NCBI RefSeq assembly: GCF_900111805.1
Contig: NZ_FOJN01000007.1
Coordinates: 124,001-188,000, forward strand
Length of the DNA: 64,000 nucleotides
Reading direction: 5' to 3'
DNA from: Rhodococcoides kroppenstedtii
GTDB lineage: Bacteria; Actinomycetota; Actinomycetes; Mycobacteriales; Mycobacteriaceae
Shown here: in pieces, positions 1 through 64,000 of the stretch
How the letters are laid out: every line of letters starts with the position of its first letter
Numbering within the stretch: the first letter of the stretch is position 1
Position numbers and translations under genes: made by a program
Notes under the pieces: generated by a model
Told to the model about the DNA's origin: nothing
The model's database searches: none
Seen by the model: the letters and a program-made list of their open reading frames with translations, nothing else

Positions 1-625
1 TCCAGCGGTCGAGGAAAATTCCTGCGACCAGACCGAGGACCGCGAGGAACGCGGTCTTGCCGATCGCGAACTCGGGGGGCATGTCCGCCGTCAGGTTGGC
101 GGCGACGATACCGATGTCGGCCAGGACCACGAAGACGAACAGGGTCCAGAGGCGTGGCCAGGAGATCACCAGCCACCACAGCGCGGCGGTGAACGCGAAG
201 ACACCACAGCCGATCTGGATGCCGAGGGCCGGCTGGGTGCGCGCGCCGAAGCCGAAGAGGATTTCGAGGGTCGCGCACACGCCCATACCCGCGGTGAACA
301 GCGCGATGAGGACGCGCACCACCCGCTCGTCGGTGAACGAGTACATCATTCCGACGATCCACTCGTACCGGCTCTCCAGCAGGCCGCGAGGGGCGTCGTC
401 GTCCCGTTCGTCGCGCGGGTCACTACCGATGTCCGCGACGGAGTCCGCCGAGGGGTAGGACTCCGGGCGGGGGGACGCGTACGCCCGTGAGGGAGCGGAC
501 GGGGTGAACGCGGTGCCGAACGCACCCGCGCCGCCGAACGCGCCGCCCTGCCCGTAGCTCTGAGGGTAGGTCTGCGGGAGGGGCTGGGGAAAGGGCTGGG
601 GAATGCCCTCCGGTCCTGGTGCCAT
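1..625 (-). CDS. Membrane protein, N-terminal part (gene runs off left edge)
   Basis: Reading leftwards from an ATG at 625, 208 residues are visible before the window edge. The first ~80 residues are a soluble tail rich in Pro, Gln, Gly and Ser, followed by an acidic stretch (DPRDERDDD). Then come about four hydrophobic segments (for example VLIALFTAGMGVCATLEILF and LFVFVVLADIGIVAANL), so the protein is anchored in the membrane. The ATG is preceded by a purine-rich ribosome site (GAAGGGA on the minus strand, about 633-640). The membrane region loosely recalls the sensor part of actinobacterial GGDEF/EAL proteins (…WP…F…ADIGI…), but the catalytic part would lie outside the window, so no function is assigned. 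It is divergent from the acyl-CoA operon that begins at 869. Confidence 0.65.
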   Translation of the reverse strand, partial: MAPGPEGIPQPFPQPLPQTYPQSYGQGGAFGGAGAFGTAFTPSAPSRAYASPRPESYPSADSVADIGSDPRDERDDDAPRGLLESRYEWIVGMMYSFTDERVVRVLIALFTAGMGVCATLEILFGFGARTQPALGIQIGCGVFAFTAALWWLVISWPRLWTLFVFVVLADIGIVAANLTADMPPEFAIGKTAFLAVLGLVAGIFLDRW

Positions 626-785
626 GTCGGTCCCGTTCCCTTCAGGTCATGCTCGATCGGTGCGCTCGGCGCGTCGGTGGGCGTGCCGAGGGGTCATGCG
701 GTATAGGGGCGGACTGCCCGGTCCGGTCACCGTAAACCAGGACTTCGTCCCGGCGGGAGGGGAAGAGTGGGCCCCGTCAAGGTTC

Positions 786-799
786 TGTGATGGATCACA
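786..799. promoter_or_regulatory. Inverted repeat TGTGAT-GG-ATCACA upstream of the acyl-CoA operon
   Basis: A perfect 6-bp inverted repeat with a 2-bp centre lies in the 244-bp divergent intergenic region. Read as TGTGA-N4-TCACA it resembles a CRP/GlxR-type half-site pair, but with a 4-bp instead of the usual 6-bp gap, so the binding protein is uncertain (GntR-type is also possible). Confidence 0.35.
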
Positions 800-820
800 A
801 GAACAGCGTGTCGTCCTAAC

Positions 821-840
821 AAAGCAAGCGTGCTTGCTTT
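821..840. promoter_or_regulatory. Probable TetR-family operator (20-bp palindrome)
   Basis: AAAGCAAGC-GT-GCTTGCTTT is a perfect 9-bp inverted repeat 28 bp before the first gene of the operon. A CAAG…CTTG core is typical of TetR regulators of acyl-CoA catabolism (KstR2 recognises a CAAG-N2-CTTG type box; here the gap is four). The operon ends with its own tetR gene (10336), the obvious candidate ligand. It is strikingly AT-rich for this genome. The run of T after it (to 843) means it could also fold as an 8-bp RNA hairpin with a U-tract, so an attenuator is the alternative reading. Confidence 0.6.
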
Positions 841-868
841 TTTCAATCGTCGCTGGCACGGTGCTCAC

Positions 869-1705
869 ATGGCCGACACGGCCGCCGTGCTGGCGGACCT
901 CCGCGCCGAGGGCGACGCCCTCGACGACCTGCTCACCGACGTCGACGAGGCGGGGTGGCGCACGCTCACTCCCGCCGACGGCTGGACCGTCGCCCACCAG
1001 ATCGCGCACCTGCACTGGACCGATCACGTCGCGGCGTTGACCGCGGCAGGGTCCGCGGGCGACGAGGACGCCGCCGCGGCGTTCGACGCCGTGATCGCCG
1101 AGGCGCTCGCCGATCCGGCGGGCTTCGTCGACGCCGCTGCCGCGGATCTCGCGGGTGAGCAGCCCAGCACGCTGCTGGCCCGGTGGCGTCTCGGGCGCTC
1201 GCAACTGCTCACCGTTCTGCCGGACGTCCCGGCCGGCACGCGTATCCGCTGGTTCGGCCCGCCGATGAGCGCGACGTCCATGGCCACCGCCCGACTCATG
1301 GAGACCTGGGCGCACGGACAGGACGTCGCCGACGCCCTCGGGGTGCCTCGCGAACCGACCGCCCGCCTGCGCCACGTCGCCCACCTCGGTGTGCGGACGC
1401 GCGAGTTCGCCTACTCGCTCCGCGGTCGCCCGGCGCCGGCCGCGCCCGTCCGCGTCGCCCTCACCGCGCCCGACGGCTCGGAATGGACCTGGGGACCGGA
1501 CGACGCGGACCAGCGGGTGAGCGGACCCGCTCTGGACTTCTGCCTGCTCGTGACCCAGCGTGTCCACCGCGACGACACCGCGCTGGTCACCCGCGGCGGC
1601 GACGCCGAGGAATGGCTGACGATCGCGCAGGCCTTCGCCGGGGCGCCGGGTAGCGGGCGTGCCCCGCGAACGGAGACGGCGGAGACCGCGGGGACGGCAC
1701 CGTGA
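869..1705 (+). CDS. TIGR03084-like protein with DinB/maleylpyruvate-isomerase-type fold
   Basis: 278 residues. The N-terminus (LADLRAEGDALDDLLTDVDEAGW, then GWTVAHQIAHLHWTDH) is the four-helix DinB/mycothiol-dependent maleylpyruvate isomerase N-terminal type, with the histidines expected to bind a metal; a second conserved cluster is ARLMETWAHGQDVADALG. The C-terminal part (about 190-260) matches the small domain often found with it. Family members of this length sit in actinobacterial acyl-CoA operons next to AtuA; their reaction is not established, though the fold suggests thiol- or metal-dependent chemistry. The start is the ATG at 869, since an upstream in-frame ATG at 830 lies inside the operator palindrome. 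The gene ends with a GTGA overlap with the next one, so the two are translationally coupled. Confidence 0.75.
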   Translation: MADTAAVLADLRAEGDALDDLLTDVDEAGWRTLTPADGWTVAHQIAHLHWTDHVAALTAAGSAGDEDAAAAFDAVIAEALADPAGFVDAAAADLAGEQPSTLLARWRLGRSQLLTVLPDVPAGTRIRWFGPPMSATSMATARLMETWAHGQDVADALGVPREPTARLRHVAHLGVRTREFAYSLRGRPAPAAPVRVALTAPDGSEWTWGPDDADQRVSGPALDFCLLVTQRVHRDDTALVTRGGDAEEWLTIAQAFAGAPGSGRAPRTETAETAGTAP

Positions 1706-3519
1706 CCGCCCTGCGCGTCGGCAACTGCTCCGGGTTCTACGGCGACCGGTTCTCGGCCATGCGCGAGATGCTGGACGGGGGCGAGCTCGACGTCCTCACC
1801 GGCGACTACCTGGCCGAGCTGACCATGCTGATCCTCGGCCGCGACCGCCTGAAGGATCCCACCCGCGGCTACGCCAAGACCTATCTGCGGCAACTCGAGG
1901 ACTGTCTCGGCACCGCCGTCGAGCGCGGGGTGACGCTCGTCAGCAACGCCGGTGGTCTCGCACCGGCGCGGTTGGCGGACGAGATCCGCGCCCTGGCGGA
2001 CCGCCTCGGCATCACGGTCGCCGTCGCTCACGTCGAGGGGGACGATCTGCTCGACCGCGCCGACGCACTGGGGCTCGGCTCGCCGCTGACCGCCAACGCC
2101 TACCTCGGTGCCTTCGGCATCGCGCGCTGCCTGGACGCGGGAGCGCAGGTGGTGGTGACCGGACGCGTGACCGACGCGTCCGTCGTCGTCGGACCCGCGG
2201 TCGCGCGGTTCGGATGGACCCGTGACGACGTCGACGCTCTGGCCGGCGCCGTGGTCGCCGGGCACGTGATCGAGTGCGGCACCCAGGCCACCGGCGGGAA
2301 CTACTCCTTCTTCACCGACGTCCCCGACCTCCGTCGGCCCGGCTTTCCGATCGCCGAGATCGACGCCGACGGATCGTCGGTGATCACCAAGCACCCCGGA
2401 ACCGGAGGCGCGGTGACGATCGGGACCGTCACCGCCCAGCTGATGTACGAGGTGACCGGGCCGCGCTACTTTGGACCGGACGCCACCGCCCGACTCGACA
2501 CCGTCGCCCTGAGCGACGACGGCCCCGACCGCGTGCGGATCGCGGGTGTGCGGGGCGAGGCGCCGCCGCCGACGTTGAAGGTCTCCCGCAACACGGTGGG
2601 CGGATTTCGGAACGAGACGACGTTCGTGCTCACCGGGCTCGACGTCGACGCCAAGGCGGCGTTGGTCCGGGCACAGCTCACCGACGCGCTGGTGCCGCCG
2701 CCCGCGCAGGTCGAGTGGACCCTCGCCCGCACCGATCACTCCGACTCCGACACCGAGGAAGCGGCCAGCGCCCTGCTGCGCGTGGTCGTCCGCGACCCCG
2801 ACCCGGCCGTCGTCGGGCGGCGATTCTCGGGTGCGGCCATCGAACTGGCTCTCGCCAGCTACCCCGGCTTCGCGGTCACCGCGCCGCCGGGGAACGGGTC
2901 GCCCTACGGCGTCTTCGAGGCCGGGTACGTCGAGCAGTCGGTCCCCGAGCACACCGCCGTACTGCCCGACGGCACGCGGGTGGCGATTCCGGCGCCGACC
3001 GTCATCACCCCCGTGTCCGACGATCCCGACGTGCCCGGTGACTTCGTCGCCCGATCGGACACCGCCGGCCCATCCGATATCGACACGGTGATGCTGCCGC
3101 TCGGCACGCTCGCGGCGGCCCGCAGCGGCGACAAGGGCGGCGACGCCAACGTCGGCGTCTGGGTGCGGACCGACGCCGAGTGGGAGTGGCTCCGCGGCTG
3201 GCTCACCGTCGACGCGATCCGGCAGCTGCTGCCCGAGACGGCAACACTGACCCTGCACCGGTACGAGTTCCCGAACCTGCGGGCGATCAACGTCGTCGTG
3301 CACGGCCTGCTGGGCGCCGGTGTCGCGTCCGGCGCGCGCTTCGATCCTCAGGCCAAGGGACTCGGGGAGTGGCTGCGATCCCGGCACGTCCCGATCCCCC
3401 GACATCTGGTGCGCGAGAGCGCCGCACAGGACCCCACCGCACAGGACACCACTGCGCAGGACACCACTGCGCAGGACACCACTGCACAGGACACCACCAC
3501 ATCAGGAGCACCCGCATGA
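1702..3519 (+). CDS. AtuA-like protein (DUF1446), acyclic terpene utilisation family
   Basis: 605 residues beginning at GTG 1702, inside the stop of the previous gene. The N-terminal ~440 residues are the DUF1446 region (VGNCSGFYGDRFSAM, LVSNAGGLAP, GRVTDASVVVGPA, ECGTQATGGNYSFF), followed by a smaller C-terminal domain with AAARSGDKGGDANVGVWV and LRAINVVVHGLLG, as in full-length AtuA proteins. In Pseudomonas atuA belongs to the citronellol/geraniol gene set, but its catalytic role is undefined. The neighbouring carboxylase and acyl-CoA dehydrogenase genes fit that pathway or a related branched-chain one. The extreme C-terminus carries an unusual AQDTT pentapeptide array (see the repeat at 3424). 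Stop and next start overlap as ATGA. Confidence 0.85.
   Translation: MTALRVGNCSGFYGDRFSAMREMLDGGELDVLTGDYLAELTMLILGRDRLKDPTRGYAKTYLRQLEDCLGTAVERGVTLVSNAGGLAPARLADEIRALADRLGITVAVAHVEGDDLLDRADALGLGSPLTANAYLGAFGIARCLDAGAQVVVTGRVTDASVVVGPAVARFGWTRDDVDALAGAVVAGHVIECGTQATGGNYSFFTDVPDLRRPGFPIAEIDADGSSVITKHPGTGGAVTIGTVTAQLMYEVTGPRYFGPDATARLDTVALSDDGPDRVRIAGVRGEAPPPTLKVSRNTVGGFRNETTFVLTGLDVDAKAALVRAQLTDALVPPPAQVEWTLARTDHSDSDTEEAASALLRVVVRDPDPAVVGRRFSGAAIELALASYPGFAVTAPPGNGSPYGVFEAGYVEQSVPEHTAVLPDGTRVAIPAPTVITPVSDDPDVPGDFVARSDTAGPSDIDTVMLPLGTLAAARSGDKGGDANVGVWVRTDAEWEWLRGWLTVDAIRQLLPETATLTLHRYEFPNLRAINVVVHGLLGAGVASGARFDPQAKGLGEWLRSRHVPIPRHLVRESAAQDPTAQDTTAQDTTAQDTTAQDTTTSGAPA
3424..3498 (+). repeat. 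Five 15-bp tandem repeats encoding AQD(P/T)T
   Basis: Units begin at 3424, 3439, 3454, 3469 and 3484 and read GC(A/G)CAGGACACCAC(T/C), the first with ACCCCACC. They add a polar, probably disordered tail to the AtuA-like protein just before its stop codon. The period is a multiple of three, so copy-number change would keep the reading frame. Confidence 0.95.
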
Positions 3520-4664
3520 CCCCCTGGGGAGGACCGGAGCGCGAGCAGCTCCGCAAGACCGTCCGCGCGTTCGTCGACCGCGACGTCGCGCCGTACCAGG
3601 CCGAGTGGGAGCGCGACGGGGAGATCCCGCGCAGCCTCCACCGCGCGGCCGCCGAGTTGGGCCTGCTCGGGGCGCCGTTCCCCGAGGCGGTCGGGGGTGA
3701 GGGCGGCACCGTCGTCGACGCCACCGTCATCTGCGAGGAGATGCACGAGGCGGGCGCCTCGGGCGGCGTGTTCGCGTCCCTCTTCACGTGCGGGATCGCG
3801 CTGCCCCACCTCGTCGGCGCGCGGGACCCCGACCAGGTCGACCGCTGGGTCCGACCGACGCTGGCCGGCGAGGCGATCGGGTCGCTCGCGATCACCGAGC
3901 CGGGCGGCGGCTCCGACGTGGGTCACCTGACCACGAGAGCGGTGCGCGACGGTGACGAGTTCGTGGTGAACGGGTCCAAGACCTACATCACCTCGGGCTG
4001 CCGGGCCGACTTCGTGGTCACCGCGGTCCGGACGGGTGGCGACGGCGCCGCGGGAGTGTCGCTGCTCGTGATCGAGCGTGGGACACCGGGTTTCGAGGTG
4101 TCCCGCAAGCTCGACAAAATGGGCTGGCGCGCCTCCGACACCGCGGAGCTGTCCTTCACCGACGTCCGGGTGCCGGTGCGCAACCTCGTCGGGGCGGAGA
4201 ACTCCGGGTTCGGGCAGATCGCGCAGGCGTTCGTCTCCGAGCGGGTGGCGCTCGCGGCGCAGGCGTACTCGTCCGCGCAGCGGTGCCTCGACCTCACCGC
4301 GGCCTGGACCCGTGACCGACGCACCTTCGGGAAGCCGCTGATCGCCCGCCAGTCGGTGCAGAACACGCTCAGCGAGATGCATCGTCGGATCGACGTCGCC
4401 CGCACCTACACCCGCGCGTTGGTGGACCGCTACGTCGCAGGCGAGACGGACGGGATCGCCGAGGTGTGCCACGCGAAGAACACCGCTGTCGAAGCCGGCG
4501 AGTGGGTGGCCTCGCAGGCTGTCCAACTCTTCGGCGGGCTCGGCTACATGGCGGAGAGCGAGGTGGAGCGGCAGTACCGCGACATGCGCATCATCGGCAT
4601 CGGCGGCGGCACCACCGAGATCCTGACCTCGCTGGCCGCGAAGCGTCTGGGCTACACCGCATGA
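3516..4664 (+). CDS. Acyl-CoA dehydrogenase (FAD)
   Basis: 382 residues, the normal size. Motifs in order: the FAD/substrate signature AITEPGGGSDVG (about 125-136), VNGSKTYITSG, KMGWRASDT, then FGKPLIARQSVQNTLSEM and VQLFGGLGYM in the C-terminal helices. The C-terminal position that holds the catalytic Glu in medium-chain enzymes reads GGGTTEI, as in isovaleryl-type enzymes that take their base from another helix, which suits a branched or terpenoid acyl-CoA. In the Atu scheme this is the citronellyl-CoA dehydrogenase-like step. The start ATG 3516 has AGGAG at 3504-3508 and overlaps the previous stop; the stop overlaps the next ATG. Confidence 0.9.
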   Translation: MTPWGGPEREQLRKTVRAFVDRDVAPYQAEWERDGEIPRSLHRAAAELGLLGAPFPEAVGGEGGTVVDATVICEEMHEAGASGGVFASLFTCGIALPHLVGARDPDQVDRWVRPTLAGEAIGSLAITEPGGGSDVGHLTTRAVRDGDEFVVNGSKTYITSGCRADFVVTAVRTGGDGAAGVSLLVIERGTPGFEVSRKLDKMGWRASDTAELSFTDVRVPVRNLVGAENSGFGQIAQAFVSERVALAAQAYSSAQRCLDLTAAWTRDRRTFGKPLIARQSVQNTLSEMHRRIDVARTYTRALVDRYVAGETDGIAEVCHAKNTAVEAGEWVASQAVQLFGGLGYMAESEVERQYRDMRIIGIGGGTTEILTSLAAKRLGYTA

Positions 4665-6259
4665 CGGCGTTGGTCTCGCGGCTGGACGTCGCGGGCGACG
4701 GGTTCGCCGCCGCCGCGGACACCATGCGCGCCAAGCTGGGTGAGGTCGAGTCCGAGCACGCCAAGGCCCTCGCCGGCGGCGGAGAGAAGTACGTCGCCCG
4801 GCACCGTGCGCGCGGCAAGCTCACCGCGCGGGAGCGGATCGAACTGCTCGTCGACGAGGATGCACCGTTCCTCGAGCTGTGCCCGTTGGCGGCCTGGGGG
4901 TCGGACTTCCCGGTCGGCGCGTCCGTCGTCGTCGGCATCGGCGTCGTCAGCGGAACCGAGTGCCTGATCGTTGCCAACGATCCCACTGTCCGCGGCGGCA
5001 GCAGCAACCCCTGGACGCTGCGCAAGACGCTGCGCGCCAACGACATCGCGCTGCAGAACCGCCTGCCGGTGATCTCGCTGGTCGAGTCCGGCGGCGCGGA
5101 CCTTCCGACCCAGAAGGAAGTGTTCGTCCCCGGCGGCCGCATCTTCCGCGACCTCACTCGGCTCTCCGCCGCGGGCATTCCGACGATCGCGCTGGTGTTC
5201 GGCAACTCCACCGCCGGCGGTGCGTACATCCCCGGTATGTCCGATCACGTCGTGATGATCGAGGAGCGGTCGAAGGTGTTCCTGGCCGGTCCGCCGCTGG
5301 TGAAGATGGCCACCGGCGAGGAGACCGACGACGAATCCTTGGGCGGCGCACGGATGCACGCGCGGACGTCGGGCCTCGCGGATCACCTCGCCGTCGACGA
5401 GCAGGACGCGCTGCGCATCGGGCGTTCCATCGTCGCCCGGTTGAACTGGCGCAAGGCCGGCCCCGCACCTCGCGCGGAGGTGCTGCCGCCGCGGTACGAC
5501 GCGGAGGACCTGCTCGGGATCGTCCCCGCGGACCTGAAGATCCCCTTCGATCCCCGCGAGGTGATCGCGCGCATCGTCGACGACAGCGAGTTCGACGAGT
5601 TCAAGCCGCTCTACGGATCGTCGCTCGTCACCGGATGGGCTGAGCTGCACGGCTTCCCGGTCGGCATCCTCGCCAACGCGCGTGGCGTGCTGTTCAGCGA
5701 GGAGTCGCAGAAGGCCACCCAGTTCATCCAGCTGGCCAACAGGTCGAACACCCCGTTGCTGTTCCTGCACAACACCACCGGCTACATGGTGGGCCGCGAG
5801 TACGAGGAAGGCGGCATGATCAAGCACGGCGCGATGATGATCAACGCCGTCTCCAACTCCACCGTCCCGCACATCTCCGTGCTCCTCGGCGCGTCCTACG
5901 GCGCCGGCCACTACGGCATGTGCGGGCGCGCGTTCGACCCGCGCTTCCTGTTCGCCTGGCCCAGCGCGAAGTCCGCCGTCATGGGCGGCGCGCAGCTCGC
6001 GGGCGTCATCTCCATCGTCTCCCGCGCCGCCGCGGAAGCGCGGGGGCAGGCGTTCGACGAGGAGGCCGACGCCGGCCTGCGCGCGATGATCGAGAACCAG
6101 ATCGAGGCCGAGTCGGTACCGATGTTCCTCTCGGGCCGCCTGTACGACGACGGCGTCATCGATCCCCGAGACACCCGCACGGTGGTGGGGATGTGCCTGT
6201 CGGCCATCGCCTCCGCCCCGATCGAGGGCACCGCCGAGTTCGGTGTCTTCCGGATGTGA
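4661..6259 (+). CDS. Acyl-CoA carboxylase, carboxyltransferase (beta) subunit
   Basis: 532 residues, the size of the methylcrotonyl/geranyl-CoA carboxylase beta subunits. Both crotonase-like halves are present: the N-terminal half with LTARERIELLVDE, SLVESGGADLPTQKEVF and GNSTAGGAYIPGM, the C-terminal half with LYGSSLVTGWAELHG, FLHNTTGYMVGREYE and GASYGAGHYGMCGRAFDPRF. The sequence favours the MCC/geranyl-CoA carboxylase group over propionyl-CoA carboxylase. It transfers carboxyl from carboxybiotin, carried by the next gene's product, to the gamma carbon of an enoyl-CoA. Start ATG 4661 overlaps the upstream stop (ATGA). Confidence 0.9.
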   Translation: MTALVSRLDVAGDGFAAAADTMRAKLGEVESEHAKALAGGGEKYVARHRARGKLTARERIELLVDEDAPFLELCPLAAWGSDFPVGASVVVGIGVVSGTECLIVANDPTVRGGSSNPWTLRKTLRANDIALQNRLPVISLVESGGADLPTQKEVFVPGGRIFRDLTRLSAAGIPTIALVFGNSTAGGAYIPGMSDHVVMIEERSKVFLAGPPLVKMATGEETDDESLGGARMHARTSGLADHLAVDEQDALRIGRSIVARLNWRKAGPAPRAEVLPPRYDAEDLLGIVPADLKIPFDPREVIARIVDDSEFDEFKPLYGSSLVTGWAELHGFPVGILANARGVLFSEESQKATQFIQLANRSNTPLLFLHNTTGYMVGREYEEGGMIKHGAMMINAVSNSTVPHISVLLGASYGAGHYGMCGRAFDPRFLFAWPSAKSAVMGGAQLAGVISIVSRAAAEARGQAFDEEADAGLRAMIENQIEAESVPMFLSGRLYDDGVIDPRDTRTVVGMCLSAIASAPIEGTAEFGVFRM

Positions 6260-6263
6260 CGCC

Positions 6264-8384
6264 ATGACTGCACCGACGGGCGCGACGCCCACGACACCCA
6301 CGACGCCCCCCGATCCCGACACCCCGGTCACTCGGGTGCTCGTGGCCAACCGCGGCGAGATCGCCCGCCGGGTGTTCGCCACGTGCCGACGCGAGGGCAT
6401 CGGCACCGTCGCCGTGTTCTCCGACGCCGACGCCGACTCCCCGCACGTCGCCGAGGCGGACGCCGCGGTGCGACTGCCGGGGCTGTCCTCCGCCGAGACG
6501 TACCTGCGCGGTGACCTCGTCATCGACGCCGCGCGCCGCGCCGGCGCCGATGCGATCCACCCGGGGTACGGATTCCTCTCCGAGAACGCCGAGTTCGCCC
6601 GCGCGGTGCAGGATGCCGGCCTGGTCTGGATCGGACCGCCGGTGAAGGCCATCGAGATCATGGGCTCGAAGGTCGAATCGAAGGCGATGATGCGCGACGC
6701 GGGCGTGCCCGTGCTCGACCGGCTCGATCCCGCGACGGTCACCGACGCCGATCTGCCCGTCCTCGTGAAGGCGTCGGCGGGCGGCGGCGGCCGCGGCATG
6801 CGCGTGGTGCGCGACCTCGCCTCGCTTCCCGGCGAGATCGAGGGCGCGGCGCGGGAAGCGTTGTCCGCGTTCGGCGATGCCACCGTGTTCTGCGAGCGCT
6901 ACCTCGAGACGGGTCGACACATCGAGGTCCAGGTCATGGCCGACCGTCACGGCACCGTCTGGGCCGTGGGGGAGCGGGAATGCTCCATCCAGCGTCGCCA
7001 TCAGAAGGTGATCGAGGAGGCGCCCTCACCGCTGGTCGAGCGCACTCCGGGCATGCGGGAACGGCTCTTCGAGGCCGCCCGCGCCGCCACCACCGCCATC
7101 GACTACGAGGGCGCCGGAACCGTCGAGTTCCTCGCCGACGAGCGCGGCGAGTTCTACTTCCTCGAGACCAACACCCGTCTGCAGGTGGAACATCCGGTCA
7201 CCGAGTGCACCACCGGACTCGACCTGGTGTCGCTGCAACTGCACGTCGCCGCCGGGGGCGCGCTGCCGGCCGAGCCGCCGCCCACCACCGGACACGCGAT
7301 CGAGGTGCGTCTCTACGCGGAGGACCCGGCGCGGGACTGGCAGCCGCAGAGCGGCACCCTGCACGAGGTGGACCTCGGGTCCGCGGTGCGGTTCGAGGTT
7401 CCGGCGTCCGGTGCCGCGGGTGCGGGTGGTGTTGGTGGTGCCGATGGTGCTCAGGGTCTGCGCGTCGATTCCGGGGTCGAGAGCGGCAGCGTCGTCGGCG
7501 TGCACTACGACCCGATGCTGGCCAAGGTCATCGCGGTCGCGCCCACCCGTCGTCGCGCGGCGGCGGTCCTCGCGTCCGCGATGGAGCGGGCGGTCCTCGT
7601 CGGCCTGCGCACCAATCGCGATCTGCTGGTCCGGGTTCTGCGTCACCCGGCGTTCCTCGCCGGTGACACCGACACCGCGTTCTTCACCACGCACGGGCTC
7701 GCCGCGCTGGCGCGGCCGTTGGTCGCGGGCGACGAGCTCCGCCTGTCCGCACTCGCGGCCGCACTGGCCGAGGCTGCGGGCCGTCGTGCCGCCGCCCCGG
7801 TGGGCCGGTCGTTGCCGAGCGGATGGCGGAACCTGCCGTCGGTTGCCCAACGCACGGCCTACACGGTGGACGGGGAGGACGTCGTCGTCGAGTATCGCCT
7901 CGGCCGCGACGGGTTGGTGACCGATCTCGACGACTGCGCGCTGGTGCGCGGCGACGCGCGGTCCGTGGTCCTCGACCACGGCGGCGTGCGACGGACGTTC
8001 ACCGTGCTCGTGCACGGATCGCAGGTGGCCGTGCACTCCTCGCTCGGTCCGGTGGCGCTGGAGCGTCGCCCCCGATTCGTCGATCCGAGCGCCACCGTCG
8101 CCGCAGGCTCGCTCGTCGCGCCGATGCCCGGGTCGGTGGTCCGGCTCGGCGTTGCGGTCGGCGACCGTGTCACGGCGGGGCAGCCGATCGTGTGGCTCGA
8201 GGCCATGAAGATGGAACACACCGTCACGGCGCCCGCGGACGGCGTCGTGACCGAGCTGGCGGTGTCGGTGGGACAGCAGGTCGAGGTGGACGCCGTCCTC
8301 GCGGTGGTGGCCGAACCCGAATCCGTGACAACCGAGACACCGACAACCGATACAGCCGAATCCCGAGAAGGAGAACAGTCGTGA
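6264..8384 (+). CDS. Acyl-CoA carboxylase, biotin carboxylase/biotin carrier (alpha) subunit
   Basis: 706 residues. After a Pro/Thr-rich N-terminal tail (about 1-22), biotin carboxylase begins at TRVLVANRGEIARR; ATP-grasp motifs include KASAGGGGRGMRVV (about 170-183), ERECSIQRRHQKVIEEAPS and FLETNTRLQVEHPVTE. A C-terminal biotinyl domain carries LEAMKMEHT with the biotin lysine at residue 649. This is the one-chain alpha architecture of MCC/geranyl-CoA carboxylase. A Gly/Ala/Val-rich low-complexity insert (GAAGAGGVGGADGAQG, around 388-403) interrupts the region after the ATP-grasp. Start ATG 6264 lies 4 bp after the beta-subunit stop; no strong ribosome site is seen, so coupling is likely. 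It ends in a GTGA overlap. Confidence 0.9.
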   Translation: MTAPTGATPTTPTTPPDPDTPVTRVLVANRGEIARRVFATCRREGIGTVAVFSDADADSPHVAEADAAVRLPGLSSAETYLRGDLVIDAARRAGADAIHPGYGFLSENAEFARAVQDAGLVWIGPPVKAIEIMGSKVESKAMMRDAGVPVLDRLDPATVTDADLPVLVKASAGGGGRGMRVVRDLASLPGEIEGAAREALSAFGDATVFCERYLETGRHIEVQVMADRHGTVWAVGERECSIQRRHQKVIEEAPSPLVERTPGMRERLFEAARAATTAIDYEGAGTVEFLADERGEFYFLETNTRLQVEHPVTECTTGLDLVSLQLHVAAGGALPAEPPPTTGHAIEVRLYAEDPARDWQPQSGTLHEVDLGSAVRFEVPASGAAGAGGVGGADGAQGLRVDSGVESGSVVGVHYDPMLAKVIAVAPTRRRAAAVLASAMERAVLVGLRTNRDLLVRVLRHPAFLAGDTDTAFFTTHGLAALARPLVAGDELRLSALAAALAEAAGRRAAAPVGRSLPSGWRNLPSVAQRTAYTVDGEDVVVEYRLGRDGLVTDLDDCALVRGDARSVVLDHGGVRRTFTVLVHGSQVAVHSSLGPVALERRPRFVDPSATVAAGSLVAPMPGSVVRLGVAVGDRVTAGQPIVWLEAMKMEHTVTAPADGVVTELAVSVGQQVEVDAVLAVVAEPESVTTETPTTDTAESREGEQS

Positions 8385-9541
8385 GCTTCGTCGAGACCGA
8401 GGAGCAGAAGAGTCTGCGCGCCGCCGTCGCGGGACTGGGCAAGCGGCACAACTACATGGACTACGTGCTGCCGAAGGCGCGCCGCGGCGAGCCGCTCACC
8501 GAGCTGTGGCAGGAGGCCGGTGCCCTCGGGTTCCTCGGGGTCAACCTGCCGGAGGAGTACGGCGGCGGCGGGGCGGGCATCTACGAGCTCGCCCTCGTGC
8601 AGGAGGAGATGTCCTCCTTCGGCGCCGGCTTGCTGCTCGTGGTGGTCTCCCCGGCGATCTGCGGCACGATCATCGCCAAGTACGGCACCCCGGATCAGAA
8701 GCAGCACTGGCTGACTCGGCTCGCCGACGGATCCGCGATCATGGCCTTCGGTATCACCGAGCCGGACGCGGGGTCGAACTCGCACAAGATCACCACCACC
8801 GCGCGTCGGGACGGCGACGAGTGGGTGCTGCGCGGCAGCAAGATCTACATCTCCGGGGTGGACCAGGCCGACGCCGTGTTGGTGGTCTCCCGCACCGAGG
8901 ACGCGGCGACGGGTGGGCTGAAGCCGGCGCTCTTCATCGTGCCCACCGACACCCCGGGATTCACCGCGACGCCGATGGCCATGGACATCGTCGAGCCGGA
9001 CCACCAGTTCACCCTGTTCCTCGACGACGTCCGACTGCCGGCCGACGCGCTGGTCGGCGAGCCCGACGCGGCGATTGCGCAGCTGTTCGCCGGGCTCAAC
9101 CCCGAGCGGATCCTCGGTGCGGCAATGGCGATCGGCATGGGCCGCTACGCCCTCGACGCCGCGGTGACGTTCGCCAAGGAACGGCAGGTGTGGAAGACCC
9201 CCATCGGCGCCCACCAGGGCATCGCGCACCCGTTGGCGCAGTGCAAGATCGAGCTCGAACTGGCCAAGCTCATGATGCAGAAGGCCGCCGTGCTCTACGA
9301 CAGCGGTGAGGACTTCGGGGCCGCCGAGGCCGCCAACATGGCCAAGTACGCGGCCGCGGAGGCCAGCATCAAGGCGCTCGATCAGGCCATCCAGACCCAC
9401 GGCGGCGCCGGCCTGACCTCGGACTACGGACTGGCGTCGATGCTGGGCACCGCTCGGATCGCCCGGGTCGCTCCGGTGAGCCGGGAGATGATCCTCAACT
9501 TCGTCTCCCAGCACTCGCTGGGCCTGCCGAAGAGCTACTGA
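8381..9541 (+). CDS. Acyl-CoA dehydrogenase, second paralogue
   Basis: 386 residues from GTG 8381, with a good ribosome site (GAGAAGGAG, 8365-8373). It carries FGITEPDAGSNSHKITTTA (FAD-binding signature), LRGSKIYISGVDQADAVLVV and ERQVWKTPIGAHQGIAHPLAQ. It is clearly diverged from the dehydrogenase at 3516: the C-terminal catalytic loop reads ARIARVAPVSREMI, with neither the EGT nor the GGGT pattern, so its base and substrate differ. Two dehydrogenases in one operon could act on successive intermediates of a branched chain. Coupled on both sides: GTGA overlap upstream, TGATG overlap downstream. Confidence 0.85.
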   Translation: MSFVETEEQKSLRAAVAGLGKRHNYMDYVLPKARRGEPLTELWQEAGALGFLGVNLPEEYGGGGAGIYELALVQEEMSSFGAGLLLVVVSPAICGTIIAKYGTPDQKQHWLTRLADGSAIMAFGITEPDAGSNSHKITTTARRDGDEWVLRGSKIYISGVDQADAVLVVSRTEDAATGGLKPALFIVPTDTPGFTATPMAMDIVEPDHQFTLFLDDVRLPADALVGEPDAAIAQLFAGLNPERILGAAMAIGMGRYALDAAVTFAKERQVWKTPIGAHQGIAHPLAQCKIELELAKLMMQKAAVLYDSGEDFGAAEAANMAKYAAAEASIKALDQAIQTHGGAGLTSDYGLASMLGTARIARVAPVSREMILNFVSQHSLGLPKSY

Positions 9542-10332
9542 TGGCACCGGAGTCACTCGAGTCGCCGCCCGTCCCGCCGCCGGTCGGTGAGGAGCGGGAC
9601 GCGGGCGTCGTCACCCTCACGCTCGACAGCCCGCACAACCGCAACGCCCTGTCCTCCGCCCTGGTCGCCGGCGTCCTTGACGGGGTGCGCCGGGCCGGGG
9701 CCGACCCCGACGTCCGCGCCGTGGTGCTCACGCACACCGGTGGAACCTTCTGCGCCGGAGCCGATCTCACCGAGGCGGGCGCGGACCCCGCCACGCGGAC
9801 GGCGCAGATGGTGGAGTTGCTCCGCGCCGTCGTCGAGGCGCCCGTCCCGGTGGTCGGGCTGATCGACGGGCACGTCCGGGCCGGTGGCATGGGCCTGATC
9901 GCGGCGTGCGACGTCGTGATCGCCGGGCCGCGCAGCACGTTCGCGCTGACCGAGGCGCGGCTCGGGTTGGCGCCGTCGATCATCTCGCTGACGGTGCTGC
10001 CGCGCTTGACCTCGCGGGCGGCGAGTCGGTTGTTCCTCTCCGGAGAGAAGGTGGGCCCGGCCGAGGCCGCCGCGTACGGCCTGATCACCGAAACGGCCGA
10101 CGATCCCGCGGCGGCGGCCCGGCCCCTGCTCGCGTCGTTCCGCCTGTCCTCCCCGCAGGGCCTGGCCGAGACGAAGAAGCTCACCACGGCCGCCGTCCTC
10201 GACGAGTTCGATCGCCGCGCCGACGCCCTCGCCGCGGACTCCGCCCGCCTGTTCGCGTCGGCCGAGGCGCGGGAAGGGATGATGGCGTTCCTGGAGAAGC
10301 GCCCACCGTCCTGGGCCGTCGTGAGGGGGTAG
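9541..10332 (+). CDS. Enoyl-CoA hydratase/isomerase family protein
   Basis: 263 residues, a single crotonase domain. VTLTLDSPHNRNALSSALV, GGTFCAGADLTEAG (oxyanion-hole region), DGHVRAGGMGLIAACDVVIA and FALTEARLGLAPSII place it in the family; the Glu in TEARLGL is at the usual catalytic site. In the Atu pathway a hydratase (AtuE) acts on isohexenylglutaconyl-CoA, and in leucine breakdown on methylglutaconyl-CoA; the product of the preceding carboxylase would be such a substrate. No HMG-CoA lyase-type gene is in the window, so cleavage must be encoded elsewhere. Start ATG overlaps the upstream stop by one base (TGATG). Confidence 0.85.
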   Translation: MAPESLESPPVPPPVGEERDAGVVTLTLDSPHNRNALSSALVAGVLDGVRRAGADPDVRAVVLTHTGGTFCAGADLTEAGADPATRTAQMVELLRAVVEAPVPVVGLIDGHVRAGGMGLIAACDVVIAGPRSTFALTEARLGLAPSIISLTVLPRLTSRAASRLFLSGEKVGPAEAAAYGLITETADDPAAAARPLLASFRLSSPQGLAETKKLTTAAVLDEFDRRADALAADSARLFASAEAREGMMAFLEKRPPSWAVVRG

Positions 10333-10335
10333 CAC

Positions 10336-10950
10336 GTGGTCGCGCCGCGGGAGCCGAAGCAGGATCGCAGCCGGGCCACTCGGCAGCGGCTCCTCGAGGC
10401 CACCATCGAATCCCTCGCCGAGCAGGGATGGGGACCCACCACGGTCGGTCACGTCGCCGAACGGGCCGGCGTCTCGCGCGGCGCCACCCAGCATCACTTC
10501 CCCACCCGCGAGGACCTGATCACGGCGGCGCTGGACTACATGTTCGACACCCGGATGGGTGATGCGGTGGCCGAGGAGGGCGACCTGCCGACCGGTGCGA
10601 AGCGCACCGAAGCCGTCGTCGCGCGGCTGGTGGAGTACTACACGGGACCGATGTTCAAGGCGGCGTTGCAGGTGTGGACGGCGGCGTCGTCCGATCCCGA
10701 CCTCCGCGCGCGCGTGCTGCCCCTCGAGGACAAATTCGGCCGGGCGGCCCACCGCACCGCGGTGCGCCACCTCGGTGTCGACGACGCCGATCCCCGCACC
10801 CACCGATTGGTTCAGGCCACGCTCGACCTCGCCCGCGGGTTGGGACTGGCCGACGTGCTCAGCGACGATTCCCGACGGCGCGGCGAGATCGTCAAGGCCT
10901 GGGCGGCGGTGCTGGACGCGTCCCTGCCGCTGCCGACGGCCGCGTCCTGA
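10336..10950 (+). CDS. TetR-family regulator of the acyl-CoA operon
   Basis: 204 residues from GTG 10336, only 3 bp after the hydratase stop. The N-terminal helix-turn-helix is clear: RLLEATIESLAEQGWGPTTVGHVAERAGVSRGATQHHFPTREDLITAAL. The C-terminal ligand-binding domain is of the TetR_C type seen in acyl-CoA-responsive members. Being last gene of the operon, it probably represses its own transcription unit through the palindrome at 821-840 and releases it when a pathway acyl-CoA binds; that is inference from position, as there is no other TetR gene in the window. Confidence 0.85.
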   Translation: MVAPREPKQDRSRATRQRLLEATIESLAEQGWGPTTVGHVAERAGVSRGATQHHFPTREDLITAALDYMFDTRMGDAVAEEGDLPTGAKRTEAVVARLVEYYTGPMFKAALQVWTAASSDPDLRARVLPLEDKFGRAAHRTAVRHLGVDDADPRTHRLVQATLDLARGLGLADVLSDDSRRRGEIVKAWAAVLDASLPLPTAAS

Positions 10951-10991
10951 CGGGCGCGACGTGACGGGGCGAGCGGGTCGGCCGTTCCTTG

Positions 10992-10997
10992 TAGGGT
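10992..10997 (+). promoter_or_regulatory. -10 box TAGGGT, leaderless start of lipoprotein gene
   Basis: TAGGGT is followed by 7 nt and then the ATG at 11005, the spacing expected if the transcript begins at the start codon. This supports ATG 11005 over the in-frame GTG at 10996, which lies inside the box. Confidence 0.5.
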
Positions 10998-11004
10998 GCC
11001 GGGC

Positions 11005-11532
11005 ATGAGACCGGGGCGGTGGGCTGCAGGCCTGGCAGCGGCGGCGGCGTTGACGGCGTGCGGCGGCACGTCCGACACCGCGGCCGGGCCGACCACGACC
11101 ACCGCGGCCGCACAGCCGGGGCCCTTCTTCGGGGTCTGCGGACAGTTGACCGACGACGAAGTCCGGCAGGCGTTCGCGGTGCCCGCCTTCGCGACGGTCA
11201 CCCGCAACTCGGTCGGATGCGAGTGGGAAGTCTCCGGTCCGACGGGACCGTCGGTCAGCTTCTCCTGGTACCGCGGCAGTCCGATCGGCCGCGAGCGCGC
11301 GGGGTCCGAACTGATCGGCCGGCCGGCCGCGGACCTGGAGATCGCGGGGCGGTCCGGCTTCGAGGCCCTCTACCAGGACGCCCTCGGGCAGCCGGTGCTC
11401 TGCGAGAGCGCGCTGCAGTACGGGTCGGACTTCGTCCATCTGTCGGTCACCTACGCAGACGTCACCCCCACCGCCGACCCGTGCGTGGTGGGACGCCAGC
11501 TGCTCGAGACCGTCGCGGAGCGTGCGCAGTGA
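11005..11532 (+). CDS. DUF3558 lipoprotein
   Basis: 175 residues. A short positively charged N-terminus (MRPGRW), an Ala/Leu-rich core and the lipobox LTAC (Cys about residue 20) give a lipoprotein signal peptide; a Thr/Ala linker (GPTTTTAAAQPG) follows. The mature part has the DUF3558 pattern: FGVCGQLTDDEVRQAF, SVGCEWEV, and Cys residues near the end, with V-S-F-S-W-Y strands. Function is unknown; family members are cell-envelope lipoproteins of mycolic-acid actinobacteria. It overlaps the next DUF3558 gene (GTGA), so the two are made together. Confidence 0.8.
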   Translation: MRPGRWAAGLAAAAALTACGGTSDTAAGPTTTTAAAQPGPFFGVCGQLTDDEVRQAFAVPAFATVTRNSVGCEWEVSGPTGPSVSFSWYRGSPIGRERAGSELIGRPAADLEIAGRSGFEALYQDALGQPVLCESALQYGSDFVHLSVTYADVTPTADPCVVGRQLLETVAERAQ

Positions 11533-11591
11533 CTCCGCGCGTAGTGACCCCGCGCGCAGTGACACGGCGGGCGACGTTGACACGGCGGGCG
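11529..11591 (+). repeat. Repeats carrying three alternative GTG starts
   Basis: Three 15-bp units starting at 11529, 11544 and 11559 each begin with GTGAC and encode (M/V)T(P/R)R(V/A); they run into two copies of an 18-bp unit (GACACGGCGGGCGACGTT) encoding TRRATL/F. The repeats extend only the signal peptide's charged n-region. Confidence 0.85.
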
Positions 11592-12101
11592 ACGTTCGCC
11601 GCGCTCGCCGCCGGGGCGCTGCTCCTCACCGGGTGCAGTTCCACCATCGAGGGCCGACCGGTCCCGGTGGGCGCGACCACCGGCGATCAGGAGTTCCAGT
11701 CGCTGCTCGAGGAGTGCAACACCGTCACCCCGGAGCAGATCGCGGACGTGGTCGGCGGCACGGCCATCGATCAGGGCTTCCTCGGCGCGATCTGTCGGTG
11801 GGACGTCACGGGGCCGGCCGGCGCGGTCAAGGTGACGTTCGACTGGTTCGAGTCGGGCTCGCTCGCCGCCGAGCGGGAGGCGAACGAACGGATGGGGTGG
11901 ACCGTCACGGACGTGACGGTGTCCTCCCGCGGGGCCATCGAGATCCGGCAGCCCGACGATCCGGCGTCGTGCGGGGTGAGCGCGCCGTCGCCGATCTCCG
12001 GGGTGATCGGGTGGTGGGTGCAGTTCCGGCCGGGCAATCCGGCGGATCCGTGCGAGGCGGCGACGCGGCTGATGCAGCTCTCGCTCAACCTGAGCGCTTG
12101 A
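11529..12101 (+). CDS. DUF3558 lipoprotein, tandem paralogue
   Basis: 190 residues if started at GTG 11529, which overlaps the upstream stop. The signal peptide core AALAAGALLLTGC ends in a lipobox; the mature region shows LLEECNTVTPEQIADVV, AICRWDV and GWWVQFRPGNPADPCEAA, matching the DUF3558 layout of its neighbour with paired cysteines. Three in-frame GTG codons (11529, 11544, 11559) stand in a 15-bp repeat, so the exact start is open; all would give a usable, Arg-rich n-region. Paired paralogous DUF3558 genes just upstream of rpsL fit a rhodococcal chromosome. Confidence 0.8.
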   Translation: MTPRVVTPRAVTRRATLTRRATFAALAAGALLLTGCSSTIEGRPVPVGATTGDQEFQSLLEECNTVTPEQIADVVGGTAIDQGFLGAICRWDVTGPAGAVKVTFDWFESGSLAAEREANERMGWTVTDVTVSSRGAIEIRQPDDPASCGVSAPSPISGVIGWWVQFRPGNPADPCEAATRLMQLSLNLSA

Positions 12102-12161
12102 CCTCCCTGCAACCGACCCCCCTTGCGACCGACCCCGCCCTGTACCCGATCGGGATGCGTT

Positions 12162-12191
12162 TTGACCCGCAGGCGCGCCGACGGGTATCGT
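12162..12191 (+). promoter_or_regulatory. Promoter of the rpsL (str) operon
   Basis: TTGACC (12162-12167) and TATCGT (12186-12191) are separated by 18 bp, a good primary-sigma promoter, 235 bp before rpsL. The 324-bp gap 12102-12425 holds no gene; the long leader may have a regulatory role, but no riboswitch was recognised. Confidence 0.6.
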
Positions 12192-12425
12192 CGTGGGTTG
12201 TGTCCGGCGCGTCCGGACCGTCTGTGTGCCTATACGAGGTACAGCCGTGCTCATGTTCTTTGCCGAGCAAGCGCAATGGCTACCGTGTGGGGGTATGCGA
12301 CACACCCGACCGCGGGGTGAGAAGACCCGCGGTGGCAGTGCCGGAAACGGTACCGGGTGAGGGGCAGCGCTTCCTTGTCCCAACTGCTTTCCATCCCTGA
12401 TTCTCGACACGAAGAAAGCCGGTTC

Positions 12426-12800
12426 ATGCCAACGATCAACCAGCTGGTCCGCAAGGGTCGCACCGACAAGGTCGCGAAACTGAAGACCGCCGCCCTCAAG
12501 GGCGGACCGCAGCGTCGCGGCGTGTGCACCCGCGTGTACACCACGACGCCCAAGAAGCCGAACTCCGCACTCCGCAAGGTCGCGCGCGTGCGCTTGACCA
12601 GCGCGGTCGAGGTCACGGCCTACATCCCCGGTGAGGGTCACAACCTGCAGGAGCACTCGATGGTGCTCGTCCGCGGCGGTCGTGTGAAGGACCTCCCCGG
12701 TGTTCGCTACAAGATCATCCGCGGCTCGCTCGACACCCAGGGTGTGAAGAACCGCAAGCAGGCTCGCAGCCGCTACGGCGCGAAGAAGGAGAAGAGCTGA
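12426..12800 (+). CDS. rpsL: 30S ribosomal protein S12
   Basis: 124 residues, the standard length, from [15 protein letters not shown] to [11 protein letters not shown]. It sits in the decoding centre of the small subunit. Lys43 (TTTPKKPNS) and Lys88 (GGRVKDLPG) are both present, i.e. the residues of the streptomycin-sensitive form. The start is fixed by the universally conserved N-terminus; upstream in-frame codons back to 12357 are not conserved protein. It is first of rpsL-rpsG-fusA-tuf, with one base between it and rpsG. Confidence 0.98.
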
Positions 12801-12801
12801 C

Positions 12802-13272
12802 ATGCCTCGCAAGGGACCTGCACCCAAGCGGCCGCTGATCAACGATCCGGTCTACGGATCGCCGCTGGTCACGCAGCTCGTCAACAAGATCCTCCTCGAC
12901 GGCAAGAAGTCGACCGCCGAGCGCATCGTGTACCAGGCTCTCGAGCAGGCACGCGAGAAGACGGGCACCGATCCCGTCGTGACGCTCAAGCGCGCTCTCG
13001 ACAACGTCAAGCCGGCCCTCGAGGTCCGCAGCCGTCGCGTCGGTGGTGCCACCTACCAGGTGCCGGTCGAGGTTCGTCCCGGCCGTTCCACCACGCTGGC
13101 ACTGCGCTGGCTCGTCTCGTTCTCACGCGCTCGTCGTGAGAAGACGATGGTCGAGCGTCTGGCCAACGAGCTCCTCGACGCCAGCAACGGCCTCGGTGCC
13201 GCGGTGAAGCGCCGCGAGGACACGCACAAGATGGCGGAAGCCAACAAGGCGTTCGCGCACTACCGCTGGTGA
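12802..13272 (+). CDS. rpsG: 30S ribosomal protein S7
   Basis: 156 residues ([11 protein letters not shown]… to …[10 protein letters not shown]), full length for bacterial S7, the primary binder of the 3' domain of 16S rRNA. GAAGGAGAAGAG just upstream is the ribosome site, inside the 3' end of rpsL, so the two genes are coupled. A strong hairpin follows before fusA. Confidence 0.98.
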
Positions 13273-13280
13273 TCGCGTAA

Positions 13281-13319
13281 CGCCCGGCGGCGCCGGAACT
13301 ATCCGGCGCCGCCCGGGCG
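13281..13319 (+). terminator. Hairpin between rpsG and fusA
   Basis: CGCCCGGCGGCGCCGGA (13281-13297) pairs with 13302-13319 around an ACTA loop; 17 bp with one bulged base. There is no U-tract, so it more likely tunes readthrough or protects an mRNA end than ends the operon. Confidence 0.6.
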
Positions 13320-13368
13320 TTGATCCGACCGAGAACTACCTCTTCCAACACCAAGGCGGGATGAATTC

Positions 13369-15471
<2,103 letters not shown>

Positions 15472-15491
15472 TCTCCGAACGCAGGACCGAA

Positions 15492-15516
15492 GGGACCGGC
15501 CGTCTCGGCCGGTCCC
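15492..15516 (+). terminator. Hairpin between fusA and tuf
   Basis: GGGACCGGCC (15492-15501), loop GTCTC, GGCCGGTCCC (15507-15516): a perfect 10-bp stem in the 105-bp fusA-tuf spacer, without a T-run. Together with the rpsG-fusA hairpin it could set relative transcript levels in the operon. Confidence 0.6.
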
Positions 15517-15576
15517 GGCACCACCTACCGTAAAAGACTGCACACCGCAGACATCGACAGTCCAGGAGGACACACA

Positions 15577-16767
15577 GTGGCGAAGGCGAAGTTCGAGCGG
15601 ACGAAGCCGCACGTCAACATCGGGACCATCGGTCACGTTGACCACGGCAAGACGACGCTGACCGCAGCGATCACCAAGGTTCTGCACGACAAGTACCCCG
15701 ACCTGAACGAGAGCTTTGCCTTCGATCAGATCGACAAGGCTCCCGAGGAGAAGGCTCGTGGTATCACGATCAACATCTCCCACGTCGAGTACCAGACGGA
15801 GAAGCGCCACTACGCGCACGTCGATGCTCCGGGTCACGCCGACTACATCAAGAACATGATCACCGGCGCGGCTCAGATGGACGGTGCGATCCTGGTCGTG
15901 GCCGCCACCGACGGCCCGATGCCCCAGACGCGTGAGCACGTGCTGCTCGCCCGCCAGGTCGGCGTGCCCTACATCCTCGTCGCCCTGAACAAGGCCGACA
16001 TGGTGGACGACGACGAGATCATCGAGCTCGTCGAGATGGAGGTCCGCGAGCTCCTCGCTGCGCAGGAGTTCGACGAGGAGGCCCCCGTCGTCAAGGTCTC
16101 CGCTCTCAAGGCCCTCGAGGGTGACGAGAAGTGGGCCGAGTCGGTCGCCGAGCTCATGCAGGCCGTCGACGACTCCATCCCGGACCCGGTCCGCGAGACC
16201 GACAAGCCGTTCCTCATGCCCGTCGAGGACGTCTTCACCATCACCGGCCGCGGCACCGTCGTCACCGGTCGTGTCGAGCGTGGCCAGATCAACGTGAACG
16301 AGGACGTCGAGATCGTCGGCATCCGCGAGAAGTCCACGAAGACCACCGTCACCGGCATCGAGATGTTCCGCAAGCTGCTCGACTCGGGCCAGGCGGGCGA
16401 CAACGTCGGCCTCCTCGTCCGCGGCATCAAGCGCGAGGACGTCGAGCGTGGACAGGTCGTCGTCAAGCCCGGCACCACCACTCCCCACACGGAGTTCGAG
16501 GGCCAGGCGTACATCCTGTCGAAGGACGAGGGCGGTCGCCACACCCCGTTCTTCAACAACTACCGCCCGCAGTTCTACTTCCGTACCACGGACGTGACGG
16601 GCGTCGTGACCCTCCCCGAGGGCACCGAGATGGTCATGCCCGGTGACAACACCGAGATGTCCGTCGTGCTGATCCAGCCGGTCGCCATGGACGAGGGCCT
16701 GCGGTTCGCCATCCGTGAGGGTGGTCGTACCGTCGGCGCCGGTCGCGTCACGAAGATCATCAAGTAA
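15577..16767 (+). CDS. tuf: Elongation factor Tu
   Basis: 396 residues from GTG 15577 with a near-perfect ribosome site AGGAGGA (15564-15570). It delivers aminoacyl-tRNA to the ribosome. [10 protein letters not shown] (P-loop), [13 protein letters not shown] and the C-terminal domains [12 protein letters not shown] and [17 protein letters not shown] are complete. Actinobacterial EF-Tu features such as the [27 protein letters not shown] switch I are seen. It ends the str operon, followed by a terminator. Confidence 0.98.
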
Positions 16768-16790
16768 GACACCCGTCTCACTTCGCCTGC

Positions 16791-16816
16791 GGCGCTCACC
16801 CTTCGGGGTGGGCGCC
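16791..16816 (+). terminator. Terminator after tuf
   Basis: GGCGCTCACCC (16791-16801), UUCG tetraloop, GGGTGGGCGCC (16806-16816): an 11-bp stem with one G-U pair, 23 bp after the tuf stop and before an unrelated leaderless gene. The tail is only weakly T-rich (GTTCGGCGTTT). Confidence 0.7.
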
Positions 16817-16869
16817 GTTCGGCGTTTCCGGTGCTGGTCGGGGTGCGAGGCGGCCGACCTGCGCGCCGG

Positions 16870-16875
16870 TAGACT
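16870..16875 (+). promoter_or_regulatory. -10 box TAGACT of the racemase-like gene
   Basis: TAGACT ends 8 nt before the GTG start at 16884, so the transcript would start at or next to the start codon (leaderless). Confidence 0.5.
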
Positions 16876-16883
16876 GACCCACC

Positions 16884-17678
16884 GTGACCGTCGCGCTGAT
16901 CGACTCCGGCCTCGGCTCCCTGCCGACCGCCGCTCGGCTGCGTCGTGCGCGGCCCGATCTCGACCTGCAGCTCCACCTGGATCCCGACGGCGCTCCGTGG
17001 GGCCCGAAGCCCGTGGAGTGGACCGTCCGACGCGTCGTCGACACCGCTCGGCGGGCCGTGGACGGGGGCGCCGCCGTCGTGGTGCTGCCGTGCAACACGG
17101 CCAGTGTCGTCGCGCTCGCCGAGACGCGCTCGGCCCTCGGTCCGTCGGTGCCGGTGGTGGGCACGGTGCCCGCGATCAAGCCGGCCGCGCGGGATTGTCG
17201 CACCATCGCGGTGTGGGCCACGGCCGCCACCACCGCGTCGTCGTACCAGGCCGCGCTGGTCCAGCAGTTCGCTGCGGACGCCGACGTCACGGCGGTCGCC
17301 TGCCACGGCCTCGCCGACGCCATCGATCGCGGTGACACCGACGCCGTCTCGGCCGCGATCGCGTCGGCCGCAGAGCGCACCCCCGCCCACACCGAGGCGA
17401 TCGTTCTGGGTTGTACGCACTACCCCCTGGTCGCCGACGAGATCATGGCGTCCCTGCCGCCCGCGGTCCGCATGTACGACAGTGCCGATGCCGTGGCGGC
17501 GCAGACACTCCGGCAGGTCGACGCCGTGGGGGTGCCGCCGGGTGCCGGTGCTCTGTCCGTCGTCCTCTCCGGGCGCTCCGGTTCTCTCCCGCCGCAGGCG
17601 CTCTCGTTCGAGGCGGGCCGGGTGCTCGCCGACGCCGGAGCGGACCCGCTCAGCGCGCAGCGGACCGCCCTGCGCTGA
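16884..17678 (+). CDS. Aspartate/glutamate racemase-family protein (MurI-like)
   Basis: 264 residues. Both cysteine loops of cofactor-independent amino-acid racemases are present: LPCNTAS (Cys70) and GCTHYPL (Cys177), with the N-terminal LIDSGLGSLPTA replacing the usual FDSGVGG. The overall length and the order of motifs match glutamate racemase. The divergent N-terminus and its position away from cell-wall genes leave open whether it is the housekeeping MurI or a paralogue acting on another amino acid or hydantoin-like substrate. It has its own leaderless promoter and is not part of the str operon. Confidence 0.75.
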   Translation: MTVALIDSGLGSLPTAARLRRARPDLDLQLHLDPDGAPWGPKPVEWTVRRVVDTARRAVDGGAAVVVLPCNTASVVALAETRSALGPSVPVVGTVPAIKPAARDCRTIAVWATAATTASSYQAALVQQFAADADVTAVACHGLADAIDRGDTDAVSAAIASAAERTPAHTEAIVLGCTHYPLVADEIMASLPPAVRMYDSADAVAAQTLRQVDAVGVPPGAGALSVVLSGRSGSLPPQALSFEAGRVLADAGADPLSAQRTALR

Positions 17679-17751
17679 TACTCCGGGTGGATCGTCCGGA
17701 ACGCATCGTTCGTCCTACCCGCGCCCGGACCGGTCCAACCGAGAATCGGAC

Positions 17752-19077
17752 ATGTCCTTCGGACAGGGAATGATGTCGAGTCGTCCGGCGCTGACACCGC
17801 ACGTGACGACCCTCGAATCCGACTCCCGGACCGACCGCCTGTCGCGGGGTGCGGCCTTTCGCATCGTCGCCGTCGTGTACTTCACCATCATGGCGTCGAG
17901 CAGTGCGCCGTCGCCGCTCTACCCGCTGTACCGGGAGGAGTGGGGGTTCGGCGCGTCGGTCCTGACGGTCGTGTTCGCCGTGTACGCGCTGGCGCTGCTC
18001 GTGTCGCTGCTGGTGGTCGGTGGGCTGTCCGACCACATCGGGCGCAAGCCGGTGGTGTTCGCCTCGATCGGTCTGCTGGTGGTGTCCCTGATCGTGTTCG
18101 CGGTCGCCGACGGGGTGGGGTGGTTGATCGCGGCTCGGGTCCTGCAGGGCGTCGCGGCCGGTGCTGCCACCGGCGCGTTGACGGCGGCGATCACCGACCT
18201 CTCGCCGACGCCACGCAGCGGTCCGTTGGTGAACAGCCTGGCTCCCGCGATCGGACTCGCCGGCGGCGGCATGGGGGCGGGTCTGCTGGTGCAGTTCGCG
18301 CCCTGGCCGACCACGACGGTGTACGTCCTGCTGATCGCGGCGCTGCTCGCACTGGCAGGCGCGATGGTCGCCGTGCCCGAGTCCGCCGTCGCCGCGGGCT
18401 TCACCGACTGGCGACACCTCCGCCGGAGTCTGACCCCGACGGTGTCGTTGCCCGCGTCCATCCGGTCGGCCTTCTGGGTGGTCATGCCGTCGTTGGTGGC
18501 CACGTGGTCGCTCGGCGGATTCCATCTCTCCCTGGGGCCGTCGATCATGCGGTCGGAGTTCGGGCTGACCGGCGCCGTCGCGGCGGGACTCGACATCTTC
18601 ACCCTGTTCACGGCCGGGGCAGCGGGTGCCGCAGTGGCGTCGCGCCTGGTGACCGACGCGGCGCGGGGTCGTCGGGTGATGGCCGTCGGCGCGCTCGTGC
18701 TCGTGGTCGGGGTCGGCCTCGACCTGGCGGGCCTCGCCACGGGGACCGCGGCCGTCTACTTCGCCGGGACCGCCGTGTCCGGACTCGGCTGGGGTGCCGC
18801 GTTTCTCGGCGCGATGCGGGTGATCGGCGCGATCGCGCCTCCCGACGATCGCGCGGGCGTCTTCTCGACGACGTACGTGCTGAGCTACCTCGCGTTCGGC
18901 CTCCCGGCCGTGATCGCAGGGTTCGTCGTGGGGGTGGTCGGGTTGTCGGTGACCGCGACGGTGTACGGCGGGTACGTCATCGCGTGCGCTCTCGGATCGG
19001 TGGTGGCGACGCGGGTGTCCGCCCGGCGGGCCGGTCGGGACGTTCGCCCGCTCGGTCCGGACAGGCAGCCCGCCTGA
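17752..19077 (+). CDS. MFS transporter (drug/metabolite efflux type)
   Basis: 441 residues with about 12 hydrophobic helices. The family motif after helix 2 is GGLSDHIGRKPVV; GVAAGAATGALTAAITDLSP lies in helices 4-5. The substrate cannot be read from sequence. Start choices are ATG 17752, 17770 and 17773; GGACAGGGA lies just before the last two, so the shorter forms are possible and differ only in a short N-terminal tail. Its stop codon TGA (19075-19077) lies inside the palindrome that serves the mno gene, so the end of this gene is also a control region. Confidence 0.8.
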   Translation: MSFGQGMMSSRPALTPHVTTLESDSRTDRLSRGAAFRIVAVVYFTIMASSSAPSPLYPLYREEWGFGASVLTVVFAVYALALLVSLLVVGGLSDHIGRKPVVFASIGLLVVSLIVFAVADGVGWLIAARVLQGVAAGAATGALTAAITDLSPTPRSGPLVNSLAPAIGLAGGGMGAGLLVQFAPWPTTTVYVLLIAALLALAGAMVAVPESAVAAGFTDWRHLRRSLTPTVSLPASIRSAFWVVMPSLVATWSLGGFHLSLGPSIMRSEFGLTGAVAAGLDIFTLFTAGAAGAAVASRLVTDAARGRRVMAVGALVLVVGVGLDLAGLATGTAAVYFAGTAVSGLGWGAAFLGAMRVIGAIAPPDDRAGVFSTTYVLSYLAFGLPAVIAGFVVGVVGLSVTATVYGGYVIACALGSVVATRVSARRAGRDVRPLGPDRQPA

Positions 19078-19090
19078 CCGATCGGGCAGG
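19073..19090. promoter_or_regulatory. Island operator copy 1, upstream of mno
   Basis: CCTGACCGATCGGGCAGG: an 18-bp palindrome with one mismatched pair, nearly identical to the copies at 23041 and 29152. It overlaps the MFS stop codon and lies 109 bp before the mno start; its centre is about 40 bp before a TAACGC box at 19122 that could be the -10. Confidence 0.7.
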
Positions 19091-19198
19091 AGCGGGTCGG
19101 CCACCGGACGGTTCTGCGGCGTAACGCTTCTCGCGGTCTCGCGCAGCACGCAGGGTGATGGCAGTCACACCGACTGCCGACCCCCGAGGAGACCTCCG

Positions 19199-20476
19199 AT
19201 GGCCATCGAGTTGAACCAGATCTGGGACTTCCCCATCAAGGAGTTCCACCCGTTCCCCCGCGCCCTGATGGGTGTGGGCGCCCACGACATCATCGGGGTG
19301 GAGGCGAAGAACCTGGGGTTCAAGCGCGCCCTGCTGGTGACCACCGGACTCCGCGGGTCCGGCATCATCGAGGAGCTCATCGGCAAGATCGAGTACCAGG
19401 GTGTCGAAGTGGTGCTCTTCGACAAGGTGGAGTCGAACCCCAAGGACTACAACGTCATGGACGCCGCCGCGCTGTACCAGAAGGAGAAGTGCGACAGCAT
19501 CATCTCCGTCGGCGGCGGCTCGAGCCACGACGCCGCGAAGGGCGCCCGCGTGGTCATCGCTCACGACGGTCGCAACATCAACGAGTTCGAGGGCTTCGCC
19601 AAGTCCACCAACAAGCAGAACCCGCCCCACATCGCCGTGTCCACCACGGCGGGAACGGGTTCCGAGACGTCGTGGGCCTACGTCATCACCGACACCTCCG
19701 ACATGGACAAGCCGCACAAGTGGGTGGCGTTCGACGAGGCGTCGATCGTCACCGTCGCGATCGACGATCCGCTGCTGTACTACACCTGCCCCCAGCACTT
19801 CACGGCGTACTGCGGATTCGACGTTCTCGCCCACGGCAGCGAGCCGTTCGTCTCGCGTCTCGACTTCGCGCCGTCTCTGGGCAATGCGCTGTACTCGGTG
19901 GAGCTGGTGGCGAAGAACCTCCGTGAGGCCGTCTACGAGCCGCGCAATCTGAAGGCCCGCGAGGGAATGATGAACGCGCAGTACATCGCCGGACAGGCCT
20001 TCAACTCCGGCGGTCTCGGCATCGTGCACTCGATCTCGCACGCTGTCAGTGCGTTCTTCGACAGCCACCACGGACTCAACAACGCCATCGCCCTGCCGCG
20101 GGTGTGGGAGTACAACCTGCCGTCCCGCTACGAGCGGTACGCCCAGCTGGCCGGCGCGATGGGCGTCGACACGCGGAACATGACCACGGTGCAGGCGGCG
20201 GACGCCGCCGTGGAGGCGGCGATCCGGCTGTCGCAGGACGTCGGCATCCCCGACAACTTCTCGCAGGTCACCACCCGGCTCTACGACAAGAACCGGATGA
20301 ACACCGGCAAGTACACCGGCCGGGGCGAGGTGATCACCGGGGACGAGAAGACGGTGCTGGCGATCTCCGAGCACATCCAGGACGACTGGTGCACCCCGGG
20401 CAATCCCCGTGAGGTGACGGTGGATTCGATGATCCCGGTCGTCGATCACGCCATCAACTCCGCCTACGGGCGCTGA
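19199..20476 (+). CDS. mno: NDMA-dependent nicotinoprotein methanol/alcohol dehydrogenase
   Basis: 425 residues. This is the group III iron-type alcohol dehydrogenase Mno/Mdo, a nicotinoprotein whose bound NAD(P) is re-oxidised by an external acceptor, in vivo mycofactocin. The N-terminus MAIELNQIWDFPIKEFHPFPRALMGVG is characteristic. SVGGGSSHDAAKGARVV binds the nucleotide; metal ligands come from CGFDVLAHGSEPF, SISHAVSAFFDSHHGLNNAIALP. Ribosome site GAGGAGA (19186-19192). In mycobacteria the enzyme needs the mft genes, and here these lie 9 kb downstream. It is followed 14 bp later by moxR-like and VWA genes. The shared palindrome at 19073 suggests co-control with mft. Confidence 0.92.
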   Translation: MAIELNQIWDFPIKEFHPFPRALMGVGAHDIIGVEAKNLGFKRALLVTTGLRGSGIIEELIGKIEYQGVEVVLFDKVESNPKDYNVMDAAALYQKEKCDSIISVGGGSSHDAAKGARVVIAHDGRNINEFEGFAKSTNKQNPPHIAVSTTAGTGSETSWAYVITDTSDMDKPHKWVAFDEASIVTVAIDDPLLYYTCPQHFTAYCGFDVLAHGSEPFVSRLDFAPSLGNALYSVELVAKNLREAVYEPRNLKAREGMMNAQYIAGQAFNSGGLGIVHSISHAVSAFFDSHHGLNNAIALPRVWEYNLPSRYERYAQLAGAMGVDTRNMTTVQAADAAVEAAIRLSQDVGIPDNFSQVTTRLYDKNRMNTGKYTGRGEVITGDEKTVLAISEHIQDDWCTPGNPREVTVDSMIPVVDHAINSAYGR

Positions 20477-20490
20477 TCGGAGGCCACGAA

Positions 20491-21528
20491 ATGACGACGG
20501 TCGGATCCTTCGCGCGGCAGCGGGAGAGCGCGGATCTCACGACGACGGCGGGCGTGCGGGAGGCGCTGGCGACGACGGGCTACGTCGCGAGCGACGAACT
20601 CGCCACGGTGGTGCGCCTCGCGATCGCGCTCGACCGCCCGCTGCTGCTCGAGGGTCCGGCCGGCGTCGGCAAGACGGAACTGGCGAAGGCGCTCGCGGAG
20701 GCGGGTGGACGACGACTGGTGCGGTTGCAGTGCTACGAGGGCCTCGACGACAACCGCGCGCTGTACGAGTGGGACTACGCGCGGCAGTTGCTGCACGTGC
20801 AGATGCTGCGGGACCGTACGAGCGCCGAGCTCGCGTCGGCGCCGGACCTGGCCACGGCGTCGGCGATGCTGGCGAACGTGGACTTCGGGTTGTACTCGGA
20901 GGCGTTCCTCGCCCCGCGACCTCTGCTCGACGCGATCCTGTCCGAGGACCCGGTGGTGCTGCTGGTCGACGAGGTGGACCGCACCGAGGAGTCGATGGAG
21001 GCGCTGCTGCTCGAGGTGTTGGCCGAGAAGCAGGTGACGGTACCGGAGGTGGGCACCTTCACCGCGCGCACGGCCCCGTGGGTCGTGTTGACGTCCAACG
21101 ACACTCGGGAACTGTCGGGTGCTCTGAAGCGGCGGTGTCTGCATCTGACCGTCGACTTCCCGACGGCGGAGATCGAGCGCGAGATCGTGTCGTCCCGCGC
21201 ACCCGACGTGGAGGAGGGCGTCGTCGCCGACGTGGTGGATCTGGCGCGGTCGCTGCGTGATCTGCCGCTGCGGAAGGCGCCCTCGGTGTCCGAGGTGATC
21301 GATGCGGCCCGCGCGGCGATGCTTCTCGGCGACACCGCCTCGGCGGCGACCCGCGAGATCCTGTACTCGGTCCTGCTGAAGTACGCCTCGGACACCGAGC
21401 TGGTGCGGGCGCGAGCGACTGCGCCCGCAGCGCCCCCGGCACCGGAGCGGACGGTGGTGCCGAGCATCGCGAGTGCGCCGCCGAATTCGACGACGGCCGC
21501 GTTCCGGGGACGGGGCGGACGGTCGTGA
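20491..21528 (+). CDS. MoxR-family AAA+ ATPase
   Basis: 345 residues. Walker A LLLEGPAGVGKTELAKAL, Walker B VVLLVDEVDR, sensor 1 VLTSNDTRELSGALKRRCLHL: a single MoxR-type AAA+ module with a C-terminal lid and an Ala/Pro-rich tail. MoxR ATPases act as chaperones, often for metal insertion, together with a VWA partner such as the next gene. The setting directly behind mno suggests it loads iron or cofactor into the dehydrogenase, or activates it; this is inference. Ribosome site CGGAGG at 20478-20483; the stop overlaps the next start (GTGA). Confidence 0.85.
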   Translation: MTTVGSFARQRESADLTTTAGVREALATTGYVASDELATVVRLAIALDRPLLLEGPAGVGKTELAKALAEAGGRRLVRLQCYEGLDDNRALYEWDYARQLLHVQMLRDRTSAELASAPDLATASAMLANVDFGLYSEAFLAPRPLLDAILSEDPVVLLVDEVDRTEESMEALLLEVLAEKQVTVPEVGTFTARTAPWVVLTSNDTRELSGALKRRCLHLTVDFPTAEIEREIVSSRAPDVEEGVVADVVDLARSLRDLPLRKAPSVSEVIDAARAAMLLGDTASAATREILYSVLLKYASDTELVRARATAPAAPPAPERTVVPSIASAPPNSTTAAFRGRGGRS

Positions 21529-23036
21529 CCCACTCCGCCGCCCCGGCGCCCGCCGTCGTGCTCGACGTGGTCGCCGCCGGCTTCGGACGGGTGCTGCGGC
21601 GCCACGGGGTCGCGGCGTCACCGGCCGAGGTGATCGAGGTCCGGCGGGTGCTGGGGTTGCTCGGCGCGCGTGATCTCGGCGCGCTCCGGTGGGCCCTCCG
21701 GGCGACGTGCGCGAAGTACTCCCACGAGCGTGCGGCGTTCGATCGAGCCTTCGACGAGATGTTCGCCCCAGCAGTCACGCTCGTCGACGCCGATGCCCGG
21801 CCGCCGTCCGGTGCGGTCACCGCGGACGGGTTGCCGACGTCGCTGGAGGTGGCGGGGGACCACGCCGACGTCGGCCGCTACGCCGACTACAACGAGCGGG
21901 CCGCCGACGTCGGGGACTTCTTCGACACCCCCGAGAAGGAGAAGGGATTCAACCCGCACAAGGACGACGACGATCTGTCGCTCACGGGCGCCGACTCCGA
22001 GGTCTCCGTGGACACCGACGCCGAATCCGGCCGGCGGGGCGTGACGTACACGGTGGAGGTCGATCGGGGCGACAGCGCGACCGTCGGTGAGCTCGCGTCG
22101 TCGGACGCCGTGGTCGCGCACGGCGTGCTGCGGTGGGACGACCCGGCGGGGATCCTGGGGTGGCTGAACGCCTACGACCCGTCGACGGTGTACGGCGACG
22201 CCGCACTCGGCGAGGAACTCACGCGCGCGCAACTCGATCGGCTGGCGGCGGCGGTGGAGGCGTTCGTCGACGCGGTCGCTCAGCCGGACGTCGACGCTCC
22301 CTCGTCGGCAGGAGAGCCGGGGGCGTCCACCGACCGGGCGGACGTCGTCGCGGCGTCTCGCGAGGTGGTGCGGCGCATGCGGGGTGCGCCTCGGCCGCGT
22401 CCCCGCGAGCACGGCGCGGGTCGACTCGAACTGCGGCGGACGGTGCGGGCGGGCATGCGGACCGACGGGGTGCCGTTCCGTCTGATCTCGCGGACCCCGG
22501 TCCCGGAGCAGGTCAGGCTGCTCGTGCTGGCGGACGTGTCGCTGTCGGTCCGGCCGATCACGGCGTTCGCGCTGCGCCTCGCGCAGTCTCTGCGCCACCG
22601 CGTGTCCCGGTGCACGGTGCTCGCCTTCGTCGATCGGCCCGTCGACGTCACCGACGTGCTCGCGAGCAGCACCGGCGACGACGCCCTGGCCGCGGTGCTC
22701 GCCGCGCCGGAACTCGACCTCGAGGCGTCGAGCGACTACGGACGCGTCTTCGCCGACGTGCTCGCGCACCACGGGTCCGCGGTGACGTCCCGGACCTCGG
22801 TGGTGATCGTCGGGGACGGTCGGTGCAACGGTCTGCCGTCCGGTGTCCGCGACCTCGAGACCATCGCCCGGCGCACGCACCGGCTGGCGTGGATCACGCC
22901 GGAGGCCGAGCGGTACTGGTCGCAGGCGACGTGTTCGATGGAGGAGTACGCGCAGGTCTGCGACGGTGTGGTGGTGGCCTGCGACGCCCGCCGGTTGGTG
23001 GAGCGGGCGGCCGATCTGGGATCCGCGCTGCGGTGA
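21525..23036 (+). CDS. VWA domain (CoxE-like) partner of the MoxR ATPase
   Basis: 503 residues from GTG 21525. The N-terminal half is acidic and variable (NPHKDDDDLSLTGADSEVS); the C-terminal half is a von Willebrand A domain with the metal-site signature VLADVSLSVRPIT (DxSxS) and later SSDYGRVFADV and VVIVGDGRCNG. The N-terminal RRHGVAASPAEVIEVRRVLG resembles CoxE/YeaD proteins that pair with MoxR ATPases. Together the two genes look like an activation complex for the nicotinoprotein dehydrogenases on either side. Confidence 0.8.
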   Translation: MTHSAAPAPAVVLDVVAAGFGRVLRRHGVAASPAEVIEVRRVLGLLGARDLGALRWALRATCAKYSHERAAFDRAFDEMFAPAVTLVDADARPPSGAVTADGLPTSLEVAGDHADVGRYADYNERAADVGDFFDTPEKEKGFNPHKDDDDLSLTGADSEVSVDTDAESGRRGVTYTVEVDRGDSATVGELASSDAVVAHGVLRWDDPAGILGWLNAYDPSTVYGDAALGEELTRAQLDRLAAAVEAFVDAVAQPDVDAPSSAGEPGASTDRADVVAASREVVRRMRGAPRPRPREHGAGRLELRRTVRAGMRTDGVPFRLISRTPVPEQVRLLVLADVSLSVRPITAFALRLAQSLRHRVSRCTVLAFVDRPVDVTDVLASSTGDDALAAVLAAPELDLEASSDYGRVFADVLAHHGSAVTSRTSVVIVGDGRCNGLPSGVRDLETIARRTHRLAWITPEAERYWSQATCSMEEYAQVCDGVVVACDARRLVERAADLGSALR

Positions 23037-23040
23037 TCGA

Positions 23041-23058
23041 CCTGCCCGATCGGGCAGG
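23041..23058. promoter_or_regulatory. Island operator copy 2, perfect palindrome
   Basis: CCTGCCCGATCGGGCAGG is a perfect 18-bp palindrome just after the VWA stop. Its centre (23049.5) is 30.5 bp before the start of the TAAGCT -10 box and about 43 bp before the presumed leaderless transcription start, the classical position of an activator that touches polymerase at -35. Confidence 0.75.
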
Positions 23059-23079
23059 GGAAACCGGACCCTCCGGACG

Positions 23080-23085
23080 TAAGCT
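23080..23085 (+). promoter_or_regulatory. -10 box TAAGCT of the second alcohol dehydrogenase
   Basis: TAAGCT is followed by 7 nt and ATG 23093, a leaderless layout. No -35 consensus is visible where the palindrome lies, which fits an activator-dependent promoter. Confidence 0.55.
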
Positions 23086-23092
23086 GGATCAC

Positions 23093-24316
23093 ATGCTCGG
23101 CACGACGGACGTCTCCACCGGCCCGACCCCGGCGACCTCGCTCTCCCGCGTGACGGGCGACGGCGCGGGTCGGGTGGTCAAGTTCCACGCGCCGGAGATC
23201 GTGTTCGGAGTCGGGTCGACGGGGGAGGTCGCGCACGCCGTGGCGCGGCTGGGCGGCCGGCGGCCGTTCCTGGTCACCGACGCCGGGCTGGTCGAGACGG
23301 GATGGGTGGACGAGATCGCGCGGGATCTACGGTCGGCGGGGCTCGATCCCGTCGTGTGGTCCGAGCCGACGCCGAATCCCAAGGACCACGAGATCGAGGC
23401 GGGCGTCGACGTCTACCGCGACCGCGGCTGCGACGTCCTCGTCGCGGTCGGGGGCGGCAGCGTGATGGACGCGGCCAAGGGCGTGGCGATCCTTGCGGCG
23501 AACGACGGGCGCATTCTCGACTACGAGGGTGTGGACCGGGTGGCCGCGCCCATTCCCCCGCTCGTCATGGTGCCCACCACCGCCGGAACCGGTGCGGACG
23601 TCTCCCAGTTCTGCATCGTCACCGACACCGGCCGCGGCACCAAGATCACGATCCTCGGTCGCTCGCTGGTGCCCGACATCACGGTGATCGACCCGCGGTT
23701 GCTCACCACGATGCCGGAATGGCTCAGTGCTGCAACCGGTCTCGACGCGCTCACGCACGGGATCGAAGCGTTCGTCTCATTGGCGCACAACCCTCTCACC
23801 GACGACCACGCTCTTCGGGCGGTCACGTTGGTGATCGGCACGCTCGCGCGCACCATCGACGATCCCACCTCGCTGCCCATGCGCACCGTCATGGCCCAGG
23901 CCAGCCTGGAGGGCGGATTGGCCTTCACCAACGCGATTCTCGGTGCGGCTCATGCCATGTCCCACCAGGTCGGCGGTCTGTTGGACCTGCCGCACGGTGT
24001 CATCAACGGGATCCTGTTGCCGCACGTGATCCGGTTCAACGCCGACGCGGACGGGTCGCCCTACGTTCCGGTGGCGCGGCAACTCGGTCTCGACGAGGCG
24101 AGGGGGAGTGCGCGCGAGGCGGCGCTGGCGGTCGCCGATCGGGTGGAGACGTTGGCCCGGCAGGTCGGTGTGCCGCGGTCGCTCGGAACCATCGGCGTCC
24201 GCGAGGAAGACGTCGACCGTCTCGCCGGCTTCGCGCTGCGGGACGCGTGCATGGCGACCAATCCGCGTCCGGTCACCCACGCCGACGTCGCGGCGTTGTT
24301 CCGGCAGGCGTTGTGA
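23093..24316 (+). CDS. Iron-containing alcohol dehydrogenase (1,3-propanediol dehydrogenase-like)
   Basis: 407 residues. Nucleotide loop VAVGGGSVMDAAKGVAIL, TTAGTGADVSQFCI, metal ligands in TGLDALTHGIEAFVS and GAAHAMSHQVGG…LPHGVINGILLPHV. It is a different subgroup from mno and resembles the DhaT-like enzyme that lies beside mno and mnoSR in mycobacteria, so a primary alcohol or diol such as 1,3-propanediol is a likely substrate. Whether it is also a nicotinoprotein cannot be read directly. The start ATG 23093 is chosen from the leaderless promoter; the same frame stays open upstream over the VWA gene but is not protein-like there. The sensor kinase follows 35 bp later. Confidence 0.85.
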   Translation: MLGTTDVSTGPTPATSLSRVTGDGAGRVVKFHAPEIVFGVGSTGEVAHAVARLGGRRPFLVTDAGLVETGWVDEIARDLRSAGLDPVVWSEPTPNPKDHEIEAGVDVYRDRGCDVLVAVGGGSVMDAAKGVAILAANDGRILDYEGVDRVAAPIPPLVMVPTTAGTGADVSQFCIVTDTGRGTKITILGRSLVPDITVIDPRLLTTMPEWLSAATGLDALTHGIEAFVSLAHNPLTDDHALRAVTLVIGTLARTIDDPTSLPMRTVMAQASLEGGLAFTNAILGAAHAMSHQVGGLLDLPHGVINGILLPHVIRFNADADGSPYVPVARQLGLDEARGSAREAALAVADRVETLARQVGVPRSLGTIGVREEDVDRLAGFALRDACMATNPRPVTHADVAALFRQAL

Positions 24317-24350
24317 GACCGGCGCTGCGTTCGGTGAGGCCTGCGGCGCT

Positions 24351-25649
24351 GTGACCGGTCCCGAGCCCGTCACCGATCTGTCCCTGCTCACCGGGCTCAG
24401 ATCGTCGAAAAGCACGTACTACCCGCAGTATCGGGGCGCCGCGGAACGGCTCGAACGCGTCGTGCACGCCCTCGATCTCGTCTCCCGTGCGCTGACCCGC
24501 ACCGTGGAGGGCCCGGAGACGCTGATCTGCGCGGTCGCCGAAGCAGCACGGGCGCATCTGAACGCTCGCTGGGTGGTGGTCGCGCTGACCGACGCGTCGT
24601 TGCCGGGCACCGGGCCTCGTCGACTGGTCCTCGGACCGGACGCGAGCCCGTTCCTGGTGGGCGAGGTGGAGGGCCCGCCGTTGCCCGACGACGTGCTTGC
24701 GTGCCTCGAGGACGTCCGCAGCGCCCGCTTCGCCGCGGAGCAGGTGATCGAACCGCATTACGCGTTCGTGCCGATCGAGTCCGTCGACGGCGCCGTCGGT
24801 GCGCTCGCCGCGTGGACCGATCCGCGGCGCACGTTGGACGCGACCGACGGCGCCGTGCTCAGCATCCTGGCGTCGCAAACGGCAGTGGCATTGCAGAACT
24901 CGGCCACCTTCCAGGACGCGCGACGGACCGCGGCCGATCTCGCCGTGCGCAACGCCGAACTCGAGGCCACGCAGCGTCGCCTCGGGGCGGCCCATCGGCA
25001 TCAGGTGCTCGACGAGGAGCGGCATCGCATCGCGCGCGAGCTGCACGACAGCGTGACCCAGGCGGTGCTCTCGGCAGGGATGCAGATCGAGGTGTGTCGC
25101 AACGACATTCCCGATTCGGAACGACGCGAGCGGCTCGATCTGGCGAAGGACCTGACCCGCCGTGCGGTCGAGCAGTTGCGCTCCGCCATCTACTCGCTGG
25201 GTCATGCCGGCGACGCGGAGCGATCGTCGTTGCCCGACATGCTCGATCAGCTCAGCGTCGTGCACATGCCGGACGAGTTGCAGGTCGTCGTCGACATCGA
25301 CGGGACACCGGAGGAACTGCCGGGCGACGTCGAGCACGCGATCCTGCGGATCGCCGGCGAGGCCCTGTTCAATGCGGCGGTGCATTCCGACGCGTCGCAC
25401 GCCGCCCTGGACCTGCGGTACCGGCGTGGCACGGTGACGCTCGTCGTGTCCGACGACGGCGACGGCGACCCCGCCACCGTGCGCACCGCCATGCGTCTCG
25501 CCGAGTCGGGCGACTTCGGCGGCGCCCACCGCGGACTGGTCAACATGGCCACGCGCGCAGGGGAACTCGGTGGTCACCTCGACGTCGGGCGCTCACGGCT
25601 CGGCGGTATCGAGGTCGCCGCCACCATCCCGACGGGAGGACAGCGATGA
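24351..25649 (+). CDS. mnoS: Sensor histidine kinase, NarL/DegS-type (MnoS-like)
   Basis: 432 residues from GTG 24351. A GAF-type sensor domain occupies about 40-190 (SRALTRTVEGPETLICAVAEAARAHL … LSILASQTAVALQNSATF), followed by a short coiled coil, the HisKA_3 phosphoacceptor ERHRIARELHDSVTQ (His232) and a HATPase_c domain with EALFNAAVHSDA and SDDGDGD. No membrane helix is seen, so it should sense a cytoplasmic signal. By gene order (alcohol dehydrogenase, kinase, LuxR regulator next to mno) it corresponds to MnoS, which controls alcohol/1,3-propanediol genes in Mycolicibacterium smegmatis. The identity rests on context and domain order, not on a search. Confidence 0.75.
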   Translation: MTGPEPVTDLSLLTGLRSSKSTYYPQYRGAAERLERVVHALDLVSRALTRTVEGPETLICAVAEAARAHLNARWVVVALTDASLPGTGPRRLVLGPDASPFLVGEVEGPPLPDDVLACLEDVRSARFAAEQVIEPHYAFVPIESVDGAVGALAAWTDPRRTLDATDGAVLSILASQTAVALQNSATFQDARRTAADLAVRNAELEATQRRLGAAHRHQVLDEERHRIARELHDSVTQAVLSAGMQIEVCRNDIPDSERRERLDLAKDLTRRAVEQLRSAIYSLGHAGDAERSSLPDMLDQLSVVHMPDELQVVVDIDGTPEELPGDVEHAILRIAGEALFNAAVHSDASHAALDLRYRRGTVTLVVSDDGDGDPATVRTAMRLAESGDFGGAHRGLVNMATRAGELGGHLDVGRSRLGGIEVAATIPTGGQR

Positions 25650-25662
25650 CGGGAGCACGGCG

Positions 25663-26295
25663 ATGACGGGCATCATGCTGGTCGACGACCACGCCATTCT
25701 GCGGCAGGGCCTGCGGTCGGTGCTCGAGCGGGAACCCGACCTGCAGGTCGTCGGGGAGGCCGCCTCGGCTCGGGAGGCGTTGGCCCTGGCGGACCGGTTG
25801 GTGCCCGAGGTGGCGTTGCTCGACCTCAAGCTGTCCGCCGGCTCGGACCACGAGGGTCTCGCCGTCTGCCGCGCACTGTCGGCGCGCCACCCGACGATGG
25901 GCCTGCTGGTGCTGACGACGTTCCTGGACGAACGCCTGGTGGTCGACGCCGTGCACGCCGGCGCGCGCGGATACGTGGTCAAGGACGTCGACACCACCGA
26001 GCTCGTGCGGGCCATCCGCGCGGTGGCGCGCGGCGAATCCGCGTTCGACGCGCGGAGCGCCTCGGCCGTGGTGCGATCGCTCAACGGCACGGGGGTGCGC
26101 GAGGATTCGCTGTCCGAGCGGGAACTCGAGGTGTTGAGGTTGCTGGCGACCGGACTGTCCAACAGCGCCATCGGGTCGGAGCTGTTCATCTCCGCCACCA
26201 CCGTGAAGTTCCACGTCAGCAACATCATGCGCAAGCTGGGTGCGACCCGGCGCGCGGAGGCCGTGCACCTCGCCGGGAAGGGCGGCTTGATCTAG
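25663..26295 (+). CDS. mnoR: LuxR/NarL-type response regulator (MnoR-like)
   Basis: 210 residues. Receiver domain IMLVDDHAILRQGLRSVLE with the phosphate-accepting Asp54 in ALLDLKLSAGSDHEG, then a C-terminal LuxR helix-turn-helix LSERELEVLRLLATGLSNSAIGSELFISATTVKFHVSNI. Start ATG 25663 has GGGAG at 25651; an ATG at 25646 overlapping the kinase stop is out of frame. It is the best candidate to bind the shared palindrome at 19073, 23041 and 29152: regulators of this class bind inverted repeats as dimers, and the gene lies in the operon headed by one of these sites. Confidence 0.8.
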   Translation: MTGIMLVDDHAILRQGLRSVLEREPDLQVVGEAASAREALALADRLVPEVALLDLKLSAGSDHEGLAVCRALSARHPTMGLLVLTTFLDERLVVDAVHAGARGYVVKDVDTTELVRAIRAVARGESAFDARSASAVVRSLNGTGVREDSLSERELEVLRLLATGLSNSAIGSELFISATTVKFHVSNIMRKLGATRRAEAVHLAGKGGLI

Positions 26296-26343
26296 CCGTC
26301 CCGGTTTCCGGTCGTTGTCGTGGTGGATGTCGGTGGGGGTCTC

Positions 26344-26349
26344 TATAAT
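26344..26349 (+). promoter_or_regulatory. Consensus -10 TATAAT of the DUF222 gene
   Basis: A perfect TATAAT ends 7 nt before ATG 26357, the cleanest leaderless promoter in the window. No clear -35 is seen. Confidence 0.65.
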
Positions 26350-26356
26350 CGAACAC

Positions 26357-28219
26357 ATGAGCGATCGGGGGGTCGTCGCGGTGAGCGCGGCGCAGGTGGG
26401 CGGTGTGCCGTGGCCCGAGCGCGATCACATTGCGCTGGGCCTGCCTCCGTCGTTCGACCTGCCCGTGGGTGGGCATCTCGACGCCCTGGCCGACCTCGCT
26501 GCGGGGGCGGGGTACCTCGAGTGGCGCCGCTACCAGCACGCCGCCGCCCTGCACACCGAACTCGTCGTGCCCGAGGAGGACCGCGACGAGCGGGCGGTCG
26601 ATGCGTACGCCCAGTGCGCCGCCCGCATCGCCACCGCCCTGTCGGTGTCGCAGTACGTCGCCGAACGACTCCTCGACAACGCCGTCGCCCTCCGCGACCG
26701 GCTCCCGCGGGTGTTCGAGTGCCTGCGCGACGGGGTGGTCTCCCCGACTTTCATCCGCACCATCGTCTCGCGCACCGAACTCATTCACGGTCGCCCGTAC
26801 CAGGAGCAGGTGGACGCCGACATCGCCGCCGCACTGCGGAAGCCGGGGTCGTGGTCGACAGCGCGGGTGCGGGACCTGTGCGACCAGATGGTCTACCGCC
26901 GTGATCCCGACGCCGTCCGCGAACGCCGCGAGGAAGCACTGAAAGGGCGGTGCTTCTTCACCGAGGTCGGTCTCGACGGCATGGCGACCGTGGGGGCGAC
27001 GATGTCCGCCGAACGCGCCGCCATCGTCGCCCGCGTCGTCGAACGACTCGCCGCGCAGGTGTGCAAGCACGACAGTCGCAGCACGGGTGCGCGGGCATCG
27101 GATGCGTTGTTCGCGTTGGTCAAGCACGCCCCGTTCGGGTGCGACTGCGCCCGCCCCGAGTGCGCCTTCCAGGTCGTCGATGCGGACGAGGTGGCGGCGA
27201 CCGCGGCGCGGATCGTGATCCACGTGGTCACCGACACCACCACCCTCACCGGCCCCGTCCCCGCGACCACCACCGCGGCCGCGAACTCCGCCGCTGCGGA
27301 CCGGGCCGTCACCGACGGGGTCGCCGTCGATGAGGTCGCGCCCGAGGAGACTCCGATCGGAAAGGTCGTGGCCGAGGAGACTACGGCTTATACCGTTGCG
27401 GCCGATGCCGTTGCGGCGGAGGCGGTCTTGGCCCAGGACGTTGCTGCGGAAGCGGTCGCAACCGACGAGTCTGCGGTCGACGAGGACGCTGCGGTCGACG
27501 AGGCTGCGGCGGAGCCCGAGCCCGACCTGATCGACGGCGTCGGGTACGTCGCCGGACTCGGCATCATCTCCGGAGCCCACGTCCGCGACCTCGCCCACGA
27601 CCCCGACACCCTGGTTCGCCCGTTGGGCGACGGCACCGACACTCCACTCCCGGCGACCCAGCCGGCCGACCCCTACCGGCCGTCCGCGGCACTGGACACC
27701 TACATCCGCGCCCGCGACCGGTACTGCACCTGGCCCGGCTGCAGCAAGCCCGCCTGGGACGGCGACCTCGACCACATCACCGAATACGACCACGCCCATC
27801 CCGAGCGGGGTGGGCGCACCAGCGCGACCGGACTCGGCGCGAAATGCCGGTTCCACCACCTGCTGAAGACGTTCGGTGACTTCGTCGACGACCAGTACGA
27901 CGACCCCGACCACCCCGGCCGGATCATCCGCACGGTCACCATCCCCGAAGGACGCACCGTCCTCGGCCCGGCGTACACCGGGTTCGACACCCACCCCGGC
28001 CTCGACATGATCGTCTTCGGCGACCCACCCGCCACCGGCAGCATCACGTCACCCACACCGCGCACCCCGGCACCGGACGGCACCGAACCCACCCGACCCG
28101 CCCCACGCACCGAGCAGAAACACGCCCGACGACGACAGGAACGCAACCGAAACCGACTCCGCAACAACCTGAACGGGATCCGACCACCCGAACCCGACGA
28201 CGCACCACCCCCGTACTGA
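26357..28219 (+). CDS. DUF222 / HNH endonuclease-domain protein (13E12 repeat family)
   Basis: 620 residues. The N-terminal ~300 residues are DUF222 (LADLAAGAGYLEWRRYQHAA, VSQYVAERLLDNAVALRDRLPRV, GRCFFTEVGLDGMATVGATM). A C-terminal HNH nuclease domain follows: RDRYCTWPGCSKPAWDGDLDHITEY…LGAKCRFHHLLK, with the two Cys and the DH/HH pairs intact. Between them (about 310-400) is a low-complexity Ala/Val/Asp/Glu tract. The tail is basic and Pro-rich. The family is repeated in mycolic-acid actinobacteria and has no proven cellular role. It interrupts the alcohol-oxidation island between mnoR and mftM. Confidence 0.85.
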   Translation: MSDRGVVAVSAAQVGGVPWPERDHIALGLPPSFDLPVGGHLDALADLAAGAGYLEWRRYQHAAALHTELVVPEEDRDERAVDAYAQCAARIATALSVSQYVAERLLDNAVALRDRLPRVFECLRDGVVSPTFIRTIVSRTELIHGRPYQEQVDADIAAALRKPGSWSTARVRDLCDQMVYRRDPDAVRERREEALKGRCFFTEVGLDGMATVGATMSAERAAIVARVVERLAAQVCKHDSRSTGARASDALFALVKHAPFGCDCARPECAFQVVDADEVAATAARIVIHVVTDTTTLTGPVPATTTAAANSAAADRAVTDGVAVDEVAPEETPIGKVVAEETTAYTVAADAVAAEAVLAQDVAAEAVATDESAVDEDAAVDEAAAEPEPDLIDGVGYVAGLGIISGAHVRDLAHDPDTLVRPLGDGTDTPLPATQPADPYRPSAALDTYIRARDRYCTWPGCSKPAWDGDLDHITEYDHAHPERGGRTSATGLGAKCRFHHLLKTFGDFVDDQYDDPDHPGRIIRTVTIPEGRTVLGPAYTGFDTHPGLDMIVFGDPPATGSITSPTPRTPAPDGTEPTRPAPRTEQKHARRRQERNRNRLRNNLNGIRPPEPDDAPPPY

Positions 28220-28228
28220 CCGGGGTGG
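28205..28228. terminator. Possible bidirectional terminator
   Basis: CCACCCC (28205-28211) pairs with GGGGTGG (28222-28228) around 10 nt, spanning the stop of the DUF222 gene and lying just before the convergent end of mftM. The stem is short, so confidence is low. Confidence 0.3.
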
Positions 28229-28238
28229 CGCCGCGTGG

Positions 28239-29078
28239 TCATCCAGGCGACGCAGCGTCCAGTACCGCCCACCCGCCATGGTGGGAGAACACCTCGTACG
28301 GCCGTCCGGAGCGGGCGGCGAGCGCGGTGACGGCGTCCGCGTCGAAGACTCGAACGTGACCGTGGCATGCCTGTGCCTCGTCCTCGTACGGCACCGCGAT
28401 CACGACGCGGCGTCGGGCGACGCGCAGCGCTTCGGCGACGATGCGGTCGCCGAGGTCGGCGTCGACGTGCTCGAGCAGGTGCAGCGCGGTCACGGTGTCG
28501 ACGGCGTCGTCGGGCACGGGGACGTCCGCTGCATCGCAGACGAGCGTCTCGACGTCGATGCCGAGGGGTGCTCGCATCGCGTCGAGCAGCCGCATCGTGC
28601 CGGCGTGGAGGTCGGTGGCGATCACCGGGACACCGCGGGCGGCGAGTCGCAGCGGAAAGAAGCCGAAGCAGGACCCCAGGTCCAGAACCGTTCCCTCGAC
28701 GAGTGATTCGGCCACCTCGTGCACGGGCGCGAAGTCGGCCGTCCCGTCGAGGAGGTCGCGCAGGGACTGTCGGTAGTAGGTTGCCCAGGCGTCGATCGGA
28801 TCGTCCACGGTCGAGCGCACCAGGCCGACCATGACGGCCTCGAACTCGTCTTGCCCGGCGCCGACCTCCGCGACCCGCGCGGTCACCTCCGCCACGAGCG
28901 ACTCACGCAATCGGTCGGCAGGCAAGGTATGGGTGACCACCAGCCGGCCACCCACCCGTCGTACCGTCACCGACACCGCACCAGGCACCCCCGACTCCCG
29001 CATCACCGTGACCGTGCCGTGGGACCACACTCCCGGCGTGCCGGGGGCGAGGGAGTCGAACGGGGCGAGGGTCGGCAT
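28239..29078 (-). CDS. mftM: Mycofactocin oligosaccharide methyltransferase-like protein
   Basis: 279 residues starting at ATG 29078 on the minus strand. The C-terminal part is a class I SAM-dependent methyltransferase: VLDLGSCFGFFPLRLAARG (motif I), VIATDLHAG, TVTALHLLEHVD and RRRVVIAVPYE. The N-terminal ~110 residues (VWSHGTVTVMRESGVPGAVSVTVRR…) are a separate domain typical of MftM, which methylates a glucose of the oligoglucosyl chain of mycofactocin. Divergent position to mftA supports this. A leaderless promoter (TACGCT, 29085-29090) and the palindrome at 29152 lie upstream. The identification is from recognised sequence pattern and location. Confidence 0.75.
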   Translation of the reverse strand: MPTLAPFDSLAPGTPGVWSHGTVTVMRESGVPGAVSVTVRRVGGRLVVTHTLPADRLRESLVAEVTARVAEVGAGQDEFEAVMVGLVRSTVDDPIDAWATYYRQSLRDLLDGTADFAPVHEVAESLVEGTVLDLGSCFGFFPLRLAARGVPVIATDLHAGTMRLLDAMRAPLGIDVETLVCDAADVPVPDDAVDTVTALHLLEHVDADLGDRIVAEALRVARRRVVIAVPYEDEAQACHGHVRVFDADAVTALAARSGRPYEVFSHHGGWAVLDAASPG

Positions 29079-29084
29079 GCGCCG

Positions 29085-29090
29085 AGCGTA
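29085..29090 (-). promoter_or_regulatory. -10 box TACGCT of mftM
   Basis: On the minus strand TACGCT is followed by 6 nt and the mftM ATG at 29078. It starts 70.5 bp from the centre of the shared palindrome. Confidence 0.4.
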
Positions 29091-29151
29091 GGTCGCTGAC
29101 GAGGCCGGCCGGGCCGGATGCGCGCGAACCCTCGGGTGCGCCGGTGAGCCA

Positions 29152-29169
29152 CCTACCCGATCGGGCGGT
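29152..29169. promoter_or_regulatory. Island operator copy 3, between mftM and mftA
   Basis: CCTACCCGATCGGGCGGT matches the perfect copy at 23041 in 15 of 18 positions, with the inner CCCGATCGGG fully symmetric. The centre (29160.5) lies midway between the divergent promoters, about 71 bp from the mftA -10 candidate and 70 bp from that of mftM. Confidence 0.65.
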
Positions 29170-29231
29170 TCTGCACTGCCGCACCGGGTTCGCTTCACCG
29201 CGGACCGCCGCGAGGCGGGCCGCGACGGGCC

Positions 29232-29237
29232 TAGCGT
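29232..29237 (+). promoter_or_regulatory. Candidate -10 box TAGCGT for the mft operon
   Basis: TAGCGT in CCTAGCGTCGTC is the best TANNNT box in the 215-bp mftM-mftA gap; it would give a leader of about 50 nt containing the mftA ribosome site GAGAGGAAG. Confidence 0.4.
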
Positions 29238-29292
29238 CGTCGACCACGGGACGCACTCGACCGTCCCCTCCGTCCGTCCGAGAGGAAGTCCC

Positions 29293-29403
29293 ATGACCGA
29301 GAAGAACACCGTCGCCACCACCGAGGACGACACCGCCCGTCCGTTGGTCCAGGAGTCGCTGGTCGAGGACGTGTCCATCGACGGCATGTGCGGCGTGTAC
29401 TGA
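29293..29403 (+). CDS. mftA: Mycofactocin precursor peptide
   Basis: 36 residues, a short gene (ribosome site GAGAGGAAG at 29280-29288). The C-terminus IDGMCGVY is the invariant mycofactocin core; the last two residues, Val35 and Tyr36, are the ones decarboxylated, crosslinked and excised to form the redox cofactor. The acidic leader (TTEDDTARPLVQESLVEDVS) is what MftB binds. The stop overlaps the mftB start (TGATG). It heads the biosynthetic operon. Confidence 0.97.
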   Translation: MTEKNTVATTEDDTARPLVQESLVEDVSIDGMCGVY

Positions 29404-29744
29404 TGACCGCCGCAGCGTCCCCGACGGCCCCCGCAGGGAGTCTGCTGACAGGTCGGTGGCAACTTGCCCCTCAGGTGGCCGTGCGCCCGGAGCCGTTCGG
29501 GGCGCTGCTGTACCACTTCGGCACCCGGCGGCTGTCCTTCCTCAAGACCCGCGGCGTGCTGGCGGTCGTGCGGTCACTGCCCGAGCACCCCGATGTGAGG
29601 TCGGCACTGTCCGCGGCGGCGGTGCCGGACGACGCCGTTCCGCAGTATCTACACGCTCTGACCGCGCTCGCCGAGTCGTCGATGATCGTTCCGGCGCAGC
29701 AGGACTCGGTGCTTCAGGTCTCACCCAAGGAGGACCTCGCATGA
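29403..29744 (+). CDS. mftB: Mycofactocin precursor-binding chaperone (RiPP recognition element)
   Basis: 113 residues from ATG 29403, overlapping the mftA stop. It matches MftB: LAPQVAVRPEPFGALLYHFGTRRLSFLKTRGVLAVV, a PqqD-like winged-helix recognition element that presents the MftA leader to the radical SAM enzyme MftC. An upstream in-frame ATG (29388) lies inside the essential mftA core codons and is unlikely to be used. The stop overlaps the mftC start. Confidence 0.95.
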   Translation: MTAAASPTAPAGSLLTGRWQLAPQVAVRPEPFGALLYHFGTRRLSFLKTRGVLAVVRSLPEHPDVRSALSAAAVPDDAVPQYLHALTALAESSMIVPAQQDSVLQVSPKEDLA

Positions 29745-31021
29745 CAGCCCCGACAGCCCCGCAACCCGTGGGCCGACTGATCGACCGGTTCGAACTGGGA
29801 CTCGATGCCCCCATCTGCCTGACGTGGGAGCTGACCTACGCCTGCAACCTCTCGTGCGTGCACTGCCTGTCGTCCTCCGGCCGGCGCGATCCGCGTGAAC
29901 TGTCGACGGAGCAGTGCAAGGCCGTCATCGACGAGTTGCAGCGCATGCAGGTCTTCTACGTCAACATCGGCGGCGGCGAACCCACCGTCCGCTCCGACTT
30001 CTGGGAACTCGTCGACTACGCCACCGACCACCAGGTGGGCGTGAAGTTCTCCACCAACGGCGTGCGGATCGACGAGACCGTCGCCGCGCGCCTTGCCGCG
30101 TCCGACTACGTCGACGTCCAGATCTCGCTCGACGGCGCCACCGCCGAGGTCAACGACGCGGTCCGCGGGCCGGGCTCGTTCGACATGGCGGTCCGGGCAC
30201 TGCGCAATCTGAAGGACGCGGGCTTCCGGGACGCGAAGATCTCCGTCGTCGTCACCCGCCACAACGTCGCCCAGCTCGACGACTTCAAGGCCCTCGCCGA
30301 CACGTACGACGCCACCCTGCGGATCACTCGCCTGCGCCCGTCGGGCCGCGGCGCCGACGTCTGGGACGACCTGCATCCCACCGCGGCGCAGCAACGCGAA
30401 CTCTACGACTGGCTGGTCGCCAACGGGGAGGGCGTGCTCACCGGGGACTCGTTCTTCCACCTGTCCGCGTTCGGCGGCGCCCTGCCGGGCCTGAACCTGT
30501 GCGGCGCAGGCAGAGTGGTGTGCCTGATCGACCCGATCGGCGACGTCTACGCCTGCCCGTTCGCCATCCACGAGCAGTTCCTCGCCGGCAACGTCCTGCG
30601 CGACGCCACCGACACCCTCGGCGGCTTCCAGGCCGTCTGGCAGAACTCGGCGCTGTTCCGGGACCTGCGATCCCCGCAGACCGGTGGCGCGTGCAGCTCC
30701 TGCGCCCACTTCGACGCGTGCCGCGGCGGGTGCATGGCGGCGAAGTTCTTCACCGGGCTCCCGCTGGACGGCCCGGATCCCGAATGCGTGCAGGGCTACG
30801 GCGAATCCGCGCTCGCCGCCGATCGCGGCGAGATACCGAAGTCGTCCGTCGACCATTCCCGCAGCGGGAAGCGATCGACCCCCCGAGCCTCCGTCCCGCT
30901 GACGCTGTTGACGCGTCGGGACGGCGCCCCCGCCCTCGGGAAGGCCGGAGGCCGGCCGCCGACAACACTGTGCGACGAGAACCCCCTCGCGGGGCTGTCG
31001 CGAGAGGAGCGTTCCCGATGA
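29741..31021 (+). CDS. mftC: Mycofactocin radical SAM maturase
   Basis: 426 residues. The radical SAM motif is CNLSCVHC (Cys35, Cys39, Cys42; CX3CX2C), followed by INIGGGEPTVRSDF. The C-terminal SPASM-type cysteine region includes GRVVCLIDPIGDVYACPFAIHE and GGACSSCAHFDACRGGCMA for auxiliary Fe-S clusters. It oxidatively decarboxylates the MftA Tyr and then joins it to Val. The C-terminal ~50 residues after the SPASM region are Arg/Pro-rich and appear longer than the core enzyme requires. Ribosome site AAGGAGG at 29727-29733; ATGA overlap with mftD. Confidence 0.96.
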   Translation: MTAPTAPQPVGRLIDRFELGLDAPICLTWELTYACNLSCVHCLSSSGRRDPRELSTEQCKAVIDELQRMQVFYVNIGGGEPTVRSDFWELVDYATDHQVGVKFSTNGVRIDETVAARLAASDYVDVQISLDGATAEVNDAVRGPGSFDMAVRALRNLKDAGFRDAKISVVVTRHNVAQLDDFKALADTYDATLRITRLRPSGRGADVWDDLHPTAAQQRELYDWLVANGEGVLTGDSFFHLSAFGGALPGLNLCGAGRVVCLIDPIGDVYACPFAIHEQFLAGNVLRDATDTLGGFQAVWQNSALFRDLRSPQTGGACSSCAHFDACRGGCMAAKFFTGLPLDGPDPECVQGYGESALAADRGEIPKSSVDHSRSGKRSTPRASVPLTLLTRRDGAPALGKAGGRPPTTLCDENPLAGLSREERSR

Positions 31022-32253
31022 AGCGAATCCGATCTCCCTGGGCTCGGCCCGAGTGGATGGAGACCGTGGCGGAGGCCCAGCGGCGGGCGAAGAAGCGGCT
31101 GCCCCCGTCGGTCTACTCGGCGCTGATCGCCGGGTCCGAACGTGGCACGTCCTACGACGACAACCAGAGCGCGTTCGGCGAGTTGGGCTTCGCCCCCCGC
31201 GTCGCGGACCACGCCGCGACCCGCGATCTCGCGACCACGGTTCTGGGACAACAGCTCTCGATGCCGGTGATCATCTCGCCGACGGGGGTGCAGGCGGTGC
31301 ACCCGGACGGCGAGGTGGCCGTCGCCCGTGCCGCCGCGGCTCGCGGCGTTCCCATGGGACTGTCGTCGTTCGCCTCGAAGCCGATCGAGGACGTCACCGC
31401 CGTCCACGGTCAGACGTTGTTCCAGGTCTACTGGTTGGGCAGTCGCGCCGACATGGTCGCGCGCCTCGATCGTGCCCGCGCCGCCGGCGCCGTCGGGGTG
31501 ATCCTGACGCTGGACTGGTCCTTCTCCTACGGTCGGGATTGGGGCAGCCCCGCGATTCCGGAGCGGATGAACCTCGCCGCGATGGTGAAGTTCGCGCCCG
31601 AGGGTTTGCGTCGCCCGGCGTGGTTGCTCGATTTCGCACGCAGCGGCCGCATCCCCGATCTGACGACGCCCAACATCGTTCCGCCGGGTGCGCCGCAGAC
31701 GCCGACGTTCTTCGGCGCCTACGGTATGTGGCAGCAGACGCCGCCGCCGACGTGGGAGGACATCGCCTGGTTGCGACGTCAGTGGGACGGGCCGTTCGTG
31801 CTCAAGGGCATCTCCCGCGTCGACGACGCGAAACGTGCCGTCGATGCCGGGTTCTCCGCGATCTCGGTGTCCAACCACGGTGGCAACAATCTCGACGGCA
31901 CGCCGGCCGCGATCAGGATGCTGCCCGCGATCGCCGACGCCGTCGGCGACGAGATCGAGGTGCTGCTCGACGGCGGGATCCGGCGAGGCAGCGACGTCGT
32001 CAAGGCCGTCGCGCTCGGTGCGCGCGCGGTGATGATCGGGCGCGCCTACCTGTGGGGTCTCGCCGCGGGCGGGCAGGCCGGCGTCGAGAACGTCCTCGAC
32101 GTGCTGCGCATGGGTATGGACTCGACCCTGCTCGGACTCGGCAAGGCGTCGGTCCACGATCTGTCGCCGGCCGACGTCGTCGTCCCGGACGGGTTCACGC
32201 GCACCCTCGGTGTCGATCCGGCGCGAACCCTGACCGCCGTCGCGATGCCTTAG
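31018..32253 (+). CDS. mftD: Pre-mycofactocin synthase, FMN-dependent alpha-hydroxyacid oxidase family
   Basis: 411 residues starting at the ATG that overlaps the mftC stop. The FMN (L-lactate dehydrogenase/glycolate oxidase) TIM barrel is evident: MPVIISPTGVQAVHPDGEVAVARAA, FVLKGISRVDDAKRAVDAG, ISVSNHGGNNLDGTPA (catalytic His region), EVLLDGGIRRGSDVVKAVALGARAVMIGRAYLWGL. MftD oxidatively deaminates the excised Val-Tyr lactam to give the redox-active alpha-keto amide. In most mft operons mftE follows directly; here two other genes intervene. Confidence 0.95.
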   Translation: MKRIRSPWARPEWMETVAEAQRRAKKRLPPSVYSALIAGSERGTSYDDNQSAFGELGFAPRVADHAATRDLATTVLGQQLSMPVIISPTGVQAVHPDGEVAVARAAAARGVPMGLSSFASKPIEDVTAVHGQTLFQVYWLGSRADMVARLDRARAAGAVGVILTLDWSFSYGRDWGSPAIPERMNLAAMVKFAPEGLRRPAWLLDFARSGRIPDLTTPNIVPPGAPQTPTFFGAYGMWQQTPPPTWEDIAWLRRQWDGPFVLKGISRVDDAKRAVDAGFSAISVSNHGGNNLDGTPAAIRMLPAIADAVGDEIEVLLDGGIRRGSDVVKAVALGARAVMIGRAYLWGLAAGGQAGVENVLDVLRMGMDSTLLGLGKASVHDLSPADVVVPDGFTRTLGVDPARTLTAVAMP

Positions 32254-32278
32254 CGGGGCGGGGTGAGACGATGGGCCG

Positions 32279-32797
32279 GTGACCGATCGCACCGGGCCCG
32301 TCGTCCGCCTCGCCCCCATGGACGCGGATCGCCTGCCTGCCTGGATCGAGGCGGGCAAGGCGGACTACCGCGCCGACCGCATCAGAGCGGGCGAACCGGT
32401 GGACCGCGCCACGGACGAGGCCGAGCAGACCTATGCCGCGTGGTTCGCACACGGCGAACCCGCCCCCGACCACCTGGTGCGCGACGTCGTGTGGGACGAG
32501 GCCGTCGTCGGGTCGCTGTGGGTCGGGCCGCAGAGCATCGGACGCACCGACGAGTGGTGGGTGTGGAACGTCGAGATCGCCGAGGAGTACCGCGGCCGCG
32601 GGTTCGGTCGACGTGCCATGGAGCTCGCCGAGGACCTGGTGCGCGAGCACGGAGCAACGTCGTTGGGCCTGAACGTCTTCGGCTTCAACACGGCGGCGCG
32701 GCGACTGTACGAGTCGCTGGGCTACGACGTCACGGCCGTCCGGATGAGCAAGCCGCTGGACGCGGAGCGGCCCGGCATGACAGAGCCGCAGGCATGA
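32279..32797 (+). CDS. GNAT-family N-acetyltransferase
   Basis: 172 residues from GTG 32279, 25 bp after mftD. The acetyl-CoA loop is EIAEEYRGRGFGRRAMELAE and the C-terminal strand region GLNVFGFNTAARRLYESLGYDV, typical of GNAT enzymes. The substrate is unknown. Its stop overlaps the next ATG (ATGA), and that gene in turn overlaps mftE, so this enzyme is translationally chained into the mycofactocin operon. A role in modifying mycofactocin or a pathway enzyme is possible but unproven. Confidence 0.85.
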   Translation: MTDRTGPVVRLAPMDADRLPAWIEAGKADYRADRIRAGEPVDRATDEAEQTYAAWFAHGEPAPDHLVRDVVWDEAVVGSLWVGPQSIGRTDEWWVWNVEIAEEYRGRGFGRRAMELAEDLVREHGATSLGLNVFGFNTAARRLYESLGYDVTAVRMSKPLDAERPGMTEPQA

Positions 32798-33546
32798 CGG
32801 AGCAGGGGCAGGAGGACCCGCGATTCGACTCGCCCCTGCCCGCCGACCCGCGCGAACTCCGGGACGCTTTCACCCGGTTCATGATGTCGTACCGCTTCGG
32901 GCTCGACGAGTTGCTGACCAAGATCAACATCCTCCGCGACGAGTTCGCCCACCTGCACAGCTACAACCCCATCGAACACGTCTCGTCCCGGCTGAAGACG
33001 CCGGAATCGTTGGTGCAGAAGGCCGTGCGCAAGAACGTCCCGCTGACCTTCGACGGAGTCCGCGAGAACATCTTCGACATCGCCGGCGTGCGCATCAACT
33101 GCAGCTTCGTCGCCGACACCTACACCGTGAAGGACATGCTCGTCGGGCGGGACGACGTGCGGGTGGTCGACTACGAGGACTACATCGCGAACCCGAAACC
33201 CAACGGCTACCGCAGTCTTCACCTCACGGTGGAGATTCCGGTCTCGCTGTCCGATCGTGTGCAGCGGGTCCCCGTCGAGGTGCAGATCCGCACGATGGCG
33301 ATGGACTTCTGGGCCAGCCTGGAGCACAAGATCTTCTACAAGTACGACGGCGAGGTTCCGACTCGGCTGCGGACCGAGCTGCGCGATGCCGCGATCGCCG
33401 CGTACCGCCTGGACGTCACCATGGAGCGTCTGCACACGGAGGTGACGGCGCTCGACGCCGAGCGGACGCCGCGGACGGACACCGTGGACATCGGAGCCCT
33501 CGAGGGCGTCTTCCTGCGATCGCTGCTCGGGGACGGCGGGCGGTGA
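32794..33546 (+). CDS. RelA/SpoT-type (small alarmone synthetase-like) nucleotidyltransferase
   Basis: 250 residues, a stand-alone synthetase domain without the HD hydrolase or TGS/ACT parts of full Rel. VSSRLKTPESLVQKAV, DIAGVRINCSFV, ANPKPNGYRSLHLTV and VEVQIRTMAMDFWASLEHKIFYKY are the synthetase motifs of the RelP/RelQ-like class. It would make (p)ppGpp or a related pyrophosphorylated nucleotide. It overlaps the GNAT gene upstream and mftE downstream (GTGA). No reason for its presence in a cofactor operon is established; stress-linked control of alcohol use is one idea. Confidence 0.85.
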   Translation: MTEQGQEDPRFDSPLPADPRELRDAFTRFMMSYRFGLDELLTKINILRDEFAHLHSYNPIEHVSSRLKTPESLVQKAVRKNVPLTFDGVRENIFDIAGVRINCSFVADTYTVKDMLVGRDDVRVVDYEDYIANPKPNGYRSLHLTVEIPVSLSDRVQRVPVEVQIRTMAMDFWASLEHKIFYKYDGEVPTRLRTELRDAAIAAYRLDVTMERLHTEVTALDAERTPRTDTVDIGALEGVFLRSLLGDGGR

Positions 33547-34232
33547 CCTCGCTCGGCGAGCGGGTCTGGACGGACGTGCCCGGCGGAACCGTCGCAGTGC
33601 CCGTCGGATCGGTGGAACAGCACGGCCCGCACCTGCCGCTCGACACCGACACCCGCATCGCGGCGGCGGTCGCCGAGGCCGTCACGGAGACGGTGGGAGG
33701 CGGTCTGGTGGCCCCCGCGATCACCTACGGCGCCAGCGGAGAGCACGAAGGGTTTCGGGGCACGGTGTCGATCGGACTCGACGTGCTCACCTCCCTCGTG
33801 GTCGAGTACGGACGGTCGGCGTTCCGGTGGGCCGAGCGGGTGGTGTTCGTGAACGGCCACGGCGGCAACGGCAGCGCGCTGCGCGACGCCGTGACACTGC
33901 TGCGCCACGAGGGGCGCGACGCCGCGTGGTTTCCGTGCGCGGTCCCGGGCGCCGACGCGCACGCCGGCCGGACCGAGACCTCGCTGCTCCTGCACCTCGA
34001 TCCGCGGTCGGTCCGGGTCGACGCGGCCGAAGCGGGGGTGACGGATCCGGTGTCGAACCTCATGGACCGCTTGAGAGTCGAGGGGGTGGCGGGTGTCTCG
34101 CCCACCGGTGTCCTGGGCGATCCGACGGGCGCGAACGCCGCGGAGGGTGAGCGCCTTCTCACCGATCTGCGGCACCGCTTCCGAGTGTCCGTCGATCGGT
34201 GGACACCCGACGACCGCGCCGTGCTGCGCTGA
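33543..34232 (+). CDS. mftE: Mycofactocin precursor peptide peptidase (creatininase family)
   Basis: 229 residues from GTG 33543. Creatininase-family metal ligands and motifs: [31 protein letters not shown] and [19 protein letters not shown]. MftE cleaves the modified MftA to release the Val-Tyr derived dipeptide (AHDP) for MftD. The length is normal. It is separated from mftD by the GNAT and alarmone-synthetase genes but remains coupled to the latter by a GTGA overlap. Confidence 0.94.
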
Positions 34233-34264
34233 TTCCGATCACGGCTCCCGATGTCGAGGGAGCT

Positions 34265-35707
34265 ATGACAAATCCCGATCCGGTTGCTTACGATGACCCG
34301 ATGCGTGACGGTCGACTACCCGACGGATTCGGCGTCCGGATCGACCCGAGGGTGCGCTCGCTGTCCGGTGGTCGCGTTCTGATCGGCGGATCGCCGCCGC
34401 GCATGGTGACCTTGGCACCCGAGGCCGCGGCGATGATCGGCGACGGATTCCTGCGGGTGAGCGATCCCGATTCCGCCGTCGTCGCCCGTCGCCTCCTCGA
34501 CTCCGGTGTCGCCAATCCTCGCCCGATGTCCGTCCCCTCCGCCGCCGACGTCACGGTGGTGGTGCCGGTCAAGGACAACCGTGACGGGCTCCACCGGCTG
34601 CTGAAGTCGCTGCGGGGACTGCGCGTCGTCGTGGTCGACGACGGGTCCTCGGTGCCGATCGAGGTGCCCGCCGGGTTCGGCGACGATCCGGCTGCACCGT
34701 CGGTCACCGTGGTGCGGCACGAGTCGGCCCGCGGCCCGGCCGCGGCCCGCAACACGGGACTGGGCGCGGCCGGCACCGATTTCGTGGCGTTCCTCGACTC
34801 CGACGTGGTGCCCCGGAAGGGGTGGCTCGAGGTGGTGCTGAGCCATTTCTCCGACCCGTCGGTGGGGCTGGTGGCGCCGCGCATCGTCGCGCTCGAACCG
34901 GAGGGCAGCGCGCTCGCTCGCTACGAGCATGCCCGGTCCTCGCTCGACCTCGGCCGGCGGGAGGGACCGGTTCGTGCCGGTGGTCCCGTGTCCTACGTGC
35001 CGAGCGCCGCCGTCGTGGTGCGCCGACGGGCCGTGCACGAGTGCGGCGGATTCGATCCCGACATGCACGTCGCCGAAGACGTCGATCTGTGCTGGCGCCT
35101 GCAGGACGCGGGGTGGCGGTTGCGGTACGAGCCGGTGGCGCGGGTGGCCCACGATCACCGCGTGACACTGCGAGAGTGGTTCGCGCGCAAGCTCTTCTAC
35201 GGTACGGGTGCGGTGTCCCTGGCTGCTCGACACGAGGGCAAGGTGCCCCCGGTCGTGATGTCCGTCCCCACCCTCGCGGCATTGCTGTTGACGGCCACGG
35301 GCACCCGAACCGGCCTGCTCGGCGCCGTGATCACCATGGCCGTGACCATCGGTCGGCTGCGACGGGTGTTCGCCGATCTCGATCACCCCACCCGCCTGGC
35401 CGCGGTCTTCGCGGCGCGCGGATTCGTCGGCGGCGCCTGGCAGCTGGCGTCCGCGGTGGTGCGCCACTACTGGCCGATCACCCTGCTCGCCATCCTTCTC
35501 TCCCGACGCATCCGGCGTCTCGCCGTGGCGATCGCGCTCGCGGAGGGTCTGCGCGACTGGGCGTCCCATCGTGAGCCCGGGGGACTGGGCCCGGTGTCCT
35601 ACGTGACCTACAAGCGTCTCGACGACGTCGCCTACGGCACCGGACTCTGGCTCGGCGCGGTGACCGAGCGAGACCACCGCCCCCTGATGCCCAAGCTCGT
35701 CGGGTAG
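34265..35707 (+). CDS. mftF: Mycofactocin glycosyltransferase
   Basis: 480 residues. N-terminal region [30 protein letters not shown] (typical MftF), then a GT2 glycosyltransferase: [52 protein letters not shown] (DxD) and [15 protein letters not shown]. The C-terminal part has hydrophobic segments ([27 protein letters not shown] and [12 protein letters not shown]), so it is probably membrane-associated. It adds the beta-1,4-glucose chain to premycofactocin. Start ATG 34265 has GAGGGAG just upstream; an in-frame ATG at 34301 is the alternative. Confidence 0.94.
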
Positions 35708-35712
35708 TTCGC

Positions 35713-37215
35713 GTGCCGGACGTCGTCGTGGTCGGCGGCGGAAGCGCGGGATGCGTTGCCGCAGCGGGGTTCGCCCGCGCCGGCGCGTCGGTGATGCTGC
35801 TCGAAGCGGGGCCCGGTTCCACCGCGATGCTCTCCGACGCGCGTCGTCTTCCGATCGGGCCGTCGTCCCGATACGTCGACCCGATCACGACGCGGGTGGA
35901 CGGCGTTCGCGACGTCGTCGGGACTCGCGGCCGGGTGCTCGGCGGGTCCGGTGCGGTGAACGGCGCGTACTTCGTTCGCGCCCCGCTCGCCGACTTCGCG
36001 CGGTGGCCGCAGGATCGGTGGTCGGCCGACGTCGTCGCCGAGGGGTTCCGCCGCATCGAGACCGACCTCGACCTGGGCGACCGCCCCGGGCACGGAACGG
36101 ACGGGCCGATGCCGGTCTCGCGTGCCGTCGTCGCCCCGGTGGCGGAGGCGTTCCGTCGGGCCGCGACGGCCGCCGGTCACCGGGACCTCGACGATCTGAA
36201 CGCGACGGATGCCGGCGACGGGGTGGGCGCGGTCCCGTCGAACGTCGCCGGTGGTCGGCGGGTGTCCGCCGCGGAGGCGTTCCTGGCGCCCGTCGCCGGT
36301 CTCGTCGAGGTGCGCGGCGAGGCGCTGGTGGCGCGGGTGGACGTGGTCGCGGGTCGCGTCGTCGGGGTGTCGGGTCGGGATGCGCACGGCGAGTTCGCGG
36401 TTGGCGCGGACCGCGTGATCCTCGCCGCCGGCACGGTGCGGACCGCCGCCCTGTTGATGCACTCCGGCATCGGCCCGCGAGAGACGTTGCGTCGCATTGG
36501 GATCGACGTCATTCTCGACCGCCCCGGAGTGGGAACCGGCGTCGGCGATCACCCAGAGGTGGCGGTCGCCTATCGGCCACCGGAGGTGGCGGTCGCCTAT
36601 CGGCCACCGGAGGTGGCGGAAGCGTACCGCCCTCGTCGGGTCGCCGAGACCTGGCGAACCCCCCTGGAGGTGGTGCTGGAGGCGGGGCCGGTCGAATTAC
36701 GGTGCTATTCCACGTCGTTCGACCGACTGATCGAGGGAGTTCCGCCCGGCGATCCCGTGATCGGAGTGGCGGCGATGGTCGCCGAACCCCTCGGGTCCGT
36801 CGTCCCGGTGTCCGCCGACCCGTTCTCCGCGCCGCGCGTCGAGCATCCCGTCGCCGACGCCGACCGACGGGCACTGCACGACGGGGTGGCGCTGGCGCGC
36901 GATCTGCTCGGTCGGCCGGAGATGGCCGAGGTCGTCGACCACGTGACCACCGACCCCGGCGACTCACTGCTTCCGGGGGCCGCACTGCACACCGTCGGCA
37001 GTGCGCGGATGGGAGCGGACGACGACCCGTTGGCGGTCGTCGACTCGTCCTGCCGGGTGTTGGGGGTGTCGGGACTGGCCGTGGTGGACGCGTCGATGTT
37101 CCCTGCGGTCCCGACGCGCGGGCCTCACGCCACGGTGATCATGGCCGCCCATCGGGCGACGGAGATGCTGGTCGCCGAGGCCGACCGGTCGGCTGCCGTT
37201 CGACGAGAGCGATGA
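35713..37215 (+). CDS. mftG: Mycofactocin-associated GMC oxidoreductase
   Basis: 500 residues from GTG 35713, 6 bp after mftF. The FAD Rossmann loop VVVVGGGSAGCVAAAGFARAGASVMLLEAG opens the protein; GTRGRVLGGSGAVNGAYFVR and the C-terminal LHTVGSARMGADDDPLAVVDSSCRV…VVDASMFPAVPTRGPHATVIMAAHRATE are GMC signatures. MftG is the flavoprotein that re-oxidises mycofactocinol and hands electrons to the respiratory chain. A 27-bp tandem repeat (36556-36636) inserts EVAVAYRPP copies into the middle of the chain, not expected in the family. Last mft gene of the operon. Confidence 0.9.
   Translation: MPDVVVVGGGSAGCVAAAGFARAGASVMLLEAGPGSTAMLSDARRLPIGPSSRYVDPITTRVDGVRDVVGTRGRVLGGSGAVNGAYFVRAPLADFARWPQDRWSADVVAEGFRRIETDLDLGDRPGHGTDGPMPVSRAVVAPVAEAFRRAATAAGHRDLDDLNATDAGDGVGAVPSNVAGGRRVSAAEAFLAPVAGLVEVRGEALVARVDVVAGRVVGVSGRDAHGEFAVGADRVILAAGTVRTAALLMHSGIGPRETLRRIGIDVILDRPGVGTGVGDHPEVAVAYRPPEVAVAYRPPEVAEAYRPRRVAETWRTPLEVVLEAGPVELRCYSTSFDRLIEGVPPGDPVIGVAAMVAEPLGSVVPVSADPFSAPRVEHPVADADRRALHDGVALARDLLGRPEMAEVVDHVTTDPGDSLLPGAALHTVGSARMGADDDPLAVVDSSCRVLGVSGLAVVDASMFPAVPTRGPHATVIMAAHRATEMLVAEADRSAAVRRER
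36556..36636 (+). repeat. 27-bp tandem repeat inside mftG
   Basis: Units begin at 36556, 36583 and 36610; the first two are identical (GAGGTGGCGGTCGCCTATCG plus GCCACCG) and the third diverges after 11 bases. They encode EVAVAYRPP-EVAVAYRPP-EVAEAYRPR. The frame is kept. Confidence 0.95.
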
Positions 37216-37276
37216 ATCGGCATTGTGAGCTGAGTTACAGTAGGGGGGACACATCCCGGTCCGGAGAGGAGCGCAC

Positions 37277-38533
37277 GTGACCAACCCGTGGGTCGCTGTT
37301 CGCCCCGGCGAGGACCCGACCGCCCTGGCCCGGACGGTGTCCCGCGCGCACGAGACCTTCCTCGAGCGTCCTACCGGGACGGAGAGCTCGGTGCGGTCGG
37401 TCGTGCTGGAGTCGTGGCGTCGCAGCCGCACCATGGGCGTCGACCCGGATCGCGCCGCCGACGACGCCATGGACGCCGTGTCGCTCGAGCGGTACCGCGC
37501 CGAGCATCCGATGTCGCTCATCCGTCCTGTCGTCCGCAAGCTACTCGTCGAGGACGCGGCCGACACCGGTCTACTCGTCGCCATCACCGACGCGTCGGGC
37601 CGGCTGCTGTGGGTGGAGGGCGACACCGTTGCCAAGGACCGGGCCCACGCGATGAACTTCGCCGAGGGCACCGACTGGAGCGAGAGCCGGATGGGGACCA
37701 ACGCCCCCGGCACGGCCCTGGCCGTCGACCACTGCGTCCAGATCTTCGCGGCGGAACACTTCGCCCGGCCCGTCCAGGACTGGAGTTGCAGCGCCGCCCC
37801 CGTGCACGACCCGCTGACCGGCCGCATCCTCGGCGCCATCGACATCACCGGTGGTCCGCGGGTCGCGGTGCCGGAGGTACTGCAGTTGGTGCGCGCCACC
37901 GTCGCCGCCGCCGAGTCCGAACTGCGTCTGCGTCTGCTCGAGACACCCCGCCTCGACACCGCCGGGCCGCGGCTCGAGGTGCTCGGCACGCCCCGCCCCA
38001 CCCTGGTGCGCGGCGCGGAACGGATCCCGCTGTCCGGCCGCCACGCCGAGATGCTGTTGCTTCTGCAGACCCACCCGCAGGGCCTCGGCGCCGACCACCT
38101 TGCGGTGCTGCTCGACGAGAACGATCTCGACTCGGTGACCGTCCGAGCCGAAATGTCCCGTCTGCGCAAGGTTTTCGGGGCCGACGGCCTCGCCTCGCGA
38201 CCCTACCGACTGGTGGGGACGCTGACCTCCGACGTCGAGGACGTCCGCGCCGCCCTCGATCGCGGCGACGTCGAGACCGCGCTGCGGCTCTACACCGGTG
38301 CCGTGCTCCCGTCGTCGTACGCCCCCGGTATCGAGGAGATCCGCGACGAGCTGCGGGTGCGGATGCAGGCGGCGCTGCTGCGGTGCGGAGACCCGGTGCT
38401 CCTCGCGCGCTGGACGGCTTCCGTGCACGGACGCGACGACGCCCGGGCGATGGAGGCGTACCTGCACACCCTCGACCCGGCGTCGGCGCTCCACGCTCAG
38501 GTCGAGGCGCGCTTGCGGTTGCTCGGAGTCTGA
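37277..38533 (+). CDS. GAF-domain transcriptional regulator (AcoR-like N-terminus, winged-helix C-terminus)
   Basis: 418 residues from GTG 37277 (ribosome site GAGAGGA). The N-terminal part resembles the sensor half of AcoR-type activators: ESWRRSRTMGVDPDR, LLVAITDASGRLLWVEGD, AMNFAEGTDWSESRMGTNAPGTALA, SAAPVHDPLTGRILGAIDITGG (GAF). The central AAA+ domain of AcoR is absent. The C-terminus has a winged-helix pattern LSGRHAEMLLLLQTHPQGLGADHLAVLL…VTVRAEMSRLRKVFG…RPYRL. Such proteins accompany aldehyde dehydrogenase genes in actinobacteria, so control of the dehydrogenase at 42837 and possibly the eut operon is likely. A TACAGT box (37236-37241) may be its -10. Confidence 0.75.
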   Translation: MTNPWVAVRPGEDPTALARTVSRAHETFLERPTGTESSVRSVVLESWRRSRTMGVDPDRAADDAMDAVSLERYRAEHPMSLIRPVVRKLLVEDAADTGLLVAITDASGRLLWVEGDTVAKDRAHAMNFAEGTDWSESRMGTNAPGTALAVDHCVQIFAAEHFARPVQDWSCSAAPVHDPLTGRILGAIDITGGPRVAVPEVLQLVRATVAAAESELRLRLLETPRLDTAGPRLEVLGTPRPTLVRGAERIPLSGRHAEMLLLLQTHPQGLGADHLAVLLDENDLDSVTVRAEMSRLRKVFGADGLASRPYRLVGTLTSDVEDVRAALDRGDVETALRLYTGAVLPSSYAPGIEEIRDELRVRMQAALLRCGDPVLLARWTASVHGRDDARAMEAYLHTLDPASALHAQVEARLRLLGV

Positions 38534-38546
38534 GCCGTCACCCCCG

Positions 38547-38640
38547 CGGTTCCCAGCGCTGTGTCATCCGCGCGGTTCCCACCGCTGTGTCATCCGCGCG
38601 GTTCCCACCGCTGTGTCATCCGCGCGGTTCCCACCGCCAG
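38547..38640. repeat. 26-bp tandem repeats at the 3' end of the ABC permease gene
   Basis: CGGTTCCCACCGCTGTGTCA plus TCCGCG recurs at 38547, 38573, 38599 and, in part, 38625. The copy at the right overlaps the last codons (RWEPRG, stop) of the minus-strand permease, the others lie beyond it in the 82-bp convergent spacer. There are no spacers between copies, so it is not a CRISPR array. Confidence 0.95.
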
Positions 38641-39431
38641 GTCACGAAGGCGAGAAAACCGAGCGCCACGATCCAGAAACCGGTGATACCGAGGTCGAAC
38701 ACGATGGGCGGCACGGGAAGTGGGGTCTCGGCGAGGACCGGCACGGATTCGCCGGCGCGAGCCACCAGGTCCACCGCTCCGGTGAAGGGCGCGAAGAGCA
38801 GGTAGCTGCGCAGGCCCGGGTCCACGTTCGGGGCGACGACGAGGTTCGACCCGATCGCCGCGAGCAGCAGCAGCGGCATCACCGAGTACTGCACGCGCTC
38901 GCTGTTCGGGGACACCGACCCGACGGCGACGCCGGCGGTCACCGACAGCAGCGCCGTCGCCAGGGCCGCCGCCGCGACCAGAGCAGGATCGGCCGGCAAC
39001 GGGCCGCCGAGCACGGCGACTCCCGCGACGACGATGCCCACCTGCACCAGTCCGAGCAGCACCAGCGGCACCATCATCGAGACGATCAACTGCGTCGGAG
39101 TGAGCTCCGAGGTGCGTAACCGCTTGAACAGCTGCGATTCTCGCCGGGCCGCGACGATGGTGGCGCCGTTGATGTAGACCGAGAACACCAGCACCAGCAC
39201 CGTCATGGGCGCCATGAGCATGGTCCATCCGGTCGCGTCCTCAGGCCGGGACACGATGGGGAAGAAGAGCACGAACACCGGCGCGAGCAGCGTCGCGGGC
39301 AGCGTGTTCCGTTGCCGGAAGACCATCGACGTCTCGAACGCGATCTGCCGACGCGTGCGGGTCCAGCCGGACAGGCGACGCGAGCGCCCCGAGGACGCTG
39401 TGGTGGGGAGGGTGGAGACGGTGGCGGTCAT
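38616..39431 (-). CDS. ABC-2 type transporter permease
   Basis: 271 residues from ATG 39431, which overlaps the stop of the ATPase gene (ATGA). About six membrane segments are visible: LPATLLAPVFVLFFPIV, MLMAPMTVLVLVFSVYING, IVSMMVPLVLLGLVQVGIVVAGVAVL, VAAAALATALLSVTAGVAV, YSVMPLLLLAAIGSNLVVAP and VFDLGITGFWIVALGFLAFV. With the ATPase it forms a drug- or lipid-type exporter of the DrrB/YhhJ kind. Its stop codon lies inside a 26-bp repeat, so the C-terminus appears to have been shaped by tandem duplication. Confidence 0.85.
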   Translation of the reverse strand: MTATVSTLPTTASSGRSRRLSGWTRTRRQIAFETSMVFRQRNTLPATLLAPVFVLFFPIVSRPEDATGWTMLMAPMTVLVLVFSVYINGATIVAARRESQLFKRLRTSELTPTQLIVSMMVPLVLLGLVQVGIVVAGVAVLGGPLPADPALVAAAALATALLSVTAGVAVGSVSPNSERVQYSVMPLLLLAAIGSNLVVAPNVDPGLRSYLLFAPFTGAVDLVARAGESVPVLAETPLPVPPIVFDLGITGFWIVALGFLAFVTWRWEPRG

Positions 39432-40447
39432 CGGGACACCTCGCTCGTCTTGTGGTCGGGGGTTGCCGGGTCGGTGGTCGAGTTGCGGACGTGGTGGAAG
39501 ACCTCGTCGAGCGACGCTGGGCTCGCCCGCAGGGGGCCGAGGACCATGCGCTCGTGGTCGGCCGTGCGGATCAGCCACGTCAATGCGGCCTGCTGATCGT
39601 CCGAGACCACCTCCAGCGCACGCAGACCGGCGTCGGCGGGCCGACGCGCGTCGTTCCACGCGGCGGTGACCCCGGCGGGGGCGGCGGCGATCAGGCGCTC
39701 GCCGTCGACGGGCCGGACGTCGACCTGGATGCGCGACGGACGGGTCGCGAGCACCTCGTCCAGCGTGCCGTGCACGGCCAGCGCGCCCTGGTGCATGATC
39801 GCCACCACGTCGGCCAGCTCCTCGGCTTCCTCGAGGTAGTGCGTCGTGAGGACGATGGTGGTGCCGGCGTCGCGCAGGTCGCGGACGAGGCTCCACAACG
39901 TGCGCCGGGATTCCGGGTCGAGGCCGGTGGTCGGCTCGTCGAGCACGATGAGTTCCGGTGCGCCCCAGATGGCCATGGCCAGATCGAGCCGTCGACGCTC
40001 GCCGCCGGAGAGCGAGTCCACTCGGTTCTCGCTGCGGTGCGTGAGGTCGACCAGGCCGAGTACGCGGTCGACGGAATCGGTGCGGCTCGACAGTCGGGAC
40101 CACATGGTGAGCTCGGCGCGCACGCTGATCTCGCCGAAGTGTCCCGCCTCCTGGAGCACCACGCCGGTGCGGGCGCGGATCTCCGCGGGGTCGCGGAAGG
40201 GGTCGACGCCGAATACCGTCAGGTCGCCTCCGGAGCGCTCCCGGAAGCCCTGCAGGATCTCGAGCGTCGTCGTCTTGCCCGCGCCGTTGGTGCCCAGCAG
40301 CGCGAAGATCTCGCCGCGGCGCACGGTCAACGACACGTCGCGCACGGCGTGGTACTCGTCGTAGTGGAAGTCGAGGCCGGCGGCGTGGACCACGGCGTCG
40401 GGGGGAGGTGCCGTGGTCGCGTTCTCGGGGTGAGTCGACTCGGTCAT
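39428..40447 (-). CDS. ABC transporter ATP-binding protein
   Basis: 339 residues from ATG 40447. Walker A LLGTNGAGKTTTLEIL, Q-loop VVLQEAGHFGE, signature LSGGERRRLDLAMA, Walker B LIVLDEPTTGLDPES and switch His (TTHYLEEAEEL) are complete. After the ~220-residue core there is a C-terminal extension (VDVRPVDGERLIAAAPAGVTAAW…) as in DrrA/CcmA-like exporters. It works with the permease encoded downstream. The divergent response regulator (40592) and the kinase (41538) probably control this exporter, as such four-gene sets are common in Gram-positive bacteria. Confidence 0.9.
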   Translation of the reverse strand: MTESTHPENATTAPPPDAVVHAAGLDFHYDEYHAVRDVSLTVRRGEIFALLGTNGAGKTTTLEILQGFRERSGGDLTVFGVDPFRDPAEIRARTGVVLQEAGHFGEISVRAELTMWSRLSSRTDSVDRVLGLVDLTHRSENRVDSLSGGERRRLDLAMAIWGAPELIVLDEPTTGLDPESRRTLWSLVRDLRDAGTTIVLTTHYLEEAEELADVVAIMHQGALAVHGTLDEVLATRPSRIQVDVRPVDGERLIAAAPAGVTAAWNDARRPADAGLRALEVVSDDQQAALTWLIRTADHERMVLGPLRASPASLDEVFHHVRNSTTDPATPDHKTSEVSR

Positions 40448-40591
40448 GGCTCGATACTCGGCGACCGCCGTCACGGCGAGTAGTGCCGTTCCAGCCGGTC
40501 TCGCATGAGCTTTGTCATGTGTGCCCCGGTCCGACTCCGGGTGCCGTCGTCCTCGGGCGATACTGGGCGGGTGGCGACGGGAGGGGACCGA

Positions 40592-41197
40592 GTGGGGGAC
40601 GTCCGCATCGTGGTGGCGGACGACGAGGTGACCATCCGCTCCGCACTGGTCGAACTGATCGGCCTGCGTCCGGGCCTGTCCGTCGTCGGCGGAGCGGCCG
40701 ACGGAGCGGAGGCCGTCGCTCTGGCCAAGGCCCACCGGCCGGACATCGCGCTGCTCGACGCGGACATGCCCGTGATGAGCGGCATCGAGGCGTGCGCGGT
40801 CCTCGCACCCCTGGGAGTGAAGGTCGTGATCCTCACCGCGAGCGTGGCCCCCTCGACGATGCGCGACGCCATGAACGCCGGCGCGAGCGGCTACGTCACC
40901 AAGGCCACCGCGGTGGACGAGCTGGCGGACATCATCGGCAAGGTTGCGCGCGGGCAGTCCTACGTCGACCCGCAGCTCGCGGCGAGCGTCCTCAGCGCAC
41001 CGCAGAATCCGTTGAGCGCGAGGGAGATCGAGGTGCTGCGTCTAGTGCTTCCGGGCACGCCGGTCGCGGACATCGCGGAGGAGCTCCATCTGGCGGTGGG
41101 GACCGTCCGGAACTACCTCTCGTCCGCGATGTCCGCTCTCGGCGCACGCAATCGGCACGAGGCCGCTCGGATGGCCGTGCAGAAGGGGTGGGTGTGA
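40592..41197 (+). CDS. LuxR/NarL-type response regulator of the ABC exporter
   Basis: 201 residues from GTG 40592 (ribosome site GGGAGGGG). Receiver domain VRIVVADDEVTIRSALVELIG with phosphoacceptor Asp56 in ALLDADMPVMSG, then the LuxR helix-turn-helix LSAREIEVLRLVLPGTPVADIAEELHLAVGTVRNYLSSAMSALGA. In-frame starts back to 40505 exist but lack a ribosome site and precede the receiver fold. Divergent from the ABC genes and cognate to the kinase at 41538, from which it is separated by a small minus-strand gene. Confidence 0.85.
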   Translation: MGDVRIVVADDEVTIRSALVELIGLRPGLSVVGGAADGAEAVALAKAHRPDIALLDADMPVMSGIEACAVLAPLGVKVVILTASVAPSTMRDAMNAGASGYVTKATAVDELADIIGKVARGQSYVDPQLAASVLSAPQNPLSAREIEVLRLVLPGTPVADIAEELHLAVGTVRNYLSSAMSALGARNRHEAARMAVQKGWV

Positions 41198-41205
41198 CCG
41201 GCGCG

Positions 41206-41439
41206 TCAGCCGTGCGCCGGCCGATTGCCGCGCAGCGCGACGTACAGCGGGCGGCCGAGGCCGTAGGCCACCAGGACGACGGCGAGCACGACGAACATCG
41301 TGTCCGCGCCGCCGCCGGCGGCGTAGACGATCGCCAGCGCCAGCGCGCTGACGAGCAGGTTCGCGACGGCCACGGGGATTTCGCGGGCGAGCGTCGGGGC
41401 GGGTCCGAACTTCATGACGTCCTCGGTGAAATGCGACAT
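41206..41439 (-). CDS. Small two-helix membrane protein
   Basis: 77 residues from ATG 41439 (MSHFTEDVMKFGPAP…). Two hydrophobic segments, VAVANLLVSALALAIVYAAGG and MFVVLAVVLVAYGLG, followed by a short basic tail RGNRPAHG. No family recognised. It faces the other way between the regulator and the kinase of a two-component system, so an accessory membrane role is possible. The minus-strand sequence upstream of the ATG carries GAAGGGAAGG-like purines, which supports translation. Confidence 0.6.
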   Translation of the reverse strand: MSHFTEDVMKFGPAPTLAREIPVAVANLLVSALALAIVYAAGGGADTMFVVLAVVLVAYGLGRPLYVALRGNRPAHG

Positions 41440-41537
41440 GGTGCGCGTCCTTCCCTTCTCGGAGGGTGTCGATCCGTCCCTCTCGACCCTGCTCGGAGCG
41501 GACCCCGCCGGGTAGTGAGGCCGGTCAGGACTCCGGT

Positions 41538-42698
41538 ATGACGAATCACCCGTCCGACTCCCGCGAGCCGGTGGTGCGGCCACCGGTGACGAACTACACC
41601 CGCGTCGGCAGCCTCTACGTCGCAGCGACGCTCTACGTCATGTCGTGGGGAACGGTGCTCCCGCTGATGTGGCGGACCCCCCTGCGGCTCGATCGGCCCG
41701 CGGTCTGGCTCTGCTGTGGCGTCGTACTCGCGGCCCTGCTCGGTCTGACCTGGCTGATCACGCGGGCGGCCGTGCCCGGTCACGTAGAGTCGCGACCGTT
41801 CCGACGCGCGGTGGCCTGGTATCTCGGCGTCGTGGCCGTGGGCGCGGTGATCGTCGCGGTGGTGGGCCAGGCGGCCTACGCGCAGCTCGCCTGGCTCGGC
41901 ACCCTGCCGTTGATCTGCGGCGCCTTCGCCGCGTCCATGGTGTCGACACGGTGGGGTGCGGCGGCCACGATCGTTCTCGTCCCCGCGTGCCTCCCGATCA
42001 CCGGCACGCCGGGGGCGCTCTGGATCTTCCTGGTGCTGGGCGCGGCCAACTTCCTCTACGTCCGCCTGGCCATGTGGATCTTCCGCCACGTCCGTGAACT
42101 CGACGCGGCCCGGCGACAGATCGCCCGGATGAGCATCGACCAGGAACGGTCCCGGTTCTCCCGCGACCTGCACGACGTCATGGGCCGCTCGTTGTCGTCC
42201 ATCGCCCTGACCTGTGAGCTGGCCCTGTCCGTGCGAGACGACGCCGCCGCGAAGGACGCACACGTCCGCGACGCGCAGCGGACGGCGCAGCGCGCCCTCG
42301 CCGACATGCGCGCACTGGTGCGCGGGTACCACGACATCGAATTCGACACCGAACTCGCCGACGCGCTCGTCCTGCTCCGCACGGCCGGCGTGTTCGCCGA
42401 GGCCGACGGCGACGGCGGAGCCGACCTGGACCCGGCGGCGTCGCAGGCCGCCGCGTGGGTGATCCGCGAGGCGGTGACCAACGTGCTGAAGCACGCTCCG
42501 GCCGCGACGGAATGCGAACTCACGCTGCGCGAGGGGGTGCTCGAGATCGTCAACGACGGCGTCGACGGGCAGGCCGCCGGCGACGGACTCGGCCGCGGTC
42601 TGGCCGGACTGCGCGAGCGGGTGGAGGCCGTCGGCGGGACGTTCGCGGCGGGCCGCGTCGGCGCCACGTTTCGCGTGCGGTGCCATTTCCCGGCGTGA
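41538..42698 (+). CDS. Membrane sensor histidine kinase (DesK/LiaS type)
   Basis: 386 residues from ATG 41538. About five to six membrane helices fill the first ~185 residues (SLYVAATLYVMSWGTVLPLMW, LCCGVVLAALLGLTWLIT, YLGVVAVGAVIVAVVG, IVLVPACLPITGTPGALWIFLVLGAA). HisKA_3 motif RSRFSRDLHDVMGRSL (His212) and HATPase_c motifs AAAWVIREAVTNVLKHA and GLGRGLAGLRERVEAVGG follow. The short external loops suggest sensing within or at the membrane, as in bacitracin/lipid-stress kinases. Partner of the regulator at 40592. Confidence 0.85.
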   Translation: MTNHPSDSREPVVRPPVTNYTRVGSLYVAATLYVMSWGTVLPLMWRTPLRLDRPAVWLCCGVVLAALLGLTWLITRAAVPGHVESRPFRRAVAWYLGVVAVGAVIVAVVGQAAYAQLAWLGTLPLICGAFAASMVSTRWGAAATIVLVPACLPITGTPGALWIFLVLGAANFLYVRLAMWIFRHVRELDAARRQIARMSIDQERSRFSRDLHDVMGRSLSSIALTCELALSVRDDAAAKDAHVRDAQRTAQRALADMRALVRGYHDIEFDTELADALVLLRTAGVFAEADGDGGADLDPAASQAAAWVIREAVTNVLKHAPAATECELTLREGVLEIVNDGVDGQAAGDGLGRGLAGLRERVEAVGGTFAAGRVGATFRVRCHFPA

Positions 42699-42743
42699 TG
42701 GCGGCGTGCGCTGACGGCGTGCGGTGACACGTGCTCGAGGCAC

Positions 42744-42761
42744 GCAACGGTGTTGCAACGG
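42744..42761 (+). promoter_or_regulatory. Direct repeat GCAACGG-N4-GCAACGG before the aldehyde dehydrogenase
   Basis: Two GCAACGG copies start 11 bp apart (one helical turn), ending 9 bp before a TAGTGT box (42771-42776), i.e. over the -35 region. The matching repeat at 45877 has the same period and nearly the same distance to its -10 candidate. A likely activator site. Confidence 0.55.
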
Positions 42762-42836
42762 TCGGCTTCGTAGTGTTCCCGGTCACAGCCCCCGGCAAAC
42801 ACGGGGGCGGATCACGAGCGACGAAGGAGCTCTTCG

Positions 42837-44359
<1,523 letters not shown>

Positions 44360-44360
<1 letters not shown>

Positions 44361-44887
44361 TGCTGCCCCGCTTGAAGGCCACCGCCGGGGCGATGGAGTT
44401 GCTCCGTCGCCTCGGCGGTCTCCACGGCGCGCTGATGATGCATCAGAGCGGCGGTTGCTGCGACGGCTCGTCCCCGATGTGTTACCCCGCAGGCGAATTC
44501 ATCGTCGGCGATCGGGACGTGCTGCTCGGACTGCTCGATCTGCGTGCCGACGTCGACACCGTGCCCGCCGACCTGCCGGCCGACGCCGACGCCGTGCCGG
44601 TGTGGATCTCCGGGTCGCAGTTCGAGGCCTGGAAGCACACGCAGATGGTGCTCGACGTCGTGCCCGGTCGGGGGAGCGGGTTCTCCCTCGAGACGCCCGA
44701 GGGGCTCCGGTTCCTCAGTCGTGGCCGGGCCTTCACCGAGGAGGAGCTGTCGACGCTCGCCTCCCAGCCCCCGCTCACCGGGGCGCAGTGGGAGGACGGC
44801 GAGCGGCCCGAAGTGCCGAGCGAGTCCGTCGTCGTCGCCGAGGCCGTCGACGCCTGCCCGGTGCCGGGTATGACGCTGCAGGGTTGA
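44360..44887 (+). CDS. DUF779 protein, aldehyde dehydrogenase companion
   Basis: 175 residues. The DUF779 block is MMHQSGGCCDGSSPMCYPAGEF…VWISGSQFEAWKHTQMVLDVVPGRGSGFSLETPEGLRFLSRGRAF, with the CCDG motif and further Cys that could bind a metal or be redox active. The gene nearly always follows aldehyde dehydrogenase genes of this class; its role is unknown. A ~45-residue Glu/Val-rich tail follows the domain. The start ATG overlaps the upstream stop by one base. A 16-bp hairpin follows 5 bp after its stop. Confidence 0.85.
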
Positions 44888-44890
44888 GAT

Positions 44891-44931
44891 TCGGTGCAGT
44901 AGTCCACCTCCACGGTGGACTACTGCACCCG
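44891..44931. repeat. Palindromic repeat, copy A (also convergent terminator)
   Basis: GGTGCAGTAGTCCACC (44893-44908) pairs perfectly with 44914-44929 around TCCAC. It lies between the convergent ends of the DUF779 and DUF559 genes and could stop transcription both ways. The TAG inside the repeat is the stop codon of the DUF559 gene. A near copy stands at 45821-45861. Confidence 0.85.
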
Positions 44932-45771
44932 AGTCACGAAGCGTCGGATCTCCTCGACGACCTCATCGGGTCGATGGGTCAGGTCGTGCCAGGTGTATCG
45001 CAGCACCGTCCAGTGTCGAACGAGAACGTTCTGACGCCGCCGATCCCGATGGAAGACGGTGCTGTCCGAATGAAACGCCCACCCGTCGATCTCGATCGCG
45101 AGGCGCTGCGCCGGGAACGCGATGTCGATGACGTACCCGCCGAACGGGTGGTTGACCTCCCACCCGGTCAGTCCTCCCGCCGTGAGCAAGCGGACCGCCA
45201 GCCGCTCGGCCTCCGACCGGGCGCCGCCTTCCGCCGCGCGCAGATACCGCTCGGCCACTCGATGGCCGTGGCGGCGAGCATTGCGGTCCTGCGCCCGTCG
45301 AAGGGCGGGGAGAGTGGCGTTGCGCTGCAACTGGCGGTCGACGAGTTGCTGGCCGAGAACGGTCGACGCCTCGAGCACCGTCAGCTCCAGTCGTGTCACG
45401 CGAACGCCTCGCAGTTCGACGACGTCGGCCGGGTCCAGCGTGCGTCGTCGTCTGCGCACCCCCGACGCGCTGCGCCCCGACGCCGTGCGGGGCACCGTCA
45501 CCTCGATCACGGGAACTAGGTAGGTGGTCAGTCCCAGCCAGAACGCGGCGCCGGCGCCGCTCAACACCCCGGCCCCGGTGGACCACACGGCGCACCGCGC
45601 TCGGGCCTCATCGGTGAACGGTCGGTCCACGGCGACGTAGAGCCCCCGGGCAACACGCCGCCAGGCTCCGGAGTTCACTCGCCTCTCGATCACCCGGTGC
45701 GTCAGTCCGGCAGCGCGTGCCTGTGCAGTCGTGATCACGCCGTCCTGCCGGGCGAGCACCTTTTCGATCAT
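44920..45771 (-). CDS. DUF559 nuclease-like protein with AbiEi-type N-terminal domain
   Basis: 283 residues from ATG 45771. The N-terminal part (VITTAQARAAGLTHRVIERRVNSGAWRRVARGLYV) is the winged-helix domain seen in AbiEi-type proteins. The C-terminal part is DUF559, a Vsr-like PD-(D/E)XK nuclease fold: GGYVIDIAFPAQRLAIEIDGWAFH…FHRDRRRQNVLVRHWTVLRYTW, with the Asp and Glu-x-Asp acidic residues present. Function unproven; a DNA-cleaving or phage-response role is suggested by the fold only. The last codons (ACT CGG GTG CAG TAG) lie within a palindromic repeat, and a second copy of that repeat lies 50 bp before the start. It splits two functionally related operons. Confidence 0.75.
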   Translation of the reverse strand: MIEKVLARQDGVITTAQARAAGLTHRVIERRVNSGAWRRVARGLYVAVDRPFTDEARARCAVWSTGAGVLSGAGAAFWLGLTTYLVPVIEVTVPRTASGRSASGVRRRRRTLDPADVVELRGVRVTRLELTVLEASTVLGQQLVDRQLQRNATLPALRRAQDRNARRHGHRVAERYLRAAEGGARSEAERLAVRLLTAGGLTGWEVNHPFGGYVIDIAFPAQRLAIEIDGWAFHSDSTVFHRDRRRQNVLVRHWTVLRYTWHDLTHRPDEVVEEIRRFVTRVQ

Positions 45772-45820
45772 GACTGGATCGACGCGGCTTCCGTCCGAGC
45801 CGTTCCGCCCCACGCCGTTC

Positions 45821-45861
45821 TCGGTGCAGAAATCCACCCCCACGGTGGACTACTGCACCGA
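45821..45861. repeat. Palindromic repeat, copy B
   Basis: GGTGCAGAAATCCACC (45823-45838), loop CCCAC, GGTGGACTACTGCACC (45844-45859). It matches copy A at 44891-44931 in nearly every base, in the same orientation; the differences fall mostly in the left arm (AAA for TAG) and weaken the stem by two pairs. Confidence 0.85.
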
Positions 45862-45876
45862 ATCGGCAAACACGGT

Positions 45877-45894
45877 GCAACACCCCCGCAACAC
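45877..45894 (+). promoter_or_regulatory. Direct repeat GCAACAC-N4-GCAACAC before the ethanolamine operon
   Basis: Two GCAACAC copies start 11 bp apart and end 8 bp before a TACGGT box (45903-45908). Same core, period and placement as the repeat at 42744, suggesting one regulator for ethanolamine use and aldehyde removal. Confidence 0.55.
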
Positions 45895-45936
45895 ACCCCA
45901 CCTACGGTCCCACCACCCCCGCGAGAAAGGCTCACC

Positions 45937-47355
45937 ATGGCCGTCAAGGAACCACAGTCCGGCACCCAGCCCACCGACGACTACCTGGCCAGACGCACGT
46001 TGAGGTCGGGCACGGCGGGGTGGGTGCTGCTCGCCGGTCTCGGCGTGAGCTACGTGGTGTCGGGTGACTACTCGGGCTGGAACTTCGGGCTCGAGCAGGG
46101 CGGCTTCGGCGGCCTCGCCATCGCGGCGGTCCTGATCGCCGGCATGTACCTGGCGATGGTGCTGGGCATGGCGGAGATGTCGTCCGCACTTCCCGCGGCG
46201 GGCGGCGGCTACACGTTCGCGCGGCGCGCACTCGGGCCGTGGGGCGGATTCGCCACCGGAACGGCCATTCTCATCGAGTACGCGATCGCGCCGGCGGCCA
46301 TCGCGACGTTCATCGGTGCGTACGTCGAGTCGCTCGGCCTGTTCGGCATCACCGACGGGTGGTGGGTGTACCTGGCGGTGTACGCGATCTTCATCGGCGT
46401 GCATCTGGCCGGTGTCGGCGAGGCGCTCAAGGTCATGTTCGTTATCACGGCGATCGCGCTGGTGGGCCTGGTGATCTTCGCGATCGCGGCCGTGCCGATG
46501 TTCGACGTCGCCAACCTCACCGACATCGAACCGACCGACGCCGCGGGCGCCTCCAGCTTCCTGCCGATGGGCTACCTGGGCATCTGGGCGGCGGTGCCGT
46601 TCGCGATCTGGTTCTTCCTCGCTATCGAGGGCGTGCCGTTGGCGGCCGAGGAGGCCAAGGACCCGGCGCGCAACGTGCCCCGCGGCATCATCGCCGCCAT
46701 GGCGGTGCTGCTGGTGACGGCGGCCGCGATGCTGATCCTGGTCACCGGAGCCGGCGGCGCGGAGGCCATGCAGTCCTCGGGCAACCCGCTGGTGGAGGCC
46801 CTCGGCGACAGCGGCGCCGCGACCGTCGTCAATTACATCGGCCTCGCCGGCCTGGTCGCCAGCTTCTTCTCCATCATGTACGCCTACTCGCGCCAGCTGT
46901 TCGCCCTGAGCCGCGCGGGCTACCTCCCGAAGTCGATGTCGGTGGTGAACTCCCGCAAGGCGCCGACGCTGGCGCTGATCGTGCCGGGTGTCATCGGCTT
47001 CGCCCTGACCTTCACCGGCAAGGGCTCGATGTTGCTGAACATGGCCGTCTTCGGCGCCGCCCTGAGCTACGTTCTGATGATGGTGAGCCACATCGTGCTC
47101 CGCCGTCGCGAGCCAGAGATGCCGCGCCCCTACCGGACTCCCGGCGGCACGCTGACCACGGGCTTCGCGCTGGTCGTCGCGGCCCTCGCCGTGGTGGCCA
47201 CCTTCCTGGTGGACAGTCAGGCGGCGCTGTGGTGCCTGGCCGTGTTCGCCGCGTTCCTGGCGTACTTCGGTCTGTACAGCCGCCATCGCCTGGTGGCGTC
47301 CTCGCCCGACGAGGAGTTCGCCGCGCTGGCCGATGCGGAGCGTGACCTGGAATGA
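45937..47355 (+). CDS. eat: Ethanolamine permease (APC superfamily)
   Basis: 472 residues with about 12 hydrophobic helices. The N-terminal YVVSGDYSGWNFGLEQGGFGGL and GMYLAMVLGMAEMSSALPAAGGGYTFARRALGPWGGF are hallmarks of the ethanolamine permease subgroup of amino acid/polyamine/organocation transporters. Ribosome site GAGAAAGG (45923-45930). It heads the permease-eutB-eutC operon (ATGA overlap with eutB), which fixes its role: uptake of ethanolamine, for example from phosphatidylethanolamine breakdown. Confidence 0.9.
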   Translation: MAVKEPQSGTQPTDDYLARRTLRSGTAGWVLLAGLGVSYVVSGDYSGWNFGLEQGGFGGLAIAAVLIAGMYLAMVLGMAEMSSALPAAGGGYTFARRALGPWGGFATGTAILIEYAIAPAAIATFIGAYVESLGLFGITDGWWVYLAVYAIFIGVHLAGVGEALKVMFVITAIALVGLVIFAIAAVPMFDVANLTDIEPTDAAGASSFLPMGYLGIWAAVPFAIWFFLAIEGVPLAAEEAKDPARNVPRGIIAAMAVLLVTAAAMLILVTGAGGAEAMQSSGNPLVEALGDSGAATVVNYIGLAGLVASFFSIMYAYSRQLFALSRAGYLPKSMSVVNSRKAPTLALIVPGVIGFALTFTGKGSMLLNMAVFGAALSYVLMMVSHIVLRRREPEMPRPYRTPGGTLTTGFALVVAALAVVATFLVDSQAALWCLAVFAAFLAYFGLYSRHRLVASSPDEEFAALADAERDLE

Positions 47356-48764
47356 CCGTGTACCGACAGTCGTTGGCCGGCACCACCTTCACCTTCGACG
47401 GACTGGTCGAGGTGATGGCGAAGGCGACGCCGCCGCGATCCGGGGATCGGCTGGCCGGCTGCGCGGCCGAGTCCGACGCCGAACGTGCGGCAGCCGCATG
47501 GGTTCTCGCGGATCTGCCGCTGCAGACCTTCCTCGACGAGCAGGTGGTGCCGTACGAGGACGACGAGGTCACCCGGCTCATCTGCGACGCGCACGACGCC
47601 GACGCGTTCGGCGCCGTCTCGCACCTCACCGTCGGCGGTCTGCGCGACCACCTGCTCACCGTCGCAGCGGAATCCGGCAGCGCCGAGACCCTGCGTGCCC
47701 TCGCCCCCGGGCTCACACCGGAGATGGTCGCGGCGACGAGCAAGATCATGCGGAACCAGGATCTGATCGCGGTGGCCAAGGCCGCGGTGGTGACGTCGGC
47801 GTTCCGCACCACCATCGGTCTGCCCGGCACCATGGCGACGCGCCTGCAGCCGAACCACCCGACCGACGACCCGCACGGCATCGCCGCGGCCACGCTCGAC
47901 GGCCTGCTCATGGGGTCCGGCGACGCGGTCATCGGCGTCAATCCCGCCACCGATTCCCCCTCCGCCACAGCCGATCTGCTGTACCTGCTGGACGAGATCC
48001 GGCAGCGATTCGAGATTCCCGTGCAGTCCTGCGTCCTCTCCCACGTGACGACGACGGTCGGCCTGATCGAGAAGGGCGTGCCGGTGGATCTGGTGTTCCA
48101 GTCCATCGCGGGGACCGAGGGCGCCAACCGCAGTTTCGGCGTCACCGTCCCCATGCTGCTGGAGGCGAACGAGGCGGGGAAGTCGTTGCACCGCGGCACC
48201 GTCGGCGACAACGTGATGTACCTCGAGACTGGTCAGGGGTCGGCGCTGTCGGCCGGTGCGCACCTCGGGACCGGCGGGAAACCGGTGGATCAGCAGACGC
48301 TCGAGACCCGCGGCTACGGACTGGCCCGCGCCCTCGACCCGCTCCTGGTCAACACCGTGGTGGGGTTCATCGGCCCCGAGTACCTCTACGACGGCAAGCA
48401 GATCGTCCGGGCCGGCCTCGAGGATCACTTCTGCGGCAAGCTGCTCGGCCTGCCGATGGGCGTCGACGTCTGCTACACCAACCACGCCGAGGCCGATCAG
48501 GACGACATGGACACGCTGCTGACGCTTCTCGGCGCGGCCGGGGCGGCGTTCGTCATCGCGGTGCCGGGTGCCGACGACGTCATGCTCGGCTACCAGAGCC
48601 TGTCCTTCCACGACGCGCTCTACGTCCGGCAGGTGCTGGGCCTCAAACCGGCGCCCGAGTTCGAGGCGTGGATGCACCGCCTCGGCATGACCGACGACGC
48701 CGGCCGCGTCCTCCCCGTCGACGCCTCGACCTCGCCGCTGCGTGCATTGGCGGCTCCGGCGTGA
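47352..48764 (+). CDS. eutB: Ethanolamine ammonia-lyase large subunit
   Basis: 470 residues. Conserved segments include MRNQDLIAVAKAAVVTSAFRTTIG, MATRLQPNHPTDDPHGIAAATLDGLLMGSGDAVIGVNPATDS, SIAGTEGANRSFGV, YLETGQGSALSAGAHLG and GLPMGVDVCYTNHAEADQDD: the TIM-barrel catalytic subunit of the coenzyme B12-dependent enzyme that splits ethanolamine into acetaldehyde and ammonia. Length normal (~450-470). No microcompartment genes are near, so acetaldehyde is released to the cytosol, where the aldehyde dehydrogenase at 42837 could take it. The 3' end lies in a 38-bp duplication that alters the junction with eutC. Confidence 0.95.
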   Translation: MTVYRQSLAGTTFTFDGLVEVMAKATPPRSGDRLAGCAAESDAERAAAAWVLADLPLQTFLDEQVVPYEDDEVTRLICDAHDADAFGAVSHLTVGGLRDHLLTVAAESGSAETLRALAPGLTPEMVAATSKIMRNQDLIAVAKAAVVTSAFRTTIGLPGTMATRLQPNHPTDDPHGIAAATLDGLLMGSGDAVIGVNPATDSPSATADLLYLLDEIRQRFEIPVQSCVLSHVTTTVGLIEKGVPVDLVFQSIAGTEGANRSFGVTVPMLLEANEAGKSLHRGTVGDNVMYLETGQGSALSAGAHLGTGGKPVDQQTLETRGYGLARALDPLLVNTVVGFIGPEYLYDGKQIVRAGLEDHFCGKLLGLPMGVDVCYTNHAEADQDDMDTLLTLLGAAGAAFVIAVPGADDVMLGYQSLSFHDALYVRQVLGLKPAPEFEAWMHRLGMTDDAGRVLPVDASTSPLRALAAPA

Positions 48765-48807
48765 CCGCCTCGCCGCTCCGTGCATCGGCGGCTCCGGCAT
48801 GACCGCC
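48732..48807 (+). repeat. 38-bp tandem duplication at the eutB-eutC junction
   Basis: 48732-48769 and 48770-48807 differ at four positions. Copy 1 contains the eutB stop within a GTGA overlap; copy 2 contains the ATG now used by eutC. Because 38 is not a multiple of three, the GTG of copy 1 is out of frame with eutC. Confidence 0.95.
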
Positions 48808-49524
48808 CCGGACTTCTGGTCCGACCTCCGGCTGACGACGCAGGCGCGCATCGGACTGGGCCGGGCGGGCGACGCACTGCCGACGTCGCGGGTGCTGGAG
48901 TTCCAGGCCGCCCACGCGGCGGCCCGCGACGCCGTCCACATGCCGCTCGACGTCGACACCGTCGTCGCGGACCTTGCCGACCTCGGCCTCGGTGACCCCG
49001 TCGTCGTGTCCAGTCGCGCCGAATCGCGGGGGGAGTACCTGCGACGTCCCGACCTCGGCCGCCTGCCGGCCGATCTGTCGGCGGTGCCGCGCACCGAGGC
49101 GGACCTCGGCATCGTCCTGTGCGACGGGCTGTCCCCGCGCGCGCTCGCCGAGCACGGCGTCGGGCTCACCCGTGCCCTCGCCGACGCGCTGGGGACGTTC
49201 ACGATCGCACCGCCCGTCGTCGCCACGCAGGCGCGAGTTGCGCTCGGCGACCACGTGGGCGAGGCGCTCGGCGTCGCCACCGTGCTGGTGGTCATCGGGG
49301 AGCGACCCGGACTGTCCGTCGCCGACAGCCTCGGGATCTACCTCACCCACGAGCCGCGGCCGGGACGCAGCGACGCCGAACGCAACTGCATCTCCAACAT
49401 CCACCCACCCGGCGGGATGACCTACGACCACGCGGCGCGCGTGGCGGCGTCGCTGGTCGCGGGCGCGCGGCAACTCGGCCGGTCGGGGGTCGACCTCAAG
49501 GACTCATCCCGCGAACTGACCTGA
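48799..49524 (+). CDS. eutC: Ethanolamine ammonia-lyase small subunit
   Basis: 241 residues from ATG 48799 (MTAPDFWSDLRLTTQARIGLGRAGDALPT). The EutC motifs are present: LEFQAAHAAARDAVHMPLD, VVSSRAESRGEYLRRPDLGR, DLGIVLCDGLSPRALAEHG, GERPGLSVADSLGIYLTHEPRPGRSDAERNCISNIHPPGGMTYDHAA. It forms the B12-binding interface with EutB. Unlike the usual coupled arrangement, the start stands 34 bp after the eutB stop owing to the local duplication; the repeated block offers no good ribosome site, so coupling may be weakened. Confidence 0.94.
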   Translation: MTAPDFWSDLRLTTQARIGLGRAGDALPTSRVLEFQAAHAAARDAVHMPLDVDTVVADLADLGLGDPVVVSSRAESRGEYLRRPDLGRLPADLSAVPRTEADLGIVLCDGLSPRALAEHGVGLTRALADALGTFTIAPPVVATQARVALGDHVGEALGVATVLVVIGERPGLSVADSLGIYLTHEPRPGRSDAERNCISNIHPPGGMTYDHAARVAASLVAGARQLGRSGVDLKDSSRELT

Positions 49525-49548
49525 GCATCGGGGCCGACGCCCGGCGCC

Positions 49549-49554
49549 TAGAGT
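49549..49554 (+). promoter_or_regulatory. -10 box TAGAGT of the amidohydrolase gene
   Basis: TAGAGT is followed by 8 nt and GTG 49563, a leaderless arrangement like that at 16870. Confidence 0.5.
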
Positions 49555-49562
49555 CTCCACCC

Positions 49563-51053
49563 GTGCTGCTGCAACGGGTGCGGGTCGATCCCGCGCAGGA
49601 GGGGTTGTCCGACGTCCGTGTCGAGGGCGACCGCGTCACCGAGATCTCCGCTCCCGGCGAGCGGCTGAGCGCCGCGGGCGACGACATCGTCGACGGCGCC
49701 GGTGGGGTGCTGCTGCCGGGGTTCGTCGACGCGCACGTGCACATGGCGCAGTGGTCGATGGCGCGTCGCCGAATCGACGTCGGACATGCGACCAGCGCGG
49801 CCGACGTGGTCGACATCCTCGTGGCGTCGGGGGAGCGGTCCGTCGTGCGGGCGCAGGGATACCGCGCAGCGCTGTGGTCGACGCCGCCGCACAAGGACAT
49901 GCTCGAGGCGGCGCTGCCGGGCGCGCACGTCGCCGTGACGAGCATGGATCTGCACTCGGTGTGGCTGTCGCCGGCGCTGATGGACGCGCTGGGCGTCGTG
50001 CACCCGACGGGCGTGTTTCGCGATCACGACGCCATCGCCATGATGGGTGCGCTCGACGCCCGGGTCGACGACGCCGAGCTGGACCGCCACGTTCTCGACG
50101 GCGCCGACGAGTTGGCCCGACGCGGCATCACCGAGATTCTCGACTTCGAGTACGACGACAACTGGTCCGCCTGGTCGCGCCGGGCGGCGCGCCGACTGCC
50201 CGGGGTGCGGGCGACCGCGTCGACGTGGCCGACCTGGCTCGAGCAGTGCGTCGCGGCGGGGCGTCGCACCGGTGAGCCGGTGCCGGACACGGCCGGCACG
50301 GTTCGCATGGGTCCGCTGAAGATCATGGCCGACGGTTCGCTGAACACGCGGACGGCCTGCTGCCACGATCCGTATCCCGACGACGACGGCGGCAGCAGCG
50401 AGTCGCACGGGCTGCTCCTGGTCGACGAGCCCGAGTTGGTCCGGCTGATGACGACGGCCGCGTCGGGTTCCATCGCGTCCGCGGTCCACGCGATCGGCGA
50501 CCGGGCCAACACCGTCGTGCTCGACGCCGTCGCCTCGGTCCGGGCGCGGATGCGCACCGGCGAGCTGCCCACCGTCGGCGCCCGGATCGAGCACGCCCAG
50601 CAGGTGCGCCCGGCGGACCTCGCCCGGTTCGCCGACCTCGGCGTCGTCGCGTCGGTTCAGCCCCAGCACGCGATGAGCGATCGCGACGTCGTCGACGTCC
50701 TGTGGGCGGACCGCGCCTCGCGGGCCTATCCCTACCGGTCGCTGCACCGTCTGGGGGTCACACTGCAGTTCGGCTCCGACGCCCCGGTCTCGCCTCCCGA
50801 CCCGCGCGCCGCAGTGGCCGACGCCGTGCACCGCACCGACGACGACCGGCCGCCGTGGGAGCCGGACGAGGCGCTCCCGCTGTCGGCGGCGCTGCGGTCG
50901 GCGTGCGGTGGGCGCGACGCCGTGACGGTGGGATCGGCCGCCGATCTGACCGTGCTCGCGCAGTGGCCGCACCTGCTTTCGAATGCGGATCTGCGGTCGG
51001 TTCCGGTGCTCGTGACGATCTCCGGGGGGCGTCTCACCCATCTGTCGGCGTAG
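49563..51053 (+). CDS. Amidohydrolase family protein (YtcJ-like)
   Basis: 496 residues from GTG 49563. The metal motif is LPGFVDAHVHMAQW (HxH), followed by GPLKIMADGSLNTRTACC, SAVHAIGDRANTVVLDAV, ARIEHAQQV and LQFGSDAPVSPPDP, all features of the YtcJ/amidohydrolase-3 branch. The substrate cannot be named; relatives act on amides, formamides or cyclic imides. It is its own transcription unit by the leaderless promoter and has no obvious tie to the eut operon. Confidence 0.8.
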   Translation: MLLQRVRVDPAQEGLSDVRVEGDRVTEISAPGERLSAAGDDIVDGAGGVLLPGFVDAHVHMAQWSMARRRIDVGHATSAADVVDILVASGERSVVRAQGYRAALWSTPPHKDMLEAALPGAHVAVTSMDLHSVWLSPALMDALGVVHPTGVFRDHDAIAMMGALDARVDDAELDRHVLDGADELARRGITEILDFEYDDNWSAWSRRAARRLPGVRATASTWPTWLEQCVAAGRRTGEPVPDTAGTVRMGPLKIMADGSLNTRTACCHDPYPDDDGGSSESHGLLLVDEPELVRLMTTAASGSIASAVHAIGDRANTVVLDAVASVRARMRTGELPTVGARIEHAQQVRPADLARFADLGVVASVQPQHAMSDRDVVDVLWADRASRAYPYRSLHRLGVTLQFGSDAPVSPPDPRAAVADAVHRTDDDRPPWEPDEALPLSAALRSACGGRDAVTVGSAADLTVLAQWPHLLSNADLRSVPVLVTISGGRLTHLSA

Positions 51054-51117
51054 GGCGAACGAATGACGATCATGAGGTCCACTGATGGAACGCCGCCGTC
51101 GCTACCGAGCGGTAGGG

Positions 51118-51495
51118 TCAGCGGTGGGGTTCGTGGGCTCTCACGGGTACGTCGCGCCTCCGGGGGCCCCGTCGTCGTGCGATCTCACGATTCGCAGCTC
51201 CCGGGTGCGCTCGAGTAGGCTCGGTCGGCGCCTCGAGAGGTCTCGGACGGTGATACCGAGTCTCCGGAGGGCGTTCACCGTGCTCACCACGAGGGCACGC
51301 GACCTGCACCACCGGCGCGTCGTCCAGGATCGGGCGACGGGACGGGCGATAGATTTCGTCGACAGCGAAGACGGCGAAGACGGCGAAGAAGACGAGGAGG
51401 ACCACCGGCCACGCGGGCGCGAGAAGCCGCCGCTCGCGGTAACGGCACTCGACCACGGAACGATGTGACCATGTTGCAGTTCGCGTCGTGTGCAC
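51118..51495 (-). CDS. Doubtful small membrane protein
   Basis: 125 residues from ATG 51495 with one convincing membrane segment (PAWPVVLLVFFAVFAVFAVDEIY, about 28-50) preceded by an Arg-rich stretch. The C-terminal half is Arg/Pro-rich and looks random. The hydrophobic segment comes from a low-complexity DNA tract. It may be a real short membrane protein with a later stop than biology uses, or noise; no family is recognised. Confidence 0.25.
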   Translation of the reverse strand: MHTTRTATWSHRSVVECRYRERRLLAPAWPVVLLVFFAVFAVFAVDEIYRPSRRPILDDAPVVQVACPRGEHGERPPETRYHRPRPLEAPTEPTRAHPGAANREIARRRGPRRRDVPVRAHEPHR

Positions 51496-51559
51496 CCTTC
51501 GGTGTGCGCATGACCGGGTCGGAATTCGGGTACCGATTCACACGGTGCGTCGAACCGGC

Positions 51560-51573
51560 GATCGTCGACGATC
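51560..51573. promoter_or_regulatory. 14-bp palindrome just before the NRPS start
   Basis: GATCGTCGACGATC is a perfect palindrome ending 7 bp before ATG 51581. It could be an operator over the translation start region; its binding factor is unknown. Confidence 0.3.
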
Positions 51574-51580
51574 TTTGAGG

Positions 51581-64000
<12,420 letters not shown>

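Follow-up and report, generated by a model that had tools for sequence, protein, structure and literature searches.

A palindrome before alcohol dehydrogenase and mycofactocin genes of Rhodococcoides kroppenstedtii is a probable operator of the response regulator MadR

The 64,000-nucleotide stretch of DNA analyzed here (the window), from the soil bacterium Rhodococcoides kroppenstedtii, carries a mad locus, with client enzymes, chaperones and a two-component regulator, and a mycofactocin (mft) locus. The genes and three predicted MadR sites are as follows, with bit scores and cut-offs for the family models.

19073-19090, no strand: predicted MadR site 1, CCTGACCGATCGGGCAGG, one mismatch against a perfect palindrome; upstream of mno-madB-madC; 24.4 bits
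19199..20476, + strand: mno (madA), NDMA-dependent methanol/alcohol dehydrogenase; TIGR04266, 947.6 bits (cut-off 625)
20491..21528, + strand: madB, AAA ATPase; NF047784, 499.2 bits (cut-off 475)
21525..23036, + strand: madC, VWA/CoxE-like protein; NF047783, 719 bits (cut-off 600); PF05762
23041-23058, no strand: predicted MadR site 2, CCTGCCCGATCGGGCAGG, perfect palindrome; upstream of adh-madS-madR; 28.1 bits
23093..24316, + strand: adh, iron-type alcohol dehydrogenase; PF00465/PF25137; position as MSMEG_6239 (1,3-propanediol dehydrogenase)
24351..25649, + strand: madS, sensor histidine kinase; NF047786, 590 bits (cut-off 500); HisKA_3; GAF match below cut-off
25663..26295, + strand: madR (MnoR orthologue), response regulator and proposed binder; NF047785, 336.8 bits (equivalog cut-off 300)
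28239..29078, - strand: mftM, mycofactocin oligosaccharide methyltransferase, divergently oriented to mftA; NF041255, 349.8 bits (cut-off 200)
29152-29169, no strand: predicted MadR site 3, CCTACCCGATCGGGCGGT, three mismatches against a perfect palindrome; mftM leftward and mftA rightward of it; 22.1 bits
29293..29403, + strand: mftA, mycofactocin precursor; TIGR03969, 49.6 bits (cut-off 25)
29403..29744, + strand: mftB, assigned by position and reading frame only
29741..31021, + strand: mftC, radical SAM maturase; TIGR03962, 647.6 bits (cut-off 265)
31024..32253, + strand: mftD (approximate start), assigned by PF01070 (FMN_dh) and position, without an MftD-specific match
33543..34232, + strand: mftE; TIGR03964, 325.6 bits (cut-off 172)
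34199..35707, + strand: mftF; TIGR03965, 586.9 bits (cut-off 280)

Among the six proteins encoded from mno to madR, MadR is the sole transcription factor, and it is encoded together with MadS, adh and mno-madBC. MadR is an NCBIfam family name, and its equivalence to MnoR rests on synteny and name rather than on sequence comparison. The protein combines a receiver domain (PF00072) with a LuxR/NarL-type helix-turn-helix (PF00196), the receiver plus GerE/LuxR arrangement of NarL/FixJ-type response regulators, whose DNA sites are typically inverted repeats; the half-sites and target set given below are those derived in this analysis. The adh product scores 471.7 bits against the ErcA model NF041833, under its cut-off of 550. 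The order mno-madBC/adh-madSR is kept in many relatives, with mno separate from adh-madSR in some (G056, G036, G140). In the mft locus, a fused MftB-MftC suspected from the list of open reading frames was ruled out, as mftB occupies a separate frame.

The three 18-mers placed by the first-pass annotation at 19073, 23041 and 29152 are all present, and all fit the pattern CCTRYCCGATCGGRYAGG (half-sites CCTRYCC/GGRYAGG) derived in this analysis. Across the 4,082,826-base genome the degenerate pattern used for searching matches exactly at these three places only, the next best match having two mismatches. With up to three mismatches allowed, it gives eight matches in the window (shuffle mean 2.63; 4 of 100 shuffles reach eight) and 91 forward matches in the genome against 35 for a backward control; a family-wide pattern gives 97 matches in the same genome against 82 in the control, so loose matches carry little weight. 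By a weight matrix trained on 64 mno and adh sites from other genomes (W, L039 and L040 excluded), the three sites rank top among the genome places listed by the pattern searches, the next best there reaching 17.4 bits. Site 3 would be unremarkable taken alone, and its weight comes from orthologous sites.

Across 151 surveyed genomes, mno and MadR matches fall in the same 61 (lists compared by eye). The exact palindrome is found in 39 genomes, comprising 38 of the 61 with MadR and 1 of the 90 without it (backward control, 1 genome; Fisher p 1.6e-18, genomes being treated as independent of kinship). A check proposed in the first-pass annotation was whether the palindrome stands only before mft, mno, adh and related genes. 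This holds in the own genome for exact matches; in relatives, 4 of 42 exact places (G038:C35, G028:C2, G134:C10 and G122:C22, adjoining genes being listed for the first three) lie outside mno, adh, mftM and mftA contexts and are provisionally taken as chance. Thirty-two of the other 38 were placed on annotated DNA and six by coordinates only (G050, G067, G097, G122, G129, G141).

Upstream sites of at least 12 bits were counted for mno (123/138), adh (98/128), mftM (52/88), mftA (37/101) and mftR (5/76), where shuffles predict 0.15 each for mno and adh, 0.05 for mftM and 0.0 for mftA; some genomes are counted twice, and the mno and adh sites, unlike those of mftM and mftA, are partly matrix training data. 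No such site precedes madB (0/134), madC (0/131), madS (0/124), madR (0/129) or mftC (0/102). At the level of predicted sites, the motif is conserved across the family before mno and, exceptions aside, before adh-madSR; new here is that many lineages also carry it upstream of mftM, and a subset upstream of mftA. Sites of at least 13 bits before mno, adh-madSR and mftM/mftA within one genome also occur for L139 (G005), L140, L145, L154, L161 and L170. The median upstream score of mftA is 10.9 bits at 53 loci of genomes with MadR vs -5.7 at 19 loci of genomes without (p 1.1e-4). At 17 of those 53 loci no site is convincing (shuffle p at least 0.02); they include relatives of Tsukamurella and Dietzia as well as MftR-linked copies. 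Conversely, G013, a genome without MadR, has a 9.7-bit site. As a separate observation, acs is a possible further target, scoring 17.4 bits in the own genome and weakly in most of 30 genomes checked.

These palindromes are very probably MadR operators, serving mno-madB-madC, adh-madS-madR and, through a shared site, mftM and mftA, such that cofactor supply follows the alcohol signal. Comparison across genomes strongly favors the earlier proposal that a single MnoR-like activator, encoded at 25663, governs cofactor synthesis and modification together with the client enzymes: MadR scores over its cut-off, the site tracks MadR and four promoters lie far above shuffle. Alcohol sensed by MadS would lead to phosphorylation of MadR, and a MadR dimer would bind the motif and activate its target promoters. 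Activation of mno-madB-madC would supply client enzyme and chaperones, that of adh-madS-madR would constitute a positive feedback loop, and the single shared intergenic site would drive mftM leftward and the mftA operon rightward.

The first-pass distances from site centres to -10 boxes (40.5, 30.5, 71.5 for mftA and 70.5 bp for mftM) are correct if each candidate box is measured at its first base; the common helical phase read from them fails in orthologues, and a fixed phase was dropped because candidate distances vary among these. Measured centre to centre from site to TAnnnT in orthologues with a site, the distance is 56-58 for adh in 54/77, 55-57 for mftM in 13/41 and 78-79 in 8/41, and 70-74 for mftA in 21 of 33 distinct loci, while mno shows no peak.

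This recurring mftA distance bears on the possibility that site 3 is an operator of mftM only, with mftA transcribed independently of MadR. Where mftM stands alone beside madR, as in Mycobacterium, Gordonia, Tsukamurella and Dietzia, it often has a site of its own 52-103 bp upstream, and in the same genera mftA often has none. However, mftA sites also occur where mftM is not the neighbor (23.2 bits in G117, beside mftR; 27.7 bits in G024, beside adh), and Rhodococcus-type loci, in which mftR adjoins mftA, carry mftA sites mostly of 12-16 bits; together with the distance, these make exclusive control of mftM unlikely. Binding of the palindrome by some other regulator of the same alcohol response is more improbable still. 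MadR and mno always co-occur in the surveyed genomes, so that correlation alone cannot name the binder; nevertheless, no second transcription factor is encoded between mno and madR, the operon that holds madR is itself preceded by a site, and binding of the mno palindrome is reported for the MnoR orthologue (PMC11303327). That the palindromes arose by chance in a G+C-rich genome can be dismissed almost entirely, for despite the frequent loose matches and the three mismatches of the mft site, conservation is promoter-specific (0/620 before internal control genes) and shuffle expectation is near zero.

MadR control of this kind is a variant of an already known two-component regulon. In Mycolicibacterium smegmatis, a MadR-family regulator is reported to bind a palindrome before mno and to activate transcription, and expression of mno and msmeg_6239, the 1,3-propanediol dehydrogenase gene, falls upon deletion of mnoS/R (MSMEG_6236/6238); the available part of that report has the MnoR sequence occurring once, before mno, and names no correlated targets beyond the mno operon (PMC11303327). 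Here, in contrast, predicted sites also precede adh-madSR and mftM/mftA. In favor of the proposal, MSMEG_6237, a SAM methyltransferase gene, is described as decreasing together with MSMEG_6240-6242 when zinc is in excess and in mutants of zur, of smtB and of both; against it, the gene rises 7.4-fold under zinc depletion, for which the available part of the source lists no value for mno (PMC7174638). A literature search, with most subscription journals outside its scope, returned no paper linking mycofactocin to MnoR or MadR control.

The mft operon described in the available part of PMC8728441 has the same biosynthetic genes and a palindrome in the promoter before mftA, a 27-bp operator of MftR, a TetR repressor responding to long-chain acyl-CoA; the own clade, in contrast, has no MftR over cut-off and no such operator, and a MadR palindrome is in place. 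That no mftR adjoins the present mft operon, as had been stated, is borne out. None of 20 scored candidates in the own genome reaches the 224.9-bit MftR cut-off (best match E 4.3e-26; about 1e-63 to 1e-88 in genomes having MftR), and MftR over cut-off is absent in G000, G005 and G073, while most mft genomes surveyed carry mftR. An MftR operator was not found at the own mftA promoter (best score -4.0 bits); the median is 31.7 at 68 mftR-divergent loci, 64 of which score at least 8 bits, with 52 of 71 mftR-divergent rows having also served as training for that matrix.

In seven genomes with two clusters, both mft promoters were scored for the MadR site. Six of these have 13.8-27.7 bits at the mad-linked copy against -3.9 to -15.8 at the MftR-linked one; the seventh, G070, has no site at either copy, even with one of them about 5 kb away from mno. 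All ten mycobacterial MftR-type mftA promoters, one of them the second copy of G188, are without a MadR site. A strict rule placing MadR sites at mftA only where MftR was lost was rejected, since 26 of the 68 mftR-divergent loci score at least 9 bits, and G128 and G042, with MadR and no MftR over cut-off, have no strong site at mft (9.5 and -2.6 bits). Genomes G031 and G055 have mft and neither regulator. In most mft genomes surveyed, which have MftR, MadR may reach mftM only, or mftA jointly with MftR. In the own clade neither mftR nor its operator was found, and mftM and mftA are separated by a strong predicted MadR site, through which cofactor supply would track the alcohol signal. On balance, we favor a transfer of mft control from the lipid-responsive repressor MftR, lost with its operator, to the alcohol-substrate-sensing MadSR, with a bidirectional site driving mftM and mftA. 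This would be one among several such arrivals that occurred separately in the family, second mft clusters beside mad included.

In the parts of the literature available, mft is placed under MftR and acyl-CoA and the client enzyme under MnoSR, acting on the mno operon alone. Conserved upstream of mftM and, in a subset, of mftA, the site would provide a direct link between cofactor supply and alcohol oxidation. The sequence element predicts MadR targets, and genomes with two mft clusters represent natural experiments in the rewiring of a cofactor pathway. If the proposal is true, enzyme, chaperones, sensor, cofactor synthesis and cofactor tailoring would constitute one regulon.

The three 18-bp palindromes that the first-pass annotation had described at 19073 (site 1, before mno), 23041 (site 2, before the adh-madSR operon) and 29152 (site 3, between mftM and mftA) were found exactly at those coordinates. 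Within the window, the degenerate pattern (up to three mismatches) matched eight times, a number reached in 4 of 100 shuffles. A scan of the organism's whole genome (4,082,826 bases, 30 contigs), also suggested there, placed all zero-mismatch matches at sites 1, 2 and 3, and its next best matches carried two mismatches; when up to three were allowed, the forward pattern matched 91 times and the backward control 35 times. A matrix built from 64 mno and adh sites of other genomes (the window, L039 and L040 being excluded) scored sites 1, 2 and 3 at 24.4, 28.1 and 22.1 bits, and the next best genomic place, among the matches listed by the mismatch searches, at 17.4 bits. NCBIfam equivalogs identify mno (TIGR04266), MadB, MadC, MadS, MadR, MftM, MftA and MftC, and likewise MftE and MftF farther along the window. 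MadR, the response regulator encoded at 25663 and candidate binder of the palindromes, comprises a receiver and a LuxR-type HTH domain. The related genome G005 has the same gene layout, with Mno and MftC 99% identical.

Among 151 family genomes, mno was found in 61 and MadR in the same 61, while mftC occurred in 115 and MftR above cut-off in 108. The exact palindrome CCTRYCCGWWCGGRYAGG is present in 39 of the 151, 38 of them MadR-positive (G134 is the sole exception), and its backward control matched one genome. Thirty-eight of its 42 occurrences precede mno, adh or mftM or sit in the adh-mftA interval (32 located on annotated DNA, 6 by coordinates alone); the other four are elsewhere.

When 250 bp upstream of each gene were scanned at a threshold of at least 12 bits, sites preceded mno in 123/138 cases, adh in 98/128, mftM in 52/88, mftA in 37/101 and mftR in 5/76, counts that include some genomes twice (named and unnamed copies); dinucleotide shuffling (20 shuffles per region) predicted 0.15 (mno), 0.15 (adh), 0.05 (mftM) and 0.0 (mftA). 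The matrix was partly trained on the counted mno and adh sites; those of mftM and mftA played no part in it. No such site was detected in the 250 bp upstream of madB (0/134), madC (0/131), madS (0/124), madR (0/129) or mftC (0/102). In Gordonia and Williamsia relatives, the site is missing from most adh promoters. Seven loci from these relatives (L063, L065, L085, L103, L115, L203 and L211) encode a MadR HTH reading STVKFHIRN, others having mostly TTVKFHVSN; their adh promoters lack the palindrome and the site centre is often altered, and it is possible that protein and site have co-evolved.

The proposed rule that the distances from the sites to the -10 boxes differ by near-whole helical turns was not borne out, as distances differ among orthologues. 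Measured centre to centre to TAnnnT in distinct loci with a site, spacing is 56–58 for adh in 54/77 loci (the window's adh has a spacing of 33), 70–74 for mftA in 21/33, and 55–57 or 78–79 for mftM in 13/41 and 8/41, respectively; mno displays no peak (at most 3/103 loci at any one distance), and the window's mno has no such box.

From its upstream sequences, mftM is a third arm of the candidate site-bearing gene set. In Mycolicibacterium, Gordonia, Tsukamurella and Dietzia, it often converges on madR and carries a separate site 52–103 bp upstream; convergent mftM genes below threshold were seen in Williamsia (L206, L208–L210; 0.0 to 11.6 bits) and Gordonia (L207, 10.4; L218, -6.9 bits). Among 27 loci from mycobacteria (some of them duplicates), every mno and adh had a site scoring 11 bits or more, and an mftM site was present in 20 of the 23 with mftM in the stretch, the misses being L281, L283 and L286 (mftM about 4 kb from madR in the latter two). 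We take MSMEG_6237 of M. smegmatis, a SAM methyltransferase gene, to be mftM. In published expression data, MSMEG_6237 is lowered along with MSMEG_6240-6242 in a zur mutant (-6.9 versus -24 to -28 fold), an smtB mutant (-5.4 versus -4.6 to -6.4), the double mutant (-4.6 versus -8.4 to -8.7) and under zinc excess (-11.2 versus -3.0 to -4.6), and rises 7.4-fold upon zinc depletion, a condition for which MSMEG_6240-6242 have no listed value (PMC7174638). In the same species, MnoR is reported to bind the mno palindrome, the sequence to be single-copy in the genome, and mnoS/R deletion to reduce mno and msmeg_6239 expression (PMC11303327). The single-copy report may reflect a query built on the letters of one site, which can miss variants at free R/Y positions.

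mftA is the variable arm of the predicted set. Its upstream median is 10.9 bits in MadR-positive loci (53) versus -5.7 in MadR-negative loci (19; L136 omitted as too short), with a Mann-Whitney p of 1.1e-4 that ignores kinship; a shuffle p of at most 0.015 (floor 0.005) was obtained in 36/53 versus 1/19 (G013). Loci were then grouped by divergent neighbour after removal of 7 duplicate rows, 11 having adh or no neighbour gene found. Where mftM stands head to head with mftA, the site reaches 9 bits or more in 14/15 loci and an operator of the TetR repressor MftR is present in 2/15; where mftR is divergent, the figures are 26/68 and 64/68, and in 21 of the 26 mftR loci with both elements the MadR site begins 57–60 bp ahead of the operator. 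Sites of at least 17 bits occur at 10/15 mftM-neighbour versus 2/68 mftR-neighbour loci. Ten MftR-type mftA promoters of mycobacteria have no site (0/10). In Pseudonocardia L199 and L217, mftA lies near mno-madBC with an 18.7-bit MadR-like palindrome and an MftR operator-like element, and no madSR was found within the stretch examined.

Seven genomes with two clusters had site scores computed for each of their mft promoters (G050 and G067, also with two mftC, lie outside this set). Six have the site at the mad-linked copy and not at the other, although they are not independent because three belong to one genus. The seventh, G070, scored -9.6 and -10.9 bits, the first copy being MftR-linked and about 5 kb from mno.

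Site scores at the mad-linked and other mft copies (bits)
G024: 27.7 vs -4.3
G061: 22.8 vs -12.5
G062: 23.9 vs -15.8
G079: 17.1 vs -3.9
G120: 23.9 vs -3.9
G188 (L145, L264): 13.8 vs -7.8

L140 (Rhodococcus sp. UNC23MFCrub1.1) shares one branch with the window's clade (support 100/100; MadS+MadR tree, 22 rows), and neither has mftR beside mft (for L140, within the stretch examined); the window's mft promoter has no recognisable MftR operator (best -4.0 bits), and none of the 20 candidate proteins scored from its genome exceeds the MftR cut-off. G128, with an mft site of 9.5 bits, is placed elsewhere in the tree and therefore represents a separate mftR loss. Since mftR-bearing relatives in the genus carry a weaker counterpart at about the same position (9.7–14.0 bits, e.g., CCTACCCGGCTGGACGGT), site 3 looks like a strengthened older element, left beside mftM upon mftR loss.

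Three further genes lie in the mad-mft region:
26315-28219, + strand, DUF222 gene between madR and mftM
32279-32797, + strand, GNAT acetyltransferase between mftD and mftE
32794-33546, + strand, RelA/SpoT-domain small alarmone synthetase between mftD and mftE

In many relatives madR and mftM adjoin without the DUF222 gene, whose start sequence is repeated at two further places on the same contig, which suggests a dispersed repeat family. The acetyltransferase and synthetase genes overlap. The ppGpp synthetase seems to have relocated into the mft operon, as it lies near mftC in the window's genome (G000), G005 and G073, and is distant or on another contig in the five other Rhodococcoides with known mftC position (G036, G056, G103, G128 and G140). 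The 17.4-bit MadR-like place (C14:24446-24463; L291 1947-1964) is 199 bp upstream of an acetate-CoA ligase gene (acs). It is the same in G073, scores 8.5 in G005, -4.1 in G128 and between 0.5 and 14.2 in G036, G056, G103 and G140, where the distance is similar, and is low in most other genomes checked; acs is a possible extra regulon member, for acetate derived from ethanol.

The analysis directly establishes the sites, how conserved and specific they are, their co-occurrence with MadR, and the lack of both an MftR above cut-off and its operator. We infer that MadR binds and activates at the candidate sites, with site 3 used in common by mftM and mftA. MadR would then raise Mno, MadBC, Adh, MadSR, MftM and the mft proteins jointly, so that the supply of cofactor would track alcohol.
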